NCBI RefSeq assembly: GCF_016808335.1
Contig: NC_053153.1
Location: 20,347,033-20,411,032 of the forward strand
Reading direction: 5' to 3'
Length of the DNA stretch: 64,000 nt
From: Panicum virgatum
Lineage: Eukaryota; Streptophyta; Magnoliopsida; Poales; Poaceae
This document shows, piece by piece, positions 1 to 64,000 of this stretch. Made by a program: the position numbers and the translations under genes. A model generated the notes under the pieces. That model had not been told where the DNA came from. It worked only from the letters and a program-made list of their open reading frames with translations, and did no database searches. Positions within the stretch are counted from its first letter, which is position 1. Each line of letters begins with the position of its first letter.

Positions 1-3000
1 TGCACTCCCCTCCAGAGATGAGCCTGAGGATTGCCAACCTGAAGCTTTTGTGCCACCATCTAGGGATGGACCTGATGCAGCAGTTGGTTTTGGTTTTACC
101 TGAAAGAATCAGAAGCACTATGTTCTTTAGTTAAAACAAATTAAGATTTTTCTCTAGTCAAAAGATAAATCAGTGGGAAGCCTACTCCCAGTTAGATATT
201 TGAATAGCATTACCTCTGTTTGTCCAGGACCAGTGGAGGCACTTGAGTTTCCATGTTGCATCTTTTTCTCCACTTGTGTCGGTAAAGTTTCAACAAAAAT
301 ATTATGTCTTTGGTCTGCTATTACCTCCTCTATGATGCATGAAGCATCTTTTCCATCAGCTCCAAGACCTGTAGAAGATTTTGTAAGATTAAAAGTTGTC
401 AAGGAAGCAAAAAATAGAAAATGGTAGGCACTTAACCTGAGGAAGGTTGGAGAGCAGGTGTTGGTGAAGGCATTGACCACATGTCATTTCCAGGGTCATC
501 TTGTACACCCCACAGAGCAGAATCAACAGCTTCACCCTGATAGTAACTTTGTTCACCCCAAGGCGACAATGCAATAGGACTAGAGCATTGTGGTTGTTCT
601 TCCTCAGCTGAAGCTGGCACAAAATTTTCTGAAGGCGCGGCCTCATGCATACTATATTTTTCACAGCTTTGTTCCGTTAACGATTCCAACACATCTGATA
701 CAGCAATCCCTTCAGCATCAGATACAGGATTAACCAGTTTGTTATTTCTCTTTACTGTAGTCTCTTCAAATAGATGCTTCATTTGAGTGATAGTTTCCCT
801 ATCTCTTAAATGTCTTTCTTCTAGACATGATCTTTCCTTGAGTGAATGCAAGCTATCAATTTTACTAGCAGGTCGGTCCAACGGTTCTGATACAAAAGAT
901 GTTGAAGAGTAGACGCATGTCTTTGTAGCTAAATCTTCAGGTGCTACTGATGTTGATCCTAACTGGTTCATCGAAGGCTTCTTCCTCTCCAGTTTTGGGG
1001 TTGGACTAGGGTACTCACACTCAACATCTTGAGTTTTTGAGGAAAACACTGGGCCACTTTTAGGTCCAGGAAGGTGATCAAATGGTGCATTCGATGCGTC
1101 AGGTCGGCATGCTTTATGCTGATTCATGGTTGCCTCACTCTTACTAGAATTTGCGGTAGATGCAGATGGACCTGGTTGGGGAAGGCAGGCAGGAGCTCCT
1201 GACTGAATAGACACAACAGAAGCAGAACTTGAATCTCTGTCTTCGACAGGATTTGTTGGAGAACAGCTCTCAGGCTTTGCTAAAGCAATAGATAACTGCA
1301 GGTCATGAGTGCCACCATTTGTTGCTGAACTCCAGTAACAGCGTTCCTGCTGGCACATGGCTTTGAACTCTGGCAGACTTGTAGTACTATGAGAAGTAGC
1401 AGGGTCCCTCTCAGATTGTTCTGCAGTAAGAACTGAGACTTTATGCCGATTACTCATAGAGGAAGTTTGTAATTGGTCCTCCATAGAGCAACTGTCAGGA
1501 TGCTGCTCCACATTACTCTTGCGACTATCATTCATGGGCGCTATGGTTGAATTCCACATACCACCATTGTCCTGACAACTGCTCCATTCACCAACCCGTT
1601 CACTTGGGACCCTCTCATCATGAGAGCTAGGTGGTGCAGATGAACCTGCTGAAGATAGAATGGTTGATGAATAGCTAACCTGATGCTGGACCTGGCCATG
1701 CAAAGTGTGAGCATCATTCAGTGACCTCCATGGTAAAGTTGCACCCAGAGGCTTTGGATCTTCTTTTGTAGTATGAGAACCCTCAGCAAACTGCCTAGAT
1801 GGCGCATAAGAATACACGGCATTATAACCAATAGGGTAGGAAGAGTTATTTGCAACTAAATTTGAGTTGATTCTATCTTGCCCAGTGCCTGCCCATATTG
1901 ATTTATCACTGGTAGAGAGTGCTGAAGGCTGAACGAAATCTGTCTGCTGTTTCTTGAGCACTTCAGTCAACAGAAGCGAGTTCTCTTCACTCTCAAATGT
2001 CAGCCATATTCTCAGGTCGCGTGGGAAGTAACTTACCCAATTGGATAACTGCGAAAGAGTAAACGGGCCCTGAACAGTTCCCTTAGGGTCCTTGTAGTGC
2101 CAAACTTGTTCTGGCTCAGTGTTATTTGATACAGCCCCAAGCAATGCAGGCTCTGCTGTCTTGTTTAAATTAATGTTACTTCCTGCTCCTGATTTATGGC
2201 CTACATCCTCTGTTGGTGCACTACTCGTGAAGCTGCTTCCATCCAGCCACTTCTGCATATGATTCTCCCCAGAATTTGATTGTTCTCCTTTTCTTCCTAG
2301 ATCTGGTCCATTCCTATTTATTGTCCAATCAACTGCATACAAAATCAACAAGCAAATTTGCAAAAGTTCAATATAACCAGAGCACATCATTCTAGAATAG
2401 GAACAGTTCAGGTAGATTTAGTACCGGCTTTCTTATAATCCTGTTCTTCAGCAGATTCATAATTTGGAGCCATGTGGGGATCAACATGTACTTCTGGCAC
2501 TTCGTTAATCATGCGGGCTTTTTCTTCAGGAGTGTCAAGAAGCTGCAACTTTTCTACACACTCTCTCAATGTATGATACAGTTAAGGATCATAAATGATG
2601 ATCACTAAGAGCATTTTTTATGCCAATCATAATTGGCATAGGCAAGATGGAGCCTTAAGACACTTAAGGCTACGAAATAAATTCTAAGACATTCTTTTAA
2701 CAAGGTTCTGACATCAAAACCATGATAATCAAAGAACGTCATAGCATAAAATCTTTGAGCTTTTATCAGATGTATCATCTCAGTGCAATAAAATTTTAAT
2801 CGTATTTGTCAAAAGCTGTAGTGATAGCAGATCTTTTACAAATATCTCAGCAGTCAGAATTCAAAGAGAATGACAAGACACAAAGCTACCAGACCAATTC
2901 AGGAATATCCTAATGGACACAAGAAAACTTTTTCTGAAAAATTATAGCTGAACATCTCCAGATTAGTATGAAACCCAAGGTACTTAGCAAACCCATAAAA

Positions 3001-6000
3001 GCGTATTTTCAAGAAATTCTTTTCTGAAAATTTAGCATATCCATAAAAGCATATTCTCAGAGGTTTTGCTGAAACTTCAATAAAGAAAACTGAATTTCTA
3101 TATTTTTACCAAAATACCAATGCCAAATAACAGTTTCCTCCATCAAGCATATGCAACTCAGCATACAACAACAACAACAACATAGCCTTTTTTCCCAAGC
3201 AAGTTGGGGTAGGCTAGATTGAGTTGCATGCACCAACCAATTCAACCCAAAAGCTTAAGCTGATGGGAAGAGGTGGGCAGTTCACTTATACTTCAACACT
3301 CCCCCCACATGCAGGCTACGCCAGGCCTCAAACGTGGAAATAGGAGTCGGCTGCAATTCTTTTATTTTCGCGCCTGCCAGAATTCGAACTCGAGACATCT
3401 GGCCCTGATACCATATTGAGTTGCATGCACCAACCAATTTAACCCAAGAGCTTAAGCTGATGGGAAGAGGTGGGCAATTCACTTACACTTCAACATGCTA
3501 GATGATATATCCAAAACAAATGGTCCCCAGGAACAAAGGGGCAGAAAAAAAATTTAAAAAAAAGGAACAGTAGCACATTACTACAAGAAAAGGATATTGC
3601 TTTCGACGTCCAGTTTCACTAGCACGATCACGAAGATGGCTCAGCCTCTGTTTCTCATTTTCCAACCACTGGAAAATAATTTAACAAAGAACATCAGGTT
3701 ATTCTAAAATATTGAAGGTTCAGCATGCAGCCAATGTCCATTGATAGATTTTGCTTACATCTTTAAATCGCAGAGATTGGAAGATTTTAGCTTTCTCATA
3801 GACGTCTCCCTGAATCGATAAAAAGGAAAGGATATATCAGACTATGCAAATTTGATATACTTGGGAATCAGATGCGCCATCATATATTGAATCACAGCAG
3901 TACCACTTTTAACCGGGTGGTCAGACCAAATTTCATACTCTGACGTAAGCGCTTGCATTCCTCCTACATAAGCACATGCAAACCTACAGTTTAGAGAGAA
4001 GAAAGCACAAGGAAAATATTCCACTGCTATAGAGATAAGGAGAATCAGAGATATTGCATTTTAATAGCTAGAAAAATTACAACTTGCAAAAAAAAAATTT
4101 AAAAAATAGTCCAGCATGTGTATAATAAAAGAGCAATGGATTCATTATGGGGCAATTCTAAATTGCCAGCAACTTCTAAGGAATGCAAACAGTAATACAG
4201 TATACCACATCATAAGGGCATTTAGCAAAAACAAGAACAGATTAAATCTTCAAGAAAATGAGCATCATTGTGTAGTGTGTACTTCATCAGATTGAATGGA
4301 ACAACTGAGTTAAGATACTGTACGACTGTTCAAAAAAAAAAAGAACTTAGTACTACAATGATACTCAACAACAAACGCTGGTAATTTTATTTTATGCTAT
4401 TAAATTAAGATCCAAATCAGCTCCACCAGCAATTCTAGCCAAAAAAATAAACAATATATTTCTAGGTTGAAGTAATGATTTCCATGGCTCAAGTAAACTT
4501 TAAATATACGGATTATGCTAAAAACCATTACAAATTGCAAAGCCATTTATGATATTTTCGGTACCTAAACAAACAAACTGCGGGCTATCAATAATACTTC
4601 TTGTAATAAACTAATAATATTTATTTTTGCTAAAAGTATATATTAATTAGCCTACAAAAAGATATTAATATATAACAATTTTCAAATCAGTTAGGTTCAT
4701 TTCACAATACTAGCCAGGTATTGAAAAATAAATGCCTCATTGCATCTCCTTGCATGCATCAGCACAGATTTGTTTTATTATTCTTCTTACTCTTACCTCT
4801 GTAAAATACTGATTTGAGATCGTATCCATTGTGATAACCTCTTTTTTATCTAAATTTGATATCTCGAGAGCATAATCCGTTGTCTTTTTACCAATAGTGT
4901 ATCGTTCTGCAACCTTAGGTGTACCTGCATATATAATAAAACGCTGGTTACGTAAGAACTTAGTAGCTCAGATCTGTACTATGTAGAAGCAGTATTCTTA
5001 CCAACAACTTTCACTAGACGGTACATATCTTGCTTGTTGCCAAGACCAGAAATCCTTATCCTCACAAAAGAACCAGCAATTTTGTCAGAGAATGCAGCAT
5101 CATTGTCAATAAGATCCTCCAGCAAGCTGCGACGCAAGTAAATTAAATTGATATTGTGCATGTCAATGGCTGCATAATCATCTAGATTAGTTGTCAGTTC
5201 TCTTTCAATCTTCTTATGAGCCTTCCTCCTCTTATCAGAACCTAATTTAGCCATCAACTCATTATATCCTCCAGCATCTGCTTCAGCAGAATCTGAATCA
5301 ACTGCTTGTTGACTATCTGCATTTAATATTGGAGTCTGTTTCACAAGATAATGCATCTCCAAAAGCTTCAACATTTCAATATGACTAACACGTGGTTTTC
5401 TAAACAAATTGCTAAGCCTTGAATCACAGATCACTTGACTTTTTCTGCGAGGATCACGGAGGTTATTTTGCTTTATATATTCAAGCAAAAGAACCTGGAC
5501 ATCAGACTGGGAAATATAGGAACTATCACCATTTCTCATGTGTCCAATGAACTCCAATAGCTCAGATGAAGCCCATTCTGTAACACCTGGCAAGGACATA
5601 CCTTCACTTTTCGATCCATTTGGTAAGCTTCCAGCACTGTTGATTGAGATTCCACACTGCCTAGCAGTAATACTACTGTCCTTTTTGCGTTTTTGTCCTC
5701 TTTTTCCTGAAAAATTATTCCGTCTTCGCTTCCTCGAAGAGATGTCAAAACTAGCATCTTGGTCATCATTTGCATCATATAAATCATCAGATGACTCCTC
5801 TTTCTCTCTCCTAACAGCAGTAGTAGGGACACTCCAATGGCTCTTGGCACTGACTAGCTCTTCCAATGTCAATAAATGCTTCCCTTTCAGATCCAACCAA
5901 TATAACTTGAAAAGATACTCCCAGCTATTTTTATCATCAAAATCAACTCCAACCTGAAAAGGGCATCAGAGGATGACCAACAGATCATTTCAAGATGTGC

Positions 6001-7990
6001 ACAACTAAACCTAGGATGAAATTATTGACCAAAGTGTCAAAAAGGTAGTACTGCTTGTTTCAAGCAAGGTCTCTGCTGAAAGCAGAAGAATACTTACCAA
6101 GTTTACTAGCAATGCAGTGAATTTATCTGGATCAGTGTCCATTCAGTTAAGGAATGAGTTCCTAAAAATTACTTAGTATCTAGTTCACCCAGGTTAAAAA
6201 AATCAATATATTACGACATTTTGAGCTTCGAAGGTGATGTCAACTTATGGACAGGCTGTCTTAGTCACTTGCAGTGCCAATTTATGACTTTTGCATGCCA
6301 TGTCAGCTTGCTAGCTGTAAGTATCTATTAATCATGCGTTTAAGTTTGAACGCTCAATCGCCAAAACTTAAAAGTACACGGACCCAAATGAAGCATAAAA
6401 TAAAGTTGGGACCAATAATGGTATTACTCGATTGTATTTACTTTTTCACTGAGAGCAGGAATAACTTTCTTCCTATACATATCTTTGTGTACAAAACGTA
6501 CCGTTATTGAAGAAATGGAAAGTATAGGACAAAAAGTAGGGTACCTTTGCACCATCATCTTTGGATTCTATCAACAATATTGTGCCATAACATGTATCAC
6601 AGAAGCCCTTGTTCCCTCTAACACCAAAGAATTTTCCTTGTTTGATGCACCCTTTGCAGACGGAGTACGTGCAGGTATAGCACATGTAGTGTACTGCCTT
6701 TTCACAGCTGCTGCATATGTGCCACCCTGACATGTGTGACATCAAGATATAAGTGCATATGAAACTGATCCCTCATGAATTATAATGATTCACACAATCA
6801 CAATTCATAAATGTGATAAATCATCAAAACAAGATGCTTTTGTAGCTGAGCTCCTACCCAGATAAAATATAGTGCCAAAAGAACACATTCTTCTCTCCTC
6901 TGTCAATCTAAGTACAATAAATCCCATTTGAATCCGGTCTTTAGCGGATTATTAAAAATCCCCAACAAAGAATCATTCCGGAATATTCTATACTGCTAAT
7001 TTTTCCCTCTTCTACCCATCTACATAGTAACATAAAATCATCTTCCATTTGCATGCTGGAGGTGACTGAGGTGGCAAGATTACCATAACTGGCTGATTTA
7101 TTTAATTTGGTAGTATATACATTAATTACCATTCGTTTGCTTGAATGTAAGTACATTTATTTCTTGCAAACATTTCCTACTTTTCCAACAGCAATCTTGG
7201 CTTGCATTATCTCAAAAGTCATGGCATGACAAAGTAGTAATAACATCTACTTGAGCATTAATTATGTACTACTAGTCGTTTATCTATTCTACTAGAAATG
7301 AGTCAACATTGAAAAGAGAGAAGCCACAGGGTCGAAGAGAATAAGCTCACCACAATCCCATTTGCCCCGAGCCCGGAAGAAGGACTCGTCACGCTTGATG
7401 CACGCAGGATGGTACACCTTCGGGCAACCCCTAAAGGCACAAGTGACGCCTATCAGCACGAGCAATCAAACTTCAACCTGCATTACCGTTCCGGGATATA
7501 CAGCAGCAAATGGCCACCATGACACATACCTCCGGTCGCAGACCACGAGGTCGCCCCCGTCGAAACAGATGAAGCAGACGACCTCCTCGTCCTTCTTCTT
7601 CACCGGCTTCACCGGCGCGGGAGCGGCTGTTGGCGGCGCGCCGTCCCTGTTCTTCGGCGGCCTCCCCCTCTTCCTCTTCACCGGCGCGGCGGCGGCCGCG
7701 GGCTGCGGTTGCTGATGCTGCTGCTGGTGCGGGGCCACGTCCCCCATGATCGATCCGAGGAACTGCTGGTCGTCAAAACCCCCCTCCGCGTGGCGAGGCG
7801 GCGGCCGAACCTCCTCCTCCCTGGGCGCCGCCGCGGCCGGGGGCTGCAGGTGCAGGTGGGGAGCGGGAGCCGCGTAGCCGCGCAGCGAGGCCGGCACGGG
7901 TGGCGGTGGCGGCGGGAGGCGGAGCTCGGGGGGCCACTCGGCCTCGCCGGGCGAGAGCACCTCGGCGCCGGGGCCCGCGCCCCCGTCCAT
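1..7990 (-). CDS. NERD-like PHD-SWIB-Plus3-GYF protein, 3' end outside window
   Basis: Twelve exons were traced: 7530-7990, 7351-7430, 6545-6726, 5002-5953, 4797-4924, 3904-3963, 3759-3809, 3598-3668, 2425-2570, 437-2332, 214-368 and <1-99. They give 1427 codons in frame. Domains in order: an AT-hook-like KRKRGRPPKN patch; an extended PHD finger (about residues 139-235, CFICFDGGDLVVCD then further Cys/His pairs); a SWIB/MDM2 domain (about 363-448); a Plus3 domain starting near 503 and spread over exons 4-9; and a GYF domain (about 785-835, VWHYKDPKGTVQGPF). This order is that of plant zinc finger CCCH domain proteins 19/44 (NERD), which link histone H3 binding to small-RNA silencing. In that family the CCCH finger is at the C terminus, which would lie outside this window. 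The start is the ATG at 7990 in a GC-rich first exon. Family assignment is strong; whether this is the NERD orthologue is inference. Confidence 0.93.
3165..3218 (-). repeat. RTE-type LINE 3' tail fragment, split by the SMART element
   Basis: The stretch (CAA)n then CATAGCC, a T-run and CAAGCAAGTTGGGGTAGG is the same sequence that ends the RTE LINE at 47503 in this window. It is therefore a short 5'-truncated LINE copy in reverse orientation. Sequence resembling the LINE appears to resume after the SMART element at 3497, so the LINE tail was there first. Confidence 0.7.
3219..3496 (-). mobile_element. SMART/TRIM-type miniature LTR retrotransposon
   Basis: Read on the minus strand, an 80-bp LTR (3416-3495) is followed by a Met-tRNA-type primer site TGGTATCAGGGCC (3401-3413), a body of about 100 bp, a purine tract GTGGGGGGAG, and a second LTR (3218-3298). 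The two LTRs differ at only a few bases. Direct repeats GCTAGA at 3213-3218 and 3497-3502 flank the unit and are its target duplication. About 278 bp with no coding capacity fits the small LTR retrotransposons of grasses, which depend on proteins supplied by other elements. Confidence 0.82.
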
Positions 7991-9053
7991 GGATCGGGCC
8001 GGGGCGGCTCGCTAGACTGGGAACCCTAACCCTAGCCCGGCCTCCGCCCTCGCCGTCGCCGCGGCGCCCCCGTGACCGTGAGGCGCGAGAGGCTCTCGGG
8101 TTGGTGTACGACTGCGAGCGCGTGAGGAGCCCAGCGAGAGAGAGAGGGACACGGGGCGCGGCGGAAGCTCGAAACGGGAAGGCGGGGGGTGGGCAGGCGC
8201 GCTGGCGTAAAAACGTGGAGGGCTTTCCCGTTTTCCCACCCGGTGAAAAAAATCGGCCGCGATCCGGGTGGGGTGGTTTTCGGCGTGGGGGCCTTTTGGG
8301 TTTTTGGCTCCGCCGGGTCGGTGCGGCGCGGTGCGTGCCAGCGGCGCCGGCGACGCGACGCGACAGGAGCGAGCAAGAGCGAGGCAGGCGCACGGACGGT
8401 GAGAGGGAAAAGGCTGGGGCCGCGCCCTTTTCCGCCGCGGCGCCGGTCCCCCCTCCCCGGCGCGGCGGCGATCGGGCGGGGCGGGGAGACGTGTGGCCGT
8501 AAGACGGGCGGGCGGCCGTGGTTGGTCGCTGCAGTTATTGGTGGGCGGGCGGTGGGCGCGAGTCCGAGGCGGTGGCCGTGTGCGGCGTGGGCGCGCGCCA
8601 ACTTTTTGACCCCTGTGTTGTGCGCGTGGTGCGGGACAGGGCAGGGCGGTTTCTCGGGTTTCTCGGCGTTACTATACCGTGGTTCCCGGCGTGCTCCCGC
8701 GGCCGTTTCCGGTTCCTGCGGGACGCGGGCGGGCGGCGATGGATGCCGTGGGCGTCGGCTCGTGCGTGGGGTGGGGGGCGTGCGCATGCGCCCGGGCCGC
8801 GGCGGCGGGCCAAGGAGTGGAGCGCCGCCGGTTGCCGGAGATACGCCGGAGCAGTTGCGTCGCGTCGCGTCGCGTGCGGTACGTGGCGGTGAGGGCGGGC
8901 CCGTGCTTACACAGTTAGTACACCTAACACGGCGGGCGATGTGGGGTCCGGTCTTGTGTTCCGCTTCCGCACATGACGGGCAGGCAGAGAGCTCCGGTCC
9001 AGCCCACCCTCTTTGCTGGTCCTTCTCCTTCGTTGCAGGCTTGCAGCCACGAC
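7991..9053. promoter_or_regulatory. GC-rich upstream region of the NERD-like gene
   Basis: About 1 kb of very CpG-rich sequence precedes the first exon. It holds the presumed 5' leader and promoter of the minus-strand gene. Many long overlapping reading frames exist on both strands, but they have low-complexity Arg/Gly/Pro/Ala composition and no recognisable domain, so none is called a gene. No clear TATA box was found. The gypsy element begins at its far edge. Confidence 0.55.
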
Positions 9054-9058
9054 ATCAT

Positions 9059-9596
9059 TGTTGGGACACAACCTTCGGATTGGACGCCGAAGGTTCGTGA
9101 AGACCAGACGGCGTACGAAGCCATCTTCACTGGTCTTCGGGTCGTAACCCGAAGACTCGCGAGGGCCGGTCGACGGGAGCGTCACGGCGGAGTAAGCAAC
9201 GAGCCACGTAGCCCACGCTCGTCTTCGGGTCGAAAGTCGAAGACGAGCGAAGACCGGGCGATGCGAGAATCGGCGAGGAGTAAGCGACAGGCCACGTGGT
9301 CCTCGTCGAGAAGGCCGAAGAGGACTATCTGGAGTTGTGGGCCCGTCTGAGTTGTGGCGCACTCAACTTGTATTAGGGAAATTACGTGTACGTCCAGGAA
9401 TATTCTAGGAATATGACCGTTGTAAGGGTGTAGAAGAGTAATTGTACATGGGAGGTGTAACGCCACCTATAAATACCCCCTGTAATGTTCATTGAGGGGG
9501 GACATTGAGTAGAGAGAGAATATTCACTACTTGAATTGTGTGCTTGCTCATTATTGTTGTAGTGTCCGTCCGTTCCGGAGACACTCTCCACCAACA
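9059..9596 (+). repeat. 5' LTR of the gypsy element
   Basis: Begins TGTTGGGACA and ends CCACCAACA. A TATA box TATAAATA is at 9468-9475. The upstream half holds three perfect inverted repeats with a CTTCGG/CCGAAG core: 9071-9078 with 9087-9094; 9133-9142 with 9147-9156; and 9216-9227 with 9238-9249. Confidence 0.93.
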
Positions 9597-9599
9597 GTT

Positions 9600-9610
9600 T
9601 GGCGCCCACC
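9600..9610 (+). promoter_or_regulatory. Primer binding site of the gypsy element
   Basis: TGGCGCCCACC lies three bases past the end of the 5' LTR, the normal place for the tRNA primer site. The tRNA was not identified. Confidence 0.6.
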
Positions 9611-9629
9611 CGTCGGTTCGATACACAAC

Positions 9630-12203
9630 ATGGCGGCGACGAAGAAGAGAGGAACCACCGGAGCCACTTCGGTGGACACGACGACGACGACAACGACACC
9701 CTCGTAGGGCGAAGTGGCAGCAACACAGGTGAACGGGACTAGCAGCGACGGCGTCTCCGTCGACACCCTTGCAGATGGCCAGCTTGAAGTCAACCTTCTG
9801 GACCTCGGCGTCTCAGCCGAAGACATCGCAGCGATGCGTCGTATCGACGCTCTCATCGAAGAGGCACGAAGGGCTCAGCAGTAGGCCTTGGAAGCAGAAC
9901 CTTCGGAGCCACAGATGACGACAAGAGCGAAGGGGAAGCAGACCATGCTCACCGAAGCAGAGCGTCAAGAGCAGTACAACAAGTTGAGGAAGGAAGAGCT
10001 TCGCTGCAAGGCGATGCAGGAGAAGCTCCGTGCCCAGCGGCTGCAGCTCGAGAAATTGCAGGCACCACCACAACCACCACCGCAGAAGGAGATGATCGGG
10101 GTCAACCCGCGGCAACAAGAACCACCAAGGTTCCGCCCAAAGTTCGTGCCAGTCGAAGAGATTTCTGACCATTCTGAGTCAGACGGCGAAGAGCGCTACC
10201 GAAGAAGGCATCAAAGAATATCACCATTGTCCGGAGAGCTGGAGGAGGTGCAGTGGCCTCATCGCCTCAACCCAGCAATATTGCCGCAGTTCGATGGGGA
10301 GTCAGACCCCAAAGAGTTCCTCCTCAAATACGAAGCCACCATTGAAGCATCAGGAGGAGGCACCGCGTGTAAAGCGAAGGCGCTCGTCCTCGCATTGAAG
10401 GGCTTGGCGCAGCGTTGGTATGCAAACATCCCACCAGGAACCATTCTCTCTTGGAAGCAGCTTCGCCTTGAGTTATGTGCAAGTTTCTGCGCCGTGAGGC
10501 CCGACGAAGTCACATCTTGCGATTTTCACGATCTAAGGCAAGGAAGCATGACCTTGCAAGAATATCTTCAGAGTGTCATGAAGAGTGTCATGAAGCTTCG
10601 CGCAAGAGCACCAAATGTTGCCGACTAGAGCATCATCGATTCGGTGTTGAAGGGGATCAACCTGGGACCATGCGGAGAATACATATCACGGCGCAAGCCG
10701 AAGACAGTCACGAAGCTGTTCGAGATAATGCAAGAATATTGCATATCCGACCGTGCGAAGAGGAGAAAACTCGAGGAGAAGAACGAGCAGAAGAAGTCGC
10801 GAAGCAGCGAGAGGTCCCATTCAAAATCGTGGCACGCTGACGAGCTGAAGCAGAGAAGAACAGTGAACAACGTGTCCGAAGAGGAGCCCCGAGAGCACAG
10901 ACACTATCACAGGGGCAAAGGCGAGAGGGACCGCCACGAAGAAAGATCCAACCACGATGATCATCACCATCGCAAAGAACGATACAACAAAGGCCGAAGA
11001 GACAGCGGCGGTCGAAGAGAGAAAATTCCATTCTGTTTCTTCCACGGTAAGGACAAAGGCCATTGGACAAATGAATGCCCTTTCGCCATTGAAAGGAAAG
11101 AAGAGTTTGATCGGCAGAATTCCCAGCCAGCGAAGCCAGTCAATCATGCCTCACAGTTGCCACTTCAGTCTTCGACGACGGCAACCACTTGGGCTCCTAC
11201 GCCAAATTGGCCGGTGTCATACCCGGTCTTCAACTACAATCTGCTACCATATGCGCCACCTTCGCAACAATCAGTACCTATGCTACCACCTCTGCAGTAT
11301 AGTCAGACATGGTCGAGGAGCTCCACGCAACAGTCTTACAACCCGACAACTTTACCCCCACCTCCGAAACTCGAACCGGGGCAGATACCAGAAAGGGCAA
11401 GCGAGGGACCCTCCGGCAGCAGGGTTAACATCATCAATGCCATCTCCGGAGAATCCAACGAACCAGTACATGAGACGAAGAAGCAACGCAAAGAATACTT
11501 CAGAACCGTCTCCCACGTCAGTGAGGGCAGATGCTTCCGAACAACTTGGTCGCATGTCCCAATATCTTTCACACAGGCAGACCTTCGGCTGCAACACTAC
11601 CCACATAATGACCCCCTCGTCATAAGGGCAAACATCGGCAAGAATTCAGTGCACTTCACAGGGAATGATGTAGGGAGAATCTTGGTGGACAATGGGAGCT
11701 CTGCAGATATCCTCGTGTGGCAGTGCTTCGTCAAAATGGGGTTCACAGAAACAGCACTGAAGAAGTCACAGTATCCGCTTATTGGATTCGGAGGCAAGAG
11801 AATCGAAGCTCTTGGAAAGATAGAGCTCAATGTCACGTTCGGCGAAGGTGCAGCGCAGAGAACCGAAACAATAACCTTCGATGTGGTCGACATTAACTAC
11901 CCATACAACGCCATCTTAGGCCGCAACACCTTGGTCAAATTCGCAGCAGTAATCCATCAGTCGTACCTATGCATGAAGCTGCCTACGGCCGGAGGAATTG
12001 TCACAGTCTTCGGCAACCAGGAAGAAGGAAGAAGGTGCGAAGACAACGCATCAACTGCAAACAAGAATGTCCATGTCATTGAAACACCAAATGAGGACAA
12101 TGAGGCTGCAAACAGCGAAGAGCCAGAGAAGTTAGGGGGGTATCCCCGGCGGAACACACGAAGAAGGTGCCATTGTGCGAAGATGTGCCCGACCGAATGG
12201 TGA
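9630..12203 (+). pseudogene. gag-protease region of the gypsy element
   Basis: One frame runs from ATG 9630 to 12203 but is cut by in-frame TAG stops near 9705, 9882 and 10626. The gag core (about 10240-10620) has the Retrotrans_gag pattern, with ILPQFDGESDPKEFL and LKGLAQRWYANIPPG. A basic region rich in Arg, His and Lys follows, then a zinc-knuckle-like CFFHGKDKGHWTNEC. The aspartic protease (about 11640-11960) shows ILVDNGSSADIL and the downstream ILGRNTL. At least one stop looks like CAG to TAG, as expected from decay of methylated cytosine. Confidence 0.85.
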
Positions 12204-15200
12204 TCATCGGAAAAGGGCTTGAAGAAGCCGAAGAGGCCAGGCTTATACAGTTTCTCCGCAACAATCAAGATGTTTTTGCTTGGTGCTCTTCGGATCTGCG
12301 AGGGGTCAGTCGAGAGGTCATCGAGCATGAGCTCAGGGTGAACCCGAAGGCAAAACCAGTAAAGCAGGGCCAAAGGACAATGTCTGAAGAAAGGCAGAAA
12401 GCGGCTCAGACCGAGGTACAAAAATTGCTGGACGCGGGCGTCATCCGCGAGGTCCAGTACCCGGAGTGGCTAGCAAATGTTGTCATGGTACCAAAGAAGA
12501 ACGGGAAGTGGCGAATGTGCATTGACTTCACAATTTTGAACAAGGCGTGCCCAAAGGACGAATACCCACTACCACAAATTGACACCCTGGTCGATGCAGC
12601 AGATTGCTCGGAGATGCTCAGTATGTTGGATTGTTTCTCAGGTTATCACCAGATATTCATGAACAAGGCAGAAGAAGAGAAGACCAGTTTCACCACCACC
12701 TTCGGGACATATTGCTACGTGAGAATGCCGTAGGGTCTCCGCAATGCCGGATGCACTTTTAACAGAATGATCAAGAAGGTACTGGGAGATCAACTGGGGA
12801 GGAACATCTCCGCATATGTCGACAATGTCGTTGTCCGAAGCAAGAGGAAGGAGGATCATATCCAAGACCTTCGCAAAACATTCGCGAACCTTCGCCATCA
12901 TGGTTTGAAGCTGAACTCGGAGAAATGCGTCTTCGGAGTCCGAAGAGACAAATTATTGGGATGCATAATAACCGAAAGGGGAATTGAGGCAAATCCGGAG
13001 AAGATAGAAGCCATCAGGCGGATGAAGCCGTCAACTACAAGAAAGGGGGTGCAAAAGTTAACAAGCAGGTTGGCTTCGCTTAACCGATTCATATCAAAAT
13101 CTGCGGAGAAGTGCCTTCCATTCTTCAAGGCGCTGAAAGGCTCAGGCAACTTAGAATGGGGCGAAGAGCAGGCGAAGGCCTTCGAAGACCTCAAGCAGTA
13201 CATTGAGAAATTGGCAGTCATGTCCAGCCCTTCGGAGAAGGCGGAGTTGATGTTATACATCTCCACATCAGGCGCAGCCGTCAGTGCCGCTCTCGTCGAA
13301 GAGCGCATGGTCAAAGGGGCATTAACCCAGGTGCCCATATACTTCGTCTCCGAAGCCTTGAACGAATCGAAATTGCTGTACTCAGAGATGGAGAAAATGG
13401 CATACGCGGTAGTCATGGAGCTCGCAAACTTCGTTACTACTTCCAGAGCCACAAAAATCAAGGTTCCAACCTCTTTCCCACTCCGGGACATGTTTGAAAA
13501 CAGAGAAGCCTCCGGCAGGATAGGCAAATGGGCTACGCAGTTAGCCGAGCACACTATTGACTTCGTCTCCAGATCAGCTATCAAGTCACAGGTCTTGGCA
13601 GATTTCATCGCAGATTGGACTCCAGCCACACCTTCGCAAGAACAGCCGAAGATAGAAGCAATATGGCAACTTGAGTGCGATGGGGCTTACCAGAGAGATG
13701 GAGCAGGAGCTTCGGCTGTATTGACAGCACCCTCGGGCACACAACTGAAGTACGCAGTAAGACTTGATTTCAGTGGGTGCACAAACAATGTCGCAGAGTA
13801 CGAAGGCCTTCTCTTGGGTCTTCGCAAAGCAAGAGCGCTGGGCGCGCGAAGATTAACGATCAGGTCTGATTCAGAGTTGATCACAGGCCAAATAAACAAG
13901 TCAAACAGGGCTCTCAAGCCAGAATTGGCGAAGTACCTGGCAGCAGTGCAAAGCATTGAGAAATACTTCCTCGGGTTTAGTATCCACAGTTTCTCCAGAA
14001 CGAAGAATAAGCAAGCCGATCAACTGGCGAAGGCAGTAGCACAGTTCGATCCATTACCGCCAGATGTGTTCTTCGAAACTTTAAAGCAGGCCTCCGTCAA
14101 TTGTGCCGAAGAACCAGCCAAATTCGTCAACGCCATAACCAGGGAAGACTTGAGGGCCGCCATAATGGCCTACCTTCGCGGACACTTCGTCCCGGAGGAT
14201 GAGAAGGAAGAAAAGAGAATGGCGCTCCGGGCCAGGAATTACAGAATTATAGGCGAAGAGTTATACCGAGGGGGAGTCTGCGCACCACTCCTAAAGTGCA
14301 TCTCATGAGAAGAAGGCAAATAGCTACTTGAAAAGATACATGCAGGGATGTGTTCTTCGCACATCGCAACGAGGGCCCTGGTCGGCAAAGCTTTCCGTGA
14401 AGGATTTTATTGGCCCTCGGCGTTGGCGGACGCTCACGATGTGGTTCGCACATGTCCAAATTGCTAAAGGAATGCCCCATACAGCAAATTCCCACCCGAC
14501 GAGGTGAAGCTACTTCCTCCGGTATGGCCCCTCGCACGGTGGGGCATTGATATTGTTGGACCATTGCCTACAGCTCCAGGAAACTACAAGTACGCTACTG
14601 TGGCGGTAGAGTACTTCTCCAAATGGGTCGAGGCCAAAGCACTCAGGGACATCACAGCAGGAGCCCTACAAAAATTCTTTTGGCAGAACATCGTCTGTCG
14701 CTTCAGGGTCCCAAAGGAGGTTATAGTGGACAATGACAAGCAGTTTGACTGCGCAACTTTCCGGGAGTTCACCACTCAACTTGGCACCAACTTATGCTTC
14801 GCGTCGGTCTACCACTCGCAGTCCAACGGCGCGGTGGAAAGGGCCAACAATATCATCTTCGCAGGCATCAAGAAAAACATCACTGAGCTGCCGAAGGGGA
14901 AATGGGTGGCTGAGCTGCCGAGGGTCATATGTTCTCATAACACAACAGAGTCCAGGACCACGAAGTTCACCCCGTTCAAGCTACTATATGGCGAAGAAGC
15001 CGTAACACCCGAGGAAATCAAACTCAAATCATGGAGAACAGCCGAAGGGGCAGAAAACGCCGAAGAAGACATCAAGCCCTCAATCGACACAATCGAAGCT
15101 GGCAAGATTCAAGCAGCAATCAACTTGGGAAAATACCAAGAAGAAATGCGAAGGTGGAAGAATAAGAAAGTGAAGCCCAGAGACATCAAAGAGGGGGACT

Positions 15201-15376
15201 TGGTGCTTCGAAGAATACCGAAGGCCAAGCAAAAGAGCAAGATGCACAGCAAGTGGGAAGGCCCATTTATCGTCGCATCTATGGCAATGCCAGAGGCCTG
15301 CAGGCTCCGCACGCTAGAAGGCACCAAAGACCCTTATTCATGGAACAAGGACATGCTACAGAAGTACTACGTGTAG
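12167..15376 (+). pseudogene. RT, RNase H and integrase region of the gypsy element
   Basis: The frame shifts relative to gag-protease, overlapping it at 12167-12203, and runs to 15376 with stops near 12731, 14306 and in the integrase zinc region. RT blocks VVMVPKKNGKWRMCIDF and FSGYHQI are clear. The catalytic YVDD box reads YVDN, so the second aspartate is lost. RNase H spans about 13670-14050 (DGAYQRDGAGASAV, then SDSELITGQI, then NKQADQLA). The integrase core keeps its acidic residues (RWGIDIVGPL, VDNDKQF, GAVERANN). It is unclear whether the overlap is a recoding site or a decay frameshift. Confidence 0.88.
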
Positions 15377-15806
15377 AAAGTGTGTAAAAGCCACAGGAGG
15401 GAAATAACCGAAGGGGCTTGTAGGGCAATTTTTTTCTTTTTGCATCTTTCCTTTTTCTCATGTGTAAATCCGCACAATGTACCGAAGGGCCCGTACTCTT
15501 TTCCTCACGGGGGGAAGCTTTCGAGTGTCCACTCGGGCGCCGAAGGTGTGAGGTTTTTAACAAGGCGGAACCCAATGTAACCCCTTGTGAAATATAAACA
15601 AGGCCCCCACAAAAGAGTCTCGAAGGAACAGGCACGCTGCAAAGGCGCCGAAGCGTCTATCCCTCTTCGTCAAGGCGAAGAGGGGAGTCATCGACGCGAA
15701 GTACAAGCCATAACGCTTGAAAGAAGTAAGCACGAGGCGCAATCCCGATCAGGGGCTTCGCTTCCAAAGAAATTAACAAAAATCTCGTCGCATGAAAGCG
15801 AAGGGT

Positions 15807-16060
15807 GGAAAGTCCTATCGCGCGAAAGCCGAAGGCTAGGCGCGACCTCTCCGGCTAAAGAGCCGAAGGTCCCCTAACAAAGTCCTTACGTGCGAAAGCC
15901 TAAAGCGGAAAGTCCTGTCGCGCGAAAGCTGAAGGCTGGGCGTGACCTCTCCGGCTAAAGAGCCGAAGGTCCCCTAACAAAGTCCTTACATGCGAAAACC
16001 TAAGGCGGAAAGTCCTGTCGCGCGAAAGCTGAAGGCACGGCGCGACCTCTACAACTAAAG
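15807..16060 (+). repeat. 100-bp tandem repeat array
   Basis: A unit starting AGTCCTRTCGCGCGAAAGC recurs at 15811, 15911 and 16011, exactly 100 bp apart; the third copy is degraded after about 40 bp. Each unit contains AAAGAGCCGAAGGTCCCC and the element's CGAAG motif. The array lies between the integrase end and the 3' end of the antisense gene. Two copies of a G-run plus GTGGCGCTTCGCAA follow near 16183 and 16270. Confidence 0.8.
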
Positions 16061-16569
16061 AGTCGAAGAACATTGTGGACGTCCTTACGAGCAACGCCGC
16101 AGGCAAGGCGTGCATAGTTAAAACAAGAGGCCGGAGGGGCTAAAACCCCCCTCACAGTCATCCTCCCCGCCAGTCGAGCGAAGGGGGGGTGGCGCTTCGC
16201 AAAACAGATACACACACGACGCCAGTGACGATGAACGAACCAAAACGCATTTGCGACCTCGCCCGCGCAAAGGGGGGGGTGGCGCTTCGCAACAGTACAT
16301 CCATGCAAAGCCGAAGGACAAACGGGAAACCGGCATACATCCATTACAAACAAGAAACTTCGATTACATCTGTTACATTGTTACAATAAGGCACCTCACG
16401 AAAAAGCGAGAAGACCAATAAGTTACATTGTTACATCCGAGTTTTCTTCCTCGAAGACCATGCGGTCCACCTCAGATATAACTTCGCGGACCGCAGCATC
16501 CATTATTTCTTCGGCTGTCCGTCGAAGAAACGCCTCGAAATCATCGCCTAAAACCAAGGGCAACGCAAA

Positions 16570-19500
16570 TTAACTAGAACTCTCGTCGAAGATGCCTTTG
16601 CGACGATACATGAATTCATGTGGCGACAGGGGCTCTTCATCCACCGGCTCCGGTTTCGGTTCACGGAGACCGGCGGGAGCGCTATACGGCCTATCGGTAT
16701 CGAGAATCCGTTTTATTTCGCGACGAAGCGTGCGGTCAGCAAGGATCTTCGCGTGTTTTTCTGGATCACGCTGAAATTCAGCAAAAAAAAAATGCTTCGT
16801 ATCGGCGTTCTGAAGCTCGTAAACGCGCACCCTATCTGCCCAAAATTCTTCAAATGAAACCGAAGGGTAACGAATATGGAACTTCGCCCAGGACGCACCA
16901 GCGACATAGAAATTCCCTCGCTTTAGCTGGCGAGGCAGCACACCTTCAGTCACCTGCGCAGGGGCCAACGCAGGGTCCTGCGCAGGCACCGAAGGTGTTA
17001 GTTTCCAAAAAATCATAATTACAACACAAAAGTGGACTGTCACTCGACCACGGCCCTCACACCTTGCCAGCTGCAGGATGAGAAGAGCCCCCCGGGGTTT
17101 GGTCTTCAGCCGCCGGGGCTCGATCGGTGGCCCCACGACCGCCACCGGCATTTCCTCCCTCGCCGCCCGCTCCCTCGCCGCCATCATCGCCAGAAGGCGG
17201 CGTAGCGCCTCCGCCGGCATGGTCGCCACCACCTTCAGCATCAGCAATTGGAGCTTCAGCAAGGATGGGCTCCGCAACAGCGTCGGCTTTGGCTTGAAGC
17301 TAAAAAACACGAATTCTCACAGATGTTAAGATGCATTTCAGGGCGATGAAAAGGCGCATAAAAAAGAAGACGAAATTACCTGGGCCTTCATTCGTTCAAC
17401 TTCGCAATGCACGATCGCGCGGCCTTCGCCCCTGAAGAAGTGGTCCATCAAATTTTTGGCAATGTTCTTCGCAAGAGCGGGCAGCGCCTCCGGGCGAACT
17501 GCATCTTCTCCGGGCCAGGAAAAACCTTCGTCGCGGAGGCAACGGAGCTGAGCTTTCGTCACAGTGCTGGCGCTGGCAGCTTCGGAAGGGAACAAGCTGT
17601 ACACCGCAGCACTTAGCATGCGAACGGTGACAACAGCACTTATATCCTCGTTGAAATGAGCCCCAGCGTCCAGCATAGCAACGCATGCTCGAAGCCACTT
17701 GAAGAAGTCGTCCACCCCGACGGTGTCCCCCGAAGATACATCAGGAGCATCAAGCCCATACTTCTTCAGGATGTCCGGAAGCTCTTTCTGAAGCTTGGTC
17801 GCCCCAGCCCTCACCGACTCCTTGAAGGAATGGAAACATTTGTGCATAAGAGCCCGCTGTTTTTTGGCATCGTCGGCGAGCAACTTCGCGGCCTTCGCTG
17901 AATCCTCCGCCTTCACCACCCGGTCAGCTGCCGCCAGCAGCTCCGTGGTGAGGGTCGCCTTCTCTTCGGAAGATTTGTCGAGGCGCCGTTGCAGTGCTTC
18001 TTTTTCTTCCTCCAGAGCAACCACCTTCGCCTCTAGATCTGTGACGGCAGCCCTTGAGCTCTCTTCGGCCACCAACTGTCGAGCGGCACAGCGCGCAGCC
18101 ACGAAGGCCTTCAGCAATAAATCTTGAACACTCTCCAGCATGTTCGTCAGTCCACTCGCCATCAATTCTTTTTCCATTAAAGGGAAGCAAAATGAGCCAC
18201 CCGCCTCCGCCATTAGTTCACGCTCACAGTCCCGGCTCTCAAAACGAAGGGATTTGACGATCTTGCCGCCAAGTCGCACGGCCGTGGGCTTCGCTCCGAG
18301 CTCTGTGGCAACAGCTTCGGGGTCAGCATTGCGGACGAAGAAGCTGTTGCTGTCCGACGTGCTGCTTGACTCTTCGCCAACACTCCCTTTCGTCCCAGAG
18401 CTTGACGCAGCATTCTGCTCAGGCAACTTCTCGGCATCTTTACCGGAGGCAGAGACTTGGGGCGGCGCAGACGAGCGACGGGGGGAGTCGACGACGATGT
18501 TCACCTCCTCGTCGCCTTCCTCGTCATCTCTCTCCGGAGCAGTGCTGAACTCAAGGTCCAGGTTCGGAGGGACCGCCCTCAAGGGTGGCGCCTCTTTAGG
18601 AACAACGAAGGGTGGCGCCTCGTCAGCCGCGCTATTGCTGTCTTCGCTCCCATCATCTTCGGAGTCCCCATTGCTTTACAGGGGAGACTGATGCAAGATG
18701 GCGTCGATGAGCCGGCTTCTCTTCTTCGGCTCTGCGGATGAAGATGCCCGTTTCCGTTTTGCCTTTTCCAGAGCCTTCGCCTTCTCCGGGCCGCCCTGGC
18801 CCTCAGCAAGCTTCAACTCGGCCGCCCGCTGAGGAGCGGAGAGGCCCAATGCGTGGAACACCCGGTTCCGTCGAGCCCCGCTAAGATGCCCGACAAGGGC
18901 TTTGTACTCATCCCTCGAGACTGACCCGACCATCTCGTCGGCCCGGCTCTCGATAACAACAGGGTCCACCCCTGCATCGCCGAAGACGCACAAAGTGTAA
19001 GCAAAATAGCGAAGCGTACACCTCCATAACAAGAGCTTAAGCACGAAAACTCACGGTCGGTCTGAAGGCTGAAGACGGTCGAGAAATCAGGTACCGGAAT
19101 ACCTTCGATCCAGCGGTCCTCGGCCAACCAGCTGGAGATGTCCCAGCCGACCTTGACGGGAAAGCAGCCGCACGCGACGAACTCTTTGATGATGTCGCGT
19201 GTGTTGAAGGTCTTCGATAGTTTCCGCAGCAGGGTGAGAAGAGCCTCATCTTCGGCTTGGACATGACAGGCGGCTTTCGGCACATCGCCAAGAGCAGCAA
19301 TGCGGTCGACGATGAGGGGATGGGTCTTCGTGACGGGGTCCAATATCACCTTGTGATAGAACCAGTAGGATGACCAATCATTGGCCCACTTGTTCTTGCT
19401 CGCGGGGACTGGACTCGGAAGGTTCTTGTGAAAGGCGAAGGTATAACAGCCATATTGGGGAATGGCTGATATCTCCGCACCTCCGGTTGATTGCACAGAA

Positions 19501-19893
19501 ATCTTCTTCGATTGATAATGCGCTTGGAGAAAGGCGGCAGGTCTTCGCCAGCCACATATACAGATTCAGCCGCACGATCGAAGTAGGTGTCATCTGATGC
19601 AAGTACACCTTGAACAGACGAAAGATGTCCACCACCACGGGGTCCAAGGGCATCCGAAGGCCGGCGGTGAACAAGTCACGGAAGACAATAACTTCGTCGG
19701 TGCGGGGATGAGCAACAGTCTCACCCGTCGGAGGAGCGCGGACATCGTCAGCAGAGACGAAGCCTCGACGAGCCAAGTCATCAAGGAGGGACGGAGTCAT
19801 TTTCGACAAGCCGAGTACGGTGGTTGTCGGACCTCCCGATTGATTCTTCTTCGGACCCATCTCCGAAGATCCAGATTGTTCCGAGGCTGCCAC
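16570..19893 (-). pseudogene. Antisense gene of the gypsy element (transposase_28-like aORF)
   Basis: Several open blocks on the minus strand, opposite to pol, make one decayed multi-exon gene: 19378-19893, 18813-19496, 18676-18974, 17381-18640, 17060-17300 and 16570-16980. The N-terminal block (DLARRGFVSADDVRAP, then PLDPVVVDIFRLFKVYLHQ, then TPTSIVRLNLYMW) is the type found in the putative gypsy-type transposon family. The next block has NDWSSYWFYHKV. The middle block is a long coiled coil (about 18090-17870). The expected start codon reads GTG (19893); the next ATG is at 19860. A frame change lies near 19515. A TATA-like TTTAAATA (20020-20027, minus) is about 130 bp upstream. Such extra genes are known in Tat-lineage elements; their function is not settled. 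Confidence 0.75.
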
Positions 19894-20357
19894 TCTTGAA
19901 GTGTATTACCAAAAGAGTTCGAACAAAAATGAGCTCCAATAGAACCTCCGCGAGATGACAAACGAGGAGGCTGGAAAGCAAAGGCAACCCGAAGTAGCAT
20001 TGCGCAGTTGCGACGCCGCTATTTAAAGGGGGGGCGAGCGCGAGACCCAGCACGCGCGGCACCGCGAAGTGGAAAGACGGCAGCGCCCCGCGCTACGCGT
20101 CTAAGATTAGAGAACCAAGGGGCAGTTTTGTCTTTTCAAAGCATAACATTTTTAATTCGATAATTTGAGCGCAAACTAACGGTTTAATTCTGAAATCTTG
20201 CTCCCTCGGCGAAAGTATAACATTTTTTACAGGGGAACACGGACTGTGCTTCGCCGGACACCATCGCGGCGCCCAGCCCGAAGGGTGGCGCTGAAGGCGC
20301 CCACGGGGTCGAAGTCGCACCCCTCCCGAAGATCGGGCCAAGGCTCTGAGGGGCTAC

Positions 20358-20896
20358 AGTTGGGGACACCACCTTCGGATTGGACGCCGAAGGTTCACGA
20401 AGACCAGACGGCGTATGAAGCCATCTTCACTGGTCTTCGGGTCGTAACCCGAAGACTCGCGAGGGCCGGTCGACGGGAGTGTCACGGCGGAGTAAGCAAC
20501 GAGCCACGTAGCCCTCGCTCGTCTTCGGGTCGAAAGCCGAAGACGAGCGAAGACCGGGCAATTCGAGAATCGGCGAGGAGTAAGCGACAGGCCACGTGGT
20601 CCTCGTCGAGAAGGCCGAAGAGGACTATCTGGAGTTGTGGGCCCGTCTGAGCTGTGGCGCACTCAACTTGTATTAGGGAAATTACGTGTACGTCTTGGAA
20701 TATTTCAGAAATCTGACCATTGTAAGGATGTAGAAGAGTAATTGTATATGGGAGGTATAACGCCACCTATAAATACCCCATGTAATATTCATTGAGGGGG
20801 GACATTGAATAGAGAGAGAATATTCACTACTTGAATTGTGTGCTTGCTCATTACTGTTGTAGTGTCCGTCTGTTCCGGGGACACTCTCCCCCAACA
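20358..20896 (+). repeat. 3' LTR of the gypsy element
   Basis: Matches the 5' LTR over its whole length, with a TATA box at 20768-20775. The first base is A where the 5' LTR has the usual T. It is preceded by a purine-rich tract around 20339-20357. All three stem-loop arms are unchanged relative to the 5' LTR. Confidence 0.92.
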
Positions 20897-20901
20897 ATCA
20901 T

Positions 20902-21116
20902 GTTTCGCCGTCGATCGTGTCGTGTGTAGTGTCGCCCAGCCTAACTTTTTTCTGCACACATGCCGTAGGTTTCGCATCGCTCGGTCGGTGTGACCTCTTC
21001 CGGCTCGTCCCAAGTTCCAACAGAGATACATGTTGTGGTGCGTGGGGCAATTAATGGCACTATTGTTTCTGTCTATGAACGTTAGGATCCGCTTAAACAA
21101 TACGGCGTGCTCCCCA
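20902..21116. other. Short host spacer between two transposons
   Basis: About 215 bp between the gypsy target duplication and the MULE target duplication. I see no gene, repeat or regulatory site in it. Confidence 0.5.
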
Positions 21117-21125
21117 TTTTCTTAT

Positions 21126-22474
21126 GGATAAAGTCTATTTTTGGCAATCCAACTCTTGCATCGGTTTGATTTTGACCATTAAACTCCAAAACCGGGTATC
21201 TTCGACCACTCAACTATTAAAACCGTTCATATTTGGCCATCCGGCGGTTTTGCAGGACGGTTTCGCTGACGTGGACGCCACGTGGCAGTGGGGCCCACCT
21301 GTCAGCGTTACCTCCCTCTCTCTCCTCTCTATATCTCCCTCTTTCTCTCTCCTGTCTCATCTCGCCATGGCTCCACGCGGCTCGCGCTCGCGATGCTTTC
21401 CGTCGTCGCCGTCGCTCGCTCCGCCATGACCTCCGCCTCGTGCAGCACACCGCTGGCCCGTGCGCCGCCGCGGCCTCTGCCCCCAACACCGGGCTGAGTC
21501 GATGGGTGGGAGCCGGATTGGTTTGGGTTCCTCGCCGCCCAAGCACGTCGCGCCGCCGCCTACCCCCAGCAAGCCCCTGCGCCACCGCGTGCCCTCGAGT
21601 GCCCGCGAAACCGCGCCGCCGCTGCCCTCGTCGGCTTGCACCGCACCGCCGTAGCCTTGCGCCCGCCTACGCGCTGCAGCTACCCGCCGGCCGGGATCCT
21701 TCTGCTCTGCTCCAGACAAAGCCACGCCACCACTCTGCTTCCGCCGTCACGCGTCGCCTTCCGGCCAAATTCGCCACCACGATGCCGTTGTCTATCGATT
21801 CCTTTGGTGGAGGCTCCGGCACGACCCCGCATTGCTTCCCCGCCAGTCATCCTGGCTCGTTGACCGATGGCAGGAACCGGCGGCGGCGAGACCGGCAACT
21901 AGATGCGCTCCCCCGTGAGAGCCCTACCGCCGCCACCCGCAGCGCTCCTCCCCTGGCCCGTCCCCGCCGCCGGAGCATGCCTTCTCCTTCCTCCTCGTGG
22001 ACTCGGACCGGGGCGCCGCCGCGGCCGCCTGCCGCTCCTGGCTTCGCGCCGAGCACAGCTCGCGCCGCCGCCTCGCCGTGGCCAACTGCTACGCTGCATC
22101 CCCGCAGGACGCCGTCGACCGGTTCCCGTCCGTACGCGCCGTCGAGGTCAAGGGCAAGCCTCACTTCGCGGACTTCGGGCTCCGGGCTCGTACCGCTCGG
22201 CTGGGGCGCTGCCACCGCGCCGTGGGTCGCCGACGGGATCCCCTAAAATAGGAGAGAGAAAGAGGGAGATATAGAGAGGAGATAGAGAGGTAATGCTGAC
22301 AGGTGGGCCCCACTGCCACGTGGCGTCCACGTCAGCGAAACCGCCCTGCAAAACCGTCGAATGACCAAATGTGAACGGTTTTAATAGTTGAGTGGTTGAA
22401 GATACCTGGTTTTAGAGTTCAATGGCCAAAACTAAATCGAGACAAGAGTTGGATAGGTAAAAATAGACTTTATC
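21126..22474. mobile_element. Pack-MULE with long TIRs
   Basis: Terminal inverted repeats of about 200-240 bp (21126-21360 and 22245-22474) begin GGATAAAGTCTATTTTT and include a well-conserved block around GTGGACGCCACGTGGCAG. Flanks are TTTTCTTAT (21117-21125) and TTTTCCTTAT (22475-22484), a 9-bp MULE-type target duplication with one extra base. There is no transposase. The interior is GC-rich and carries a host gene fragment, so this is a non-autonomous gene-capturing element. Confidence 0.85.
21967..22235 (+). pseudogene. Captured TIR1/AFB auxin-receptor F-box fragment
   Basis: The translation from about 21970 reads PEHAFSFLLVDSDRG, then CRSWLRAEHSSRRRLAVANCY, then FPSVRAVEVKGKPHFADFGL. 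This is the F-box to first-LRR region of TIR1/AFB auxin receptors, whose LxVKGKPHFADF segment is diagnostic. A 7-bp tandem duplication GGGCTCC at 22177-22183 shifts the frame; the expected FGLVPLGWGAA-PWV continuation is found in the next frame. The fragment stops at the right TIR, so only about 85 codons survive. It cannot make a receptor. Transcription from the TIR could make a chimeric or antisense RNA, which is inference. Confidence 0.85.
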
Positions 22475-22589
22475 TTTTCCTTATTGGAGGGGGCTTAGGG
22501 CATCTCCAACAGTTCCTCATCTCTCTTTCCCATCTTTGATTTTTTGGAAAAAGGAAAAAAAACACTCTCCAATAGTTCTCTATTTTGAT

Positions 22590-22965
22590 TTCCCATCTCC
22601 TAACAATTGGTAAATTGGGTTGGCTTGTGCGTAAATATGCGCGCTACTCCGTAGCTCCCCATCGCGACTCCCCGCGCTTTCTTCGTCGCGCGTTTTCTTC
22701 CCGCGGAGAGGTCTCGTTCGTGCAGCAAATTGGCCGGCCTTGTGCCCGATCTGCAGCCTCGAGAGCATCTCTCGGACATCCGCATGCGCCGGCGGCGACG
22801 GGCCGGAGGACTCGGACAGCATGCTGGTCCTCACGAGCAGCACGCAGTACCGGAGGTTAAGGTCCAGCTTCCCAGAGAGCGCGTCGATGGCACAGGCACT
22901 CTGCGTCCGCAGCTTCCCGTCCGGTGGCAGCCTCCGGCACCGGCCGGCGAGGTCGGCCGCCTCGG
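22590..22965 (-). pseudogene. Second captured gene fragment, possibly ARM-repeat type
   Basis: Minus-strand frame: EAADLAGRCRRLPPDGKLRTQ, then SACAIDALSGKLDLNLRYCVLL, then HADVREMLSRLQIGH. It is unrelated to the neighbouring lipase piece and reads like a real conserved protein, not low-complexity sequence. It resembles the N terminus of a group of plant ARM-repeat proteins, but I place it from memory of the pattern only. It breaks off after the LQIGH block. Confidence 0.4.
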
Positions 22966-22974
22966 CGAGCGTCC

Positions 22975-23265
22975 CAGCTGACGAACTTGGCGCCGTCCTC
23001 GCACACCCGGAAGCCCAGGTCGAGGCAGCTCACGTTCGCGTTGTAGTTGTAGGGCGGCCCGCCTTAGCCGCAGAGCTGGGTGTTGAACTCGTAGGCGCCG
23101 TCGTTGAGGGTCTTGAGGCCGCCGCTGTAGTCGAGGTCACCGTCGTCGGGCCTGGGCGCGACGAGCTTCTGGGGCAGGCAGCCTAGCTAGGGGCCCGGTG
23201 CCATGGACCCAGAAGTTCTTGGCGCCGTTGTAGTACAGAGTCTGGATGGATACAATTAATCGAAG
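22975..23265 (-). pseudogene. Captured GDSL esterase/lipase fragment
   Basis: Minus-strand reading shows YYNGAKNFWVHGTGPL, then (after a frame change near 23185) APRPDDGDLDYSGGLKTLNDG and FNTQLCG, a TAA stop (23064-23066), and GGPPYNYNANVSCL...GFRVCEDGAKFVSWD. These are blocks of plant GDSL/SGNH esterases. FNTQLC is joined almost directly to GGPPYN, so the intervening 40 or so residues of the normal protein are missing. The catalytic Asp-His block after SWD is also lost. It is a non-coding relic. Confidence 0.8.
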
Positions 23266-23942
23266 CTGGTTCGTCGTCATAGTTCAGACAAGAACGAATT
23301 GAGCTACTTGGCCGATGATCGAGCTGGAGGGGAGAGGGGCGACCGTGAGACGGCGGCGTCGAAGAATCACGGGAGGAAGAAAAGTTTGGTTTGGAATTTA
23401 TGGGCCACAATTTTTCATATTTAGCAAGTTAAAATAGAGTACTATTGGAGATGATCTTCTTTTTATCTCCCCAAACCTATTTGGGGAGTTGACAAACAAC
23501 AAAATTTAGGAAGAATAAATAGGGAACTCTTGGAGATGCTCTTACGGTCCCTTTTATCAGCTCGTAGTGGAAAGCGAAAGCAGGTTTTGTTCTCCGTGCG
23601 CGGAGGAGGAGGAGGAAGTGAAGCCAACAAGGCCACGTAATCCCTCCAAAAGCGCACAAGTAAAACTAACTGCCCGCCCACAGCGCAAAACTTGGCACGC
23701 AAACCAGCGTCCGAAACCGTGCCATTCCGTCGCGAACCCAAACCCGCCGTGACGCGTCGTCGATCGCTTTGTTTACGCACGGAGGGAGGAGTCGCCGCCG
23801 CCGACGCGACAGCGATCGACAAGCGGCCTAGCACAGCCCCTGCCAAGGACGACCGAGGACGGCAGCGCCAGGCACGGAACAGAGCGCCCGTCCGTTCCGC
23901 CTGCGGCCTGCTGCTGCTCCTGCCGTACGTGGGGTAGCCTAA

Positions 23943-24180
23943 GGCCCTGTTTCGCTTCAAAATTCCAAAATTTTACAAGATTTCCTATCACATCGAATGT
24001 TTCAATGCATGCATGAAGTATTAAATGTAGTTAAATAAAATAACTAATTACATAGTTAGATTGTAATTTGCGAGACGAATCTTTTGAGCCTAGTTAACCC
24101 ATGACGGGACAATAATTATCAAATAAAAACGAAAGTGCTACAATATTTTACACCTAAATTTTTACGCAACTAAACAAGGC
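23943..24180. mobile_element. MITE of the GGCCCTGTTT/AACAAGGC type
   Basis: Begins GGCCCTGTTT and ends CAACTAAACAAGGC. The interior has the usual CGAGACGAATCTTTTGAGCC and ACGAAAGTGCTAC segments of this very common grass MITE family. About 240 bp, no coding capacity. Confidence 0.75.
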
Positions 24181-25534
24181 ACGGGTAGGAGAACGCAGGG
24201 CGCGGCGGGCATCATGGTTTACAGCCACACGGTACCGATGTGTGAGATAATTTTGCCAAACCTCTAGCTATTTGAAGCTAGCCAAACCTATTCGCCATGC
24301 TCGGCGAATTCGGCAGCCAATACACGCGTAGGCTCAACTTTATAAATAATATAATACACCCCCAATTATCTCCTCTGAATACCTCGTGGAGACTGGCTCG
24401 GCAAATTTCAAAATTTACTAAGTCACCACTTAAGTTTCGTTGTTGACGAAAATATCATCTACCACTAAAATAATATTGTCATTAATTAATTAATTTTTAA
24501 ACTCAAGACATTATTCGATTGTGCTACATGGACGACCTTGACGAACGAGATTTTTGTAGTGATTTTGTCCATCTCAAGATGTGCCGACGTTTGAATGCGC
24601 TCATCGGGATAGAATAAATGTGCATGTATCTTACTATTACAAATTGGAGACTTTTTTGGAGCCTCCACGTTAAGTTCTAGGTGGACACTCTGAAAAAATA
24701 GATAAATTCTATAAATTCTCACAAAAATTAAAAACATCCGGCCATCAATCCAACAACTCTAATTATAATAATCATCGGATCTGTTATCTTTTCTAATAAA
24801 TTACTCATCTCGGTCATTATGAAAATAAACTAAAGTAACCTCCTAAACATGTATCTAAAATACCCACCTCTGCCATTATAAAAAAATCTAAAGTAACCCT
24901 CTAATCTTTGTGTAAATTACCCATTTATGCCATTATAAAAATAATACAAATAATCTCATAAATTTGCATATAAATTATCCAATTATGTCATTACTATTAC
25001 AAGTTAAATTACTTCTAAATTTGAATTTAAATTATATAATTAATATAATATATTATATCATTATTAATATATTAAAAATCTGAATCTATCATTATTACCC
25101 ACCGGTGCACCAATATAAAATTTTAAATTACTATTTCTATCATTATTAATATATTTTTTATATTATTATTTATATAAAATACTACTCATGATATATGTCA
25201 CCATATATTTTTGTATGATGGAAGAGATAAGAATATCAATTCACAAACAAATAGTTCAACTAAATATATATTGAATACATATGGAGTTGTTATGCAAAAT
25301 GAAATATATTATTATTAGATAATGATAAACATATATATTAAATATGTGTTAAAATATTTAATAGATAAAAAAGAGCATGAGATAGATAATTATAATTATT
25401 GACTTTATTCTTACATTCATCCTGTTCAGATGGCTGGTTTTGGCTGGCTCATTCACTATAGCGACTGATTTTGAGAGATGACCCATATTGTAGCGGCTAA
25501 TACTGTAGCAGATGGTTATTATAGCGGCTGCTTA
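24181..25534. other. AT-rich intergenic DNA with degenerate tandem repeat
   Basis: No gene is supported. At 24812-25000 a unit of about 60 bp, starting CATTATAAAAA and containing AAATTACCCA, recurs about three times with much divergence. The rest is AT-rich with short microsatellite-like runs. Confidence 0.6.
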
Positions 25535-25706
25535 GACCAGTCTCAGTGGAAGTTTCATGGGCACAGTTGTGCCAGATGAGTTTCATGATGATGAAATTCT
25601 CCATACATTCCATAAAACTCTATTATTATCTCTTTTTACAATGTCAACAAAATTGATAATATTTAATGTTATGAAACCCTTTATGAAATTTCCACTGTGA
25701 CTGGCC
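25535..25706. mobile_element. Tourist-like MITE, 172 bp
   Basis: Terminal inverted repeats GACCAGTCTCAGTGGAAGTTTCAT and its inverse at the right end (ATGAAATTTCCACTGTGACTGGCC), with TTA target duplications at 25532-25534 and 25707-25709. Size, ends and TTA duplication fit PIF/Harbinger-derived MITEs. Confidence 0.8.
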
Positions 25707-25709
25707 TTA

Positions 25710-26258
25710 CTGTAAAAACGCTCAACGACCCACGGCACGTCATAATACGCGGTTACTGTAGCTACAATTACTATAGCTGCAGTACCTCCAGCTAGTTATT
25801 CAAGTGCGGCCGATTAGTTCTAATTAGTTCCTGCGGAAGGACGGATTGATAGACTTGTTCATACAAATAGCGTACGTGTATGCATGCGAGAGTCTGCGTG
25901 TGTTCATGTTCGTCGAAGAAGAAAAAAAAATCACGTACCCACGGTACCTGTGCTTGCCGAGGTGCACGTAAAGGCGGAGAGGAGTACCATCGAACAACAG
26001 CACCACGCCTCCTGTTACTACAGTACAGTCGCGCAATTGGACAGTTACTATAAACACCATTCCAGCAAATCCGATACATGTATTTTCCTATAAATATAAT
26101 ATACCTCAAGGCTTGAAACAATGAAGCAAAACACATGAAGAAAAGCATCAAGCATTACCTTGCGTTGATTCTTGGAGAATATTGGACAATGCATGAAATC
26201 GTTTAAACGGCGCTAAAATTCTTGAACTAACAGAGTACGGACGACATGTTCGGTCCTA
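25710..26258. other. Intergenic, no gene seen
   Basis: Short reading frames exist on both strands, but none has a recognisable domain. Nothing else stands out before the Helitron end. Confidence 0.5.
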
Positions 26259-26312
26259 TCTATATCTATATACATATTTCTAAAGCGAGTAAGTTCTCCA
26301 CCTAAATTTTTG

Positions 26313-26543
26313 TGTAAGCAATATGAATTACAGGAAATGATTGGATTGATTGATAGGATGTATCAATGTGTGTACATATAGGCAGAGAACCCTAGATGAT
26401 TTTTAAAAACACCACCACCAGGGGACCCTGCCGCTATCTACCAACCAGAGGAGTGGGCGGCGTCCCTAGCCAGGAAGGCTGGGCGCCGGCCACCCAAGGC
26501 CCAACAGGACCTGCTAACCATAACTCTAATCGCCTTGCTAATA
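26313..26543 (-). repeat. 3' LTR of the copia element
   Basis: Minus strand TATTAGCAAGG to GCTTACA; the usual TG start has become TA. Confidence 0.9.
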
Positions 26544-26619
26544 TGCCCCCACAGTCTGATCGCCGAAGCCGCGAACGTTAAGACTGGACCTGAACTCCTG
26601 AAACAAAGAATTAGGTAAC

Positions 26620-27639
26620 TGTTGACGCGAGATGATCACACACCAAGCCCAGGAGCCCCGTACGCCAAGCCCGGACTGCACTTGATTTGAACCAAGGCGT
26701 GCCAGTCAATTTGACCTATAAATTGATAAGAAAACAACAAACCGTCAAATTCAATAGTGTATCGGTTGGATTTCCGAATCACTCTTGCGCGGGGTATCGG
26801 CAAGGCCCTGCCGATACAGAAGACGACAATAGATCGGGTATAATAAATATGTAATAAAAGCGATCTACAAGGGATCGGCAATGAGCTGCCGATGTCGATA
26901 AGCAACTAGACGGCTAGATCTAAAGCCGACACGTGCCAGGTAACAGTGTACAAACCCACGAATGTATGGATCTGGACAAATCTAAACTTATGATCAAATC
27001 TAATCGGCTTTATAAGGTTTATCATGATAAACAAGGAGCTTATAGCCGATTAAACAGATCACTAAGCCGAGTAGTTTGTGAATGAATCTAAACGAGAAAA
27101 CAGCGATGCGCCCGAGATCAAAACTTAGATAATTTCGGTAAATTTTGAATAGATCTGAACGAAACCACAGCGATGCGCCCGGAAGCTAAGGCTCAGATTT
27201 ACTCGGTAAACGAAGACTTACCAGCAAACCAAGTCGCTCGAATGTGAGGCGTCCTTGATCAACTTGAAAGAACTCGCGAAAAAGAAAAAGATGGCGAAGC
27301 CGGCGACGAGAAAGTAAATTGCAAGTAGAGTAAATTTGTGTTTGTTGGATGTGAATCAATCTTTACAATAGCCGGGGGCTCATATTTATACCCCACGCTA
27401 ACACAATCCTAGCCGATTACGGCAAAACATATTCTATCTTAAGAAACAAGAAACTATCCTAATAAACAAAATGACACCTTCCAAACCGAGACCTTCTCGT
27501 ACCAAATTCGTGTATAAACGCCAACACACCGGAACGGTACCAAATCATGACCGATCCTTTCACGCATATTGCTATCTCCCAACCTGGTATTCCTTCCCTT
27601 CACCAATCTTTTAACACGTACCAAAAAACGGTGTCAACA
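26620..27639 (-). repeat. 3' LTR of the nested element
   Basis: Plus-strand ends TGTTGACGCGAG and GGTGTCAACA. It contains GTATCGGCA/TGCCGATAC at 26794-26817 and ATCGGCA/TGCCGAT at 26874-26893. Confidence 0.9.
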
Positions 27640-27946
27640 CATGCCCCCCAGTTTCGGAGTGAAATACCCTTTTGCTCCGAAATTATTTCTCAATCATAAT
27701 TATTTCCTGCAAACGGTTGCCTCAAAAGCGCTCCATGCCGTTGTAATGCATACGGCTCATCAATCCGGAATCCCGACTCCTAAGGTGGGTCATCCTATAA
27801 ATACGTCAGTGTACTTTCCCCTTTTCTTCTCCACAACTCCTCGCATCCAGGCCATCCTTCTCTCTGTTCAAGAACTCATCCGCTCCGCCGCCTCCGAACT
27901 TCAGCACATCTTCTCCGATCACAAGAGGCTCCTCCAAATTCTGCAA

Positions 27947-30900
27947 ATGGCTTCCATCTCCGAGATTCCCCAGGTACAATAACTCCCATTCTTTTTTGCG
28001 CTGCCATTTCATTCTGTGATTCGCGACTATTCTTGGTTTCCCCCTTTTATGCCATTATTTCTAGGCCCTTAGGAACTCAATCTTCATCCCTCTGTCCGAG
28101 CAACCTAGCATGGTCTGTCTAGGTCCCATAGGTAACTCAGATCCGACTAGCATAATTAATCTGGAGACAGGCAGAATCCCCCTCAAGGCCTCAAATATGA
28201 CATCAGACTGATCTCTCGCCTTCAGATCTTGGCCAAGCGTCACTCTAGGGTGGAGAAACTGGTTTCGCAGAGTAGCAGGCAGTCACCAAGCCACTTGGGA
28301 GCAATATGATATTACCCAATGTCTCAATTTGTCTTTGTCTGAAATGGTTAGGAACGAGCCGATGCTCATATCGGCTTCCTTCTTTTGGTCTGATGCCATC
28401 AATGCCTTCTTATTTGGTCATAGTCCAATGACCCCAACCTTGCTAGATGTTATGATGCTGACCGGTCTAAATATCACTGCTTCCGACCAGTCTTTTAACT
28501 TCCATGACAATGCTTCTTTCAAAATAGAGACCAGGACCATCGGTGGGTGGAAAGCATACATTACCAAAAACATGAAAACTGGTTCTGTATCCCTAAGAGA
28601 ACACACCGCTTTCCTCAACATGTGGCTAGAAAAATTCATCTTTTGTGGCAAAACAATGGGTCCAACAAACAACACCTTGAAGATGGCTGAAACTCTAGCT
28701 AGTGGAAACCCAGTACCGCTTGGTAAACATCTTCTTGGATCAGGTTATCATCTGCTTCACCAAGTATCGGCCAAACTTAGGGCCGACCAACCAATCTCTA
28801 ATCTGGGGGGCCCATGGTGGTTCATACAATTGTGGCTGAACATGTATATGCATAAAATCATGGGTATCAGACTGTCAGAAATGTCCTTCCCATCAGAAGA
28901 CTTTGGTGAAGAGGAAAACCCTATTACTCATCGTTGCACTTCTTTCGGCGAAGCTGCTATCATGATTGCCAATGATCCCAATGTCTTTGGCAAAACTGAC
29001 TTCTTCAAATGCTTCTACAATGGCTTCACCGAAAATTCCACCATCTGGTTTGCATATCATGATGATAACAAGGAATACGAAAACCCCTTCAAGTTCAATC
29101 TTGATTCCTGGAGGGATGATGAAGAAGCCACAAACATCATGAGAGAGGTCATATCTCCAAGAATTTCTGCCTGCTAACTTCACTTCTGGAAAGAGTGCGA
29201 TCGGTTACGAGTTCTGCTACCCATCAGTTGTAGCCAGGCAACTGGGATTTGTCCAGATACCGCCTCTCCCTTACTTTGCCGATAAAGTTCAAGGAAGGAA
29301 CCCAATCGGCAAAGCTCTTGCATACAATCGGCTGAAAAGCTTGGAACTTGTCATAGATACGACACAACTAGCCGATTGGCAAGTAGCACCGCTTACCACC
29401 ATACCCTTCACACAATGGTGGTCAGAGTGGCTAGAACACCTCTTCTGTAGATCACTAAATGTCTATTGCATTGCCTTGTACGAAAATTACCAAGGTGCTG
29501 ATGATGAGGTACACATAAAAATTCCTTTCGTTGCATCTCCCTTTATATTCTGACAAATACACGCAACAAGTTGACAGTACCCCACCTCCAACGGTCAGCA
29601 GAAGCGGGTAGCCGATCAAATATTCCCCACCAACAAACTATCCTCTCATCGGCTATTATGCACCAACACTTGCTGACGTTGCTGCTGGCAAAAAATGTAA
29701 GATGACCAGCACTAAAAGAACAGCTCAGAAGACCCAAGGCTCTTCTAGTCAAGTCTTGACCATTGCATCGGCACCAAATACCGATGCTCCAACAGATGTC
29801 GTCTTTTCTCCGTTAGAAGGTAAAAGATAACTTTCAATTCCTTTTCCTGACTATAATGCACACTTTTTACTAACCATATCGTTCGGCATTTCAAAACATA
29901 GCCGCCGAAGATGCAGATGAAGAGGACGCCAAAGAGATTGCCTCTCATACATCTCCGATAGTCCAGGTATTTCACTTGTCCACTCATCACCTTCTGATAT
30001 GCATCTGACATTCGTATTTCCACACTAGATTCAACGTCTGCCTTCCAAAAGGGCCAGAACAACTGACTCACCAATTCAGGTAACACAACCATCTTCCCCT
30101 TTCTGGTTCATCTTTGCATCTGACATTGACTTCTTTATCCAGCAAACACCAAGCATTGTGCAAGAGCCATCAATCATCCCACAAGATGCCCTTCCTGACT
30201 CTAGCGTCTCAGCATTATTGCTTGCATCCTCCTATGCACCACTCACTAATGAAGTCTCTCCGATACAAGTAGGACATTTTTACTTTTCCCAGAAATCCAG
30301 AAGAACAATACTTAATTAACATTCCCTTCCTTCTTAACCAGGCACAAGACAGTCCAGACAAACAGTCTATTCTCTTTTCAACTTGGGACCATTGGTGCAG
30401 AAGATGAGGTCGTATCGTCAGCAAAATCGGCTCCATTATATGAAGAAACCAAGGCCAAACTTCAAGAAATTTTGCAGTTGTTGAACCAAGATATTGGCCA
30501 ACTGGTCCAAGATGCTGAGCCGATTCGCATTATCCTGAAGTCTCTAAAGGGCACTCTCTCTGAATCTCTTGAAGAAGCGCTACATCCTGCTGCTTATATT
30601 GAGAGCCATCAGATCTCTGTTCTCAAAGCCCAGAAGCGTCTCTCTGATCGGCTTCACCAAGAGCAAACGATCAAACAAAGAGATGACCTAAAGAATCTTG
30701 TGGAAACAACCCGCAGGAAGATTGTCTCTCTGACTCAGTCCAAGGCAGATATGGAACAATCTAAGAGACTTGGAAGCCAAACGGGAGCGCCTCATCAAAG
30801 AACTAGAACAAGTAAATCAAGAAATCGCCGATGTGGACAACAAACTATTCCAGCTTCCAACGGCTCTTCAGCAACTTGAGGCAGAGAAACAAGAACAAGC

Positions 30901-31039
30901 TCGCCACACCTATCAACTCCACAAAAGCATCAAAATAGTACCAGGTTCTACCGAGGCTGACGTTAAAGAGATCCAAGACGCTAATGACATTCGCCTCCAT
31001 GCGATTTCCGTGATCCAGAATGCCCATGGATCCTTGTAA
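27947..31039 (+). pseudogene. Plant mobile domain gene carried antisense in the nested element
   Basis: The plus-strand gene starts at ATG 27947 (MASISEIPQ, followed by a donor GTACAA). A TATA box TATAAATA at 27796-27803 lies about 150 bp upstream. The second exon (from about 28066) gives LRNSIFIPLSEQPSMVCLG, a TGA stop in RSWPSV's lead-in, then WRNWFRRVAG. The large block 28329-29177 has ASFFWSDAINAFLFGHSPMT, then PTLLDVMMLTGLNI, the signature of the plant mobile domain, and GGPWWFIQLWLNMY. Downstream pieces (29200-30400) are short with introns, and 30470-31039 encodes a coiled coil. Stops make it a pseudogene in this copy. PMD proteins in plants act in silencing and genome stability; the role of this one is unknown. 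Confidence 0.75.
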
Positions 31040-31308
31040 ACTACTACTTGTTCTTGTCGTGGTAGAAAAACTTCAATCTGATGTATTGTAAACAATGTTT
31101 AACTTACAACCCTTGTCTAGCCAATACATTTTTTTCTTTCGGATTTTATTGCCCTAAGGTCGATACAAAATTATATTGGCCATCAGTAGCCAATGTTATC
31201 AAAACACTATTGGCTTTTTCTTATATTTTTTGCTCTAAAGGCGACATCTATCATGTCGGCTAGACCAAACTCAGCCGATGCTCAGATCATCACCTTTTAC
31301 AATGCCAC

Positions 31309-32148
31309 TTAAGATTCATCTGCAAATCCAATTGCTGAGCTCGATGACATCTCATAATCGGCGACCTTCAAGAACTCTGTCTCCCATGCTTGACCAGAAA
31401 AACATTTCATTTTTTCATAGCTTTCCTCACTGGCTTCTGCCGATGCAATACTGAACGATGAATCGGTAGCAACAACTTCAACAACATCGCCGATCCATTG
31501 TATAAGGCATTGATGCATAGTAGATGATATGCAACAATTGGCATGAATCCAATCTCTCCCCAACAGCAAACTATATGATCCCTTCCCATTAATGACAAAG
31601 AAAGTAGTAGGGAGTGTCTTACTGCCGATGGTCAAATCAACACACAATGCTCCAACTACCGGAAATATGACTTCTTCAAAATCCTCGAGTATCATATCCG
31701 TTTTGGTCAGGTCTTCACTACCCTTTCCAAGCTTGCGTAGCATGGCATATGGCACTATGTTCACTGCTGCTCCTCCATCTACTAGCATCTTTGTAACAGA
31801 CTTACCATCAACAAATCCTTTCAAGAACAGAGCTTTGAGATGTTTACATTTTTCATCCTCTGGTTTCTCAAAAGTAGCCGGTATAGGTTCCAAATTTAGC
31901 TGAGCCATGGCCTCTTCCAAATCTTGCTCCTCCTCATCATCATCTGGTGCCATGAACTCACTAGGTAGCATGAAAACCATGTTGATAGGCGCAGCCGATG
32001 ATCCTGATTGTTGCCCTTCATCGGCCTTTAGCTTGACACGCCAAACTTCATATCTGACTCCTCTCCTGGGAGCCTTTCTTCTTTCCTCTTCCTCCAGTGC
32101 CTCTGTTTGACGCAGCCTCGAAACTCGTCTCTTCTGCGATCTAGTCAA
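31309..32148 (-). pseudogene. Aspartic protease region of the nested element
   Basis: An open frame of 279 residues. The core has KMLVDGGAAVNIVPYAMLRKLG and, later, SYSLLLGRDWIHAN, the two signature blocks of a retroviral-type aspartic protease (DGGA catalytic segment and LLGRDW). The N-terminal part is acidic. The frame ends at a stop and no RT follows, so pol was lost here or never acquired in this family. Confidence 0.82.
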
Positions 32149-32859
32149 ACCTCTCGGGCACCATCGAGGCCGATCAATGTTATCATGAACTGGCTCTCTT
32201 TCCGGATCTCTACGGTGTGGTTATTCATCTGGAACTTGAGTAGCAGCAGCCCGCTCAACTCGCTCATCGTCAGAAATCCTCCCTCCTGCAGGATCACGTA
32301 GCATGGTCCTGCCCCCCAGCCGATCATGTACTGAAACCCTGCCCCCCAGCTAATCATGCACAGAGATGCGTCTGCGATCATCTCTCCCTCTGATGATCAG
32401 CCCTCGAGGCCTCTGGTCGAAACATGGCTTCTTGTGCGATCGGTCTTCACGGTAGAAACCATTGCACTCTGGACAATTATCCACTATCGGCAGAGTCAAC
32501 CCTTCTTCCCAACAGTATACAAAGAAAGGACATCTCCAGTGCCCTTCATGTCGTCGTGCAGACTCTTCTCTGTACTGTCTCCTTTCTTGATCACGTTGGA
32601 ACTTGTTTAGCAACATCTGAGACGTTACCTTCTCCTTTGGCGCCGCTGAATCTTCTTTCTGTTGCGGCTCCTTACCCTTGGCTTCATCGACCGTTATCTA
32701 TGCTTTGGGATCAACAGCCCCAGATTCCTTGGCCGATTGCGATGTGAGCATCTTTGTTTGTAATGCGTTTCCCTTCTTTCCAACATCTACCATGTTTGCT
32801 GGAAACGGATGTCCATCAATCTTCATCGGCTTTTTGGGTGTCTCAAACTTGAGCCTACC

Positions 32860-34752
32860 TTACTCTATAGCCGATTGTATCTGCTGACGAAACACTTTGC
32901 ACTCATTTGTGTCATGAGATGTTGCATTGTGCCACTTGCAATACTTAATATTCTTCAACTCTTGATCTGTCGGGATCTTGTGATATGGCTTTAGCTTAAT
33001 CTGCCCCTCTGACAGCAACAGGTCGAAGATCTTGTCAGCTTTGGTAATATCAAACCCATACTTCTCGGGTTCTTTGTTACCAAAAGGACATGAGATCGGC
33101 TTTTTGTTGTTCTGAACCCATTCAACAGTTCCCACCATCTGGTCATCATCTGAATTAGAAGTTTCTGAGCAGTCAACGAAATTGACTTTCTTCTGAAAGT
33201 TGCTTCTCTTCTGCTCATACGGTCTTGCCTATCTTGTCATCCTATTGGCCATCTGACTGATGCTATAGAACTCCTGGGAAGCATACTTCTTCTTGATGTG
33301 TGGCAGGAGTCCTTGGAAGGCAACCTCTGCAAGCTGCTGATCAGATAGAACCAGACTAAAGTACTGGTTCTTAACATCTCTGAACCTCTAAATGAAGGCA
33401 GCGACCGATTCGTCATTCCTTTGCCTTAAGTTGGTCAAATCGGTCAGTTTCATTTCTTCTACACCAGAGTAGAAGAACTGTTGGAACTGTTTCTCCAGAT
33501 CGGCCCAGTATATAATGGAGTTGGCTGGTAACGTCGTGAACTATGTGAAGGCCGATTCAGACAAAGACATAGAAAACAAACACACTTTTAATGCATCTTG
33601 CTGAGCCGCTTATCCACACTGTATGATGAATCTGTTGATGTGTTCAACTGCGGAGACCTTCCCCTGTCTAGAAAACTTGGTGAAATCTGAAAGCTTGTAC
33701 TTGTGGGGCAATGGTAGTTGATCATAAGCAGCCGGATATGGAGTTCTGTACATAATTTTCTACTGCTTTGGCTTCAAACCAAACTGATCTCTCATCACCT
33801 TAGCAATCTTGGATGCCCAGTCAATCTGTTGACCACCAGCTGATGCTTCCTGTGGTGTTGGTGGAGTCATCGGTAAAGTTGCCGATGTTGGCTGGACATT
33901 CGGGGTGGTCATCGGCTGAGCAGCCGATGCGGTCCGTGTGACTTGCTGAGGGGATTGACAGGATGGCGATTGATAGAGCACCATCTCATTATCATGACTA
34001 CTCTGCGTTGTCCTCTGACTAGACTATTATTGTGCTATAGGAGGCACATTCACATGACGCACAAAACCAGTCGCAAGATCATGGAAAACCCAGGTGACTC
34101 CGTTGGCACGGGGAATCCTATTTGCCAGGACTTCCGTAGGAGACTTGGGCTGCAGTGTTATTGCCAGATTCTGTTGCTGTGGCGTCGGCCATGGGGCCGA
34201 CACGTTGCTAGGGCTTGCTGGCGAAGGTACTGACGTAGGTGTAACCGCTGGTTGTGAAGCTGGTGCGGTATCTTGAGGCTGGGTCGGCTGTGGAGCCGAC
34301 GTATTGACTTGCTGATTCATCGGTTGAGAAGCCGATGTACTTGATTGCCCTATTGGAGACGGAATCATGTATTCTGGAGGCATACCAAGTCCAGTAGTAG
34401 GATCCCATCCAGCTGGGTATCCTGACATAAATCTTCCCTGTGCATATGTAGCCATTAGCGTGGAATTGGTGTACACAGGAGGAAACTGAGTCGACGCCAC
34501 AGTACTAATCGGCTGTGCATCTATGACACCCTCATCTGCCTGAGCTTAAGGATGAATCTGTGATGTCCCAATAGCCGATCCGGTAGGAGAAAAGACCATC
34601 TGACTGGCCTGTTGGTAGGCCAGTCCTACAAAGCCTGGTGTTCCCCTATCTTGCAGCGTCTTGAGCACAGTATTGTGGACATAGTTAGCCATGATCGGAG
34701 CATGATTCACAAAAATGTGTTTGATCGCCTGAATCATCTGATGTATCATCTT
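32860..34752 (-). pseudogene. gag region of the nested element
   Basis: The minus-strand frame starts near 34749 (MIHQMIQAIKHIFVNHAPIM). It passes a Pro/Gln/Thr-rich spacer (34027-34500), then a gag core around 33240-33760 with several stops (KLSDFTKFSRQGKVSAVEHI, then LRQRNDESVAAFI). The C-terminal CKWHNATSHDTNECKVFRQQI (32870-32960) is a motif common at the end of gag in grass gypsy elements. Too many stops for a functional protein. Confidence 0.75.
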
Positions 34753-34968
34753 GTCCTCCTTCTGTGACTCATTGTAGGAAAATCATACTTTTTAATTACC
34801 TCCCCACTCCTGTTGGTGCTGTAGGATAAGAGGCAATGTCGCTCAAAACCTTCCACAACTGCCTGGAGTTCTGCTTTTTATTCTTCCTTCAGCTTATCCT
34901 TGTCGATCGGGATCTGGTTCCGCTCGGAAACCTCTGCTTTTTCTTCAGTTGACATCTTGATGTTTTTT

Positions 34969-34987
34969 GTCCCACTGGGCGTGCCAA
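34969..34987 (-). promoter_or_regulatory. Primer binding site of the nested element
   Basis: Minus-strand TTGGCACGCCCAGTGGGAC, a few bases inside the 5' LTR. It fixes the transcription strand of the element. Confidence 0.75.
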
Positions 34988-34993
34988 AAGATG

Positions 34994-36014
34994 TGTTAAC
35001 ACGAGATGATCACACACCAAGCCCAGGAGCCCCGTACGCCAAGCCCGGACTGCACTTGATTTGAACTAAGGCGTGCCAGTCAATTTGACCTGTAAATTGA
35101 TAAGGAAACAGCAAACCGTCAAATTAAAGAGTGTATCGGCTGGATTTCTGAATCACTCTTTCGCGGGGTATCGGCAAGGCCCTGCCGATACAGAAGACGA
35201 CAATAGATCGGGTATAATAAACGTGTAATAAAAGCAATCTACAAGGGATCGGCAATGAGCTGTCGATGCCGATAAGCAACTAGACGGCTAGATCTAAAGC
35301 CGACACGTGCCAGGTAACAGTGTACAAACCCACGAATGTATGGATCTGGACAAAACTAAGCTTATGATCAAATCTAATCGGCTTTACAAGGTTTATCATG
35401 ATAAACAAGGAGCTTACAGCCGATTAAATAGATCACTAAGCCGGGTAGTTTGTGAATGAATCTAAACGAGAAAACAGCGATGCACCCGAGATCAAAGCTT
35501 AGGTAAATTCGATAAATTTTGAATAGATCTGAACGAAGCCACAACAATGTGCCCGAAAGCTAAGGCTCAGATTTACTCGGTAAACGAAGATTTATCAGCA
35601 AATTAAATCGCTCGAATGTGAGGCGTACTTGATCAGTTTGAAAGAACTTGTGGAAAAGGAAAAGATGGCGAAGCCGCCGACGAGAAAGTAAATTGCGAAT
35701 AGAGTAAATTTGTGTTTGTTGAATGCGTATCAATCTTTACAATAGCCGGGGGGCTCATATTTATACCCCACGCTAACACAATCCTAGCCGATTACGGCAA
35801 AACATATTCTATCTTAAGAAACAAGAAACTATCCTAATAAACAAAATGACACCTTCCAAACCGAGACCTTCTTGTACCAAATTCGTGTATAAACGCCAAC
35901 ACACCGGAATGGTACCAAATCATGACCGATCCTTCCACGCATATTGCTATCTCCCAACCTGGTATTCCTTCCCTTCACCAATCTTTTGACACGTACCAAA
36001 AAAAGGTGTCAACA
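34994..36014 (-). repeat. 5' LTR of the nested element
   Basis: Matches 26620-27639 along its whole length. It contains the inverted repeat GTATCGGCA/TGCCGATAC at 35168-35191. Confidence 0.9.
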
Positions 36015-37599
36015 GTAACCCCTTGGTGAAGATGTCGGCGTACTGAGCAGACGTCGGGACGTGCATCACGTGGACGGCACCAATAGCAACGCGCTCTCGA
36101 ACAAAGTGGAGATCGATCTCGATGTACTTGGTGCACTGATGCAGAACGAGGTTGGAGGACATGTAGACAGCGCTGATATTATCACAATATACCAGGGAGG
36201 CTCGGCGTGAAGGCACATGAAGCTCTTGCAGGAGTTGGCGCAACCAGGTGGCCTCGGCCATGCCGTTGGCCATAGCACAGTACTCGGCTTCGGCACTGGA
36301 GCGGGAGACTGTGTTCTGACGCTTGGATGGCCAAGAAACCAGGTTGTCGCCGAGGAATACCGCATAGCCAGAGGTGGAACGCCTGGTGTCGGGGCAGCTG
36401 GCCCAATCAACGTCAGAGTACACCGTCATGTCAGAACTCCGAAATGGCTGAAGCAGAAGACCCATGTGCAACATGCCACGTACATAGCGCAGGATGCGCT
36501 TGAGGGCAGTAAGTTGCGGCTCCCGAGGATCATGCATGAAGAGGCAGACCTGCTGAATGGCATATGAGATATCCGGGCGGGTGAAGGTCAGCCACTGAAG
36601 AGCTCCTGCAAGACTGCGATAATCAGAAGGATTCTGGATGGGCGGCCCATCTGTAGGTAACTTCAGATTGATATCAATAGGAGTGGTGCACGGCTTGCAC
36701 TCAGCCATACCTGCGCGCTCCAGAAGCTCCACCATATACTGACGCTGGGAAAGGAACAAACCAGTGCCACGCCGCTGAACATGCATCCCCAGAAAGCGAT
36801 GGAGCTCACCGAGATCCTTCATAGCGGACTCAGACTGCAGTGAAGTGATGGTACGCTGAAGGAGTCCAGTAGAAGAGGCTGTGAGCACTATGTCATCGAC
36901 ATAAAGTAGCAGGTAGATCATATCATCGCCGCGCCGGAAGATGAACAGAGAGGTGTCCGACTTGGCCTCCGTAAATCCCAGGGACAAGGGGTATGCAGCA
37001 AATCGACTGTACCAGGCACGGGGCGCCTGTTTAAGTCCATAGAGAGACTTATTCAGGCGGCAGACGTGGTCAGGATGAGTTGTATCCTCGAAGCCAGCAG
37101 GCTGAGCACAGTAAACTGTCGCAGAGAGAGTCCCGTGAAGGAAGGCATTCTTCACGTCCAATTGATGAATAGTCCAGCCGCGAGAGAGTGCCAAGGAGAG
37201 CACAGTGCGGATTGTAGCTGGCTTGACAACTAGACTGAAAGTCTCGTCGAAGTCCATGCTAGGGCGCTGGGTGAAGCCGCGAAGGACCCAGCACACCTTG
37301 TACCGCTCCAGGGTACCATCAGCATGGAACTTGTGCTTGAAGATTCTCTTGCCGGTGACGACGTTGGCGCGGGGCGGCCGAGGAACAAGATCCCAAGTCT
37401 TGTTCGCCAGCAGGGCGTTGTGCTCAGCTTCCATAGCAGCCCGCCAATTTGGATCGGCAAGGGCGCTGCGGAAGGTCTTCGGAATCGGCGACAGGGGCGT
37501 GGCGTGGTAGAGCACCGGCTGGTGGAAACCAGCTTTCGCCCTGGTGGTCATGCCGTGCCGGTTCACCACGGGGGTAGTGGGCACGGCTCCCTTGGGCAA
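36015..37599 (-). pseudogene. RT-RNase H region of the copia element, 3' end displaced
   Basis: The longest intact piece. RT blocks: HQLDVKNAFLHGTL, SLYGLKQAPRAWYSRF and the intact catalytic LLLYVDDIVLTA. RNase H: SDVDWASCPDTRRSTSGYAVF and SRSSAEAEYCAMANG. The frame reaches YADIFTKGL at the nested insertion (36015), then runs into foreign LTR sequence. Its true C terminus lies 9.4 kb away at 26544-26615. No inactivating change was seen in this block apart from the insertion. Confidence 0.9.
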
Positions 37600-37712
37600 G
37601 GGAGGAGGCGGACTAGCAGGGGGGTGCTGTCATCGAACGTAGACCTGCTGGAAGGTGGACAGCGGTCGGTGAAGAGCAGCTGCGAAAACCGACTGGACGG
37701 CGGAGCCGCTGG

Positions 37713-39320
37713 CTATGACCGGCCAGGGGCCGGCGGTGAGCCAGTCAGGCCAAGCGGCGGTGAGCCAGTCAGGGCGGCCGGCGACGCAGGGGACCGGCCG
37801 TGGCCGACGGCCGGTGCCGGAGTCTCCACCGGGAGGGGTGGGAAGCCAGGAGGCAGCCCAGCTCGGCTGGAGAGAGCCGGGGCGCCTGCTGGTGGCGTCA
37901 TCGAAGCACCTGAGGCTGCGTGTGGCAACGCGGGGACGCCGGGGACCGCGTGTGGTAACGCGGGGGCGCCGGGGGGAGATCCTGTATAGGAAACAAGATG
38001 TGACGGTCCAATGGGGGGCGACACGTTAGTAGTAATATCATCCAGGAACTCGAAGTTTGCCTCGCGGGGAGGACGAGATGGCTCAGCAAAGGGAATTGAG
38101 GCCTCGTCAAAGGACACATGGCGATAGATGATGACTCGATTGGTGGAACGGTCAAGGCAGCAGTATCCCTTGTGGTGAGCAGAGTAGCCGAGAATAACAC
38201 AGAGTGTAGAACGCGGCGTAAGCTTGCGAACGGCTATGGTAGCGAGGTTTGGGTAGCATGCACAACCAAAGACCCGAAGGTGATCGTACGTAGGCGGAAC
38301 CCTGTAAAGGGCGAAGTGCGGTGTAGCGAACCCTAGGGTTTTGGTTGGGAGGATGTTGAGCAGGTAGGTGGCCACGCCGAGAGCCTCAACCCAGTAAGAC
38401 GGCGGCATGCTAGCATGGAATAGAAGTGAGCGGATAATATCGTTAGTGGAACAAATGATGCGCTTAGCTTTAGCGTTCTAGGAGGAGGTGTAGGTGCACG
38501 ACATCCGAAGATGAGCGCCATGAGTCAGGAAGAACGTGCAGACGCTGGAGTTATCAAACTCGCGGCCATTGTCGCACTGGACTGCCTTAATGGTGGCGCC
38601 GTACTGAGTGGTCACATGAACAAAGAAGTTAGCCAAAGTAGAGAACGTGTCGGACTTTAGGCGCAAAGGAAAAGTCCACAAGTGGTGTGAACAATCATCG
38701 AGAATGACCAAATAATACTTGTAGCCCGAGACACTAACAATTGGTGATGTCCAGAGGTCACAATGAATAAGGTCGAAATTATTGGACGCACGCGAAGTGG
38801 ATGTAGTGAACGGTAACCGAACATGGCGACCGAGTTGACACGCATGACATAAAGATGTGCCAAGTTCTTTATTACATGAAGGTATGACAGATGCTAACTT
38901 GGTCATGACTTCATGACCGGGGTGACCAAGGCGACGGTGCCAGGGCGAAGAGGAGCCAGCGACGAGGGCGGCGGCAGGGGGCAGGCGCAGGGGATATAGT
39001 GGACCAGCATTATTGCACCTGGCGAGAACTCTCCGAGACTCCAGATACTTCACAGAACAACCAGCGGGATCAAACTCGACAGAACAATTGTTGTCAGAAG
39101 TAAACTGGCGCACAGAAATCAAGTTCTTAATAAGACTAGGCGAAACTAGAACATTATTAAGAGAAAAGGAACCTGGGAGGGTTACTATGCCAGTGGAGGT
39201 GACGGGAAGCAAGGAACCGTTACCGACAACAATGGACAAGGGATACCGCGAGAGAAAATTATGAGTAAGAGTGGAGGAATCGGAGGTCATGTGGGAGGTA
39301 GCACAAGAGTCGAAGAACTA
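37713..39320 (-). pseudogene. Protease-integrase region of the copia element
   Basis: The protease motif reads FFDSCATSHM, so the usual DSGA has become DSCA, and the preceding Trp codon is TAG. GAG pre-integrase follows (HRRLGHPGHEVM, then CHACQLGRH). The integrase core has FDLIHCDLWTSP, then QCDNGREFDN, then a TAG where a Gln is expected near 38478, then PPSYWVEALGVATYLLNILP and DHLRVFGCACYPN. Stops look like C-to-T decay. Confidence 0.85.
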
Positions 39321-39321
39321 G

Positions 39322-40850
39322 TCATTGGTAGCGGGCTGATTCAGGGAGACGGTGCTGAAAGCGAAGGCCAGGGACTGCTGATCCCAGCCGGTCGGGGAGA
39401 CGGCTGAAGTCTGGATGCCGAGTGCCCAGGGAAGGTATGCCATCTGTCCCTGTGCAGCTTGCGCCTGGGCGGCCTGCGCCTGCTGCATCGCCTGGGCTTG
39501 AGCAGCCTGGATGGCGTGGGCTTGTGCCTGCTGGGCCAGCAGGGCTTGCGCCTAGGCCTGCTGGACCAGTAGCACTTGCTGCTGCTGTTGCGCCGTTGGG
39601 GCCGCGGGCCAGGCCACATCTGGATGGCCCCGGCCCACGGGTGGAGGAAGGACGGCCAGGGGGCGCCGCCAGCACCACCTGTGCTGGGCGTAGAGGCCGG
39701 CTTGGCGCCCTCGGACTGCCCACTGCTGGAGGACGGCGGTGTCTCGCCGGAGCGAGACTTCCCGCCCCGTCGGCGCCGATCCTTGGACTTGCTGCCGGGA
39801 TTCCCACCCTCGGAGTTGGAGCCCCCGTTGCGGGAGGGCTGCTGGGGGGGGCGAGCACCGGACGAGGACGACGGCAGCGCCCCGGATAGGGCACCCTTTC
39901 CAACGGCGAGGAGAGCTGTAGAGGGAGCCGAGGGCTAATGCGCCATGGTGAGCTCCTCTAGAATCAGCTCGTTGACGGCGTCCTTGAACTTGGGGAAGGG
40001 GTTGCCGCGACGGATGTGGCGGCTGGCGTCGCGGAAGTGCTCGTTGAGGCCTTGGATGAGGTTGAGGGTCAACGTGCGATCGGTGACGGGTTCCCCAAGG
40101 TCCGCAAGCTGCTGTGCCATGCTCTTGAGGTGCCTACAAAAATCCGAGATGGATAGATCACCTTGGACGAGATTGCGGAACTGGACGTCAAGGTGGAGGA
40201 CGCGCGTCTCCCGGTTGCCGAGGAAATGGTCCTCGAGGGCGCACCAGACGGTGCGAGCGGAGGCGTCGCGGTCAATCACCGGTTGATCACTGTCTCAGCG
40301 AGGTCGGGGGAGATCGTGCCGGCGATCCAGGATTTGACGACGCAATCCATGCGCGTCCAGTCTGGCAACTCGGGCGCCGGGAGATCGGCAAGGACGTGGG
40401 ACTCCAGCGAGTACTTGCCAACGACGAGGAGGATCTGATCTCACCAACGGGTGTAGTTGCCGGCGTTCAGATCGAGGACGACGTGGATGAGGCTCCGAAT
40501 GTTCTGTATGCTGATGGATTGAGCGTGCAGGTTGACGATGGCGGCGGCTTCATGAGCCAGGACGACGTGGTGAAGATCGATGCTGTCGTGGACGGAGTCG
40601 CGGTCGTCGTCGTCGTGGGCCTCCTTGTCACGACGGTCGACGTCGGGATCGCCTCCCGCGGCGATGGCACGCTCGCGCGCCGCCCTGGCGTGGGCGTCGC
40701 GTGCGCGCGCGGCGGCGGCGGCCTCCTTCTCCGCGGCCTCTGCCCGAGCGAGCGCGGCCTCGCGCTTGGCCTTGAGGGCCTGGGCGCGTTCCTCGCGCTC
40801 TGCGGCGGCGACGACGGCGGCTTTTGGGGAGGGTGGGGGGTGCCGGTCAT
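39322..40850 (-). pseudogene. gag region of the copia element
   Basis: Begins near the ATG at 40850 with a Pro/Arg-rich leader. The UBN2-type gag core is at 39935-40279 (DASARTVWCALEDHFLGN, then DLSISDFCRHLKSMA, then RTLTLNLIQGLN). A Gln/Ala-rich tail follows in 39341-39620. Frame changes and stops interrupt it. Confidence 0.8.
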
Positions 40851-40972
40851 GATGACCAGAGGCGCAGCAAGGGGCGCGACGCGCGGCCTAGGGATGGCGC
40901 GCGGCGCAGCCTAGGGGTGGTGTGCCTAGGGCAGCGGAAGGAGCCAGGGTGAAACCCTAACTCGTGATACCA

Positions 40973-41203
40973 TGTAAGCAATATGAATTGCAAGGAATGA
41001 TTAGATTGATTGATAGGGTGCAACAATGTGTGTAGATATAGGCAGGGAATCCTAGATGGTTTATAGAAACACCACCATCAGGGGACCCTGCCGCCATCTA
41101 CCAACCAGAGAAGGGGGTGGCGTCCCTAGCCAGGAAGGCTGTGCGCCGGCCACCCAAGGCCCAACAGGGCCTGCTAATCATAACCCTAATAGCCTTGCTA
41201 ACA
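40973..41203 (-). repeat. 5' LTR of the copia element
   Basis: Minus strand TGTTAGCAAGG to GCTTACA. It aligns end to end with 26313-26543. Confidence 0.9.
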
Positions 41204-41389
41204 TTTTAGTTTAGTCAATCTCGTATTATTGAGAGGTGAGTCTTAGTCTATCCCGTATGCGAGACGGACTAATCCTCTTCGTCCACGACTCAATCATGTA
41301 GATCGCTACAAATTAACGCACATGCACTAATATGTATCCGATACTTATATCATGTTTGCCCGTAGCAACGCACGGGCACAATTACCTAG

Positions 41390-41752
41390 TACATTCAAAT
41401 ACCACGGTGGTATCGTCTTTATTATGAAAGCAGAGTTTATTCGCATGGAAAAGAAGGCGAGTGCTTGGCAAGCAATGCAATCCGACGAGACCCTTGTGGC
41501 CTTGTGGCAATGGTTGATTCTCTGGTCCCTCCTATTCGTCCGAACTAGTTTTCTTCCGGTCACGGAAAGGGCTATCCATCACCTGTCTGCAATTCTGCAT
41601 CCGTAATTGCAGATGGCCGTGGTTGTGCATGTCGTCCGACACGTGCGAGATTACTCCAGGATCTGCAAATCTCTCCGTTTGCTTTTCCAAACGGGTCAGT
41701 AATTCGTGGTTACCACTCCCTGCGTCATCAGTAGAAAAAGAGCCGAATGGGA
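41390..41752 (-). other. Downstream region of carboxypeptidase gene A
   Basis: The presumed 3' untranslated and flanking sequence between the Helitron end and the stop codon of gene A. No other gene is supported. Confidence 0.5.
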
Positions 41753-44700
41753 TCAGAATTCAGAAGTTGCCAGGTCGCCAGATCGGAGTGAATGAGATCC
41801 ATACCCTGAGGCAGATGGTTTTTGGCACTGTGATAACCACAGATCAATGTACTTGGCGATCTGCTTTCTCACTGTATTGACTGCTGCGGGAGATGAGCAG
41901 TTTGAGGAGTCCCCTGAACAGTGCGAAACACGTGAGAATTCTCATCTGAATCGGGTGATAGATCAAATGGTTAAATGAAAAAAAGAACATAAAACTACTC
42001 TGCAAAAGAGTCAATACCAGGATCAGTACATTGTTGTGTAATATAGCAAGTTTTACAGAGCACTAGTTTTTTTTAATGTACCTTGGATTCTGAAAGGACT
42101 TTGAGGACACCCCCTCAAATCAGTGCCATGTCCGCAATTGCTGCATTTCATCAAGTACGAAGGCACTGCATGTGTTGTTCAACTTCTATTAGTACACACA
42201 AAGCAAAATACATTCAGATCTGTGTGAATATTGCTACGGAATAAAACAAAGAATGTTGGAATACTAACTGTCTTTCGATGATTTCTGCTTGGAGGCATGG
42301 CGCCATGGATCTTGAGAGCCGTTTGTAAACACAATTTTAGAAGCTGCACATATTTCATGGAGCATCAGAGGGAAAACAAGGAGATGGAACGTTGAAAGAG
42401 GCAAGCAAACACCAACTAACCAGTCCGCTACCACAGCAGAAGCATTCAACAGAAAATTAGAGGTATGTTAAGAGACAAACCAGCAATTCTTGTGCCTCCA
42501 TAATACAAGTTCGTCATGGACACATCAGGATAAACACCTTCCCCAAAAACATTTCTGCAAAGATCCAAATGGTACCTGGAGACACAGAAAGAGGAACAGG
42601 CATAAAAGTTGATACAAATATGATAATAAAATGTAAGATATAAACGTGTCCATTAGCAGATGGCAACAAAAAACTACAGAGTAATTGGTACGTGGCACTA
42701 CTTAGATCCCATGCATTATGAGCCAGACATGTAACGATAAAGTGTAAAGACAATTAGAGTTCAGAACATGTTCCTGTAGAGGTGCAAAACTTAGATAGAT
42801 AAATCACAACACATAGAAGAAAAAATGTAGGAATTATTACTTTGTGTTGATCCTTGCAGAACGAACACTATCAGTTTTGGGTGCCACTTGAAAGTAGGCA
42901 ACCTCACTGCAAACTTGGAACCACCAGAGGCGAGAACCTAATAGAAATTGTAATGTGAATAAGTACTTGCAGCTATGTATATTTGAATGCTAACACGTGA
43001 TGTCATGGTGTTTCATTCCAAGCTGATGCCAGCGGATTTTCTGATTTTTTGCTAAAGTACATATATTATATGTAAGGAGTCATTTACTAGAATCGTCAGG
43101 AGTTGTTTTCTTCAGGTACTCCTGATCATATGAAGATACTGGTGTCTCCATTTCTTTGACATAAAAGACTTTCACAATTTGAGCAAATGTGTCCTGCAAA
43201 ACCAGTACATAGAAGTTCAAAAAAGCTTGAAAGTGTCTCAATTTCTTTAACGTAATAATGTTTTACAGACTGAGAATATGTTTCCAGTAAAACCAGAACA
43301 TGAAAGTTCAGAAGCTTGGAACTCACGCGCACATTTACACAAAATTTGCTACAATAGTGAAGGGGTCGTTTAAGAAGCCTAGAACAGTACAAAAATATAA
43401 GTAAAAATAGGAGACACATACTAATTAAGTGTGAGAAATAACAAATAGATTTTCCAGAACTCTTTACGATTTAAGTCTGCAATTCGGTTGTTATCTTAAC
43501 AAATACATATGTCAGGCGTGCTTGAATGGAGAAGGTCGATATTGGTAGTGTATTTCTTTGCTCTCCCTGGGCAAGATCTTACGGATGTCTAAGAAGCCAA
43601 ACTAATAAAGAAACACATAGGTATGATTCCAGAAGTAAATGGACATGTACCACCAAGTTTTTCCCATTCTTCTTTGCATTTACTAGAGGAGTGCACACGG
43701 CATCAGGGTGCCCATATTGGAACTGCAAAATAGCACTGGCTTTCGATCAATAATCACAAAAGATGCTTTTAATCAACAGAACTATGAAAAGTTGTCATGC
43801 TCATACTGCTTCTGCTGCGGCATCTGCCAGTAAGTAGAGGAAGTCGTCATTTTTCAACTGCGTGTAAAGAAAACAAATCAAAATTGAGTTGGAAGTACAT
43901 GAAGACACTGGCTCCTGAGTCATGAGTCCTTGAGCACAAGGGATTACCGTCGGTGCCCCAAATAAGGTCTTCACCGAACGGCTGTCTGACAGAAGCTGTT
44001 GCTCAACAAGTCTAGTCGTTTCTTGAAGGGCAGCTTTGCACTCAGGGCCAGCCGACTCTCCAACCTACAAACGTAGACCTGAATCAGGTGACAGTCGACA
44101 GACCAGACAGAATTAGCAGAGAAAATTGCAATGCCCGTACTACCAACCTGCTTGTCGAAGTCGGTGTAGTTGTACACAGCACGAACCACCCCCGAGCTCG
44201 CAAGGCTCCCGCATGTCAGATGGGGGAACTTGAGCCTGAACCAGGCGCTGAGAGCGCCGGAGTAGGAGACCCCGATGACGAACCAAGGGTTGTCAAATCC
44301 CGTGCGGTTGTACCTAGCATTCAAGGATTCCTACAGAACAGAGGAAACGCCATGATTTCCAGGACAAGAAACAATGTCGGAAGCACAGAGTTCAGCCAAC
44401 GCGACAGCAGCCCAACCTGGTAGTACTGGCGGAAGACGGCGAGGTCGAACAGGGCCTGCTTCGACGACAGGAACCTCAGGTTCCCGGTGGTCAGCCGCTT
44501 GAACGGGGAGCTCTTGCCGTAGTACCGGTGCTCCGGCGTCACCACCGCCGCGCCGAACTTCTTGGCGAGTACCTGAGCAAAACGTACCAACATAAGCGCA
44601 ATCGTTCAGGTTCAGCACGCGCTGTGCGATGTGCGTGGCGGTGCCAAGAGGGCGCGACGCGACTCACGGCCAGGTAGTCGTTCGGGATGCCGCCGCAGGC

Positions 44701-45089
44701 GGACTCGCCGCAGATGCGCAGGAAGATCGGTCCGCCGGGGGCGCGGTGGTAGTCGAGGAACTCGAAGTAGCGCTGCTTGAACCGCCGGTGGTCCTGCGAG
44801 CCATGCCCGCCGGCATGAACGACGGCGCTCGAGTAAAAAATATTCCCCCCCCCCCCCCCCCCCCCCCCCCCAGCAGATGCACATTCCGGGAATGTTTCGT
44901 AGGTCCCATGATTGGATAGTGGAGTTGACTTACAGTGGGGGAGAAGTGGTCGAGGCGCTGCTTCATCCACCGCTCGTCCTGGGTCAGGTACCAGCTGCCA
45001 GCGGCGGCGGCGGGCGGCCCGGCCTTGGCGAGGCGCGCGAGGAGGAAGGCGAAGAGGAGGGAGACGAGGCGAGCGCGAGAGCCCATCAT
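41753..45089 (-). CDS. S28 serine carboxypeptidase A (EDA2-like)
   Basis: Thirteen exons: 44934-45089, 44668-44793, 44417-44572, 44148-44330, 43948-44064, 43807-43857, 43651-43722, 43088-43193, 42841-42937, 42481-42575, 42269-42343, 42082-42165, 41753-41913. They total 1479 nt, 492 residues plus stop, close to the usual S28 length. A signal peptide opens the protein (RLVSLLFAFLLARLAKA), so it should enter the secretory path. Catalytic residues by family pattern: Ser168 in VIGVSYSGALSAW, Asp398 in NGSQDPW, His424 in NCGH. Most relatives read GGSYAG at the nucleophile; here it is GVSYSG. S28 enzymes cut after proline near the C terminus of peptides; substrate here is unknown. It lies 1.1 kb downstream of its paralogue and has the same junctions. 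ATG at 45086 is an equally possible start. Confidence 0.93.
44845..44871. repeat. 27-bp poly(C) tract in intron 1 of gene A
   Basis: An uninterrupted run of 27 C on the plus strand (poly-G in the pre-mRNA), between the donor at 44933 and the acceptor at 44794. It may be a slippage product or a sequencing artefact. Confidence 0.9.
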
Positions 45090-45470
45090 CGTCTCCGACT
45101 CTCCGGCTGAAGATTCCCTTCCGTTCCGGTGGTGGTTATTACGGGACCCGACCCCGTGGACTGGACTTCGGGTGCTGCGTGGCAGGAACGACGCTCCGAC
45201 AGCGGCCTGACGAAGGCGCGTGTGACAAATTGGCTCGAACTGCGCGAGCCAGCAGGATGGTCACCGAGAAGTCGTAAAAAAAAAAAGGCTAGAAATTGGT
45301 TCTGCGTAGTGGTGACCTCTTTTCTCACGATAAGTGTCAGCTTTCGGCGTCAATGTACCGTACCAGCTCTTGTTCATCGATACCGGATCTTTTGTTTATT
45401 CCTTGCTGTCCCCAAATCAAGACGAACGCACGGTGCGTTTTCTGGAAATTTGGTGTCGCTAATGACTCAG
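45090..45470 (-). promoter_or_regulatory. Presumed promoter and 5' leader of gene A
   Basis: GC-rich next to the start codon, then mixed sequence. No clear TATA box was identified. No gene on the other strand is supported. Confidence 0.4.
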
Positions 45471-45808
45471 GGTCCGGTTAGTTTCCAAAAAAAAAAATTG
45501 GGTAAATTTTTTGAAATTTTTACAAGACTATTTAGAGTATTAAACATAGACTAATTATAAAACTAATTACACGGATGAATAAAAAATCGCTAGACGAATC
45601 TATTAAATCTAATTAATATATCATTAGATGTTTACTATAGCACGACATTGTCTAATTATTGCATAATTAGATTTATTAGATTCGTCTTGCGATTTTGCCC
45701 GGAGCTATGGAATGAGTTTTATCAGTTATCCACATTTAATACTCAAATTAGTGGTCAAACATTCTAAGTTACTGTTGCACGTGAAAAATTTTGAAAACTA
45801 AACAGGCC
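45471..45808. mobile_element. MITE of the GG(T/C)CC..TTTAGTT type
   Basis: Left GGTCCGGTTAGTTTCCAAAA and right TTTTGAAAACTAAACAGGCC form an imperfect inverted pair. The interior is AT-rich with a CGAATCTATTAAATCTAATTA segment and an inverted relative of it near 45660. It lies between the two carboxypeptidase genes. Confidence 0.7.
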
Positions 45809-46232
45809 CTCAATAGTAAGGGGGTCATTTCCGATACCAGAACGATCGTGGAACTTGATTAAGGTGCTAAACTGTCAATCAGTCCATCACCTTGAATAAG
45901 AGGTTTCAAGATTTCTTCAGAAAGCCGCGCCCAATAAGAGGAAACTTTTTACAATCATTTCTCATGGCTAAAGGGTATGCGCCAGATGTATATTAACGAA
46001 CTTGTTTGTATGCAGTTCGTTCACATTTACATATCCTGGTAGTGTCTGTACAGGTCAACGCATCCGAGCCCCAAAGGCGGGAATCTCTCACGCCTGAACT
46101 CAGCGGGCATCCCAGTAAGCTGAGAGCCGCCTGTCTTATTTATTTACCACCAGCGGATTATACATCAGCCTCTATTGCATAACCATATTTGCATTGGCCT
46201 GGCAACATACGCCTATAGCTCGCACAGATTAA
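45809..46232 (-). other. Downstream region of gene B
   Basis: Presumed 3' untranslated and flanking sequence of gene B. No other gene seen. Confidence 0.45.
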
Positions 46233-49200
46233 TCAGATACTGGCTATGCTCCATCTGCTTCCCAGCGATGGCTCCTTGTCATGTCCTGAAAACGCAGGTA
46301 GAGAAACAATGTTTTAGGCCAAAATTGAATGGGGATTGAATTGGAGGTGGCGTAGCTAGTCACCACAGTCCTTTGATAACACAAAAGCTCAGAGGGGACA
46401 TTAGACAGAATATCGAGTATAATTCGGAACCACAATAGTTCCAGTGGCAGGACAGCCAGATAGACCAAACTAACCTTGTTCTTGACATTCTGATAACCAC
46501 AGGTCAATGTGATCGACAATCTGCTTTCTTACTTTGTTGAGAGCTTCTGGAGATGAGCACTTGGATGAATCACCTGGTGGGCATAGAATAGATAGCTCAA
46601 ATTTGGAGGTCACTTGCATATTAAACAAGCTATGGACCTAAAGTTATCTTAACCATTGATGACACAATGAAAGCAGAAATTGTATAAAGAAATCCACCCA
46701 TCCTCTGTATGCTCAAGCAAAAACTGGAATGATGGATCTACCTTCAATATTTGAAGGAGCTGTATAAAGAAATCCACCCATCCTCTGTATGCTCAAGCAA
46801 AAACTGGAATGATGGATCTACCTTCAATATTTGAAGGAGCCTGAGGGCATCCGGAGAGATCACTGCAATGTCCGCAGTTCTTGCACTCAATTAAGTACGA
46901 TGGTACTGCAGGCATAGCAAAACTTTCATAAACATAGTAATAGCATCCCGAAAAACAAAAGAAAATGTTTACCTCTTCTATATTGGATATAAAGATAGTG
47001 TGTGTATATGAAACAGGGAAATGGTGACAAAGTGACATATAGAGCTAAAAATGCTCACATTCTTCTGATGATTTCTGCTTAGAAGCATGGCGCCATGGGT
47101 CTTGAGATCCATTTGCAAAAACAATTTTAGAACCTGCAGGCAAGTGATTTATATTAGGCCAGCCGATACATTATTACAGAAGTCTCACCGTAAATCTGGA
47201 TAATTGTGCCCAGACCATTGCACAAAACTGGATATCCACGGTATCAATTAAGAGATCATAACTATCGGCAAGTTTCTAGCATGGAGAAAAAAGGGTGCTA
47301 TTAGCACTGCAGATATGAGGCTACTCAACTCTTTAGTTGCTCCTTTACTAATGTTCACTGATCCTGGCTTCACAATATCGATGTGTTAATGACACTCTGA
47401 TAGTAATATCTCATAACAATAAATAGTAGTGCAAACCTCAAAAAAACAAGTCATGCTAAATCCTCATCATTTTTTAGCTTTTCCAACTCGAATTTTCAAG
47501 GTAAACAACAACAACAACAACATAGCCTTTTTTCCCAAGCAAGTTGGGGTAGGCTAGAGATGAAACCCGAAAGAAATAAGTTCAAGGTTCAGGCACATTG
47601 ATAGCTAGTCTCCAAGCGCTCCTATCCAAAGCTATCTCTTTAGAGATATTCCAATCCTTAAGATCTCTCTTAACTGACTCATCCCACGTCAGTTTAGGTC
47701 TACCTCTACCCCTCTTTACATTATCGACCCGCTCAAGAACCCCATTACGCACCGGCGCCTCAGGAGGCCTTCGTTGGACATGTCCAAACCATCTCAGCCG
47801 ATGCTGGGTAAGTTTCTCCTCAATTGGTGCCACTCCGACCCTATCCCGAATAACTTCGTTCCGGACTCTATCCCTCTTTGTGTGCCCGCAAAACCACCGC
47901 AACATCCGCATCTCTGCTACACTCAGTTGCTGGACATGTCGCCTTTTTGTAGGCCAACATTCAGCACCGTATAGCATCGCCGGACGAATTGCTGTCCTAT
48001 AGAATTTGCCTTTTAGCTTTTGTGACACCCTCTTGTCACAAAGGATGCCAGAAGCTTGCCGCCATTTCAACCAGCCAGCTGAAATTCTATGCCTAACATC
48101 TTCATCAATGTCGCCATCCTTTTGTAGCACCGATTCTAAATACCGAAAAGTATCCTTCTGGACCACCACTTGTCCATCTAGACTAACGTCTCCCCCCTCA
48201 TGCCTAGTCGTGCTGAAATCGCACATCATGTACTCGGTCTTGGTCCTACTAAGTCTGAACACTTTCGACTCTAACGTGCGTCTCCACAGCTCTAACTTCC
48301 TATTAACTCCTGCCCTACTCTCGTCAACTAACACCACATCATCAGCAAAGAGCATACACCAAGGGATCTCATGGTAAAGGAAAGCAAAATGGCATAAAGC
48401 TAATAACTCGAGGACTGATGGTAATAGCTCAAAGGCCATACCTGCAATTCTTGTGCCTCCATAGTATAAGTTTGTCATGAATACATCAGGGTAGACTTCT
48501 TCCCCAAAAACATTTCTGCACAAGTCCAAATGGTACCTAGAAATAAAGCAACCATAAGGACGTAAACGAATATGTCTATATATGCCATCACATTGACAGA
48601 AGATTCTAGTCACTAGACTGAGACAACTTTTCCTCCAAAAAAACAAAGACAAATTTCAGCATCATAAAGTTGACAGTGGAAGTTCTTATTTTCAGATTGT
48701 GATGGTGCAGCTTTGTAGCAGGAATAAGAAGGATAAGCAAAGGATACATGATAGAGACAAAAGATGTGAATGAGTGAAGTATCTCTACTAACCTTGTGTC
48801 GATCTTTGGGGAGCGGACACTATCATTTTTGGGTGCCACCTGGAAAAATGCAACCTCACTGCAAACTTGGTACCACCACAGTCTATATGCTAAAGAAAAT
48901 CAACAGTAGAATGCATAGTTAATTAACATTAAACAATGTTTAGATGACATTTGAAAATAGCCATGCACACAGTTCCACTCTAAACTCTTAAAGTGTGATA
49001 TTTGGTAACATTGAATATCGGGTTAGCACTTACCGGATTCAGCAACAGCAGGAGTTGTGTTCTTCAAATACTGTTGATCATATGATGCTACAGATGCCCC
49101 AAATTTTCCAATGTAATAATCTTTCACGTAACTAGCAAATGTTTCCTGCATGATAACAGTTGTTAGAGCATGCTAGATTTACAAGAAAGTTAGGTAGCAA

Positions 49201-51917
49201 AATTGAAATATGAATCAAGGTCCAAAGTCCAAACGGAAGTATCATGTGCTTACTAATAAAAAATATTTTTAGAAAAGGGAAATTTCGGCAACTTAGTCAC
49301 CAGATATTGCTTCTTGAAAAATGTTACCCTTCATAATCCTGCTTTCAAATAATGGTACTACTTACCACCAAATCTGTCCCGTTCTTCTTTGCTTCAATTA
49401 GCGGGGAGCACACGACATCAGGATTACCATATTGGAACTGCAAATGATATCAGCTCTCAATACTGCAATTGCTTTCAACAAACGAGGTCAAAAATAGATG
49501 TGCATGGAGCATACCGCAATAGCAGCAGCATCTGCCAGTAAGTAGAGGAAGTCACCATCATTTTCTAACTGCAAGTGTATAAAACAAATGCATGAACCTT
49601 ATGCAGCAAATCCAAGGAGCTAAATCAGGAATAATAAAATAACCTACAAGCAGTCACTGGCAGGACACCTAGAAGTTTAAGCATGTGTTTCAGATGCATA
49701 TATGAAAACAATAAGGAAAACCTTAGAGCAAAGAGAAGTATTGGTAGGACAGGTAAGTTAGACACATCAGAAAAAGAGGTGTATTCATAGCCTTGCATGA
49801 GCATACAATTCTTCTATGTGACTGTTAACTGTCTGCCAGAAACAGCAGTATGGAAATACTCAGCTCCAACATGTTATATCATATGATGTCTCAAGAAGAA
49901 AAGAAGTGAAGGATATATTGCTATCTATATTGAAAAATGCAGACTCTTTTCAGCAGCACCACTATACGTCTCTTTTAAATTAGCATTGTCCTCTTCAAGC
50001 ATACCCAAACCGTCGACATAATATGTAACATCATTCAGTGACAGCATACATGAAATTTAAAAAGATGAAGCAATTGCAAATGAGATAGGATTGAAAAGTT
50101 GTCAAAGCTAAAGAGATACACTTCTTGTCCAGATGGATTACCTTTGGTGCTCCAAACAACTGCTTAACTGAGTTGCTGCCACCCTGAAGCTGTCCATCAA
50201 CAAGCCTTGTTACTTCTTGAAGTGCTTCCTTGCATTCAGGACCAGCAGAGTCCCCAATCTACAGAGTTGTAAATCAAATACAGAAGTAGAACTTTAGGTG
50301 CAGATTAAAGCATTGTAACTTTTAATGCATAAATCAGGCATGCTCCATCACTAACCTGTTTGTCAAAATCGGTGAAGTTGTAAACAGCAAGAACAACTCC
50401 TGAGCTTGCCAGACTTCCACATGTCAAGTGAGGAAACTTCAATCTGAACCAAGCACTGAGTGCTCCAGCGTATGACCCTCCAAAAACAAACCAAGAACTG
50501 TCTGCCCCAGAGCGATTATACCTGGCATTTAAGGTTTCCTTCAAATGAAAGAAATAAAAAGCTCAGAACAAGTGGGTGCACACATTTGGACACTGAAATA
50601 TAATATAACCAGATGTGCAGAGTGCAGACCTGATAATATTGGCGGAAAACAGCAAGATCAAATAAAGCCTGCTTTGATGACAAGAACCGTAGATTTTCTG
50701 TCGTCAGACTGTCAAAAGGAGAACTCTTTCCATAGTATCGATGCTCAGGAGAAACAATTGCAGCACCAAATTTCTTTGCCATCACCTAATTGGACAATCC
50801 ATCCACATGTATGTTAAATCACAGCTAAGCCTAGAGTATGCAGTATAGAATGTCCAATCATTTAATTCAAACATGTGTGATTGTATGCTCATCAAACTCA
50901 CAGCTAAGTAGTCATTCCCAATTCCATGGCACGAGGCTTCTCCACAGATTTTTAGGAAGATTGGCCCATTTGGAGCTCGGTAGTAGTCGAGAAATTCATA
51001 GTAACGCTGTTTGAATTGCCGATGGTCCTGCAGATAAAAAATCATATAAATTCCGGGTCCATGCCATGGATACAATAAACAATATCTGCCTTTTCTTCTG
51101 GCAAAATACCCCTGATATAATACTACCCGGTTACAATCATAGTTTCACAACATGCAGCATTGTGCCTTGAAACTGGATCAGCTGAGAAACAAGGAAGTAC
51201 AAACTAACCCCATGCTTTGCAGCAGACTAGAATCTCCAAGAAACTAATATTTATAGTGGATACAAATGCGAGATAGGTAAAAAAGGTAGACTAAAATGTA
51301 ATATGCGTAGCAAGTCCACTTGGCTCACAAATTTCACAGATCAGAGACCCCACATCTGCTTGTTAAAAAAGAAGAAAATAGGTAACATTGAGTATCAGAT
51401 CCCAACACTCATCGATTAATACATTGCTCTGTGAGAAATCATGTACATGAAGAGCCATCGGTGGTTCAACACTAAGGTTCGAGGTAACATGACGTGCACG
51501 TGAGGAAGAAAAATGGCCTGATCGAAGGCATTCAAGTATGAGCCACCAAAACTAGGAAGATTCTGGGTTTGGCATCTTCAATTTGCAAAAGAAGTACCCT
51601 AATTCAAAGCTGTACACCCAATTCCCAACAGTCCCAACAACAGAAGGCTCCTCAACATAAGTTCGAAGAGAACGCATCGATTCGCAGTGGATACACACCG
51701 TGGGGTTGAAGTGGTCGAGGGTTTGGTTCATCCACCGCTCGTCCAGCGTCAGGTAACGGCTGGCGCCGCCGAGGAAGCCCTCTCCCCCTACCCCGGCGGA
51801 CGGCGGCGGGAGCCAGAAACTGACGGACTCGCCGCCTCGCGCGAGCATGAGGAGGAGGGCGGCGGCGCCGAAGAGGTGCGCCGCGGCGGTCGCGGCGCGG
51901 GCGGAGCCGAACCCCAT
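46233..51917 (-). CDS. S28 serine carboxypeptidase B (EDA2-like)
   Basis: Fourteen exons: 51699-51917, 50902-51027, 50630-50785, 50356-50538, 50142-50258, 49515-49568, 49366-49437, 49034-49145, 48793-48889, 48442-48536, 47059-47133, 46822-46905, 46475-46573, 46233-46285. They total 1542 nt, 513 residues plus stop. ATG 51917 is chosen over the upstream in-frame ATG at 51974 because [17 protein letters not shown] plus ALLLMLA makes a good signal peptide. Catalytic residues by family pattern: Ser189 in [13 protein letters not shown], Asp422 in NGSQDPW, His448 in NCGH. Junctions match gene A through exon 13. The last exon is uncertain: without it the frame stops at once inside the intron (GG-T TAG), giving a slightly shorter protein. 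Intron 10 holds a LINE. Confidence 0.93.
46681..46840. repeat. Perfect 80-bp tandem duplication over an exon end
   Basis: 46681-46760 and 46761-46840 are identical. On the minus strand the unit covers the last 19 bases of exon 12 of gene B, its donor (AAG|GTAGAT) and the start of the intron. The intron therefore holds a second copy of the exon end and donor. Confidence 0.92.
47503..48400 (-). mobile_element. RTE-clade LINE, 5'-truncated, in intron 10 of gene B
   Basis: Minus-strand translation shows [20 protein letters not shown], the FADD catalytic box of reverse transcriptase. RTE-type C-terminal blocks follow ([55 protein letters not shown]). The frame ends at 47582, and the element ends in (TTG)n, the usual RTE tail. 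The left part of RT and all of the endonuclease are missing. The RT frame is still open, so the insertion is fairly young. Confidence 0.85.
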
Positions 51918-52420
51918 CGCCGGCGCTTCCGCTTCGCTGCTTGCTGCGTCCGGTGGTGGGATGGATGGGATCAATGGAAGTGGAGTGGGGCTTGCGTTTG
52001 GAGCTTCCGATGCAAGGCAAGCAAAGCAAATGCCAAGAGGCGTTGAGCGAAGCGTACACGTTTTTTTCTTGGGACAATTGCATAACTATCATTGTTTTGA
52101 GTTATAATTACACGTTTACCCTTATTTTGAGTTGTACTTGTACGTTTGCTGTTATTTTGCAAGTGAAACCTTCGGATTTAAAAAACAGGAGCAAATATGT
52201 AAAATTAAAAAAATAAAAGTAAACATATAATTACAGCTCAAAATAAAAAAAGTATTGCACCCTTTCTTCTTCCTTTTTTTGGCGAGGAAATGTGCACGTA
52301 TTTTCTTTTTGAGATACTAAAAATGTGCACGTATTTGTGTGGGGCGTTTCGTGACCCGCGTGGTAACGTAGATGCGGATAATATTGGGCCGCACGTTCGA
52401 GAGGCCTCTCCCACTTTGGG
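51918..52420 (-). promoter_or_regulatory. Presumed promoter and 5' leader of gene B
   Basis: The leader and promoter should lie here. Three loosely similar segments around 52080-52250 (GAGTTATAATTACACGTTTAC, GAGTTGTACTTGTACG and an inverted relative) look like a decayed repeat. No clear TATA box assigned. Confidence 0.4.
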
Positions 52421-52429
52421 GTTTGGGGT

Positions 52430-52690
52430 GCGTTTTTTTATTTTTTATATTTTTCAAAATCATTTTTTACAGAAATATATTTTCAGTTTCATAATTTACA
52501 GTTTTGTACCCCTACCGCCCGGCAGCGGGGCGGCCGGTACCGGGCGGTAGGGACCTGAATGTAAATAAAATTTATTTTTATTCGTATTTTGGGCCCTGGG
52601 GGAGGCTGCCGGGCGACCGGTACCCGCCGCCCGGTGGCGTGGCGGTAGACCTACCCGCCGCCCGGCAGGGGGCGGCCCCCTCTACATAAA
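52430..52690 (+). repeat. Left TIR of the PMD-MULE
   Basis: Pairs with 56945-57210 on the opposite strand. It contains an internal 13-bp inverted repeat CCCTACCGCCCGG (52510-52522) with CCGGGCGGTAGGG (52540-52552). Confidence 0.85.
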
Positions 52691-53203
52691 AGGCTGAGCT
52701 CCCCCCTCCCTCCTCATTTGCTTCCCATGACATCCAGAGAGGGGGAGGGAGAGAGGAGGGGTGAGGGAGGGAGTTGTAGCGGCGAAGCCCTGCCGGATTT
52801 TGAATCCGAACCGCAGGTAATAAATATTTCTCAACTTTCTTATTCTAAATTTTTTGTATGTTTAATTCTATAATTAGTGTATGCAGCAGCAATGATATTT
52901 TAGTGATTTAGGTATTGTTTTTATTATAATTTATGTAGAATTAGGATTAGTTTTTAGAAAACCCATTTAGGTTTATTAATTAGTTGTTTAATGCGAGAAT
53001 TTTTTTAAAAATGCTCAAAAATTGTAGAAAATGCTAGAAAAGTATATGAAAAATTCAAATAAATTGTAGAAAATACAGAAAAATTATAGAAAATATTATT
53101 TATAAAAATTTATTGTACAAAAATTGTAGGAAATGCTAGAAAAGTTTATGAAAATTTCAAATAAATTGTATAAAATGCAGAAAACTTATATTTTTGTGTT
53201 AGG

Positions 53204-56200
53204 TATGGCCGAAGATACGCCAGCTCTACTTGACCGAGTCATAGACTCGTCGCACCGGTCCTTCGTTGCAGTGGTTCAGCGCGTGAAACTTAACGTGCTG
53301 CGTCCACGTCCACCAGCGGAGTTGATTCCTGTTGATCCACGATGGGTGCCCAGGTGATATGTCGTCGGATTATGTTTCTGAGAATACGTTTATTTCGTAT
53401 ACGTTTCCTACATAATGTACTTACCTTTGATCGTTCTACTTTTCTGGTTGAGTGAGGCTGGTCTTCTTACTATAGGCCGTCTTGCTGAGAGTGGTTTGGA
53501 AAAGTTGGACAGGTCCCTACTTGCGGCTCTGGTTGATAGATGGAGGCCTGAGACACATACCTTCCACCTCCCTTGTGGGGAGATGTCACCGACCCTACAG
53601 GACGTTGCGATGCTGCTGGGTCTTCCTATCAGTGGGGATGCCGTAAGGCCTCGCGTTGTGCCGTCTACGTGGTTGGATGATCTAGAAGAGCGTTTTGCAA
53701 ATATTGACATCGCGATTGATGTAGAGGAGCACCCAAAAGCAACAGGGCCTGCCAAGTCATGGATTCTGCAGTTCCAGGTACATACCTTGTTTTGTTATGA
53801 GTAATGTTAGAGTTATGCTTTTGACTAGTGCAATTATGGTTTTATTTTATAATTGATCTTGTACTCATAAATGTTCATCTTTTCTATGCAGTCCGACAAT
53901 TTGGCATATGATGCTGATGAGGATAGCGTCACTCGATCCCTTGAGGCATACCTGTTGTGGTTGTTTGGATACATAATGTTTAACAACTCACACGGGGCCT
54001 ATGTGGATAGGGTGCTTGTGTCTTACGCACAGGAGATCGCAGAGGCAGCTGTGGAGGAAATGCCTCAATACAGTTGGGGTTTAGCGGTACTTGCAGCCAC
54101 GTACCGTGGCCTCTGCAAGGCATCGGTGCAAAATAAGCACAATGCAATTCTTGCAGGATGTCCGATTCTGCTACAGCTTTGGTCGTACGAGAGGATAGCA
54201 ATTGGACGTTGTAGCGAAAATGGCCTCTCATGCCATATTTCAATATAATATTTTGGTGATTGATATAGACAACACAACACTTGGGCTAATATGATTGTTA
54301 AGATGACCATTCTCAGGCTTTTAGGTTCAAATGATGACAAAGAGAAGATAGGCGTAGCTAGGCCCGAAGGGCCGCCCCTATGGTGGTTCCGCCCCTACGT
54401 CTGTGCATTGACTTGGAGCACGTCTGGGAGTTTTTGTAACACCAGTTGAATCGACGCCAGGAAAGTTGAATACGTCGGTGCAATGAACTCAGCAGCTGAG
54501 GCAAAATCTATACACCGGATGAACCGACGCTAGATATTGGTGAACGTCAGTGCAGTTGTCTAGAGAGTTAGTTTTTTAGCAACTACACTCACTGGTTAAA
54601 CCGACGCTGCATCGGTTGATTACATCGGTCGATTGAGGTAGTCGTTGAAGTATAACGGCTAGTTGGAAAATGCACTCACCGGTTAAACTGGTGATGACAA
54701 AAACAGGAGCATCGGTTTAACCGGTGATAGCGCTTTTTGTCAGCTTTTTTTCCAACGGCTAGTTTGGGGTGTGTGGGCTATATATATGCCACCCCACGGC
54801 TCATTTGAGGTTGCTGGAGACCAAGGAAGTATACAAGAGCCAAAGATCATCTCCAACCACCTTAGAGCTTCTTTATACATCATATAGGCTTAAGCACACT
54901 TGTGAGAGTGCTTAGTGCTTGTAATAAGGATTAGTTCTTGCGAGAGCTCCCTTGAGAGAAGTCTTGCTGCGGCAAGCAATACTTGTGATCCATCGTGTGA
55001 CCCTCCGACTTAGTGTGGAGTGGCAATGACACTCTGTGTGGGGGAAGAGGAGACCCCCTCCTTGGTGGAGAAGCTCCGTAGTGGATTTCGGCTGGGTGAC
55101 CGAGAGAGACGGTGGCGGTGCACGAGACTCCGTGTCTTGTGGGCACTTGCCTTTGCTTGCCGGCATCGCCTTGGTGGCGTAGTGAAAGACGGTGATCGGA
55201 AGAGCCTCGGTGTCGCGTGGACGTAGGCGTTTGTGCCGAACCACGTTACATGACCGTGTCTACTCGGGAGTTTGCATCCCTCTTGCACTTACCTCTTTAC
55301 TTACCATATTACGTTTCCGCATTTATTTTACCTTACGTGCCTTCACTTTCCTAGTTAGTTTGTTTAGAATTGGCTATAAGTTGCAAGTTTTTTGGGGTAA
55401 GTAGAGAGTAGCAAAGATAAACCTTAGTCATAACTAGCTTGTATAGGACGTGTAAGGTTTATCTTATGCAAGTAGTTTGAGCCCTAGATTAAAAAGCGAT
55501 TAGCGACCCTATTCACCCCTCCCCCTCTAGGGTCGGACACCTCGGTGATCCTTACATGCTGACATGCATCCAGAGCCGCTTGATATATGCTGATATGCAT
55601 CCAGAGCCGCATGTTGCGACCCCACATGATGGCTATGCACGACATAGGGATGAGGCATTAGCTGGGGCGATGAGTCAAAGTTATCATCGCTTTTCAAATA
55701 CTTTGGATTAGAGTGTTAATGTCTTTCTTTTTTTTGCATGCAGTTTGAAATGTGCAGGTTGATGGACGTAGATGCCAGGGCAAATTTGATGAGGATTCGA
55801 GCGGGATCTATGATGGATAGGAATGAGCAAGAGTCGGCTTGGACCCGAGTTTCACAAAGAGTCCATTCCATGCTTGAAGCCTTTGGTAGCCGGACATCGT
55901 ACGAGGACTCCTACGGTTCGTCTCAAGCCTCGACCTCGTTTTCTTGCGGTCCCACACAACAGCAGCCTTCCCCAGCACCTTATTGGTCTCAGCAGCATTA
56001 TCCAGATACGTGAGGATACTTACTGACTTTCTACTTTGATAACAACAATTAATTCTCAGTCCATACAGGTGATGGACACCCACCTTATCAATCTCACGGA
56101 GGGACCCAGTTTAGTACCATGGCACCAGCTGCAGGGATGTCATTTCAACTAACACAGGCACCACCACGACATTTCGGTAAACATATAGTCAATATCTTAA

Positions 56201-56600
56201 TTTAATTAATTTTGGTATGAAATCTAATTCCTTTTGCATTTACATATAGGATCACAACACTTATATGATGCGGGACCTTCTTCGTATTACCCTATGGCGA
56301 CAGCAGAAGGAACGCAAGGTAAATATCTAATCTGTAACCCGAATTTATCATGTTCTTCTTATTTCTATGAATATTTTAAATAATTTGAACGTTTTACAGG
56401 ATCGCACCACCAGCTTCCTGATATGGGTCCTTCTTCGTATTCACCTCTTCGTATTCACCACCAACAGGTACGTATGATGAATATGTACCCAAATAGATGA
56501 CTTATAAGACGATGATTAAAATATCTTAATTGCTACTGCATAGGGGCCACACAAGATACCTTGGAGGCGAACTTCGAAGACTAGAGTCGGTTATTTTCTA
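53204..56600 (+). pseudogene. MAIN-like plant mobile domain gene in the MULE
   Basis: Exon 1 from ATG 53204 gives MAEDTPALLDRVIDSSHRS and ends after DPRWVPR with a GTGATA donor. Exon 2 (about 53455-53777) has RSLLAALVDRWRPETHTFHL, then PCGEMSPTLQDVAMLLGLPI, the plant mobile domain signature as in MAIN and MAIN-LIKE proteins. Exon 3 (53892 to about 54209) has RSLEAYLLWLFGYIMFNNSHG and YSWGLAVLAATYRGLC. The gene then breaks at an LTR insertion. Tail pieces follow at 55557-55710 and 55742-56008 (FEMCRLMDVDARANLMRIRAG) and in small Ser/Tyr/Pro-rich exons up to about 56585. A middle part of the domain is missing, so it cannot encode a full protein. It may be expressed from the TIR, which is inference. 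Confidence 0.82.
54210..55556 (+). mobile_element. Solo LTR inside the PMD gene, probably copia (SIRE/Maximus-like)
   Basis: The block starts TGTAGCG and soon reads ATAATATTTTGGTGATTGAT. It carries repeated ACCGGTTAA / CCGACGC phrases and ends CACCCCTCCCCCTCTAGG then GATCCTTACA. This layout is common in large copia LTRs of grasses. There is no primer site, coding region or second LTR, and no convincing target duplication. Sequence on either side does not rejoin the PMD frame, so a deletion accompanied or followed the insertion. Confidence 0.6.
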
Positions 56601-56944
56601 CACCTAACCAGCAGGCCGATCCTACCTTCCAGAAACCTGTGGCCACCGGACGTCCAGGTAGAGACGTAGGGCCTCCAGACCGACACACATACCCTACAGA
56701 CCACGTCCACGCACAGCGTAAAAGAGGTGCTTCTAGTTGTTTCTGTATTTTTGTTATGAATATGTCGTCATGTTATACTTATTTCGTTATCATGCATCAC
56801 CTATTTCGTTCTCAGTTGCGTATGTGTATGAATTGCTAAGTTATACTTTTCATATTCATCTACTTTACTAACGGTTTTTATTTCTATCCAAAATATTTAA
56901 AACCACATCTAATGTCATACTGCCGCACTGACGGTCAAGGTTAA

Positions 56945-57210
56945 ACCTGCAGAAGGGGGGCGAGTAGGCCTACCGCCCCGCCACTGGGCGGCGGGTACCT
57001 ACCGCCCGGCTGCCGGGTGGCAGGCTCCCCCAAGGGTCAAAATACAATTAAAAATAAATTTTATTTACATTAAGGTCCCTACCGCCCGGCATGAGGGCGG
57101 TAGGGGGCCGGCCGCCCCGCAGCCGGACTGTAGGGTCTAAATCTGTAAATTATGAAACCGAAAATATATTTTTGTAAAAAACGATTTTGAAAAATATAAA
57201 AAAAAAACGC
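56945..57210 (-). repeat. Right TIR of the PMD-MULE
   Basis: The inverse of the left TIR, with the same internal palindrome in slightly different form (CCCTACCGCCC and GGGCGGTAGGG near 57077-57104). Confidence 0.85.
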
Positions 57211-57219
57211 GTTTGGGGT

Positions 57220-57890
57220 GGGCTTAGCCGGGGAAAACGTGGTGGGCTGGGGCTGGATCAGATAAATGGGCCCCAGTCGATGGCACGGGGGCTGTTCCTG
57301 GGCTCGAGGAGTTCCTGGGCCACTACGTTTGCTATCTAACAAAGTTGCAGTTTTTCTTATGATTTAATTGCTCATACTCCCTCCACGTTTAGGACGGAAA
57401 AAGACCAAAATGACTAATAATTTAAAATGAAGAGAGTACTCATATCAATACGATGCGAACGACACGTTTTTTCACTTCGTAATGCAGCATAGCAGGCACC
57501 GGCCAGAATCGCCTTCATCCCGTACAAAAACCTAATATTTCGTATACGGCACAAAATTCTACCAACTCAGTCGGACGCATCATAACGCACACACGTTGTA
57601 CCGAAGAAAACAAATACGAATGCGCCTTAGAAACGAACCAAAAATCAACCGTTCAACACTTCCAAGAAGCACTCTCTCACACACGCAAGAAAAAAAAGAT
57701 GAAGAAAAACCATGCACGATGTCTTGGTACTTTAATTAACACTAAGAAACGCCAAAAAAAAAAGAGAAAGAAACGCCCGGCATCACGCGGGCGCGCGCTA
57801 GACACTTGCGGTCAAATTTGAAAAGGCACCTGGATTAACGCGCCGGCGATCGAGCCCGGCCATTGGCCTTTGGTTTCTCCCCTGTTAGGA
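57220..57890. other. Intergenic, no gene seen
   Basis: Mixed sequence right of the MULE. No recognisable domain or repeat. Confidence 0.5.
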
Positions 57891-57891
57891 A

Positions 57892-58193
57892 TAGTGATAT
57901 TTTGATCACTAATTATGGTGTTAAACAAAACTAGTTTACAAAATTAATTTTAAATCCCCGCGCTAGTGACCTGAAGAATTTAATGAGATCTTTGATTGTG
58001 CGATTAGAGGATGATTACTGTAGCATCACTGTAATAAATCATCGATTAATTACCGTCATTGGATTCGTCGCGAAAAATTACACCCATCCCTGAAAAAATT
58101 TTATAAATAGATTTCATTTAGTACACTATATATATAAAAAAAATTTAAGAAAACGTGCGACCTAGAATGCTAGCGTGATCCAAACAAAGCCAT
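57892..58193. mobile_element. MITE relative, degraded ends
   Basis: The interior shares GATTACTGTAGCATCACTGTA, CATCGATTAATTACC and GAAAAATTACACCCATCC with the MITEs at 58633 and 59192. The right end reads GATCCAAACAAAGCC; the left end is degraded. Confidence 0.6.
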
Positions 58194-58632
58194 TGCTGGT
58201 GCCAAGCGCGTACGCACGCGCAGGCCCGCGCAGCGCAACGGACAAAAACGACGCCGACGAGATGGGGGCGAGGGACCAGGCGTCCAGGCCAGGCCTCGCG
58301 CCGGCACGGGGCGTAGCCCGACGAGCCAGCGTGGCAGGAGTAGGTGACCGGTGTTTCGGTTGGTAGCTGCTCGTTCTACGTGGAGTTAATTCCCTGAATA
58401 CCATTGAAATTTTCGTCAATCTCTTGAATGCCACTAAATGGTATTGAAGAGATTTTTTGTGTGTCTATGACATATGGGGTCAATAACAATTAAGGATTGA
58501 CAAAAATTTTAATGACATTGAAGGAATTGGCTCTACTACGTGCGACAACCCCCGATATTCCCAGCTTCCCCGGCAGCCGGCGCCCTCTCCTGTGCCCGTC
58601 AGCCATCGCCACACCGGCCCGCCGGAGTCTCG
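58194..58632. other. Intergenic, no gene seen
   Basis: A short GC-rich patch (58200-58350), then AT-rich DNA with an inverted pair around 58400-58520 (CCATTGAAATTTTCGTCAAT and ATTGACAAAAATTTTAATG). Possibly another small MITE; no gene. Confidence 0.45.
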
Positions 58633-58633
58633 G

Positions 58634-58967
58634 GCCCTGTTTGGTTTAGGTTAGCACAAGTAGCATAAAAATTTTAACCAATAATTAAGGATAATAAATA
58701 AAGGTAATTTACAAAACTAACTCCACAGCCGTGTTCTACTTCGCGAGACGAACCTAATGAGGCCTTTGACCGTACGATTCGAGGATGGTTACTGTATCAT
58801 CACTGTAGCCAATCATCGATTAATTACTATCATTAGATTCGTCGTGAAAAATTACACCCATCCGTGAAAAGGTTTTGTAAATAAACTTCGTTTAGTACTC
58901 CATACATTGAAGATTCTTTTTTCGAGAAATGTGTGCTAGTAGTACTAGCAGTAAACCAAACAGGGCC
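58634..58967. mobile_element. MITE, GGCCCTGTTTGG family
   Basis: Ends GGCCCTGTTTGGTTTA and TAAACCAAACAGGGCC, with TCG flanks on both sides as a possible 3-bp target duplication. The interior is shared with 57892-58193 and 59192-59494. Confidence 0.78.
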
Positions 58968-59191
58968 TCGGTGCTCGCGCGCGCGCGCCGTGGCAGAAGC
59001 GCCGAGGGGAGCCGGTGACCGGTGGCCCGGTCCTCCCGCGCCCTGTCGCCCGGTTGGTGTCTCCTTCCAGATACGGCAGGTCGGCCGGGATGGTCGTGTA
59101 GCAGGTTGTACGAGTTGCCTAACCTCCCGGAGGCGCCTGGAGAGCCATGGGTGACGGCCTGACGGGACGGGAGGTGTGTTAGGTCCGGCTT

Positions 59192-59494
59192 GGCTCTGTT
59201 TGGTTTGCTCCGTAGCATAAGTAGCATAAACTTTGACCAATAATTAATAGTACTGTATATTACAAAACTAACTTCATAACCCTTGTGGTACTTCGCGAGA
59301 CGAATCTAACAAAGTCTTTGACCGCACGATTAGAAGATGGTTACTGTAGTCTCACAGTATTCAATCATCAATTAATTACCATCATTAGATTCATCACAGA
59401 AAATTATATCCACCCGTGAATTTTTTTTACAAATAAACTTCATTTAATCCTGCATAAAGATTTTTTTTGTAGCGCAAGAAAAACAAATAGCACC
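59192..59494. mobile_element. MITE, GGCCCTGTTTGG family, diverged
   Basis: Begins GGCTCTGTTTGGTTTGCTCC. The interior matches 58634-58967 (CGCGAGACGAATCTAACAAAG, CATCATTAGATTCATC). The right end is decayed (AAAACAAATAGC). Confidence 0.65.
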
Positions 59495-59626
59495 TTGGTC
59501 GACGCGACGGTCACCAGAGCGCGGCGGCGGCGAGGGGTGTCGAATCAGTGGTGACCCGGCGAGGTCGTTGGCGCATTTGTGCAGCTGTCTGTGTGACGAA
59601 TCATACGAGCCGTGCCTAACTACTAC

Positions 59627-60497
59627 GGCCCTGTTTGGCAGGGCTCCACAAGCGGCTCCAACACCAGCTCCGGCCGGAGCCCTGCCAAACGGGTGCTTCA
59701 CCCTCGGCTCCAACTCTGGAGCCCCGCAAATCACGGTCACTGGAGCACTTTGGCCTTCGCGGAGCTAGAAAATCATGGCTCCGCCCGGCTCCATGCGGCT
59801 CCAGCAGACTTTTGCCATCCCTGCCCCCGGGTGGGCATGCGGTCGGCGGCCACCGGAGGGAGCTTGCGACGGCGGCGGAACCGAGGCGGCCGGCGGGGAC
59901 ACGGGTTAGCGGCGTTGGCTGGGGAGCAATGCAGAGCGGTGATGCAGAGCGGCGGCGCCGGAGGCACGGCCCGCGGGAAGGAGGGAGCTTGCGGCGCCGG
60001 GTGAGGGAGCTCGCGGCACCGGAGGGAGCTCTGACGGTGGCGGAGCCGAGGCGGCCGGCGGGGGCACGGCCGGCGGCGCGTGCTGGGGAGCGGCCCACGA
60101 CGTGGAGGCGGCGATGCAGAGCGGCGGCGCCGGAGGAACGGCCCGTGGGGAGGAGGGAGCTCGCAGGGACGAGGGATGCCGGTGGGGAGGATGGAGCTCG
60201 CGAGGAGGAGGGAGGCCGGCGTGGGAGGAGGAAAGGGGCCAGGCGGAGGTGGATGGATAAGGAGGAGAGGAGGGGAAAAAGAAAAGGGGTGTGAGAAAAA
60301 GGAAATGAGAGGAGAAAATGAGAAGGGAAAAAGAAGAAGAAAAAAGATAAAAAGAAAATATAGGGAAGGGTAATTTAGATATTTTACAACATCAATCTGA
60401 CAGGTGAAACTTTTTTGCCAAATGTTTTTCAAAACGGCTCCAGCTCCACTAGAGAAGCCGCTCCACCAAAGGAGCCGGAGCCCTACCAAACAATCCC
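59627..60497. mobile_element. TIR element with GC-rich interior
   Basis: Left GGCCCTGTTTGGCAGGGCTCC pairs with right GGGATTGTTTGGTAGGGCTCC (opposite strand), with TAC on both flanks. The subterminal parts repeat GCTCCA/GGAGC many times. The interior (59830-60240) is a GC-rich low-complexity stretch of GGAGCTCGCGGC-like phrases with open frames on both strands but no recognisable domain. Confidence 0.6.
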
Positions 60498-60566
60498 TAC
60501 ATCTCTGATTCGACAGCTCGAGGGGCTGAAAGGCCCTGAAGTTCCTGCCTTCCCGGGAAGAGAAAC

Positions 60567-60888
60567 GGGGCTGTGTTTAGTTGCAAATTTTTTCTCCCCA
60601 AACTTCACTATTCACCTATCACATCAAATCTTTTGCTTCATATATGGAGTACTAAATATAGGTAAATAAAAAAACTAATTGCATAATTTTGATGTACGTT
60701 GAATACTAAATATAGGTAAATAAAAAACTAATTGCATAGTTTTGATGTACGTTGTGAGATGAATCTTTTGAGCTAGTTAGTTTATGGTAGGACAATATTT
60801 ACCACAAACAAACGAAAAATACTATAGTGTGCTACAAAATTTAATGTGACCCTTTTTACCACTTTTTGCGCATCTAAACACAACCGGG
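60567..60888. mobile_element. MITE with an internal duplication
   Basis: Ends CGGGGCTGTGTTTAGTTGCA and CATCTAAACACAACCGGGG. Interior phrases CGAATCTTTTGAGC-like and AACGAAAAATACTA match the common grass MITE seen at 23943. A segment of about 54 bp (TATAGGTAAATAAA to GATGTACGTTG) is present twice in tandem at 60657-60764. Confidence 0.7.
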
Positions 60889-60902
60889 GTGAGCTCGCTC
60901 TG

Positions 60903-61007
60903 GCACCGATGGATGCTGCACAGGGGCAGGGCATGGATCTCCACAGTTCCAAGGGCACCGATGGATGCTGCACAGGGGCAGGGCATGGAATCTCCACAGT
61001 TCCAAGG
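60903..61007. repeat. 52-bp tandem duplication
   Basis: GCACCGATGGATGCTGCACA and the following 32 bases are repeated directly (60903-60954, 60955-61007) with one added A in the second copy. Confidence 0.85.
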
Positions 61008-62216
61008 GCGGCAGGACAGGAAGTGTGCGCGCGCGTCGACGAGTCGTTTTCAGGCTGCGGCGTCAGAGAGGTCTCTGAACCGGTTCACGGTTCACAGCAG
61101 GAAGGATACAGCACGTGACAGAAACGAAAGCCGACACCGTCACCGATGTGGCTGGCGATCGACGGCGACTGCTGCTACCTGCGCGCGCAGGGTGCGGAGA
61201 CACAGGAGCTCACCACACGAATAATCCTTCCTCGCATCGCATTCACCCTGGGCGCCCCTGAACCACGCGCCTTTCGGTTTCAGCGCAGCGTATCGGACGA
61301 GCGCAACGGGCGAGGGGCAGCAGTTGCGTGACACGGATTGCCAAGCTCGTCCCGTGCCGCCGCCGTGCGCCGGTGCGCGAGCGCCGACGAGACCACGAGC
61401 GCCGTGTTCGTGGGCGCGCTGCTCCTTCCCGACGCACCAAAACCGTCGCGTCCTGCCTGCCTCGGTGCCTCCCCTGCGGCGCGCGCCGGCGTCCGGCGCT
61501 ACGGGCCAACGCCTGCCTGCCGATTCCGAGGACACCCTCACAGCCGCTGTGGCGCTAGCTGTCCCCTTCGCTCCCAGCCTCAGGCAGCAGCAGCGCCGCG
61601 TTCGCATCAAAAGAAACCACGAGCAGGTAGGGAGCAGGGGCCGTGCGTGCTGCGTGGCACTGCCTGATGCCTGCGAGCAAGCAGCGTGTTGTGTTTGTGT
61701 AGGCATGTGTGCTCTGCTCGTTGCTGCTGTGAGCTAAGTTCCGGGGAGATGGGGACAAGGGCGGTTGAGGTTCCCTCGGCTCGTGAGGCGATTACACGAG
61801 AGCTCGTTGCTTGGCTTCAGGGGCACTGCGGTTGGAATCTTCAGAAGTTCAGATGTTCTTGTGGCTGAAACTCTGGTCTTGGTCCCCGAGAGGCCGCGGT
61901 TCCTGTTCCTCGCCTCCACGGTGATGTGGGAACGAGAGGTTTCTTTTCCGTGAAAAGGGGCAGGAGCTCTGCCGACCAATTAAGAAGAGATCAAGGGAGA
62001 TTTTTGGTGCTGATTGTACATTTGCAGTTGGGGAGATTGGGAGATGCCTAGGATGATGTTTTTACATGATTATGCGTGGCATTGAGCCCTAGACAAGTCA
62101 AGTCCATTAGTGCGGCGATCATGTCATTGGTGGTGCACGCATCAGAAGCAGCTTAGCAGTTAGTAATCAGAAGCGAAAGAATAGTAACCGAGGATGTGAT
62201 GTGTCGCGTTACGTTA
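61008..62216. other. GC-rich intergenic region, no supported gene
   Basis: Several frames over 100 codons exist on both strands in 61140-61740, but their composition is that of GC-rich non-coding DNA and they share no recognisable domain. I cannot support a gene. Confidence 0.45.
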
Positions 62217-62345
62217 GGCCAGTCTCATTGAGGTTTTATGGGTATTAAATGTTGTGGCACCCGTTTGCCTAGAGCAAGAATTATAAATTTCGCTAGCTGC
62301 CGGTGGCAAGAGAAAGCTGGCACACGTAGCAATAGTAGTGGACCC
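62217..62345. mobile_element. One-ended fragment of the GGCCAGTCTCA MITE type
   Basis: TTA (62214-62216) then GGCCAGTCTCATTGAGGTTT matches the ends of the MITE at 25535-25706. No opposite end was found nearby. Confidence 0.45.
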
Positions 62346-62520
62346 TGCATCATTCAATGCTTTCCATAGACTCTGCAGAAGCGCCAACAATATGAGCCAG
62401 GGACGGGAGGAAAAGCTAGTGCAGCAGCACAAGTCGTCCGCTTGAGCCGGCGTTTCGCCAAACACCCGCATCCTTCTCTGATGCTTTCTCTTGCTTCCAC
62501 GTCAGATTCATAATACTGAG

Positions 62521-64000
62521 AAAATTCCTTATTTGCCATCAAAATTTACAGTGCTTCTCTATTTGCCATTGAAAAAATTTTCTTTCCCAATTTGCCATTG
62601 AGCTAAACTTTGTTTCCCTATTTGCCATTTCCGTCCGTCTGATAGGATAATAGTAGTAGAGAGCAGATGAAATGACCATTTTACCCTCGGTACAAACTCC
62701 CGTTACCCCTCCCATACGCCCCAAATCGATTGGGTGAGAGCAGGGGCACCCCCCTGCCGCGGGAGCAGCCCAGGCGGCAGCGGATCGTGCGCCCCCCCTT
62801 CCCCGACGCGCACATGCCCCGCCATGGCCTCCAGATTCGGCCAAGCTCGAGGAGACCGCCATGGCATGGCCGAGCTCGCGAGACGGAGCTCGAGGAGACC
62901 CGCCATGGCGCGCGGCCAAGCTTGCGCGGCGGAGCTCGAGGAGGCCCGCCATGGCGTGTACCGAGCTCGCGCGGCGGAGCTCGAGCAGGCCCCCCCTGCG
63001 TGCCCTAGCTCGTGGAGGGAGCAGGGCCACGCCGCGCCGCTCCGCCTTGCCGCTCCCCGCCCTCTTGCACGCGGCATTCCGCCCCCGCCGCGCTGCGCCG
63101 CTCCGCTGCCGGCGGAGGAGGGGCTGCCGGATCCGCCCGCACCACGCCCACGCCCGCCATGGCCGCGCGAGGGAGGGAAGTGGGGGCTGCAGCCTTCACC
63201 GCTGACAAGATCCGGTGCTGCGGCCGCGGTGCGCAGTGACAGGTGGCGTGGCGACCGCGGGCCCACCGTCGTCGACGTCCCGCCGCCGCATCTACCCCCC
63301 TGCGTAGAGCTACAGCTTCGGGAGGATGGAGCAGGGGCCGCGGCAGCGGCCGCCGCGCGCGCCCTCCCCTGCTGGCCACGCCGCCGCGGCCGGCGCTGCT
63401 GGCCCCGCCGCGCGCGCCCGCCCCTGCCGGCCACGCCGCGCTCCCGCCCGTGGGCCGCGGCATCGCGCTCGAACCTCGGCCGCCCGCGATCCGGCCGTAG
63501 ACGGCGCGGAGTTCGGCCTCCCGCCATGCGTCGTGCGCCCGCCGGGGAGAAGCTCGACGGCAGCACGAGGCCCCGCTGGCCTCCCCTGCTCTGGGCCGCA
63601 GCGGCGAGGAAGACGACAAGGAGGGGGAGAGGCAGAAGCTCCGCCCACCTCGCTTGGCCGAGCCCGGGATCCGTCGGAGAGGAGGGAGAGAAGGGGACGG
63701 AGGCTTGCGGTTGCCGGGATCCGCCGGAGAGGAGGAGGGCCCGGCCTCCCCTGCTCCTCCGCGTCCCCTGCTCCTCCGCGTCATCATGCGGGCCAAGGGA
63801 GAGAAGGGGAGGGAGCTCCTGCTCGCCATCGCTCGGCAGGCGGTCGTGGCAGCGCCGGCCGCTCCTCGCCGCGGGCTCGCCTGGCCCTGCCGGCCGCTCC
63901 TCGCCGCGGGCTCGCCTCCCTCCCGCGCACACACGGCAAGGTGAACCGAGGGTAAAATAGTCTTTTCATATGGTCTCTAACACTGTTACCCTAACAGATG
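62521..64000. mobile_element. Partial GC-rich TIR element, right end outside window
   Basis: The left arm contains four TTTGCCAT phrases (62530-62630), then CCGTCTGATAGGATAATAG and GACCATTTTACCCTCGG. The inverse of the last segments is at 63945-64000 (GAGGGTAAAATAGTCTTTTC ending AACAGATG), so the right arm begins at the window edge. The interior is very GC-rich, with repeated GGAGCTCGAGGAG and CCGCCATGGC phrases. Arrangement suits a Pack-MULE-like element; the target duplication cannot be seen. Confidence 0.6.

Follow-up and report, generated by a model that had tools for sequence, protein, structure and literature searches.

A transposase-less MULE of Panicum virgatum with a broken plant mobile domain gene, and a predicted likeness of that domain to VANC21

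MULEs are marked by a TSD of 8-11 bp, long TIRs and, in autonomous members only, a transposase. The plant mobile domain (PMD) was first described in a rice MULE (PMC5418596) and its function has been described as unknown (PMC7156037, PMC8616336). It is present in most members of the groups MULE-Monocots, MDR, MUDRAVI2 and MUDR, and also in MuDR-9_OS, while a PMD and/or a DUF occurs in half of VANDAL (PMC6446971). Gypsy elements carry the PMD-A subtype (PMC5418596); among the extra domains of Gypsy consensuses the PMD is the commonest, MULEs having acquired theirs independently (PMC9289625), and 57% of Ogre elements have one (PMC6317226). Host genes have the PMD-C subtype, which also occurs as a transposase fusion in grass and Amborella MULEs, and the same authors speculate on an anti-silencing role (PMC5418596), a counter-silencing idea that has been restated elsewhere (PMC8616336). 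In Arabidopsis, the MULE VANDAL21 encodes the accessory protein VANC21, which binds a 9-bp motif that recurs at many places in the non-coding parts of VANDAL21 (PMC6419827).

Here we analyse a 64-kb stretch of Panicum virgatum DNA (64,000 nucleotides, the window), in which positions 52421-57219 are a transposase-less MULE with a 9-bp TSD and a multi-exon PMD gene between long TIRs. The outer features of the element are given below, the TSD copies from sequence identity and the TIRs from their alignment.

52421-52429, no strand: left TSD copy, GTTTGGGGT
52430-52669, + strand: left TIR, with a GC-rich core
52685-52691, + strand: CATAAAA, a word similar to a TATA box by the inner edge of the left TIR, possibly a promoter
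56946-57210, - strand: right TIR
57211-57219, no strand: right TSD copy, GTTTGGGGT

The initial annotation of this DNA had described a 9-bp duplication, 260-bp TIRs and the lack of a transposase, and it was right on each point. The duplication is perfect and touches the inverted repeats at both ends; 9-mers were identical in 9 of 2,000,000 random pairs from the window, and equal at the TSDs' exact spacing at 19 of 59,201 window positions. In pairwise alignment the TIRs, 240 and 265 bp long, agree in 209 of 235 aligned columns, with gaps in 35 more, and their outer 270 bp reach an alignment score of 155.5, compared with a maximum of 25.5 among 500 dinucleotide shuffles. A Pfam scan of the 21 ORFs of 70 or more codons that overlap the element found a transposase domain in none of them; the weak hits that it gave to further families are all under cut-offs. 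The locus has the TSD and the long TIRs of a MULE and, since none of the 21 ORFs has a transposase domain, is a non-autonomous member at most.

With the PMD-bearing plant MULEs (PMC6446971, PMC5418596) it shares the 9-bp TSD, the long TIRs, the PMD between them and a grass host. However, the groups in PMC6446971 are autonomous and PMC5418596 describes PMD-transposase fusions, whereas the present element is without a transposase and is broken by an insert. Pack-MULEs are alike in being non-autonomous, in holding an intron-containing gene and in having no transposase, but they carry fragments of host genes; 52421-57219 carried a whole multi-exon gene and a probable leader before it was damaged.

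The gene and the damage to it are laid out as follows.

53205-53353, + strand: PMD exon 1, 149 nt (P0001 alignment)
53354-53446, + strand: intron 1, with a P0001-implied acceptor TG, not AG, and an in-frame AG 6 nt downstream
53447-53777, + strand: PMD exon 2, 331 nt, profile positions 10-82 (P0001 alignment, Pfam)
53892-54209, + strand: PMD exon 3, truncated by the insert, profile positions 105-192 (P0001 alignment, Pfam)
54210-55556, no strand: insert of 1,347 bp that starts with TG and ends with CA, probably a solo LTR (alignments of relatives)
55577-55672, + strand: PMD remnant past the insert, matching P0002 residues 436-467 and like parts of P0006, P0008 and P0009
55753-55974, + strand: C-terminal tail remnant, matching P0002 residues 470-540 at 34% identity

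A PMD gene with introns had been claimed for this element, and the alignments agree: when the three exons are joined, they match the relative P0001 (414 aa) without a gap over 266 residues, 91.7% of which are identical. Two ORFs also match Pfam PF10536 above its curated cut-off of 34.9 bits, namely 53382-53801 (73.2 bits, E 3e-20, profile positions 10-82 of 347) and 53871-54245 (57.2 bits, E 2.1e-15, positions 105-192); beyond position 192 the scanned ORFs of the MULE gave no match. As it stands, the gene is a pseudogene, because the insert replaces a region that is kept in relatives. The TG acceptor of intron 1 was considered as a second lesion and rejected as proof, and splicing of this intron may survive since an AG follows in frame so close by. 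P0001 itself comes from a contig of 1,647 bases in which the reading continues over both introns, and is therefore probably a transcript.

A search with the MULE PMD protein, which scored the 7,993 candidates with the most words in common, gave 398 relatives, 120 of them listed. Among the 120, the named ones are nearly all from grasses, 23 come from one Paspalum notatum genome, and the annotations include MAIN-LIKE 1-like and PP7 long form homolog. We built a tree from the window copy and 63 proteins chosen by hand out of 240, a set with no Arabidopsis MAIN or MAIL1 in it. The window PMD falls with P0001 and P0038 (support 100/99), and next to these come P0003, P0004 and P0012. Fourteen of the 18 Paspalum proteins used form one group beside that of the window copy; a 21-row group comprises the window copy's set, these 14 and a Panicum virgatum protein. 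This tree is compatible with a host as well as an element origin of the gene. P0042, from Panicum virgatum, is the same gene at 92%, with a shifted frame from residue 113 on. For another gene of the window, at 435-2417, the best protein matches are at 89% and 86%, with Urochloa at 77%, and together with P0042 these fit a panicoid grass as host. Searches with P0001 matched no stretch in viral contigs and, in prokaryote genomes, 8 stretches that fitted a pattern, none of them a relative by tblastn, as expected of a plant gene. MAIN and MAIL1, the Arabidopsis PMD-C proteins, are comparable in having PF10536 and in the MAIN-LIKE 1-like annotations just mentioned; they are, however, host genes that promote silencing, whereas the window PMD sits in a transposon.

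The predicted fold of the PMD from an intact relative matches the DNA-bound domain of solved VANC21, at 9% identity. From this model we consider it likely that the PMD shares the VANC21 fold. Sequence searches of PDB chains gave nothing comparable: a 60-row PMD profile run with hmmsearch returned nothing to E 1 and nothing to E 10, and single PMD sequences returned chance rows only. DUF1985 matched 1 of 60 relatives (E 0.0013, under the curated cut-off) and, in a Pfam scan, none of the window ORFs. VANC21/VANDAL21 and the present system would be alike in a MULE accessory protein, in its predicted fold and in a short motif repeated in non-coding arms. They differ in that the two proteins show no significant sequence match, that the window PMD is broken and that a role for the PMD is suggested by analogy. 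A PMD-VANC21 fold link was not found in the open-access papers searched, which did not include the one behind 9lnj, and the predicted match would be new, indirect support for the anti-silencing idea.

Our best explanation as a whole, to which we give a little less than an even chance, is a PMD-carrying MULE whose PMD was a DNA-binding accessory factor against silencing and whose present copy is broken; the function itself, DNA binding against silencing, is put forward more tentatively. In intact elements, a promoter near the TIR would drive expression of the PMD protein, which would serve the MULE as an accessory factor with sequence-specific DNA binding. It would bind short repeated motifs in the non-coding arms of the element, perhaps CTACCGCCC, and once bound there may oppose host silencing, by analogy with the action of VANC21 for VANDAL21. 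An autonomous relative would supply the transposase in trans. The copy at 52421-57219 can no longer make the protein, and could be at most a passive substrate for movement.

Exact copies of CTACCGCCC lie at 52512 (+) and 52542 (-) in the left TIR and at 56970, 56999, 57079 (+) and 57095 (-) in the right TIR, and the 64-kb window has none outside these six sites. With one mismatch allowed, there are 7 in the 4,781 bp of the element against 9 in the other 59,219 bp. The commonest 9-mer is present in 3 copies in the left arm, a count reached in 2 of 500 shuffles, and in 4 copies in the right arm, reached in 0 of 500. Since the two arms are copies of one another and should contain transposase sites as well, CTACCGCCC is a candidate target only.

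It is possible, if doubtful, that the PMD is instead a passenger, that is, a host gene taken up by a MULE in Pack-MULE style transduplication, never useful and now decaying. This would fit the lack of a transposase domain in the 21 ORFs, the broken gene in the window and the frame shift in P0042, and MULEs have been proposed to capture PMD-C genes of the host (PMC5418596). On the other hand, P0001 keeps its frame through the part lost from the window copy, and a PMD in most members of several MULE groups (PMC6446971) is more like a resident gene. In addition, the 23 listed relatives from one Paspalum genome and the grouping of 14 of 18 in the tree are as expected for a family multiplying as such, which would count against an idle captured gene.

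Another reading, which we regard as unlikely, makes the PMD a helper of transposition, through binding to the TIRs or as a partner of the transposase, and gives it no role in silencing. The CTACCGCCC repeats do sit in the TIRs, PMC5418596 describes a transposase fusion for most PMDs from MULEs of Amborella and the grasses, and the DNA binding suggested by a VANC21-like predicted fold would suit a helper equally well. Yet the solved fold that comes closest among those found is that of VANC21, a protein acting on silencing (PMC8756742, PMC6419827), and Gypsy elements, which do not need such a transposase helper, also have PMDs (PMC6317226).

Whichever role an intact PMD may have, and we return here to the reading of an accessory factor against silencing, the MULE copy was broken later by an LTR-like insert, with the loss of about 157-184 codons. 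The alignments of the six relatives that reach this point (P0001, P0002, P0006, P0008, P0009 and P0011) all end at 54209, so that their break coincides with the first base of the insert. P0002, P0006, P0008 and P0009 resume at 55577-55580, skipping 157, 167, 184 and 174 residues, respectively, and the frame of P0001 is unbroken through the missing region. The insert has no second copy elsewhere in the 64-kb window, and the sequences that flank it, GACGT and TGCTG, are unmatched. It is probably a solo LTR: recombination between a pair of LTRs would have left it behind and deleted the intervening DNA, which would account for the lost DNA as well as for the flanks that do not match. Such flanks do argue against simple insertion into an exon that was still intact, and the insert might accordingly have arrived alone in an element that lacked this part of the PMD beforehand. 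We think this improbable, because P0001 and P0038, which are closest to the window copy, contain the lost part and extend through it, and because the break falls on the first base of the insert in all six relatives. The insert was overlooked in the initial annotation, as was the frame change of the second PMD described below. Finally, although host PMD genes are known in grasses (PMC5418596), an ordinary PMD gene flanked by chance inverted repeats is refuted by the anatomy of the element: the TSD abuts the ends of the TIRs exactly, and none of 500 shuffles scores more than about a sixth of what the TIRs reach.

The same window had been said to hold a PMD of another subtype in an LTR element about 25 kb away. 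This PMD is there, at about 23-24 kb, in the following setting.

26620-36014, - strand: LTR retrotransposon, the second PMD carrier, with LTRs at 26620-27639 and 34994-36014 and the TSD GTAAC
28212-29514, + strand: PMD of a different subtype, on the strand opposite the protease ORF, with a frame change at about 29161-29167
31312-32220, - strand: protease ORF (gag-asp_proteas, E 2.2e-5, just under cut-off)

The element has paired LTRs (direct repeats, 94.5% identical), a 5-bp TSD with GTAAC outside each of them and an internal PMD ORF, 28212-29174, which Pfam matches at E 1.1e-18. The frame change at 29161-29167 is required by all four relatives compared (P0121, P0127, P0131 and P0138, from 120 listed). 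Pfam found no reverse transcriptase domain among the 15 ORFs scanned in 26620-36014, and the element is therefore probably non-autonomous. Its PMD ORF antisense to a protease ORF is a likeness to Ogre/Tat-type Gypsy elements (PMC6317226), from which the missing reverse transcriptase domain sets it apart.

The initial annotation saw in this the same host domain carried by class I and class II elements. Two PMD subtypes do occur in both classes, but a double uptake does not stand. Direct BLASTP finds no significant match between the MULE PMD and the LTR-borne one, and the two families align by profile only (hhalign probability 92%, E 5.4e-7, 159 columns, 19% identity); related at this level alone, they are old, separate PMD lineages and not the product of two uptakes here of a single host domain. 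A PMD in a MULE and in an LTR element within 64 kb is also unsurprising, because the domain is common in plant MULE groups and in Ogre, and the co-occurrence carries little weight. Nor does the window show that a PMD gives mobile DNA an advantage, as had been argued: both copies are broken and hence cannot act now. By itself, 52421-57219 is one more PMD-bearing MULE. The kind of element, PMDs in both TE classes and the anti-silencing idea are already published, and none of them is new here.

More widely, we offer as a conjecture, and with considerable doubt, that the PMD and the DNA-binding region of VANC belong to one superfamily. The PMDs of transposable elements would then target their own terminal motif arrays (e.g. 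CTACCGCCC) against silencing, more distantly in Gypsy as well, and MAIN/MAIL1 would be a tamed, sign-reversed branch. If the match to the VANC21 fold holds, it would provide a molecular basis for the published anti-silencing guess and make it testable. The match frames the questions of whether the PMD binds DNA, which motif it recognizes and whether methylation is stripped from its own element. If true, a VANC21-like fold would hint as well at the way in which MAIN and MAIL1 find their targets.

The plant mobile domain (PMD) carried by an LTR element at 26620-36014 (minus strand) lies among other mobile DNA, with a host gene region at one end of the window:

435-5965, minus strand: host gene region; its domains are GYF, SWIB and Plus-3
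9063-20896: Gypsy element; its ORFs at 9885-15373 are those for gag, RT/RNase H and integrase
21127-22474: pair of 227-bp inverted repeats with 90% identity, spaced by about 0.9 kb
26313-26544 and 40973-41204: direct repeat pair, 89.7% identity
30316-31036, plus strand: coiled-coil ORFs, 3' of the LTR-borne PMD
35950-37629: Copia reverse transcriptase (RVT_2; E 3e-61)

The PMD-bearing LTR element seems to be nested in a Copia element, its apparent host, because the direct repeats enclose both it and the Copia reverse transcriptase. Within the nested element, the coiled-coil ORFs are perhaps a second antisense gene; one of them has a sub-threshold match to DUF1409 (2.3e-6).

The Gypsy element ends in direct repeats (9063-9596 and 20363-20896, 94.9% identity), and the inverted repeats that follow it are a possible further TIR element. 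Diverged direct repeats link 41818-43878 with 46478-49589, and 46681-46840 is a perfect tandem duplication of 80 bp. In the MULE, a 31-bp tandem duplication (55553-55613) sits right where the LTR-like insert ends on its 3' side. For the host gene region, the best relatives among the named ones come from Urochloa, Digitaria and Zea (zinc finger CCCH domain protein).

At the protein level, DUF7745 (PF24924) is also matched by 33 of the 60 PMD-C-like relatives (best 8.9e-7), the relatives P0093 and P0087 included. Because the DUF7745 and PMD matches in these 33 cover the same stretch, DUF7745 probably belongs to the same superfamily as PMD.
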